Below, piece by piece: positions 1-25,672 of a DNA stretch of 25,672 bases. The translations under genes and the position numbers were made by a program. The stretch covers positions 1 through 25,672 of IMG/VR virus record IMGVR_UViG_3300025771_000166; one strand, 5' to 3'. The notes under the pieces are model-generated. The model had not been told where the DNA came from. It saw nothing but the letters and a program-made list of their open reading frames with translations, and searched no databases. Position 1 is the stretch's first letter. Each line of letters begins with the position of its first letter. The DNA is from a virus.

Positions 1-126
1 ACTCAACTTGGTTGTGAGGAAGCATACGATTGGGTTTGTGATCAGGTGGGGATTGATACCTTCGTTGCTGATGAATGGGCGTGGGATTGTTTCTGGAATG
101 TGTGGGATTCTGCCCGCGTTTCCTGA
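1..126 (+). CDS. 3' end of a small acidic protein, cut by window edge
   Basis: Frame 1 is open from the first base to TGA at 124-126 and gives 41 residues ending in DSARVS. The fragment is rich in Trp (five), Asp and Glu with a single Arg, so it is acidic and aromatic. No start codon is visible because the gene begins outside the window. The next gene starts 26 bases downstream after a pyrimidine-rich spacer, the same layout as the other genes of this block, which supports real coding. I do not recognise the family and assign no function. Confidence 0.55.
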   Translation, partial: TQLGCEEAYDWVCDQVGIDTFVADEWAWDCFWNVWDSARVS

Positions 127-137
127 CTCTTTCCACC

Positions 138-152
138 CTCACTTTTTTTCTA
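138..152 (+). promoter_or_regulatory. Pyrimidine-rich leader with T7 tract before a start codon
   Basis: CTCACTTTTTTTCTA lies directly before ATG 153, with only three bases between the T7 tract and the start codon. No purine-rich Shine-Dalgarno sequence is present. Similar elements precede ATG 371, ATG 1276 and, further away, ATG 1753. It may be a U-rich ribosome entry site or a processing signal; that role is inference. Confidence 0.45.
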
Positions 153-347
153 ATGTTCATCTACGATTCCGAAATTGTTTCCTCCATCTATCAGGGATTG
201 GAGAATCTCAATGATACAAACGCAATGCTTCACGATTACTGGGTGAGTGAATTGTACACTGAGGAAGGTGACATCATTTCCGAAATGTGGAACGGTGATG
301 TACTCAAACAGATCGAAACTGATGTAATGCATCAGATGTGTCTTTGA
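153..347 (+). CDS. Small strongly acidic hypothetical protein (64 aa)
   Basis: ATG 153 is chosen over the in-frame ATG at 75 because 75 lies inside the preceding gene and because 153 sits right behind the T-rich leader used elsewhere in this block. The product begins MFIYDSEIVSSIYQG and ends HQMCL. By hand count it has 13 Asp/Glu against one Lys and no Arg, a net charge near -12 in 64 residues. It has no signal peptide or membrane segment. I do not recognise the family. Its acidity and position three genes from an ArdA-type protein make a DNA-mimic or protein-binding inhibitor role conceivable, but nothing in the sequence proves this. Confidence 0.65.
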   Translation: MFIYDSEIVSSIYQGLENLNDTNAMLHDYWVSELYTEEGDIISEMWNGDVLKQIETDVMHQMCL

Positions 348-370
348 TTCTCACAAACTTCTTTTTTCCA
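348..370 (+). promoter_or_regulatory. Pyrimidine-rich leader with T6 tract before a start codon
   Basis: The spacer after TGA 345-347 contains TTCTCACAAACTTCTTTTTTCC and ends three bases before ATG 371. The ten bases GATTCTCACA (346-355) recur exactly at 1229-1238, upstream of another T-tract leader. No Shine-Dalgarno sequence is present. Confidence 0.45.
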
Positions 371-556
371 ATGCGACTCCAAACTCCCTACAATCTCTCC
401 CGCTTCGCTTACTTCGGGTTGGATACATCTGCCCGCTCTGGTGATGAGTTACTGGCATTCGGGTTGGGTAAACTTTACTTCGGAATCTATCCCACCCACA
501 GTGGTTTTGAGATTTCGTTCGGTATACTGGATGAGAACGATTCGCTGCCTGTGTGA
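371..556 (+). CDS. Small hypothetical protein (61 aa)
   Basis: The start is ATG 371, just behind the T-rich leader. The in-frame ATG at 338 is rejected because it overlaps the previous gene and lies before the leader. The product begins MRLQTPYNLSRFAYFG and ends DENDSLPV. It is rich in Phe, Gly and Tyr, mildly acidic, and has no clear membrane segment. A perfect 9-bp hairpin follows the stop by ten bases. The family is not recognised. Codons are GC-richer than those of the structural genes to the right, as in the rest of this block. Confidence 0.6.
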   Translation: MRLQTPYNLSRFAYFGLDTSARSGDELLAFGLGKLYFGIYPTHSGFEISFGILDENDSLPV

Positions 557-566
557 CCCATAGTAC

Positions 567-591
567 GGGGAGTTTCTGACACAAACTCCCC
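567..591 (+). terminator. Perfect 9-bp hairpin, terminator-like
   Basis: GGGGAGTTT (567-575) pairs with AAACTCCCC (583-591) around a 7-nt loop, ten bases after the stop at 556. A T tract does not follow, so it may be a Rho-assisted terminator or a 3'-end stabilising or processing hairpin instead of a classical intrinsic terminator. Confidence 0.5.
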
Positions 592-637
592 AGCTGCCCG
601 ACCAGTTGGGTAACTGCACACCAAACCCCCCGATGCT

Positions 638-671
638 CCCCCTGCCGTGCCATACTGATTGCATCAGGGGG
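638..671 (+). other. Second hairpin in the 557-716 gene-free gap
   Basis: CCCCCTG (638-644) can pair with CAGGGGG (665-671) across a 20-nt loop. It lies 45 bases before the ArdA-type gene. It could be a leader structure or part of a double terminator. It is weaker than the hairpin at 567-591 because of the long loop. Confidence 0.3.
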
Positions 672-716
672 AAAGGGAAACCCAACCCGCTGATTTCAAC
701 CTCATTCTTGACTCTA

Positions 717-1148
717 ATGACCGTGACTCTGACTGCTTCCTACAAAGATTTTCTCGCCGCTGATGCTGTTGAGAAGATCGATGAGTTGCTGGATGAGAAC
801 TATGCTCTGGATGACATGCTGGAGTTCATTGACACCTACAATGAGAATGATTTTGTTGCCTATTACGAAGAGTATGTGCGCGTAGGTGAGGCAATAGGTT
901 ATGAAGCAGTAGACGCTCTCATCGGTGAGATGGGTTGCGTTTCTGATGTTGAGGGATGCGATGAGCGTTATCGTGGTGAATACGAATCCACCGCAGATTT
1001 CGCTGAACAGTTCACCTCTGATGTGTATGGTGATGTACCCTCCCACGTTGTAGTTGACTGGGAAGCGACCTATGATCAGAACCTGCGTTATGACTTCACC
1101 GCTTGCGAGGTAGGTTATCGCACCGTGTACATCTTCAGCGATTACTGA
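717..1148 (+). CDS. ardA: ArdA-type antirestriction protein (DNA mimic)
   Basis: The product has 143 residues. The second half follows the ArdA pattern: an ERYRGEYESTADFAEQF segment at about 83-99, corresponding to the conserved F/Y-x-G-E-Y-D/E-S-x-x-D-F-A core, then a P-x-x-x-x-x-x-D-W-E segment (about 108-116), a Y-D-F element and a final VYIF. ArdA proteins mimic bent B-form DNA and occupy the DNA site of type I restriction-modification enzymes in the cytoplasm. Hand count gives 35 Asp/Glu against 7 Lys/Arg, a net charge near -28, as expected for a DNA mimic. The length is slightly below the usual 160-175 residues. ATG 717 is chosen because it follows a pyrimidine-rich spacer. In-frame upstream starts at 606 and 633 would give a low-complexity, Pro-rich extension running through a hairpin. 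An inverted repeat follows the stop. Family assignment is from pattern recognition, not a search. Confidence 0.8.
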   Translation: MTVTLTASYKDFLAADAVEKIDELLDENYALDDMLEFIDTYNENDFVAYYEEYVRVGEAIGYEAVDALIGEMGCVSDVEGCDERYRGEYESTADFAEQFTSDVYGDVPSHVVVDWEATYDQNLRYDFTACEVGYRTVYIFSDY

Positions 1149-1160
1149 CCTCTAAGGGTT

Positions 1161-1185
1161 GCCGAGTTCCCTACTCTAACTCGGC
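1161..1185 (+). terminator. Hairpin after ardA, terminator-like
   Basis: GCCGAGTT (1161-1168) pairs perfectly with AACTCGGC (1178-1185) around a 9-nt loop, 12 bases after the ardA stop. The following ACTTTCTTCTCT is T/C-rich but not a pure T tract. It is probably a terminator or 3'-end hairpin. Confidence 0.55.
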
Positions 1186-1219
1186 ACTTTCTTCTCTGCT
1201 CTGGTGACACTTAACGGTG

Positions 1220-1238
1220 TGTGAGTTCGATTCTCACA
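1220..1238 (+). other. tRNA T-arm-like hairpin without the rest of a tRNA
   Basis: TGTGAG (1220-1225), loop TTCGATT (1226-1232), CTCACA (1233-1238) matches the canonical T-arm: a 5-6 bp stem with the seven-base TTCGATT loop, followed by AGCGGGGC, which looks like a 3' acceptor strand. No matching 5' acceptor (GCCCCGC-like), D arm or anticodon arm is found in the 75 bases upstream, so this is not a complete tRNA. It may be a tRNA remnant, a T-arm mimic, or a chance hairpin within the leader of the next gene. Confidence 0.4.
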
Positions 1239-1255
1239 GCGGGGCAAATCCCAAA

Positions 1256-1275
1256 CTCTCTACTTTTTTTCTCAA
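1256..1275 (+). promoter_or_regulatory. Pyrimidine-rich leader with T7 tract before a start codon
   Basis: CTCTCTACTTTTTTTCTCAA precedes ATG 1276 with five bases between the T7 tract and the start. It is very similar to the element at 138-152. No Shine-Dalgarno sequence is present. Confidence 0.45.
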
Positions 1276-1446
1276 ATGTTCAATCGTTCGACTCTTCTCG
1301 GTATGCTTCGCCAGGGTCAGGATGGGAGTCAAATCCTCAATATCCTTGACACTATGGTTTCCGCAATCGAAGATCAGAACATCAATGAGTGCGCTGCACA
1401 TTATGCGGCAATTTCGACTCCCACTCTGCAACCTGTGGAGTTCTGA
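1276..1446 (+). CDS. Small hypothetical protein (56 aa)
   Basis: ATG 1276 directly follows the T-tract leader and the frame runs to TGA 1444-1446. The product begins MFNRSTLLGMLRQGQDGSQI, continues with a predicted amphipathic helix (LNILDTMVSAIEDQ), and ends PTLQPVEF. The R-S-T-L-L-G-M-L-R-x-G-x-x-G-x-x-I-L-x-I-L-D pattern resembles small helical proteins I associate with marine cyanophage accessory regions. I cannot name a family and offer no function. It lies alone between the T-arm-like hairpin and a gene with its own strong ribosome binding site. Confidence 0.65.
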   Translation: MFNRSTLLGMLRQGQDGSQILNILDTMVSAIEDQNINECAAHYAAISTPTLQPVEF

Positions 1447-1496
1447 GTCAACATTTCAAAGTGTGTCGGGGGTGCTCTGAGGTGCCCCTGATGCTG

Positions 1497-1524
1497 TAGG
1501 ATACACAGGAAGCAAACAAAGGAG
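1497..1524 (+). promoter_or_regulatory. Possible -10 element plus strong Shine-Dalgarno
   Basis: TAGGAT (1497-1502) could be a sigma-70 type -10 box (4 of 6 matches); no good -35 is seen. AAAGGAG (1518-1524) lies six bases before ATG 1531 and is a strong ribosome binding site, the only one in the 1-2000 block. This fixes the start of the next gene. The promoter part is tentative; the ribosome binding site is firm. Confidence 0.4.
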
Positions 1525-1530
1525 CAATCG

Positions 1531-1707
1531 ATGGCACTCTGGACAATGGCAACCGACATCAACACCCGCCAAACCATCTGGGTTGGGACTAACGTTGCCA
1601 AGGGTAAATCTCAAGCGAATTCTCACACCCGTGGTTGGGACGTCGATGGATACCCCACTGCTGAACTTGCTGGGTTACATACAGACTACGTGGGGAAGCA
1701 GGGTTAA
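1531..1707 (+). CDS. Small hypothetical protein (58 aa)
   Basis: The start is set by AAAGGAG six bases upstream. The product begins MALWTMATDINTRQTIWVG and ends LHTDYVGKQG. It has Trp, Gly and Thr-rich stretches, near-neutral charge, and no membrane segment. It is not recognised. Unlike its neighbours it has a classical Shine-Dalgarno sequence and possibly its own promoter, so it may be expressed differently from the T-tract-leader genes around it. Confidence 0.65.
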   Translation: MALWTMATDINTRQTIWVGTNVAKGKSQANSHTRGWDVDGYPTAELAGLHTDYVGKQG

Positions 1708-1713
1708 TCTCTG

Positions 1714-1734
1714 CTCACCTTTTTTTCTTCTCAC
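1714..1734 (+). promoter_or_regulatory. Pyrimidine-rich T7 element, displaced from its start codon
   Basis: CTCACCTTTTTTTCTTCTCAC follows the stop at 1707. Its first half matches the leader at 138-152 (CTCACTTTTTTTCT) apart from one extra C. ATG 1753 is 18 bases downstream. TCTCTGCTC at 1708-1716 also occurs at 1193-1201, upstream of the 1276 gene. Confidence 0.4.
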
Positions 1735-1752
1735 TGATACCCTCCTCTGAAA

Positions 1753-1989
1753 ATGACTGATCTTTCGATTCTTGCTGCTGCTGCCTCCGATGACCTTCTC
1801 ATCGCAGAGATTCAGGGGAAAGTGAAGGTAACTCGTTTGCCTGCCCGTAAACCCCGCAAATCCGATTTGATTATGACTCGCGTTGGCGGATGTGGAACCC
1901 GTTGGAACAACTCCACTGGCGGCAATGGTAGACTCAAAGCAGGGCAACTTCGCCCCGATGAGATTGCTCTCAAATCTGCCCTTCGTTGA
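1753..1989 (+). CDS. Small basic hypothetical protein (78 aa)
   Basis: ATG 1753 is the first start in frame. The product begins MTDLSILAAAASDDLLIAEI and has a basic middle (KVTRLPARKPRKSD), then TRVGGCGTRWNNSTGGNGR, and ends PDEIALKSALR. The predicted N-terminal helix and basic Gly-rich middle would suit a nucleic-acid- or protein-binding peptide, but no family is recognised. It is the last gene of the GC-rich block; a perfect 10-bp inverted repeat follows its stop. Confidence 0.6.
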   Translation: MTDLSILAAAASDDLLIAEIQGKVKVTRLPARKPRKSDLIMTRVGGCGTRWNNSTGGNGRLKAGQLRPDEIALKSALR

Positions 1990-2003
1990 CACTTAGCACC
2001 TCA

Positions 2004-2034
2004 CGAACGAATGGGTGCATATCTCATTCGTTCG
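2004..2034 (+). terminator. Perfect 10-bp inverted repeat closing the GC-rich block
   Basis: CGAACGAATG (2004-2013) pairs with CATTCGTTCG (2025-2034) around an 11-nt loop, 14 bases after the stop at 1989. No T tract follows, so it could be a terminator, a protein-binding palindrome or an RNA 3' end. It lies at the edge of the drop in G+C. Confidence 0.45.
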
Positions 2035-2278
2035 GAGCATTCGTGACAGCCAGTTAGAAAAAAGTTTGCCCCTTAAGTATAAGGCGGCCCTCGTATATTA
2101 TTTTCTTAAGGTACCAATAAGCTATAAAAGTATGCCCCCACGAGGTCTATATGTGCCTCTAAGAATTTCTAAAACCCCCTCTAAAACCCCCTCTAAAACC
2201 CTCTATGGATTTCTAAAACGCCCTATGGATTCCAAAAACATAAAAAAAATTTCGCGCAAAAAATTTTAAGATATAAGA
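2035..2278 (+). other. Gene-free junction between GC-rich and AT-rich segments
   Basis: No convincing gene lies here. An 84-codon frame from 2015 to 2269 is low-complexity repeat translation. The segment contains the repeats at 2168-2231, a small CCTTA/TAAGG hairpin at 2071-2084, and A/T runs before ATG 2279. Base composition changes over this interval from about half G+C on the left to clearly AT-rich on the right. Confidence 0.6.
2168..2231 (+). repeat. Short tandem repeats (12-mer and 20-mer units)
   Basis: TCTAAAACCCCC occurs twice in tandem (2168-2179, 2180-2191). Two 20-bp units then follow, 2192-2211 and 2212-2231, which begin TCTAAAAC, end TATGGATT, and match at 18 of 20 positions. 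There are no spacers as in a CRISPR array. The repeats lie exactly in the composition junction and could mark a recombination or slippage site. Confidence 0.75.
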
Positions 2279-2434
2279 ATGAGTAAACGTAAACCGTATT
2301 GGAGTTTTTGGAAAGTTATTTTTGCGGGATGGATCATAAGATATCCTGAGAAAGTATTCAATGTATTTCGATTTCCGCTGATGGTCTTATTTGGGTCTAT
2401 TGTAGTGATGATATATAATGCATTGAGACAATAA
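2279..2434 (+). CDS. Small single-TM membrane protein (51 aa)
   Basis: ATG 2279 opens a frame to TAA 2432-2434. The product begins MSKRKPYWSFWKVIFAG and has a basic, aromatic N-terminus, then RYPEKVFNVFRF, then one hydrophobic segment (about residues 34-46, PLMVLFGSIVVMI) and a short NALRQ tail. It is probably a small inner-membrane protein. The type resembles short membrane proteins found in cyanomyovirus genomes; no function is assigned. Ten bases separate it from the next gene, so the two are probably cotranscribed. It is the first gene with the AT-rich composition typical of the rest of the window. Confidence 0.7.
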   Translation: MSKRKPYWSFWKVIFAGWIIRYPEKVFNVFRFPLMVLFGSIVVMIYNALRQ

Positions 2435-2444
2435 AGATTTCAAT

Positions 2445-2639
2445 ATGTTAGAAAAAGTTTATCACATATATGCAAAGGATAAATGTTTGTATTACTCACT
2501 CAAGGAGGATGAGTTTTACAATACCTGGAATACTCTACTTACACTTGTAGATTTGACTTCAAGCGAGTATCAGAGAGAGGATTTAAATTACGAAGAACTA
2601 ATCGTAAATAAAAAAACAGTATCTGAGTCTTCGTTTTGA
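2445..2639 (+). CDS. Conserved-looking cyanophage hypothetical protein (64 aa)
   Basis: The product begins MLEKVYHIYAKDKCLYYSLK and continues EDEFYNTWNTL, with DLNYEELIV near residues 47-55. The N-terminal pattern (VYHIYAK-x-x-C-L-Y-x-S-L-x-E-x-E-F) is one I associate with a small uncharacterised protein common in marine T4-like cyanophages; this is from memory, not a search. It is soluble, mildly acidic and probably alpha/beta. It lies between the small membrane protein and a late-type promoter. Confidence 0.75.
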   Translation: MLEKVYHIYAKDKCLYYSLKEDEFYNTWNTLLTLVDLTSSEYQREDLNYEELIVNKKTVSESSF

Positions 2640-2655
2640 AGGGGGGTTTACAAAA

Positions 2656-2663
2656 GATAAATA
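2656..2663 (+). promoter_or_regulatory. T4-type late promoter, one mismatch
   Basis: GATAAATA matches seven of eight positions of the T4 late -10 octamer TATAAATA, read by the phage gp55 sigma-like factor. It lies 36 bases before the glycosyltransferase start, in the short gap after the stop at 2639. A GAAGGA ribosome binding site follows at about 2682-2687. Confidence 0.5.
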
Positions 2664-2698
2664 ACACGATAAAATTGATCTGAAGGATTTTATTACTC

Positions 2699-3499
2699 AT
2701 GGCAAAAGGATTTACAGTTAAAGCAAAAGCTCCCAGTATTCAGACATCTGAGGATTGGGATATTGATGCAATCAAGGAAAGAATGCGGGGCAAGAGCATT
2801 GTATTTTGTCTACCAGGGCGTGGATGTTCATATACATTCTTGAAGTCATTTGTTCAACTCTGTTTTGATCTTGTACAAAATGGATGTGGAATACAGATTT
2901 CTCAAGATTATTCATCAATGGTAAACTTTGCGCGTTGCAAGTGTCTTGGTGCGAATGTTCTGAGGGGTCCAAATCAGGTTCCTTGGGACGGTAAGTTGCA
3001 ATATGATTATCAACTATGGATTGATAGTGATATTGTTTTCAATACTGAGAAGTTTTGGCAACTTTGTGATTTGGCATTTCCTGCTGAAGCAATTGATGAT
3101 GAAGGAGTTGTTGATACATCTAAGCAGCGTGGTATTGTTGCTGGATGGTATGCGACAGAAGATGGTCGTACAACTTCTGTAGCACATTGGTTAGAGGAAG
3201 ATGATTTCCGTAACAATGGTGGTGTGATGAATCACGAAACTGTTGAGAGTATCAGTAAGCGTAAGAAACCATTTACTGTTGATTATACAGGATTTGGTTG
3301 GGTATTAATTCAGAATGGAGTCTTTGAGAATCTTGAATATCCTTGGTTTGCTCCGAAGATGCAAGTTTTTGAATCTGGTGCAGTACAAGATATGTGTGGA
3401 GAGGATGTTTCCTTCTGTCTTGATGCAAAAGATCAGGGATATGAGATTTGGTGTGATCCTCGCATTCGCGTTGGGCACGAAAAGACTCGTATTATCTGA
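2699..3499 (+). CDS. GT-A fold glycosyltransferase (Anp1/family 2-like)
   Basis: The product has 266 residues. After the N-terminal strand KSIVFCLPGRG (about 32-42) comes a long helix, then the metal- and nucleotide-sugar-binding D-x-D motif in LWIDSDIVF (DSD at 109-111). A GWYATEDG segment lies at 149-156, DYTGFGWVLI at 195-204, a GEDVSFC acceptor/catalytic-type motif at 234-240, and a final DPRIRVGH with His 260 in the place of the usual C-terminal metal ligand. This order is typical of GT-A glycosyltransferases. Such enzymes transfer sugar from a nucleotide sugar in the cytoplasm; here the acceptor could be a virion protein, phage DNA or a host surface precursor, which sequence cannot tell. 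Start ATG 2699 has GAAGGA upstream. The late-type promoter suggests late expression alongside the structural genes. Confidence 0.85.
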   Translation: MAKGFTVKAKAPSIQTSEDWDIDAIKERMRGKSIVFCLPGRGCSYTFLKSFVQLCFDLVQNGCGIQISQDYSSMVNFARCKCLGANVLRGPNQVPWDGKLQYDYQLWIDSDIVFNTEKFWQLCDLAFPAEAIDDEGVVDTSKQRGIVAGWYATEDGRTTSVAHWLEEDDFRNNGGVMNHETVESISKRKKPFTVDYTGFGWVLIQNGVFENLEYPWFAPKMQVFESGAVQDMCGEDVSFCLDAKDQGYEIWCDPRIRVGHEKTRII

Positions 3500-3501
3500 T
3501 A

Positions 3502-3654
3502 ATGTTTAATATTCTCTACAAAGGGGAAATAATGTATACAGGACTTTCTCATGAAGAATGTGCGGAAGTCCTTTCAGAACTTTCATATGAATTTTATGAG
3601 GGTGTTGAAATTGATCCGAATGAACTTAAATTGGAGGAAATTGTAAATGGCTAA
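3502..3654 (+). CDS. Small acidic hypothetical protein (50 aa)
   Basis: ATG 3502 follows the glycosyltransferase stop by two bases. An in-frame ATG at 3532 with GGGGAAATA upstream is an alternative start, giving 40 residues. The longer form begins MFNILYKGEIMYTGLSHEEC, continues AEVLSELSYEFYEG, and ends PNELKLEEIVNG. The Y-K-G...L-x-x-E-E-C-x-x-V-L pattern, with Y-x-E-G and P-N-E-x-x-x-E-E-I, resembles a small protein I recall from cyanomyoviruses, and the longer start preserves the Y-K-G part. Function unknown. Its 3' end overlaps the next start by eight bases, suggesting translational coupling. Confidence 0.75.
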   Translation: MFNILYKGEIMYTGLSHEECAEVLSELSYEFYEGVEIDPNELKLEEIVNG

Positions 3655-3787
3655 GAGACCTTCTTTTAATGGTGGTGTTTTAATTGAATCAAAACCCAAA
3701 AAAACACGGCAGGGTTCTGGCAAACATACCAAGTATGCTGCAACTTCTCGTAATAAAGCACGTAAGCGTAGTAGGGGACAGGGTTGA
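3647..3787 (+). CDS. Small very basic conserved-looking protein (46 aa)
   Basis: ATG 3647 overlaps the upstream stop in ATGGCTAA, and the TTGGAGG just upstream acts as its ribosome binding site. The product begins MAKRPSFNGGVLIESKPKK, continues TRQGSGKHTKYAATSRNK, and ends RKRSRGQG. It is rich in Lys and Arg with almost no acidic residues, so it is probably disordered and nucleic-acid binding. The K-T-R-Q-G-x-G-K-H-T-K-Y-A-A-x-S-R-N core resembles a tiny protein widespread in marine T4-like cyanophages, by memory only. Its role is unknown; packaging or ribosome association are possibilities. Confidence 0.75.
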   Translation: MAKRPSFNGGVLIESKPKKTRQGSGKHTKYAATSRNKARKRSRGQG

Positions 3788-3848
3788 TTCTTATATCCGG
3801 TCATCCAAAGTCTCTCTTTTGAGGCAAAAGAAGAGGGGGAAATCCAAA

Positions 3849-4304
3849 ATGAAGGAAATTGAAGAGCATATCCAGAATTGGATCTTCAAAATATCAAAAT
3901 TAAGACCCGAATTGGGTAATTTTGCAATTTGCCCCTTCTCTTCAACTGCTTCTTATAAAATTATACTATCAAATATTGACGATATTATGCCTTTAAAGGG
4001 GTATGATGTCGTCATTTTTGTTGTTGAGGACTACCTAGATGCTTCTGCAATACAGATGTGGTGCGAAATCTACAATAATATCTACAAAGACTACATATTT
4101 TTAGAGGATTGTGGTCATTATAAAACTTTTATACAAGGTATTCAAACAAATAATGGTAAATATAATTTAATTTTATCTCAATCTAGAGAAAAATTAGAAA
4201 AATCTAGAGAAAATCTATCAAAAACCAAATATTATGAGCATTGGAACAAGGAACTGCTTGAGGAAATTCTAGGTAAAGACCATAAAATACCTCAAAAGGG
4301 ATAG
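3849..4304 (+). CDS. Conserved-looking hypothetical protein (151 aa)
   Basis: ATG 3849 is chosen because GAGGGGGAAA lies just upstream. Longer in-frame starts (3684) would overlap the basic small gene, and their translation is low quality. The product begins MKEIEEHIQNWIFKISK and has RPELGNFAICPFSSTASYKI (about 19-38), a hydrophobic strand in YDVVIFVVEDYL (53-64), FLEDCGHYKTFIQGIQTNNG (about 83-102), YNLILSQSREKL and a Lys-rich C-terminus. The Pro/Cys-containing L-G-x-F-x-x-C-P-F motif and the two Cys are notable. It is a soluble alpha/beta protein. I recall similar uncharacterised cyanophage proteins near baseplate genes but can name no domain. Confidence 0.8.
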   Translation: MKEIEEHIQNWIFKISKLRPELGNFAICPFSSTASYKIILSNIDDIMPLKGYDVVIFVVEDYLDASAIQMWCEIYNNIYKDYIFLEDCGHYKTFIQGIQTNNGKYNLILSQSREKLEKSRENLSKTKYYEHWNKELLEEILGKDHKIPQKG

Positions 4305-4351
4305 AAACCCCTTAAAAAGTTCTGTTTAACCCTCAAAAAAGGAACAAACAG

Positions 4352-4612
4352 ATGGCAATTCAACCAAATCCAGATAGGGACGTAAATTATATGAAAGAAA
4401 TTTGGGGAACAACGAGTCTGATCACTGATTATTGGTGCAAAACATCATCAGATTCTAAAAAACAGATGCTCAGGGAGATTAATAACGACGATATTACTCC
4501 AAAAAAGCACGATTTTGCTCACCAGAATGAAATTCATGAGAAAATTCGCAATGATAATGACTATGATGATTGGTCTTATGGGACTGAACCATTTTACGGT
4601 CAAAATCCTTAA
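4352..4612 (+). CDS. Hypothetical protein (86 aa), Asp/Asn-rich C-terminus
   Basis: AAGGAAC upstream gives ATG 4352 a ribosome binding site. The product begins MAIQPNPDRDVNYMKEIWG, has WCKTSSDSKKQMLREINN in the middle, and a very Asp/Asn-rich tail (NDNDYDDWSYGTEPFYG). It is soluble and mostly helical in the middle. No family is recognised. Its last bases overlap the late-promoter-like octamer for the baseplate genes, 30 bases before gene 25. Confidence 0.7.
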   Translation: MAIQPNPDRDVNYMKEIWGTTSLITDYWCKTSSDSKKQMLREINNDDITPKKHDFAHQNEIHEKIRNDNDYDDWSYGTEPFYGQNP

Positions 4613-4618
4613 TAAATA
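4611..4618 (+). promoter_or_regulatory. T4-type late promoter for the baseplate operon, one mismatch
   Basis: AATAAATA matches seven of eight positions of TATAAATA. It overlaps the stop codon at 4610-4612 and lies about 25 bases before ATG 4643. This spacing suits a late promoter driving genes 25, 6 and the giant gene as one transcript. Confidence 0.5.
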
Positions 4619-4642
4619 ATTTGAGACTATATCTTTATATAA

Positions 4643-5044
4643 ATGCCTTTAGAGAGAATTAGTAAATCATTCAAGGATATTAGTTTATCTCTTCAGGTCA
4701 GTCCATTGACTTTCGATGTTTTGGCTCTTAAGAATGAAACGGCGATTGCTAGGTCAGTTCGTAATTTAGTATTAACCCTACCAGGGGAAAGATTTTTTAA
4801 TCCAGATGTTGGATCTGACATTAGCCAGTCGCTGTTTGAAAATATAGATGCAATTTCTGCAAGTACAATTAAATCTCAAATTGAAAGTACTATTAGATCT
4901 TATGAACCAAGAGTTTCTTTAACGAAAGTTTTGGTTGAACCTAATTTTGATAACAATGAATTTAATGTTACTATTAGATATAACATTATAGGTATAGATG
5001 TTCCACCACAACAGTTAGTTTTTGTATTACAGCCAACCCGATAA
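4643..5044 (+). CDS. 25: gp25-like baseplate wedge protein
   Basis: The product has 133 residues, close to T4 gp25 (132). It shows the GPW/gp25 family layout: an N-terminal extension, LKNETAIARSVRNLVLTLPG (about 29-48) leading to GERFFNPDVGSDI (48-60), LFENIDAISASTI, and the hallmark EPR in SYEPRV (88-90), followed by beta strands to the C-terminus. gp25 sits at the baseplate wedge next to gp6 and the sheath start, and its EPR motif is shared with baseplate proteins of other contractile injection systems. It abuts gene 6 with no gap, as befits proteins made together for wedge assembly. Confidence 0.95.
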   Translation: MPLERISKSFKDISLSLQVSPLTFDVLALKNETAIARSVRNLVLTLPGERFFNPDVGSDISQSLFENIDAISASTIKSQIESTIRSYEPRVSLTKVLVEPNFDNNEFNVTIRYNIIGIDVPPQQLVFVLQPTR

Positions 5045-6958
5045 ATGGCAATAATAAATTTTACAGACTTAGACTTTGATCAAATAAGGTCATCAATTAA
5101 AGATTACCTTCGATCAAGTTCAGATTTTACGGATTATGATTTTGAAGGATCGAATTTGTCGGTCTTGATAGATATTCTTGCTTATAATACATACATCTCT
5201 TCATACAATGCTAACATGGTTAGCGGTGAAGTTTTTATTGATAGTGCAACTCTTAGAGAAAATGTAGTTTCACTAGCAAGAAATATTGGTTATGTTCCAA
5301 GATCAAGAACTGCAGCAAAAGCAAATATATCATTTTTCGTTGATGTATCTGATTATCCATCAATTCCAAGAATTGTAACTCTATCTAAAGGAATTGTATG
5401 CACTACAGAATCTGATTTTAGTGGGGAAAGTTATACTTTTGTCATAAAAGAAGATATTACAGTTCCTGTTGTAAATGGAATTGCATTCTTTGATAATATT
5501 GAAATTTGTGAAGGAACTTTGTTATCAAGTGAGTTTTTCGTAAGTTCATTAATACCTAATCCACCTCAAAGATATATTATTGACAATGCAAATGTTGACA
5601 TAAGCACTTTATCAGTGTCTGTATTTAAAAATTCTTTAAGTACGATTTCAACTCGATATAAGTTAGCACAAGATATTATTGATGTTGAATCAGATTCAAA
5701 GATATTTTTCATTCAAGAAATTGCCGATCAAAAATATGAATTAATTTTTGGAGATGGAATTTTTGGAAATAAATTAGAAAATAATAATTTAATTAAAGCA
5801 TCATACGTTGTTTCTAATGGACCACTTGGAAATAATCTATCTCAGTTTACCTTTACTGGAAAATTAAACTCTAATACTGGTTTAGTTACTAGGGGAATCT
5901 CCACAATTGAAACAAATACTACATCTTATGGTGGTAATGAGATTGAATCTGTTCAATCAATTAGAAATTATTCGCCAAAATACTACTCTTCACAAAATAG
6001 AGCAGTAACAGCAAATGACTTCAAGGCAATTGTTCCAAGAATTTTTCCAGAATTAGAATCTGTAAACGTTTTTGGTGGAGAAGATTTAAATCCGCCAAGA
6101 TATGGAAAAGTTTTTGTCGCGGTCAAACCTCAAAGTGGAACATTTTTATCTTCAAGTGCAGCTCAGAATTTGAAGAATATGCTTAGAAAATATACTGTTG
6201 CTGGAATTGTAGTTGATGTTATTGATTTAAAATACTTATACATTGAACTTGATAGTACAATTTATTATAATGAAAACTTAACTGATAATGGTCAAACTCC
6301 AAAAAATAAAGTAATTTCCAATTTAGAAAAATATTCAAAATCTCTTGAGTCTGATCAGAGTGATATCAGATTTAAATATAGTAAAGTTTTGAATATAATT
6401 GATCAGAGTGACAAGTCAATCACTTCAAATATTACAAAAGTTTCTTTAAGAAGGGATTTTAGAGCATCAGTTAATCAATTTGCAGAATATGAAATTTGTT
6501 TTGGTAACCAAATTCATATCAATAGTTTAAGTGGATACAACATAAAAACTTCTGGTTTTTCTGTTTCTGGAATTACTGGCGTAGTTTATATTGCAGATAA
6601 ACCAAATCCAGACCAGAAAACTGGAAATCTATTTTTGTTTAAATTATCAACAGAATCCGAAAATCCAATACAGGTCAGACAATCTGTAGGAACTGTAGAT
6701 TATGTGAAAGGTGAGGTACTTTTAAATCCAATTAACATAGTTTCAACTGTTATAGATAGTGGAGAATCCATTGTTGAAATTTCAGTGACTCCAAAATCCA
6801 ATGACGTCATTGGATTGCAAGATTTATATTTACAACTTGATACTAATAAACTAACAGTCACTTCTGTTCCTGACAATATTTCTTCCGGAAATGATATTTC
6901 CGGAAGTAACTATATTACAACCTCAAGTTATACGAATGGAAAATTAATTAGAGAATAA
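5045..6958 (+). CDS. 6: gp6-like baseplate wedge subunit
   Basis: The product has 637 residues, close to T4 gp6 (660). The N-terminal domain carries the gp6/baseplate J signature: SSSDFTDYDFEGSNLSVLID (about 24-43), ILAYNTYISSYNANM, FIDSATLRENVVSLARNIGY (about 67-86), VPRSR. A segment around 320-330 (NRAVTANDFKAIVPRIFPEL) matches the second baseplate-J type module. gp6 forms the inner ring that joins the wedges around the hub and holds the dome in the pre-contraction state. The start follows the gene 25 stop directly. The stop is five bases before the next start. Confidence 0.95.
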   Translation: MAIINFTDLDFDQIRSSIKDYLRSSSDFTDYDFEGSNLSVLIDILAYNTYISSYNANMVSGEVFIDSATLRENVVSLARNIGYVPRSRTAAKANISFFVDVSDYPSIPRIVTLSKGIVCTTESDFSGESYTFVIKEDITVPVVNGIAFFDNIEICEGTLLSSEFFVSSLIPNPPQRYIIDNANVDISTLSVSVFKNSLSTISTRYKLAQDIIDVESDSKIFFIQEIADQKYELIFGDGIFGNKLENNNLIKASYVVSNGPLGNNLSQFTFTGKLNSNTGLVTRGISTIETNTTSYGGNEIESVQSIRNYSPKYYSSQNRAVTANDFKAIVPRIFPELESVNVFGGEDLNPPRYGKVFVAVKPQSGTFLSSSAAQNLKNMLRKYTVAGIVVDVIDLKYLYIELDSTIYYNENLTDNGQTPKNKVISNLEKYSKSLESDQSDIRFKYSKVLNIIDQSDKSITSNITKVSLRRDFRASVNQFAEYEICFGNQIHINSLSGYNIKTSGFSVSGITGVVYIADKPNPDQKTGNLFLFKLSTESENPIQVRQSVGTVDYVKGEVLLNPINIVSTVIDSGESIVEISVTPKSNDVIGLQDLYLQLDTNKLTVTSVPDNISSGNDISGSNYITTSSYTNGKLIRE

Positions 6959-6963
6959 TAGAA

Positions 6964-9900
6964 ATGCAAAAATCAAGGATTAAAATTAGTAATGTTGTAA
7001 AAAACCAACTTCCCAATTTCGTTAGGGAAAATTATCCTCTAGTTGAAAGTCTATTTGTAGAATATTATTCTGGACTTGAGTATAAGGGAGGGGTTTTAGA
7101 TATACTTCAAAATATTGACCAGTATGTTAAACTTGACAATCTTACTAATTTAATTGAAACTACAACTTTAACTAAGGATGTTTCTTTTTCCGACACTAGC
7201 ATTTTTGTTAAAAATACATTGGGATTTCCTGATACACATGGATTGATTCAAATTGATGGTGAAATTATTTTTTACAAGTCAAAAAGTTATTCATCCTTCA
7301 ATGATTGTATTAGAGGTTTTAGTGGCATTACTTCTTATGAAAATGGATTAGAATTTGAATCAACAAGTGCAGAAAAGCATTCAAGTTCTTCTACTGTTAA
7401 AAACTTGAATATTTTATTCATTAATGAATTTTTTAAAAAAATAAAATCTCAGTTTGCTCCAGGTTTTGAAGATAGATCCTTTTTTAGCGGTTCTTCCTTA
7501 AAAATCAATAAAAATATACTGATAAAGCAATTAAAGGATTTTTATACTGCAAAGGGAACAGATGCTTCGTATAAAATATTATTTAAAGCGTTATTTGGTG
7601 ACGATGTTCAGGTAATTAAACCAAGGGATTATCTGATTAGACCTTCAGATGCTCAATATAGAAAAAATCAGCAATTAGTTGTTGAAGCAATCGATGGTGA
7701 TCCAAAAGATCTTGTTAATACTACAATATTTCAAAATACTCTAATTGTAGATGGCAAAGAATTTATTTCTTCTGCTTATGGAACTGTCAATAAAGTTGAA
7801 ACAATCAATAGAGAAGAACAGACTTATTATATCTTAGGTCTTGATTTTGATTTTAATAAAGATATTAATTTGAGAGGATCAGTCTATGGAGAATTTGTAA
7901 TTGGTCCAAAAACAATAATTGTTGAAGATGTTGTTCCGGGATCAACTCAAATAACTGTAGATAGTACATATGGATTTCCAGAAAAGAATGGATCTCTCAT
8001 AGTATACTATGATGACAATACAACCCAGACAATTACGTATGAAAGAAAAAATTTAAATCAATTTTTAGGTTGTCTGGTAACAAGAAGCATTTCAAAGAAA
8101 ACAAACATTTATTTGAATTATACTTGTGAAGGTGGATTGACTTTTGGTGATGACGAAAATCCTATCAAGTTTAGAATTACAGGGGTTTTATCCGAAGCAG
8201 TAGTTGATCCAAATTCTAGGTATATTGTTAGTGGAAATAGAGTTAATTTGAGAACTTTGGGAAAAGATCTCAAAGAATCAAAGTACAATGATTGGAAATT
8301 TAATATATCACCTTCTTATAATATTAAATCCATTTCAATTAGTAATCAGCAAAATAGCATATATACACTCTCTCTGTATGATGATCATATATTTTATGCT
8401 GGAGATGAAGCAATACTAACATCAATCACTGGACCTTTGAAGACTTATGATGCGGTTGTTGAATCTGTAAAAGACATTTTCACTTTAAATATTTCATTAC
8501 CTCTTAATTTTGATTCTTCTCAAAAATATAAAATTGAAAGAAAATCTGGAAAGTTTAAGTTTACTTACAACTCTCAAACTTTTCCAGAATCTAATGATAT
8601 CTATGTTACTGATGTTCAAAATGTATATAAAGGAACAGATGATGTGCTATATGTTTCTTCCCAATCATTGCCAAAATATGGAAAAGAATCTATTGCATTA
8701 AGTGATGAAACTATAACTCTTGGCGAAGACTTTTTTATCACTGAAGAAATTAATGCCAATGATTCTCAAAAAATTGATAAAATTTTAAATATTGGAAAAA
8801 ATTCATTTGTTACTGGAGATGCTCTTTATTATCAATCTGGACCTGATGGAAATTCTTTAAATATTGATCAAGGAATTTATTATGCAAAAGTTCTTGGATC
8901 ATTTAATAATTCGACTCAAATAAAACTTTCTAGTAGTAGAAATAATATTGACAATAATATATTTCTCGATGTTGGATTATCCAACTCAACAACTCGATTG
9001 GTGGGGTCCCAAAATAAATTTTTTAGATCTACAAATGAACTAATTTTCTTCCAGAATACTACTGATGATGAGCAATCTAATTTCAATAGATCAATATCTC
9101 CAAAAAATATTTTCAAAAAAATTGCAAAACCATTAGAACCAAATGAAAGAAGTTTAACTCCTTCTGGAAATATTGGCATTCTTGCCAATGGAGTAGAAAT
9201 TCAAAATTATAAGTCAAATGATTTTATATATTATGGATCTGTTGATAAAGTTGAACCAAAATCTTTTGGAAGTGGATATGATGTTATAAATCCACCAATT
9301 CTCAATATTATAGATTCATCAGGTTCTGGTGCATCGGTAATTTCACATATCAGAGGATCTCTGAATAAAATTGAAGTTTTGGATGGTGGATTTGATTATG
9401 ATGGCATTCCCGAAATAAGAATATCGGGTGGAAATGGTGCAAATGCTATAGCAGTTCCAAATATGACTGTATTTGATCATTTTGTGGAATTTATTGCTGA
9501 GAGTAATCAAGTAAATTTGTCAAATTATACTATCACATTTAATTTAAAGCACAAGTTTTATGAGGGTGAAAGGGTTAGATATGATTATACAGATGTTCCA
9601 ATTGAAGGTTTGCAAAGAGATGTCGATTATTTTATCTCCCCAGATTCTGATTTTACGTTAAAAGTTTATGGAACATTCTTGGATTCTATCAATAAAACAA
9701 ACCCAATAATTTTAACTTCCCTTGCTCCCGGAAAACATTATTTGAAAAGTGTTAATAAAAAATCAAAGATTGGATCTATTAGAGTAATACGATCTGGAAA
9801 AAATTATACAAATAAAAAACTTACATTTAAAAACTCAAATGTAGATCTTTATAGAAATTCTATAAAAATTGATGACCATGGATATAAAACTGGCGAAATA

Positions 9901-12900
9901 GTTGTATATAACTCTGAAGGAACTTCTATATCTGGATTAACTACAAATACTGAATATTATGTCAGCGTTGTTGATAATAACGAGTTTAGACTATGTGGAA
10001 TTAATACAAATCCTTCAGATCCAAAAGAATTTAATTTAAATAGAAACATATTTGTCAATTTTACTGATTTTGGTGTAGGTCCTTATATTCTAAATTATCA
10101 ACCAATTAAAGTTGAAATAGTTGGCGATTTTAAAAATAGATCTCTACCTTTAGATGATATTAGTGCTAAAATTATACCATCATTTTCTGGTGAACTTTTC
10201 TCAACATCGATTGAAAATGGCGGATCTAACTATGGATCGGAAAATATATTAAATTATAATAGACAACCATTAATTGAAGTAAAAAATGGTTCTGGATGTG
10301 AGTTAAGTCCAATTATCGTAAACGGACAAATTAAAAGAGTATTGATTGTTAATGGTGGATCTAATTATAATTCCACTCCTACTATTGAAATTGATGGTAT
10401 TGGATCTGGTGCTAATTTGATACCAAAAATTTCCAATGGTAGGATTATTGATGTAGTAGTTACATCGGAAGGAATAAACTATGATTCCAATGGAACTTCT
10501 CTTAGAGTTGTATCTTCTGGATCTGGAGCAGCATTTGATATTTCTATACAAAGATGGAATGTAAATAATGTAGAAAGATCGATCTTTAAAAATGAGATTA
10601 CATCAAATGATATTTTTCTTTATGATACTAAAAATGAAGATGGTGAAAGAATTACTCAATTAACACATTCATATGCACCAAGAAAATTAAGAGAAAATCT
10701 TTTAGTTTCTAGAATAGAACTTGATCAAATTTTTTATAAAAAAGATTTGGAAGTAGATTTTAATGGAAATGAGTCTTCTGAATCAACTACACACTCTCCA
10801 ATTATAGGTTGGGCATACGATGGAAATCCAATTTATGGTCCATTTGGATTTACTAATCCAGTTGGAGGTGGATTAGTTAAAAAAATGCAGTCTGGTTATT
10901 CTATTTCTTTAAAACCAAATAGACCAAGTACTGTTTTTTTCCCAATAGGATTTTTTGTCGAAGATTATTCATACTTTGATAGTGGTGATCTTGATGAATA
11001 TAATGGAAGATTATGTGTAACTCCGGAGTATCCTAATGGAGTTTATGCGTATTTTTCAACATTGGGAGAAGTTGATACTCAATTCAGCCAAAAATACTTA
11101 AGACCTATTTTCCCATATTTTATTGGAAATCAATACAAATCTACTCCTATTGAATTTAATTTTGATAGTACTACTGATAGTAGTCAAAATTCGGCATCTT
11201 TTGAAGATTTGGGATTGGTTAGAAATACAAATAAGTATAAACTTTTGAGTGATACTGCAGGGTATGATTTTATATTCAACCCTATTGACTATGAAGATCA
11301 ATTAAACAAAGTATCTAGAACTGAAAGAGGTATAATTGATGAAGTTACTATAATATCCGGAGGAGAAAATTATTCTGTAGGTGATAAAATTAAATTTGCT
11401 AAAGATGAATTTGGAAATGAATCTTTTGCTGAAGTATCCGAAATTTCCGGAAAAGAAGTTGAGGAAATATCTTTAATATCCACAAAAATACCAAATGTTG
11501 AATTTGGATCTTCTAGTTTTTCAAATTCTGTTATTGGCGTATCATCTGATCCACATAATCTAAATGATGGAGACCTTATATCAATAATTGGATTGGATGA
11601 ATTGCTTACAAATAGAAAAAAAGATATTAGTTCAACTATTACTGTATTTACAAACGAATTAATATTAAATGAACAAATTGATGTAGGAGGAATCTCAGAT
11701 AATTTTATACCAAAACTAATCTCAGTAAATGGAAATTTAAAGGAATCTGCCATAAGACCAAGTGACATTTATCAAATTGGTGATGAGGAATTTAAAGTTC
11801 TAAATGTCATACCGGAAAATTCCCAAATAAGAATTTTAAGAACTCTTGCTGGAATTGCTTCCCATCCAGCTGGATCAATTTTAGTTGAAAAACCAAGATT
11901 TTTTGAAGTTTCTGCTGTTGATGATGTTTCATCTCCAGTATTTTTTGGGGATAAAAATTATCCAATAAACAAAGAAATATATTTTGATCCTTCAGTTTCT
12001 ATTGGTATTGGTACAGGCGAAAGAAGTATATCAAATATTTTACTTGAAATTGATCCATTAAATTATCAAGTTGGAATTTCTACCGATACTTTAGTATCTG
12101 GAGATCCCGAACCTAAAGTTGGTTTAGTGTTTAACAATTTCATAAATTCATCAAACTTCAAAATTGGCGATTTTATAAATTTGACAGGATCATCTAACAC
12201 TGAATTTGACAATATTGAAGAAGTTGAAGTTCTTAATGTTGGATTTAGTTCTATAACAATAGACTATAATGTAAGCGATTTATCCACAACACAAATAAAT
12301 TCTATTGTTGGGACTGGAGTAACATCATACGTTCAAAAATGGATTGTTAGAAATATTAATACAAGGCAAATATATTTGCCAAATCATGGACTTAAAACTG
12401 GTGATAAAATTGTATACAGTAATAATACAGGATCTCAAATTTTAGTGTCGGAAGACAAAATAAATGAATTTCCTTTGACTGATCCTAGTGATTTGTATGC
12501 ATATGTGTTCGATCAAAATTATATTGGAATTTCCACAGATATTGTGGGGTTAACTACAACCGGTGAATATCTGAATCCAGTGTCCAATGCAACTTTATTT
12601 TATTATACTAACGTTGGATCTAGAAAATATCACAGTATTAGAACAGATAATTCGGATACTTTGGTTGGTAAGATTGCCAAAAATGTTGCAAGAGTAAGAA
12701 CTTTACAAGACCCATCTCTATTTTACAATGAATCTGTCGATATTAAAGTAAAAGATACTTCAGAAAAAACTTTTATTGTAAAATATAATGATGAAAATAG
12801 AAGACTTGTATTTGAACCTAAAGAATTTGTTCAAACAAATCCAATAGATAATACAATTCCAATTTCAAATCATGGATACTCTACTGGTGAAAAAGTTATA

Positions 12901-15900
12901 CACACCACAGATGATTTAACTTCTTCAATAGAAAATAATAAAATTTTCTATATTGTTGTTAAAGATGATAATAGTTTCAGTCTTTCTGAAACTTATCAGG
13001 ACTCTATCTCAAAAAATCCTAGTGTTATTGATATTACAATTACTTCATTTGGAGAAATTTCTCAAGTAAATCCATCAATAGAGTTATATAAAAACCAAAT
13101 TATAAACTTTGACCTGACTGACAAATCTTTATCATTTGTAAATAACGCAAATTCTGTTCCTGCTTTTGATTTTGATTTATATTCTGATGAAAATTTTGTA
13201 AATAAGTTTATAAAATCTGAAAAAGATGATTCTTTTACTGTAACAAAATCTGGTAAAATTGGAGTTGAAAATTTTGCAAAATTAAGGCTGCAAATAAATG
13301 AAAATACTCCAAAAAAACTTTATTATAAGTTATCTTTAGCAAATACAAATTTAAACATTCCGGATTCTAAAACTGAATATAGGGTTGATAATGAGAATAT
13401 TGAAAATGACAGCACTTTGTTCGTTTTGGATAGTGTATATTCTGGAAGAAAAAGAGTTAAATCTACCGGTTCAAATTATTTTGAATATTTTATATCGACT
13501 AGACCAGAAAAAACATCTTACTTAAAAACAAATTCCTCACTTTCATATAATACATCCTCATATTCAACAACTGGATCCATTTCTAAAGTGGATGTACTTT
13601 CTAGAGATAGAAAGTACAGAGTGTTGCCAGGAATTACATCAATTACTTCAAAAACTGGAACCGGAGCATTATTATTTCCTTCCAGTAGAAAAATTGGATT
13701 TGTTAAAAAAGTAGATGTTCAAAATATTGGATTTGATTATAGTGTAGATTATAGCTTGAGACCAACTGGCAATTTGCCCCAATTAATTAATGTAGAGCCA
13801 TTAAGCATATTTAAAGATATTGAAGTGCTAACTATTGGTAAAGATTATACTCTTATACCGAATTTAATAGTTCTTGATGGATTGACAAATGAGTTTGATT
13901 CTCAATCAGAGTTGAAGTTTATTCCAGAAGATTATAAGGTTGAAATTATTCAAAATAGTTCTGGTCTTTTTAATAAGACTCCAATTATTGTGCCAATCAA
14001 TAATTCAAACGGAATCAGCGTTAGAAGTGTATCATATAATGTAGATTCGAAGGTATTAACTTTCATACTAAATCCATCATTCAGCAGTGAAGCAGATTTT
14101 CCTTTTGATGATGGAGATAAAGTTTTATTGGAAAACTTTAGAGTTAATGATATTATTTTTGATCCTATTACAAATGAGGTTACTATAAATCAAAATGTAA
14201 AAGGAATCAATTCCGAAAATTATGGATATGCTTTATTTACAGTAGAAAATGTAAACAAAGCTATCGGTGGCAGTGGCGCAAGTTTCTCAATTGATATGAC
14301 TGACTACTTGGAAGGTGATGAAATTCCAGGAGATTATAGACCAGTCAATTCTTTTGGATATGTTGTTCCTCAAAGTTATTTTCCAACTTTCAATATAACT
14401 CTCCAAAAAAATAATTTTATTCTTGGTGAACAAGTCACTAGTACTAGTGGATTTACTGGTATTGTTGAGTATTGGGATAGGGATAATGAATTTGTTAGCA
14501 TTCTATCCGATGATAAGTTTGTAACTGGTGATAAAATCACAGGAAGGACTTCAAACTTAACTGGAGTTGTTGGAACAGTACAATTCTATGAATCTGAATA
14601 TAAGACAAGTTCTTCAGCTGAAGTTACTAGAGGTTGGGACACTAATATAGGATTCCTCAATGATAATAGTCAAAGAATTCAGGATAGTTTCTATTATCAA
14701 TACTTCTCATATGACTTAAAATCCAAAACACAATTCTCTGAATGGGAAGATGCAGTATCAAGTCTCAATCATGTTTCTGGATTTAAGAAATTCTCCACTT
14801 TTGAGGTTGAATCTTTTACTGGGGAAGAAAATAAAACCACAATTTCATATTCAGAGTTAAACTCAGTTTCCGATTTAATTTCGGTAGTTGATTTAAATTC
14901 TTATGTGGATTTCGATATGGTTTCGGAAAATGCATATTTGCTTGATGGAAGAATTGCATCTGACCAAATTGTATTCAATACGATTCCAATTCAAGATTTT
15001 GCAGAGTCTATTGGAAATAGAGTTTTGACAATAGATGATTTTAGTGGCGAATTTAATAACATTCCAAGGGAAGAAAAATTTGTTGTTGCAGATAGATTCC
15101 CAATCTTCCAAACTAGGTATAGAAAATATTTTACATACGTTAAAGATAAATTGTTCTTTAATGAAAGGCAGTTTGGAATACTTTCCATAATACATGATGA
15201 TTTAAATGGATATGTTAATCAATATGGAAGATTAGATACTCTAGAGGAACTTGGTAATTTTGAATTTGCAATTAATGGAAATTTTGGAGAAATTACTTTT
15301 AATCCTTTTGATTTTGAATTTAATGATTTTGATATTGAGTTGGTTTCATATAGTTTGTTCGATACTTTTGTTGGTCTAGGATCAACTACAACTGAATCAT
15401 ACGAATTGGGCAATATTGTAACTATAGACAACCAAAAAACAACTATTCCTAGCGGGTCAACTGATACAATTGGAATATCAACAGTTCATCTTTCAAATAG
15501 ATCCTCCAAGGTTCTAGTTACTTTAAATGACCAAACTGGTCAATTTAGAGAATCTGTAGAACTAAACCTCACTCATAATGGAACAGATGTTTACATAACC
15601 GAATATGGAAAGTTGTATACAGAAGCGGTAAATCCCCCAATAGGATTTGCAACTTATAGTGCAGAAATCTTGGGATCAGATTTAATTGTCAATGCAACTC
15701 CTACAGTTGCATATGGATCAACACTAGAAGTTAATGTTTTAAATATTTCTGTTGCAGATATTACAAGAACAACATCAGGTTTATTAGCATTAAGTAATAC
15801 TAGATTAGAGTCTGGATTTGTAAACATTCCATTAAGTCCTTCTCCCACAAAAGTTGAAGTTCATCAGCATACTTTAGTATATGGTGGTGCATATTATTAT

Positions 15901-18900
15901 CTCTCTATTGAAGACACGACTAATGGTATATACAATTCTCTAGAACTTACAACTGTAAATAATGATTTGGATGTATATGAAACTCAATTTGGTTCTGTTA
16001 TTAGTGACGATTCTTTAGTTGGACTTGGAACAATTACAACAGAAATTGTAGGAAATAGATGTAGATTATTCTTTACTCCACTGCCAGATAGAAATATTAG
16101 CATTAGATATTATTATCAGGGAGTTAAGACAATTACGGAAGCACCAGAAACTCCAGATAAACTTATATTACCATTAAATGAGTCTCAAATTAATTCATAT
16201 ACTACAGATTATATTGGAACTCAGAATGCAATTAGAAGATCATTTGAACTATTCTATAAAAATAATCGCATTTTAAGAAGAGTTTTCAATGCTTCTAGTT
16301 TTGTTTCAGTTAATTTGTTTGATGACACTATTAAAATACCAAATCATTATTTTAGTACTGGAGAAGAAGTTGTATATGATCCAAATGGAGATGATCCGAT
16401 TAGAATTGCATTAACTGATATTCCGGGAATAGGTGTAACAGATATACTTCCATCAACTCTTTACATTATTAAAGAAAACGATATTAATATAAGAGTTTCT
16501 GCATCGGCATCTCAGGCATTAAGATCTGTTCCTGAATATCTGGATTTGGTGAGTTATGGGACAGGAACAAATCATACATTAACAGGTAAGAGAGGAAATT
16601 CTAGATCATTAATTACTATTGATAATATGATTCAGGCACCTATTGTTTCAACTTCGTTCGAAACAACTTTGGCAGAACCTTTAGGACTGAAAGATGTGAG
16701 AGTTAAAGTAACAAATCCAAATGTGTTTATTGGTGGAGATGTTTTCCAAGTAGATAATGAAATTCTCAGAGTTAAAGTTGTTGGATTTGGTGCAACGAAT
16801 ACACTACTTGTTAATAGATTCTGGTTGGGATCATTACCAGGAGTCCATACTGTTGGTACTGCTTGTACAAAATTAGTTGGAGATTATAATATTGTTGACA
16901 ATACAATCCATTTCTATGATCCTCCATATGGTCCACTTCCAATAACACCAAAAAATCCAAAACCAGATGAAGTTGATTTTGTTGGAATTTCTACTGGTTC
17001 TTCTTTCTCCGGAAGAATATTTAATAAAAGTGGAGAAATTAATGGAGAAAATCCAACATACTCTGACAATATTTTATTAGATGGTCTTTCTGAAGAATTT
17101 ACTGGAATTACAAGTGAGTTTATTTTGAAGGAGAAAGGTTTACCAGTATCTGGTATTTCAACATCAAACCTGTTTGTTCTGGTTAAAAATATACTTCAAA
17201 CTCCTTTTGATGAGGATAGTAATCCAGAAGGTTCGTTTACACTAAGTCGAAACCTTGGAGGAGAAACAACAATAATCTTTAAGCAACAGGATGAAGTTTC
17301 AAATCTTGATGATATTAATTCAACAAACCTTCCCGTTGGTGGCATAATAGTTAGCACTGGTTCTACATTTGGTTCTGGATATCAACCATTAAAAACTGCT
17401 GGCGCAACAGTCACTATTGATGATACTGGATCAATTTCAAACATAACTATTGGTTCTACTGGAAGTGGATATAGATTAGTTGATGGTAAAGAAATTTTTG
17501 TTTCTACATCTTCTATTGCAGTTTCTGGAACATTTACTTTAGAAGTCGTTGATGAAAAAAGTTTATTTGACAAACTTCCATATTCTTCAAGAGCATTATG
17601 TAGTACTGGAATAGGTACGGTATATAATGATGTGGAAATTACTGCATATGATCCAATTGCTTCTACAATTACACTATCCAGTGCTTTAGATGAAGATATT
17701 CCTGCAGGATCCAGAATTTCAGTAAAACTAACAGAATTGTCTACAGAAATAGTTGATATTGGAATTAGAACGGAAAGTAGTGGTGATTATGACGTAAATT
17801 ATATTGGATTTACAACTGTAATTTCAGGATCAATTTCAACTTCAATAAATTTTGTTGATCCTGGAATTGCATTTACTTCTTTCTATGATGTATTTGACAC
17901 AAGAGCATCTGAATCAATTGCTGCTGGATCAACTGTTCTTTATGTTAATAATATTAAAAATATTAATAATATTAATAATTATATTACAGTAAATTCAGAT
18001 TTTAATGTAAAAATTACGGGAATTGGAAATACTTTCATTACACTTGACAGTCCACTATCAACAATTACTTCCAATGATGTAGTAACTATCAGAAGATTTT
18101 CGCCACCAAATATTGAATTTGATTCGCCTATAGGATATTATAACATTCCATTAATTTATAGTTCAGATTCTCCTTCTATAGGAATTGGAACTGGTGCAAA
18201 ATTAAATATATTAGTTGGTGAAGATGGTAGTGTTATTGACTTTAAATTTGTAAATAATGGATATGGGTATAGACCTTTTGAGATATTAACAATTCCAACT
18301 GATGGATTGATTGGAATACCCACAAATACGCAATATCCATTTAGTGAATTCCAAATATTCATAGATGATGTATATGACACTAAGTTTTCTTCTTGGTCTA
18401 TCGGTGATCTTCAAGTTATTGATAAATTCGACGATTTATTCGATAATAGAAGAAAGATTTTCCCAATCAAAATCAATGGAGAAATTAAGTCCATTAGAGC
18501 TAAAAAAGGATCTGCAATTGATATCGAAGCAACTTTAATAGTTCTATTTAATGATATTCTCCAAGTTCCTGGTGAAGGATATGAATTTAATGGCGGAAGT
18601 ATTATAGTGTTCCCAGAACCTCCAAAATTTGGAGACACTGTCACTATAATATTCTATAGAGGAAATAGTGATGTTGATGTAATTGATGTTGATGTTTTAG
18701 AAAATGTTAAAATTGGAGATTCATTAACTATTACAAATGATGTTAAAAAATTAAATGAGAATGAAAGAATTGTTTCTGATATTGTCGCATCCGACTTTGC
18801 AAATACTTTTATTTACTCTGACAAAGGTATTGTCGAAGACTTTAATTTGTTAAGACCTGTTTTACTATCAAAACAAACTGAAGATCTTGTTATTGATGGG

Positions 18901-20490
18901 CAATTTATTGGAAAAGATAGAGTTTATAATGAGGCAAGTATATATCCTTCCGCAAAAATAATATCAGAAATAACTCCATCTTCAACTGAATTTTATGTTG
19001 ACACATTGAAACCATTCTTTGATAATGCAGCAGAAACTATTGAGGATAAAGAAAGAAATTTGATTAAAATAATTGATCAAGAACAAAAATCACCTGCAAT
19101 TGGAACATGTCAGGTTGTTAATGGTGAGGTATCTTCCATTTTAGTTCTTGATGGTGGCGAAGGTTATACAACTGCTCCAAATGTTTCTATTCAATATCCA
19201 TATTTTACAAATCCATCTCCAATTGGAATTGGATTGACCAATATTGATAATATAGTTGGTACTATATCCACAACTGGAATTTCGACAGCGACTATTGGAG
19301 AATTTTTGCTTGGTAGAAATAGTCGTGCTTCTGGAGTTCTTGCTGGAATTACATCTGATAATTTTATTCAAGTTATCCCAACAAGTTTGAATATATTTGA
19401 AGTTGGTGAAGAAATAAATCTGTTCGAATCTGGATTTGTTGCCGATATTGAAACATTGGATTCTACAGAGTTTGCAACAGCAACAGCAACTATTTCTTCT
19501 GGGTCCGTAAATTCTATAACAGTAACAAATTCTGGAATAGGATATACTTATGGTCCAATAAAATCTTTAAGAGTTAAAACTGAAGGTCTTGGTTTTCCAG
19601 AAACTTTAAATTCATCAAACAGTACCTTTACTTCTGCCAGACTTAAAACGAAGACTGGTATTGGTCAAAACGCATCTGCTGATGTTAACCTATTAGTTGA
19701 TCCAATTACTCAAAACTTCATAATTGATAGGACTAATATTAATATTACGAATAAAGGATTTAGATACTCTGTTGGTGATATTTTAGAAGTTGATGTATTT
19801 GATAATCCTGGAATTGGTGAAACTTTTAGAAATTATCCTTTATCAAGACCAATACAGTTTGAAGTTTCTCAAATTGAAACTCCACAAATTTCAATCGATC
19901 CACCCACAGTTAAGACTGAAGTAATACCAGATGTTTCTTTCTTTGGAGACTATGGAGTAATTGTTGGAGTTACTACAATTGCAAGTATTCCTATTGGTCC
20001 TGTTGTTGTACCTGGTTTGGTATTTGATTTATATATTCCAGAAGATTCTATTCTTAGAGATTCTGCATTCATAGGAAATACTGTTGTTGGATCTGCAATT
20101 ACAGTATCTCAGTTGGATCTAGGAGACTACTTTTCTATAAGCAATGCAAATATTGCAAATTCCCCAAACACAACTTATAACAATGCAGGAAATGTTATAG
20201 GAATTTCTACAAATTTGAATAATATATATCAAGTTATTTTCCCAGCAGTTACTGTTAATAAGTTCAGTCCCAAATATGGCAATATTTTGGTCAGAAGGAT
20301 TATATGTGCTGTTTCTACTTTATATGATGACTTTGGTGCTTCATACATCAATGATATTGGTCAATTTAGTTGGGGCAAAATTTCTAATTTATCGAAGAGA
20401 ATTGATCCAAAATCTTTCTTAATTGATAATAATCCAATAGTTCAAAGAGTTAATCCATTGAAATTCTCAAATTATGATTATGAACCATAA
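6964..20490 (+). CDS. Giant modular baseplate/structural protein (4508 aa) in the gene 7 slot
   Basis: One uninterrupted frame of 13.5 kb, with AGAAATG at the start. Residues 1-240 look like a conserved baseplate-type domain: NFVRENYPLVESLFVEYYSG (about 18-37), then QLKDFYTAKGTDASYKILFK and LFGDDVQVIKPRDY. Beta modules follow in three recurrent styles: a T-x-I-x-V-x-x-x-x-G-F-P type (about 66-121, 320-351, and 3230-3300); a NHG-x-x-T-G-(D/E) type (969, 1807, 1969, 3127); and a GGSGY type (772, 1087, 1130, 3470, 3766, 4070, 4190). A YHYH-type motif, GWAYDGNPIYGPFGF, is at 1282-1296. The C-terminus (FSPKYGNILVRRI...NPLKFSNYDYEP) looks like a separate conserved end domain. No catalytic site or membrane segment is clear. 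Position between genes 6 and 8 equals T4 gene 7 (1032 aa), but sequence identity with gp7 is not evident, so the gp7-equivalent role is inference. It may also carry fibre or adhesin functions. Confidence 0.92.
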   Translation: MQKSRIKISNVVKNQLPNFVRENYPLVESLFVEYYSGLEYKGGVLDILQNIDQYVKLDNLTNLIETTTLTKDVSFSDTSIFVKNTLGFPDTHGLIQIDGEIIFYKSKSYSSFNDCIRGFSGITSYENGLEFESTSAEKHSSSSTVKNLNILFINEFFKKIKSQFAPGFEDRSFFSGSSLKINKNILIKQLKDFYTAKGTDASYKILFKALFGDDVQVIKPRDYLIRPSDAQYRKNQQLVVEAIDGDPKDLVNTTIFQNTLIVDGKEFISSAYGTVNKVETINREEQTYYILGLDFDFNKDINLRGSVYGEFVIGPKTIIVEDVVPGSTQITVDSTYGFPEKNGSLIVYYDDNTTQTITYERKNLNQFLGCLVTRSISKKTNIYLNYTCEGGLTFGDDENPIKFRITGVLSEAVVDPNSRYIVSGNRVNLRTLGKDLKESKYNDWKFNISPSYNIKSISISNQQNSIYTLSLYDDHIFYAGDEAILTSITGPLKTYDAVVESVKDIFTLNISLPLNFDSSQKYKIERKSGKFKFTYNSQTFPESNDIYVTDVQNVYKGTDDVLYVSSQSLPKYGKESIALSDETITLGEDFFITEEINANDSQKIDKILNIGKNSFVTGDALYYQSGPDGNSLNIDQGIYYAKVLGSFNNSTQIKLSSSRNNIDNNIFLDVGLSNSTTRLVGSQNKFFRSTNELIFFQNTTDDEQSNFNRSISPKNIFKKIAKPLEPNERSLTPSGNIGILANGVEIQNYKSNDFIYYGSVDKVEPKSFGSGYDVINPPILNIIDSSGSGASVISHIRGSLNKIEVLDGGFDYDGIPEIRISGGNGANAIAVPNMTVFDHFVEFIAESNQVNLSNYTITFNLKHKFYEGERVRYDYTDVPIEGLQRDVDYFISPDSDFTLKVYGTFLDSINKTNPIILTSLAPGKHYLKSVNKKSKIGSIRVIRSGKNYTNKKLTFKNSNVDLYRNSIKIDDHGYKTGEIVVYNSEGTSISGLTTNTEYYVSVVDNNEFRLCGINTNPSDPKEFNLNRNIFVNFTDFGVGPYILNYQPIKVEIVGDFKNRSLPLDDISAKIIPSFSGELFSTSIENGGSNYGSENILNYNRQPLIEVKNGSGCELSPIIVNGQIKRVLIVNGGSNYNSTPTIEIDGIGSGANLIPKISNGRIIDVVVTSEGINYDSNGTSLRVVSSGSGAAFDISIQRWNVNNVERSIFKNEITSNDIFLYDTKNEDGERITQLTHSYAPRKLRENLLVSRIELDQIFYKKDLEVDFNGNESSESTTHSPIIGWAYDGNPIYGPFGFTNPVGGGLVKKMQSGYSISLKPNRPSTVFFPIGFFVEDYSYFDSGDLDEYNGRLCVTPEYPNGVYAYFSTLGEVDTQFSQKYLRPIFPYFIGNQYKSTPIEFNFDSTTDSSQNSASFEDLGLVRNTNKYKLLSDTAGYDFIFNPIDYEDQLNKVSRTERGIIDEVTIISGGENYSVGDKIKFAKDEFGNESFAEVSEISGKEVEEISLISTKIPNVEFGSSSFSNSVIGVSSDPHNLNDGDLISIIGLDELLTNRKKDISSTITVFTNELILNEQIDVGGISDNFIPKLISVNGNLKESAIRPSDIYQIGDEEFKVLNVIPENSQIRILRTLAGIASHPAGSILVEKPRFFEVSAVDDVSSPVFFGDKNYPINKEIYFDPSVSIGIGTGERSISNILLEIDPLNYQVGISTDTLVSGDPEPKVGLVFNNFINSSNFKIGDFINLTGSSNTEFDNIEEVEVLNVGFSSITIDYNVSDLSTTQINSIVGTGVTSYVQKWIVRNINTRQIYLPNHGLKTGDKIVYSNNTGSQILVSEDKINEFPLTDPSDLYAYVFDQNYIGISTDIVGLTTTGEYLNPVSNATLFYYTNVGSRKYHSIRTDNSDTLVGKIAKNVARVRTLQDPSLFYNESVDIKVKDTSEKTFIVKYNDENRRLVFEPKEFVQTNPIDNTIPISNHGYSTGEKVIHTTDDLTSSIENNKIFYIVVKDDNSFSLSETYQDSISKNPSVIDITITSFGEISQVNPSIELYKNQIINFDLTDKSLSFVNNANSVPAFDFDLYSDENFVNKFIKSEKDDSFTVTKSGKIGVENFAKLRLQINENTPKKLYYKLSLANTNLNIPDSKTEYRVDNENIENDSTLFVLDSVYSGRKRVKSTGSNYFEYFISTRPEKTSYLKTNSSLSYNTSSYSTTGSISKVDVLSRDRKYRVLPGITSITSKTGTGALLFPSSRKIGFVKKVDVQNIGFDYSVDYSLRPTGNLPQLINVEPLSIFKDIEVLTIGKDYTLIPNLIVLDGLTNEFDSQSELKFIPEDYKVEIIQNSSGLFNKTPIIVPINNSNGISVRSVSYNVDSKVLTFILNPSFSSEADFPFDDGDKVLLENFRVNDIIFDPITNEVTINQNVKGINSENYGYALFTVENVNKAIGGSGASFSIDMTDYLEGDEIPGDYRPVNSFGYVVPQSYFPTFNITLQKNNFILGEQVTSTSGFTGIVEYWDRDNEFVSILSDDKFVTGDKITGRTSNLTGVVGTVQFYESEYKTSSSAEVTRGWDTNIGFLNDNSQRIQDSFYYQYFSYDLKSKTQFSEWEDAVSSLNHVSGFKKFSTFEVESFTGEENKTTISYSELNSVSDLISVVDLNSYVDFDMVSENAYLLDGRIASDQIVFNTIPIQDFAESIGNRVLTIDDFSGEFNNIPREEKFVVADRFPIFQTRYRKYFTYVKDKLFFNERQFGILSIIHDDLNGYVNQYGRLDTLEELGNFEFAINGNFGEITFNPFDFEFNDFDIELVSYSLFDTFVGLGSTTTESYELGNIVTIDNQKTTIPSGSTDTIGISTVHLSNRSSKVLVTLNDQTGQFRESVELNLTHNGTDVYITEYGKLYTEAVNPPIGFATYSAEILGSDLIVNATPTVAYGSTLEVNVLNISVADITRTTSGLLALSNTRLESGFVNIPLSPSPTKVEVHQHTLVYGGAYYYLSIEDTTNGIYNSLELTTVNNDLDVYETQFGSVISDDSLVGLGTITTEIVGNRCRLFFTPLPDRNISIRYYYQGVKTITEAPETPDKLILPLNESQINSYTTDYIGTQNAIRRSFELFYKNNRILRRVFNASSFVSVNLFDDTIKIPNHYFSTGEEVVYDPNGDDPIRIALTDIPGIGVTDILPSTLYIIKENDINIRVSASASQALRSVPEYLDLVSYGTGTNHTLTGKRGNSRSLITIDNMIQAPIVSTSFETTLAEPLGLKDVRVKVTNPNVFIGGDVFQVDNEILRVKVVGFGATNTLLVNRFWLGSLPGVHTVGTACTKLVGDYNIVDNTIHFYDPPYGPLPITPKNPKPDEVDFVGISTGSSFSGRIFNKSGEINGENPTYSDNILLDGLSEEFTGITSEFILKEKGLPVSGISTSNLFVLVKNILQTPFDEDSNPEGSFTLSRNLGGETTIIFKQQDEVSNLDDINSTNLPVGGIIVSTGSTFGSGYQPLKTAGATVTIDDTGSISNITIGSTGSGYRLVDGKEIFVSTSSIAVSGTFTLEVVDEKSLFDKLPYSSRALCSTGIGTVYNDVEITAYDPIASTITLSSALDEDIPAGSRISVKLTELSTEIVDIGIRTESSGDYDVNYIGFTTVISGSISTSINFVDPGIAFTSFYDVFDTRASESIAAGSTVLYVNNIKNINNINNYITVNSDFNVKITGIGNTFITLDSPLSTITSNDVVTIRRFSPPNIEFDSPIGYYNIPLIYSSDSPSIGIGTGAKLNILVGEDGSVIDFKFVNNGYGYRPFEILTIPTDGLIGIPTNTQYPFSEFQIFIDDVYDTKFSSWSIGDLQVIDKFDDLFDNRRKIFPIKINGEIKSIRAKKGSAIDIEATLIVLFNDILQVPGEGYEFNGGSIIVFPEPPKFGDTVTIIFYRGNSDVDVIDVDVLENVKIGDSLTITNDVKKLNENERIVSDIVASDFANTFIYSDKGIVEDFNLLRPVLLSKQTEDLVIDGQFIGKDRVYNEASIYPSAKIISEITPSSTEFYVDTLKPFFDNAAETIEDKERNLIKIIDQEQKSPAIGTCQVVNGEVSSILVLDGGEGYTTAPNVSIQYPYFTNPSPIGIGLTNIDNIVGTISTTGISTATIGEFLLGRNSRASGVLAGITSDNFIQVIPTSLNIFEVGEEINLFESGFVADIETLDSTEFATATATISSGSVNSITVTNSGIGYTYGPIKSLRVKTEGLGFPETLNSSNSTFTSARLKTKTGIGQNASADVNLLVDPITQNFIIDRTNINITNKGFRYSVGDILEVDVFDNPGIGETFRNYPLSRPIQFEVSQIETPQISIDPPTVKTEVIPDVSFFGDYGVIVGVTTIASIPIGPVVVPGLVFDLYIPEDSILRDSAFIGNTVVGSAITVSQLDLGDYFSISNANIANSPNTTYNNAGNVIGISTNLNNIYQVIFPAVTVNKFSPKYGNILVRRIICAVSTLYDDFGASYINDIGQFSWGKISNLSKRIDPKSFLIDNNPIVQRVNPLKFSNYDYEP
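9241..9474 (+). repeat. Protein-level GGSGY-type repeats, first cluster
   Basis: Within the giant protein (about residues 760-836) two copies of a beta module appear: SFGSGYDVINPPILNI with GSGASV, then LDGGFDYDGIPEIRISGGNG with GANAIAV. The pattern is G-x-x-Y-x-x-x-P-x-(I/V)-x-I followed by G-(S/N)-G-A. It is diverged at DNA level. Confidence 0.7.
10198..10554 (+). repeat. Protein-level GGSGY-type repeats, three tandem copies
   Basis: Residues about 1079-1197 of the giant protein: ENGGSNYGSENIL with GSGCELSPI; NGQIKRVLIVNGGSNYNSTP with GSGANLIPKI; and NGRIIDVVVTSEGINYDS with GSGAAFDISI. Each unit is about 36-42 residues and the pieces align end to end. The same unit is found again at about 3470, 3766, 4070 and 4190 and once in gp8. 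Confidence 0.8.
17944..17985 (+). repeat. AT-only microsatellite inside the giant gene
   Basis: A run built from AATATTAAT/AATATTAAAA units encodes NNIKNINNINNYI. It keeps the reading frame. Such a tract can change length by slippage in steps that preserve frame when whole 9-base units are gained or lost. Confidence 0.65.
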
Positions 20491-20497
20491 AATTGGT

Positions 20498-20505
20498 TAT
20501 AAATA
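20498..20505 (+). promoter_or_regulatory. Perfect T4-type late promoter (TATAAATA)
   Basis: An exact TATAAATA lies in the 34-base gap between the giant gene and gene 8. By T4 rules transcription would start about six bases after the octamer, leaving a leader of about 14 bases before ATG 20525. It would allow gene 8 and the following gene to be made without reading through 13.5 kb. Confidence 0.7.
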
Positions 20506-20524
20506 ATCAAAAAAATGTTAGAAA

Positions 20525-22042
20525 ATGTCGGCAATTATAACTGACCAACTTAGGATATCTAATGCACTTGGTTTTATTGAAAAGGTCAATTCTCCAGATA
20601 ATGCATATTATGTATTTTTGGGTTTGTCAAACTCAACAGAATACTTATCTACTTGGGAAGAGTTGCCACCCTTTCCAAGAGATAATTTTAATGAAGAAAA
20701 TACAGTGTGGGATACTATGTTTTCGTTGAAAAAAATATCTCCTGGTGATGTTTCTCCTGTTATAAGAAGAATAAATTGGGAGTCTGGAAGAACTTATGAT
20801 ATGTATCGTAATGATATAAGTATAGACAAACGTGCAAATCAAACCGATTCCACCTCTTTATATGCTTCCGATTATTATGTTATAACTCAAGATTATAGAG
20901 TCTATATTTGCCTCCAAAATGGAACGACTCCAGAATCTTCTAGTGGAAATCCATCATTAGATGAACCAACTTTTACAGATTTGGAACCAAGGGCTGCTGG
21001 TACAAGTGGAGATGGTTATATTTGGAAATATCTTTATACAATAAGACCTAGCGAAATTATTAAATTTGATAGCACCAATTTTATTCCAGTTCCTAGGGAT
21101 TGGAAAACTAACTCAGATTATTCTGCAGTAATTGAAAATGCATCTTCAAGCGGACAATTGAAGATTGTTACTATATTAGATAGAGGTAGAAATTTAGGTG
21201 CACCTGGACTTTATCAAAATATTCCAATTAAAGGTGATGGATCAGGTGCTACAGTAACTATTATTATTGGTAGTGACAGAACTGTTGATAGCGTTTTCGT
21301 ATCTAATGGAGGAAGTGGATATACTTATGGAACAATTGATTTAGAAAGTTCTGGATTATTTTTAACAGATCCTCCAAAGTTTTCTGTTATTATTCCACCA
21401 AAAGGAGGTCATGGAGCAGATATTTACAGAGAACTTGGTTCAACAAATGTTCTTCTTTATTCTAGAATTGAAAATGATATTGGAGATCCTGACTTTATTG
21501 TTGGCAACAAAGTTGCAAGAGTTGGAATTGTTCAAAATCCAGAAGCATTCGATTCAACATCAATTTTAAATAAACAAAAGGCAAGTTCTGTATATGCATT
21601 AAAATTGAGACCTAATTCTGCAACAATTTTACCAAACTCAACATTCACTCAAGATATTGTTGGTGTTGGAACTGCTGTAGGAAGAGTTGTTTCTTATGAT
21701 AGTGAAACTGGAGTTATAAAATATTGGCAAGATAGAACATTATATGGGTATACAACATCGGGAATATCAACAAATTCTGTTAATGGATATTCCCAAATTC
21801 AATTTACCAGTGAAAATAATATTGACGTAAACAATATTATTATTGAAGTTGATGATGATTTTAGTGGTATATCTACGGTAATAAATAATGGTACTGTGTA
21901 CCTTGGTCAAAATTTTGAAAATGGATTTGCTAATCCAGAGGTAAAAAAATATACAGGAGATATTATATACATTGATAATAGACCTTCAATTAGCAGATCT
22001 TTAAATCAAAAAGAGGATATTAAAGTCGTTTTACAATTCTAA
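20525..22042 (+). CDS. 8: gp8-like baseplate wedge subunit with an inserted repeat
   Basis: The product has 505 residues against 334 for T4 gp8. The N-terminal half shows the gp8 pattern: NAYYVFLGLSNSTEYLSTW, then PPFPRDNFNEENTVWDTMF, VIRRINWESGRTYDMY and the conserved GTSGDGYIWKYLYTI (about 159-173). The C-terminus, YIDNRPSISRSLNQKEDI...VLQF, matches the end of T4 gp8 (Y-x-E-N-R-P-x-I...Q-x-E-x-I-x-I-L-F). gp8 is a dimeric wedge protein that binds the wedge with gp7 and gp10 in T4. The extra length is explained in part by a GGSGY-type module (about 234-275, GDGSGATVTI then VSNGGSGYTYG) like those in the giant protein. There is no strong Shine-Dalgarno; ATG 20525 is chosen because the gp8-like N-terminus begins there. 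Confidence 0.93.
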   Translation: MSAIITDQLRISNALGFIEKVNSPDNAYYVFLGLSNSTEYLSTWEELPPFPRDNFNEENTVWDTMFSLKKISPGDVSPVIRRINWESGRTYDMYRNDISIDKRANQTDSTSLYASDYYVITQDYRVYICLQNGTTPESSSGNPSLDEPTFTDLEPRAAGTSGDGYIWKYLYTIRPSEIIKFDSTNFIPVPRDWKTNSDYSAVIENASSSGQLKIVTILDRGRNLGAPGLYQNIPIKGDGSGATVTIIIGSDRTVDSVFVSNGGSGYTYGTIDLESSGLFLTDPPKFSVIIPPKGGHGADIYRELGSTNVLLYSRIENDIGDPDFIVGNKVARVGIVQNPEAFDSTSILNKQKASSVYALKLRPNSATILPNSTFTQDIVGVGTAVGRVVSYDSETGVIKYWQDRTLYGYTTSGISTNSVNGYSQIQFTSENNIDVNNIIIEVDDDFSGISTVINNGTVYLGQNFENGFANPEVKKYTGDIIYIDNRPSISRSLNQKEDIKVVLQF

Positions 22043-22054
22043 TCAATAACAGTC

Positions 22055-25000
22055 ATGCCACAAGAAACTAATTTGAATGTAACTCCTTATTTTGATGATT
22101 TTGATGATCAAAAGAACTTTTATAAGGTTCTTTTTAAGCCAGGATACCCCATTCAGTCCAGAGAATTGACAACTTTACAGTCAATTCTTCAAAATCAAAT
22201 TGAAAAATTTGGATCACATATCTTTAAGGAAGGATCTCCAGTTCTCGGCGGAAACGTTGTATACAATAATTATTATGAAGGAATTCAAGTAGAATCAAGT
22301 TATCTTGGTATTTCTGTAGATTTGTATTTGAATAATTTTATTGGCAAGTATTTGATTGGACAAGACTCTCAGGTAAAAGGGAGAGTTGAATTTGTTTTGC
22401 CAGCAAATGAATCTCCAACATCAAATACCATAATTTATGTTTCATACAGAGATTCAAATTCCACTCAAAACACTAGACAGTTTAATTCTGGAGAAGTTTT
22501 ACTTTCCGAAGGAGATGTTCCTATAGTTTCTGGTGGATTTACTAATATTCAGGCAGGCCAAGGAGTAGGAAGAGTTACTACTGAAAATTCTTCTATTGTC
22601 GGATCTTCTGTTACTATTGCTGATGGTGTGTATTTTATTAGAGGTTATTTTGTAAATATTAAGCAGGAAACTTTAATATTAGATCCTGTTGCAAATAATG
22701 TAAATTATAGTATTGGATTGAAAGTAATTGAAGATATTGTTACTGCAGATGATGATGAATCTCTCGTAGATAATTCGCAAGGATTTACAAATTTTGCTGC
22801 TCCAGGTGCTGATAGACTTTCTATTACAGCATCTTTGGCAAAATATTCATTTACAGAGTCTCAAGATGAAGGGTACATCGAATTATTTAAAGTTGTAGAT
22901 GGATCCCCAGATAAAGTACAAAGAGATGCTGAGTATAATCTTCTTGCAAATGAGTTTGCAAGAAGAACTTATGATGAATCTGGTGATTATTATGTAACGC
23001 CATTTAAAGTTGATGTTAGAGAATCATTAGATAATTTAAAGGGAAATAAGGGAATATTTAAATCAGGACAAAATACATATGGCAATAATGTTGCCGATGA
23101 ATCTCTTGGAATTTATAAAGTATCTCCAGGAAAGGCATATATTAGAGGATTTGAAGTAGAACTACCTAATCCAACTTTTATAGATTTTCCAAAACCAAGA
23201 ATTGAAAAAACTTTAGAAAATCAAAGTATTGTTTATACAACCGGTTCAACGTTTACTCTGAATAGAGTTGATGGAAATCCATCTCTAGGAATTTCAACGG
23301 ATTATACGGTATCATTAAGATCAGAAAGACTTGGTGTAGATGATAATGTAGCACCTGGTAAGGAGATTGGTCTTGCTAGAGTATATGATTTTGCATTAGA
23401 ATCTGGTTCATATAATACAATATTTCCAAATTCTAATGAGTGGGATATTACTTTATTTGATGTTCAACCATACATTGAATTAAATTTAAATAATCCTGTC
23501 ACATTACAAGTACCAACATTTATCAAAGGAAGTTCCAGTGGAGCTTCGGCATATTTGAGAGAATCAATTACAAATTCCGGAATTGTTACTGCATATAATA
23601 TTGATGGCAAATTCTTAAGAGGCGAAAAACTTAGTTTTGATAGTATTCAAAATAATAGAATTATACAATCATTTACTGAGTATGATGTAAATGATTTTAA
23701 ATCAGTTTATGCACCACCGGTTGGTTCTGGTGCAACTTTTAGTGCAGATTTAGTACAAAAAGTAAAATCATTTGTAGGGTCTGTAACCATTTCTCCTGAA
23801 GTTAGTGGAATTAGCACTGTAACAAGTTCTAATTTTGTTTTTAGAGGTGCTTCAAAGGTAAATGATATTATTGCATACTCAACTCCAGGGAATGTTGAAC
23901 CAACTTATGCAAAAATTACTTCAATTTCTGAAAAAACGTTGGAAATTGAATCAGTTACTGCTGTTTCTGGTGTTTGTGTATCAATTCTTCCTTCTACTAC
24001 CTTATCAGTTTCCGATTTTAGAATTCTAAAATCTGGATTACAAGATTCTACTGACAATACTTTATTTACAGTTTTTCCTAAGGATAAGATTTCTTCTTTG
24101 GATTTGGAAGATTCTGAATTAATTATAAGAAGACAAAAAACGATTAATATTTCAGCAAATACTTCAGAGACTATTGTTCTTTCTGCAAATGAAAGATTCT
24201 TACCATATGATGAAGAAAGATATTCTATTTTTTACTCTGATGGAAGTGTAGAACCACTGAGAGAAGATAAGTTTTTCTTCACGTTAGGATCTCAAAGTTT
24301 AAGAATAAATGGATTAACTGCTACTAGCGGAACAGCAACTTTAACTTACACAATAAAGAAACTTAATGTTTCTGCAAAAGTAAAAAATAGAAATAGAGTT
24401 AATTCTATTATAGTAGATAAGTCAAAATATAATTATTCTGGTGTAGGGCAAACCACTCTCAATGATGGTCTAGAGTTTGGTAACTATCCTTATGGTACTA
24501 GAGTTCAAGATGAAGATATTTGTTTAAGATATCCAGATGTAACAAAACTTTTAGGAGTATTTGAAACATCTAGTGCTAGTGATACTCCACAACTACAGTC
24601 AATTACATTAAATATAACTGATTTCACTACTTCAAACTTAATTTTAGGTGAAGAAATAGTTGGACAAGATAGTAATTGTGTTGCCATTTTGGTCGAAAGA
24701 ATCAACAATAATACCGTAAGTTATATTAGTTTAAATTCTTCATCCTTTAATGATGGGGAAGGTGTTGAGTTTAAAGAATCTAACATAGTCTCTTCAATTT
24801 CAGCATTGAATAGGGGAAATTGTAGAGATATTACTGACAATTTTATTTTCAATAATGGACAAAAGAATACTTTCTATGATTATGGTAGAATAACTAGAAA
24901 AGAAAGTTCTAGAGAACCTCTTAAAAAGTTAAAAATTGTTTTTGAATCAACTTCTATCGATTCTGCAGATGAAGGAAGTTTCTTCTCAGTTGATTCATAT

Positions 25001-25672
25001 TCTCAGTTTGACTATTGCGATATCCCTTCTTTTGATGGAATAAGAAATTATAACATTTTAGATTTAAGACCTAGAGTTTCTGTTTATAACGTTTCTGAAG
25101 GCGAAAGATCTCCATTTGAGTCATTATCAAATAATTTTGTAAATGATGATAATAAAAATACGCCAATTTTAGCATCCGATGAAGATATCATATTAGATTT
25201 TTCATATTATTTGCCAAGAATTGATAAAATTGTTTTATCTAAAGACGGTAAATTTGAATTAATGATTGGCGATCCTGCAGAAAATCCACAGGCACCATTA
25301 AATCTCTCAGAATCTCTTGATATTGCAACAATTACTCTCCCAGCATATTTCTGCACCAATGATGAAGTAGGAATTAATCTTGCTAAGCACAAAAGATATC
25401 GAATGGTAGATATCAAGAAACTTGAAGATAGAATTAAAAATCTTGAGTATTATACAACTCTATCTTTACTGGAAAAAGAGACTGCAAGTTTTACTATTAA
25501 AGATGCAAATGGGTTGGATAGATTTAAATCAGGATTCTTTGTTGACAATTTCACAACATTAACTTCCCAAAAATCCACCTTTATTGCCAAAAATTCAATT
25601 GATGTTGAAAATTCTCAATTAAGACCTTCTGTATATACCACCTCCATAGATTTAATTCTTGGACATACAAAT
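22055..25672 (+). CDS. DUF4815 structural protein, 5' part only (runs off the window)
   Basis: The frame from ATG 22055 stays open to the last base, 1206 codons without a stop. The product begins MPQETNLNVTPYFDDFDDQK and continues NFYKVLFKPGY, then SRELTTLQSILQNQIEKFGS (about 35-54) and HIFKEGSPVLGG. This is the signature start of DUF4815 proteins, common virion structural proteins of T4-like cyanophages. Further on come GADRLSITASLAKYSF, ARRTYDESGDYYVTPFKVDV and SPGKAYIRGFEVEL (about 365-378), also typical. A segment near the end (DIKKLEDRIKNLEYYTTLSL) is a predicted coiled coil. It probably belongs to the baseplate periphery or tail-fibre attachment, the place of T4 gp9/gp10; that equivalence is inference. 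It lies 12 bases after gene 8. Confidence 0.93.
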   Translation, partial: MPQETNLNVTPYFDDFDDQKNFYKVLFKPGYPIQSRELTTLQSILQNQIEKFGSHIFKEGSPVLGGNVVYNNYYEGIQVESSYLGISVDLYLNNFIGKYLIGQDSQVKGRVEFVLPANESPTSNTIIYVSYRDSNSTQNTRQFNSGEVLLSEGDVPIVSGGFTNIQAGQGVGRVTTENSSIVGSSVTIADGVYFIRGYFVNIKQETLILDPVANNVNYSIGLKVIEDIVTADDDESLVDNSQGFTNFAAPGADRLSITASLAKYSFTESQDEGYIELFKVVDGSPDKVQRDAEYNLLANEFARRTYDESGDYYVTPFKVDVRESLDNLKGNKGIFKSGQNTYGNNVADESLGIYKVSPGKAYIRGFEVELPNPTFIDFPKPRIEKTLENQSIVYTTGSTFTLNRVDGNPSLGISTDYTVSLRSERLGVDDNVAPGKEIGLARVYDFALESGSYNTIFPNSNEWDITLFDVQPYIELNLNNPVTLQVPTFIKGSSSGASAYLRESITNSGIVTAYNIDGKFLRGEKLSFDSIQNNRIIQSFTEYDVNDFKSVYAPPVGSGATFSADLVQKVKSFVGSVTISPEVSGISTVTSSNFVFRGASKVNDIIAYSTPGNVEPTYAKITSISEKTLEIESVTAVSGVCVSILPSTTLSVSDFRILKSGLQDSTDNTLFTVFPKDKISSLDLEDSELIIRRQKTINISANTSETIVLSANERFLPYDEERYSIFYSDGSVEPLREDKFFFTLGSQSLRINGLTATSGTATLTYTIKKLNVSAKVKNRNRVNSIIVDKSKYNYSGVGQTTLNDGLEFGNYPYGTRVQDEDICLRYPDVTKLLGVFETSSASDTPQLQSITLNITDFTTSNLILGEEIVGQDSNCVAILVERINNNTVSYISLNSSSFNDGEGVEFKESNIVSSISALNRGNCRDITDNFIFNNGQKNTFYDYGRITRKESSREPLKKLKIVFESTSIDSADEGSFFSVDSYSQFDYCDIPSFDGIRNYNILDLRPRVSVYNVSEGERSPFESLSNNFVNDDNKNTPILASDEDIILDFSYYLPRIDKIVLSKDGKFELMIGDPAENPQAPLNLSESLDIATITLPAYFCTNDEVGINLAKHKRYRMVDIKKLEDRIKNLEYYTTLSLLEKETASFTIKDANGLDRFKSGFFVDNFTTLTSQKSTFIAKNSIDVENSQLRPSVYTTSIDLILGHTN

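Follow-up and report, generated by a model that had tools for sequence, protein, structure and literature searches.

The wedge of contractile-tail baseplates is a (gp6)2-gp7 complex with gp25 on top. In T4, gp7 is the wedge protein of the (gp6)2-gp7 core bundle and trifurcation unit, on which the outer baseplate is assembled from the separate proteins gp9-gp12. T4 gp7 (1,032 aa; PDB 5IV5) has its conserved core at residues ~643-890, with 640 residues (fibronectin-like and other domains) ahead of it. Many cyanophages encode chains that are already annotated as 'gp7, baseplate wedge initiator', e.g. those of S-SM2 (4,156 aa), P-SSM2 (5,195 aa), Bellamy (4,067 aa), P-HM1 (4,446 aa), S-RIM8 (about 6,395 aa) and P-SSM4 (7,312 aa), the last being named the largest bacterial-virus protein in a 2021 survey (PMC8553790). 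Two chains of this type have been detected by mass spectrometry, S-SZBM1_208 in purified virions (6,619 aa, 724 kDa, 13.5% coverage; PMC9146016) and S-CREM2 gp122 in virions (1,937 aa, 91 unique peptides; PMC10665884). Proteins of intermediate size occupy the same slot in the Stenotrophomonas phage Ps15 (503 aa) and the Sinorhizobium phage phiN3 (1,006 aa), both with VrlC downstream of gp8.

The DNA analysed here (the window; 25,672 nucleotides of the IMG/VR record IMGVR_UViG_3300025771_000166) contains a giant ORF on the + strand (6964..20490) that runs from ATG to stop over 4,508 codons with 0 internal stops, and encodes a protein of computed mass 499.4 kDa and pI 4.6. It begins 5 bases after gp6 and ends 34 before gp8. 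Profile matches to the neighbours, all on the + strand, give the order gp25-gp6-giant gp7-gp8-VrlC, in which the T4-type gp7 slot between gp6 and gp8 is occupied: the sheath-initiator wedge protein gp25 (4643..5044; PF04965 E 1.6e-15, phrog_261 E 7.4e-54), the wedge protein gp6 (5045..6958; phrog_219 E 8.6e-189, PF21379 E 1.6e-16), the wedge protein gp8 (20525..22042; PF09215 E 2.1e-18) and a VrlC-type/DUF4815 protein truncated by the window end (22055..25672; PF16075 E 1.2e-50, phrog_358 E 2.4e-294). The order gp6-gp7-gp8 is shared with T4. An earlier interpretation made from the letters of this DNA, the sequence-only reading, put T4 gp7 at about a quarter of the size of the window protein, as the lengths (1,032 vs 4,508 aa) bear out. 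Cyanophage gp7 lengths range from 1,937 to 7,312 aa, within which 4,508 aa is mid-range and not unusual.

The gp7 proteins of S-SM2, Bellamy, P-SSM2 and SynMITS9220M01 (PHROG 2885; 4,067-5,195 aa) resemble the window protein in slot, modules and possession of the two core halves described below, but are just 33-37% identical to it over the N-terminal ~730 residues; relative to them, three segments, near residues 1,650-1,800, 3,450-3,750 and 4,050-4,350, are extra in the window lineage. P-SSM4 gp7 and S-SZBM1_208 share the slot and the core, but have a longer C-terminal arm.

The sequence-only reading saw no clear gp7 similarity and took the giant protein to replace gp7. Neither view survives profile comparison, in which both core halves match T4 gp7, residues 1-305 and ~2550-2643 being homologous to its core. 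The first half of the core (residues 1-305; 6964..7878, + strand) comprises a helix-turn-helix (residues 8-60), the motif FYTAKGTDASYKILFKALFGDDVQV (residues 193-217) and a small beta domain. It is homologous to T4 gp7 residues ~678-790, i.e. the helices and KGT motif of the conserved helical/trifurcation part. A cyanophage-only N-terminal profile matches T4 gp7 residues 707-758 with E 1.2e-8, while none of 2,000 shuffled proteins does better than 0.33. When phiN3 and Ps15 are added to the first-half profile, a search of 177,635 PDB sequences gives T4-like gp7 proteins as its sole significant matches (best E 2.7e-6); searched against the six-frame translated T4 genome, the first-half profile matches gene 7 only (E 3.8e-9), and hhalign aligns the first half with T4 gp7 678-790 at E 1.1e-7. 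The T4 gp7 family profile, phrog_964, matches residues 190-217 of the window protein (E 4.1e-5), and the 503-aa Ps15 homologue aligns with residues 177-305. First-half matches occur in ~490 records. The match to phrog_2885, 'baseplate wedge subunit', is full-length (E 0, 2,928 bits; residues 2-4108 against model positions 6-3989 of 4179).

Only alignment-based searches detect the relationship: residues 1-479, run alone as a phmmer query, give no match in PDB; a megablast search of the region against phages likewise gives none. The AlphaFold monomer model of residues 1-345 is of low confidence (mean pLDDT 60), but its top two Foldseek matches are T4-like gp7 chains (E 1.8e-3 and 7.3e-3, TM 0.14), a suggestive result in which the second chain, 5iv5_BJ, was assigned to gp7 by length. 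P2 gpI, the P2 counterpart of gp7, does not match the giant gp7 (hhalign probability 0.2%), though the two may be related at the level of structure.

The second half of the core (residues ~2550-2643; 14611..14892, + strand) carries the motif DSFYYQYFSYDLKSKTQFSEWEDAVSSLNHVSGF and is assigned by profile matches. Just past the core, the gp7 proteins of T4 (YYVMKIKSNLPSSRWKSDVIRFVHPVGF), Ps15 (YQQFSYTIVSPIPADRYDAFVDDLLHPAGY) and phiN3 share a motif, the counterpart of which in the window protein is at residue 2577 (YYQYFSYDLKSKTQFSEWEDAVSSLNHVSGF). The cyanophage-only second-half profile matches phiN3 gp7 (E 1.7e-14), Ps15 gp7 (E 7.6e-11) and T4 gp7 residues 861-888 (E 0.0041). With phiN3 and Ps15 included, T4 gp7 is the sole PDB sequence at E<=10 (E 0.25), and a search of the T4 genome with the intermediates included matches gene 7 only (E 5.4e-4), downstream of the first half. 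The second half thereby corresponds to T4 gp7 residues 861-889, downstream on the same chain. Against T4 gp7 the match spans just 24-28 residues and is, taken alone, marginal (E 0.0041; 0.25 against all PDB), so the assignment rests on the intermediates, on the uniqueness of the match and on its order and position. Where the sequence-only reading would have compared residues 1-240 and the last 150 with T4 gp7, the N-terminal part matches as proposed, but the second core half is found at residues ~2550-2643 and not in the last 150. It is highly likely that the giant protein, from a marine-type cyanophage, is orthologous to T4 gp7 and has its core in two pieces and two arms.

Every complete homologue has its two core halves on a single chain with the order preserved, and what varies is the number of residues between them: 103 in T4, 239 in Ps15, 757 in phiN3, 1,527 in S-PM2, 2,252 in the giant gp7 described here (most cyanophages have 2,058-2,266), 2,377 in the IMG/VR contig L077 and 2,636 in S-RIM8. 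S-SZBM1_208 and S-CREM2 gp122, the two virion-detected chains, both carry the two halves; in gp122 they are separated by ~1,590 residues and the chain ends just past the second half, without a C-terminal arm. In Ps15 and phiN3 gp7 both halves are likewise present, with at most a short C-terminal arm. T4 gp7 lacks the large insertion between the halves and has a different C terminus. The core of the giant gp7 begins at residue 1, with no domains before it of the kind formed by T4 gp7 residues 1-640. As judged from these alignments, ~2,250 added residues split a T4-like core into two parts, and ~1,900 more, the ~1,865-residue C-terminal arm, come after it.

Modules recur within the added residues. 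Profile self-comparison and module search identify at least four repeated module types in 25 copies (six of A, 13 of B, three of C in tandem and three of D), in agreement with the earlier claim of many beta modules. The inserted stretch that separates the core halves (residues ~306-2549; 7879..14610, + strand) carries beta modules, with type A at residues 608, 854, 965, 1800 and 1962 and type B at 756, 787, 1068, 1109, 1147, 1451, 2202 and 2232. One type D module lies within the first core half itself (residues 66-115; 7159..7308, + strand), where it is absent from phiN3, Ps15 and T4 gp7, and has a second copy at residues 316-370. The AlphaFold model of residues 730-1440 (mean pLDDT 77.6, mostly >90 over ~760-1190) is mainly beta and resembles predicted cyanophage gp7, baseplate and fibre proteins. 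Foldseek of this model against PDB gives nothing at E<=0.001; its weak matches to flavivirus E proteins and endosialidases are not credible.

Type B modules are also found near residues 206-269 of the window gp8, and Ps15 gp7, at only 503 aa, already has three of them in its gap between the halves. On this basis the giant gp7 looks to have grown by module gain, with the Ps15 form representing a stepwise intermediate, and the B-type module is, by its distribution, a repeat shared across marine T4-like baseplates. As a separate observation, the hub/lysozyme profile (phrog_1922) and the phrog_460 profile match gp7, which has B-type modules in common with gp8.

The C-terminal arm (residues 2644-4508; 14893..20487, + strand) has three tandem C modules at residues 2697-3040, followed by A, D and B modules. 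The sequence-only reading described the ends of the protein as conserved-looking, which applies to the N-terminal end and to the last ~210 residues (recognisable in 22 of 22 relatives), but not to the last ~10, which are not conserved. In S-SSM7, B23, S-PM2 and four IMG/VR contigs the arm is carried by a further gene, the first chain retaining both core halves, and P-TIM68 has an extra gene at the arm position. The expectation that split genes would part the core halves was rejected, as every split case keeps both on the first chain (8/8 multi-gene slots), and gene breaks, as placed by the profile matches, fall solely after the core. In contigs L063, L069, L082 and L087 the split leaves a ~2,550-aa chain whose end lies ~80-140 residues past the second core half and whose stop codon is followed within a few bases by an ATG; in phage B23 (L005:16004-27783) gp7 is annotated as two ORFs of 2,845 and 1,081 aa with a 4-base overlap, both halves lying on the first. 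In P-SSM4 and S-SZBM1 a further stretch of ~500 residues is inserted past residue ~113, and S-RIM8 and S-RIM2 have the same break.

The separate coding of the arm in several relatives implies that a single chain is not needed, and raises the question of whether the giant chain is made whole and then cut by a protease, such that the mature wedge contains two or three separate proteins. We consider this unlikely, as the published virion table lists S-SZBM1_208 as a single 724 kDa entry, albeit one with which cutting is still compatible.

A different proposal is that the arms are chiefly enzymatic, or a receptor-cleaving device, rather than structural. Residues 1272-1367 (10777..11064, + strand) match PF14240 (E 1.5e-22; model positions 87-182 of 193), a YHYH family segment that is kept in the other cyanophage gp7 proteins examined; the YHYH family is a predicted metal hydrolase (PMC7824862). 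However, the giant gp7 has the second half of the domain only, the half bearing the YHYH histidines being absent, whereas a separate S-SZBM1 protein has a fuller domain, and an enzymatic role for the arms is accordingly rated as quite improbable. That separate protein, S-SZBM1_207 (L127:12634-14232), includes the motif and is encoded between the giant gp7 and gp8 genes. The possibility that YHYH has been mutated to YAYF in gp7 was rejected, as in S-SZBM1_207 YHYH sits earlier in the domain, in the half that the gp7 copy lacks.

Pelagi- and cyanomyophages have been reported to lack gp7 and to have VrlC as its substitute (PMC7029224). That report, together with the negligible overall identity of the giant chain to T4 gp7, which is invisible to ordinary pairwise reading, would favour displacement of gp7 by an unrelated giant protein, with VrlC or the giant chain doing the gp7 job without common ancestry. 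By contrast, cyanophages and HTVC008M each encode, between gp6 and gp8, a single chain that has both core halves, both halves match within T4 gene 7, and VrlC is present alongside, downstream of gp8; displacement is thus highly improbable. In HTVC008M, I899_gp055 (L130:3436-6486) is a 1,016-aa ORF with both halves, located between gp6 and gp8 with VrlC after gp8, but annotated as 'head closure Hc2'; it is very probably a mislabelled gp7. By the matches to this ORF and its position, the reported absence of gp7 and its substitution by VrlC are contradicted.

Labels of this kind, 'head and packaging' and 'head closure Hc2', are also carried by phrog_4406, 701, 19630, 18802, 3465 and 460, all of which match, and could be taken to mean that the giant chain is a head or neck protein. 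The matches of phrog_4406, 701, 19630, 18802 and 3465 are on the core halves or on gp7-type chains between gp6 and gp8, however, and that of phrog_460 is to B-type repeats only, making a head or neck assignment highly improbable. The five families phrog_3465, 4406, 701, 18802 and 19630 seem to be mislabelled in the same manner as HTVC008M gp7.

The giant frame is real and is under purifying selection throughout. Its description as 13.5 kb open between gp6 and gp8 is upheld: three other IMG/VR contigs, with >=99.98% identity to the window DNA, each have the same 4,508-aa ORF, and relatives down to ~54% N-terminal identity have stop-free open frames of 3,993-4,536 aa, bar one split gene. In 22 records the C-terminal query lies within an unbroken frame of this length, the exception being one 1,505-aa frame, a split gene. 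Compared with a 78%-identical relative (L093), dN/dS is ~0.16 across the entire chain and 0.12-0.24 in each full 500-residue block, with no neutral block. The same ORF in other contigs, the open frames in relatives and the low dN/dS together argue that the frame is not due to chance or misassembly. An assembly or fusion artefact, for which unusual length alone speaks, can be dismissed, being refuted by the independent contigs, the similar-length open frames in relatives and isolate genomes and the dN/dS of ~0.16 throughout.

The G+C content falls from ~0.45-0.51 in the small-gene region (window 1-2050) to ~0.28-0.33 in the baseplate genes (4000-25672). The relatives checked have a comparable step, which therefore characterises the lineage. 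A chimeric contig with a GC-rich left end was considered and rejected, as L009 is collinear over the whole region and L011, L014 and L016-L024 are so in pieces, and relatives share the step. At the boundary there is a short tandem repeat (window 2168-2239), TCTAAAACCCCC, then TCTAAAACCCCCTATGGATT. The small-gene region also encodes an ArdA-like anti-restriction protein (window 606-1148, + strand; phrog_36653 E 2e-41), to which relatives from S-SZBM1 and S-PM2 are 58-62% identical.

With respect to function, we infer that the giant gp7 sits in the wedge bundle, with one chain per wedge, anchored at the wedge centre. From there, the chain would exit the core, pass through ~2,250 residues of beta modules and re-enter to complete the core, so forming a closed loop arm, before exiting again as a free tail, the ~1,865-residue C-terminal arm. 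If there are six copies as in T4, they would contribute about 27,000 residues per baseplate, in line with the earlier figure of more than 20,000; both this copy number and a peripheral location of the arms are presumed. The collar, skirt or side fibres suggested by the sequence-only reading are likewise conjectural. Most likely the arms would build the baseplate periphery, binding or acting as receptor-binding elements, and would replace the N-terminal 640 residues of T4 gp7 together with gp9, gp10 and gp11. Searches of six cyanophages, phiN3 and Ps15 recovered no member of the T4 gp9/gp10 (PF07880) and gp11 (PF08677) families, and the simplest reading of this absence from eight relatives is that covalent arms stand in for the outer baseplate. 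An adsorption signal might then pass via gp7, gp6 and gp25 to the sheath, although a role of the arms in receptor binding and signalling is proposed tentatively, at somewhat under even chances. The highest dN/dS values (0.21-0.35) and lineage-specific segments occur at residues ~1501-2000 and ~4001-4500 (window ~11464-12963 and ~18964-20463), and these regions are candidates for the host-facing portions of the arms.

There is precedent for additions to gp7 proteins. In the gp7 orthologue of Vibrio phage XM1, gp17 (242 aa), an internal loop and a C-terminal tail each hold six tail spikes (PMC10457771), and on that published description it may be likened to the giant gp7 as a functional parallel, with additions at what may be similar places. 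In AlgoCIS, the gp7-like part has been described as a re-engineering hotspot (PMC8894135).

The giant gp7 chains reach 7,312 residues and rank with the largest known phage proteins, but their relation to T4 gp7 is not spelled out in the open-access literature searched, in which no paper describing a two-part gp7 core was found. The two core halves provide a coordinate system for any such chain, i.e. core, loop arm and tail arm, and locating them corrects family labels, several gp7 families being filed as head proteins. The role of the extra thousands of residues becomes a question answerable by one cryo-EM map of S-SM2, P-SSM4 or S-SZBM1. It may be, though we put this forward with some reservation, that the outer baseplate of marine T4-like phages has become covalent. 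In this view gp7 would have kept its core intact and gained beta modules, of kinds shared with neighbouring baseplate and fibre proteins, at no more than three fixed positions, namely past residue ~113, in the gap that parts the core halves and at the C-terminal end, to become one chain per wedge with receptor-facing arms.
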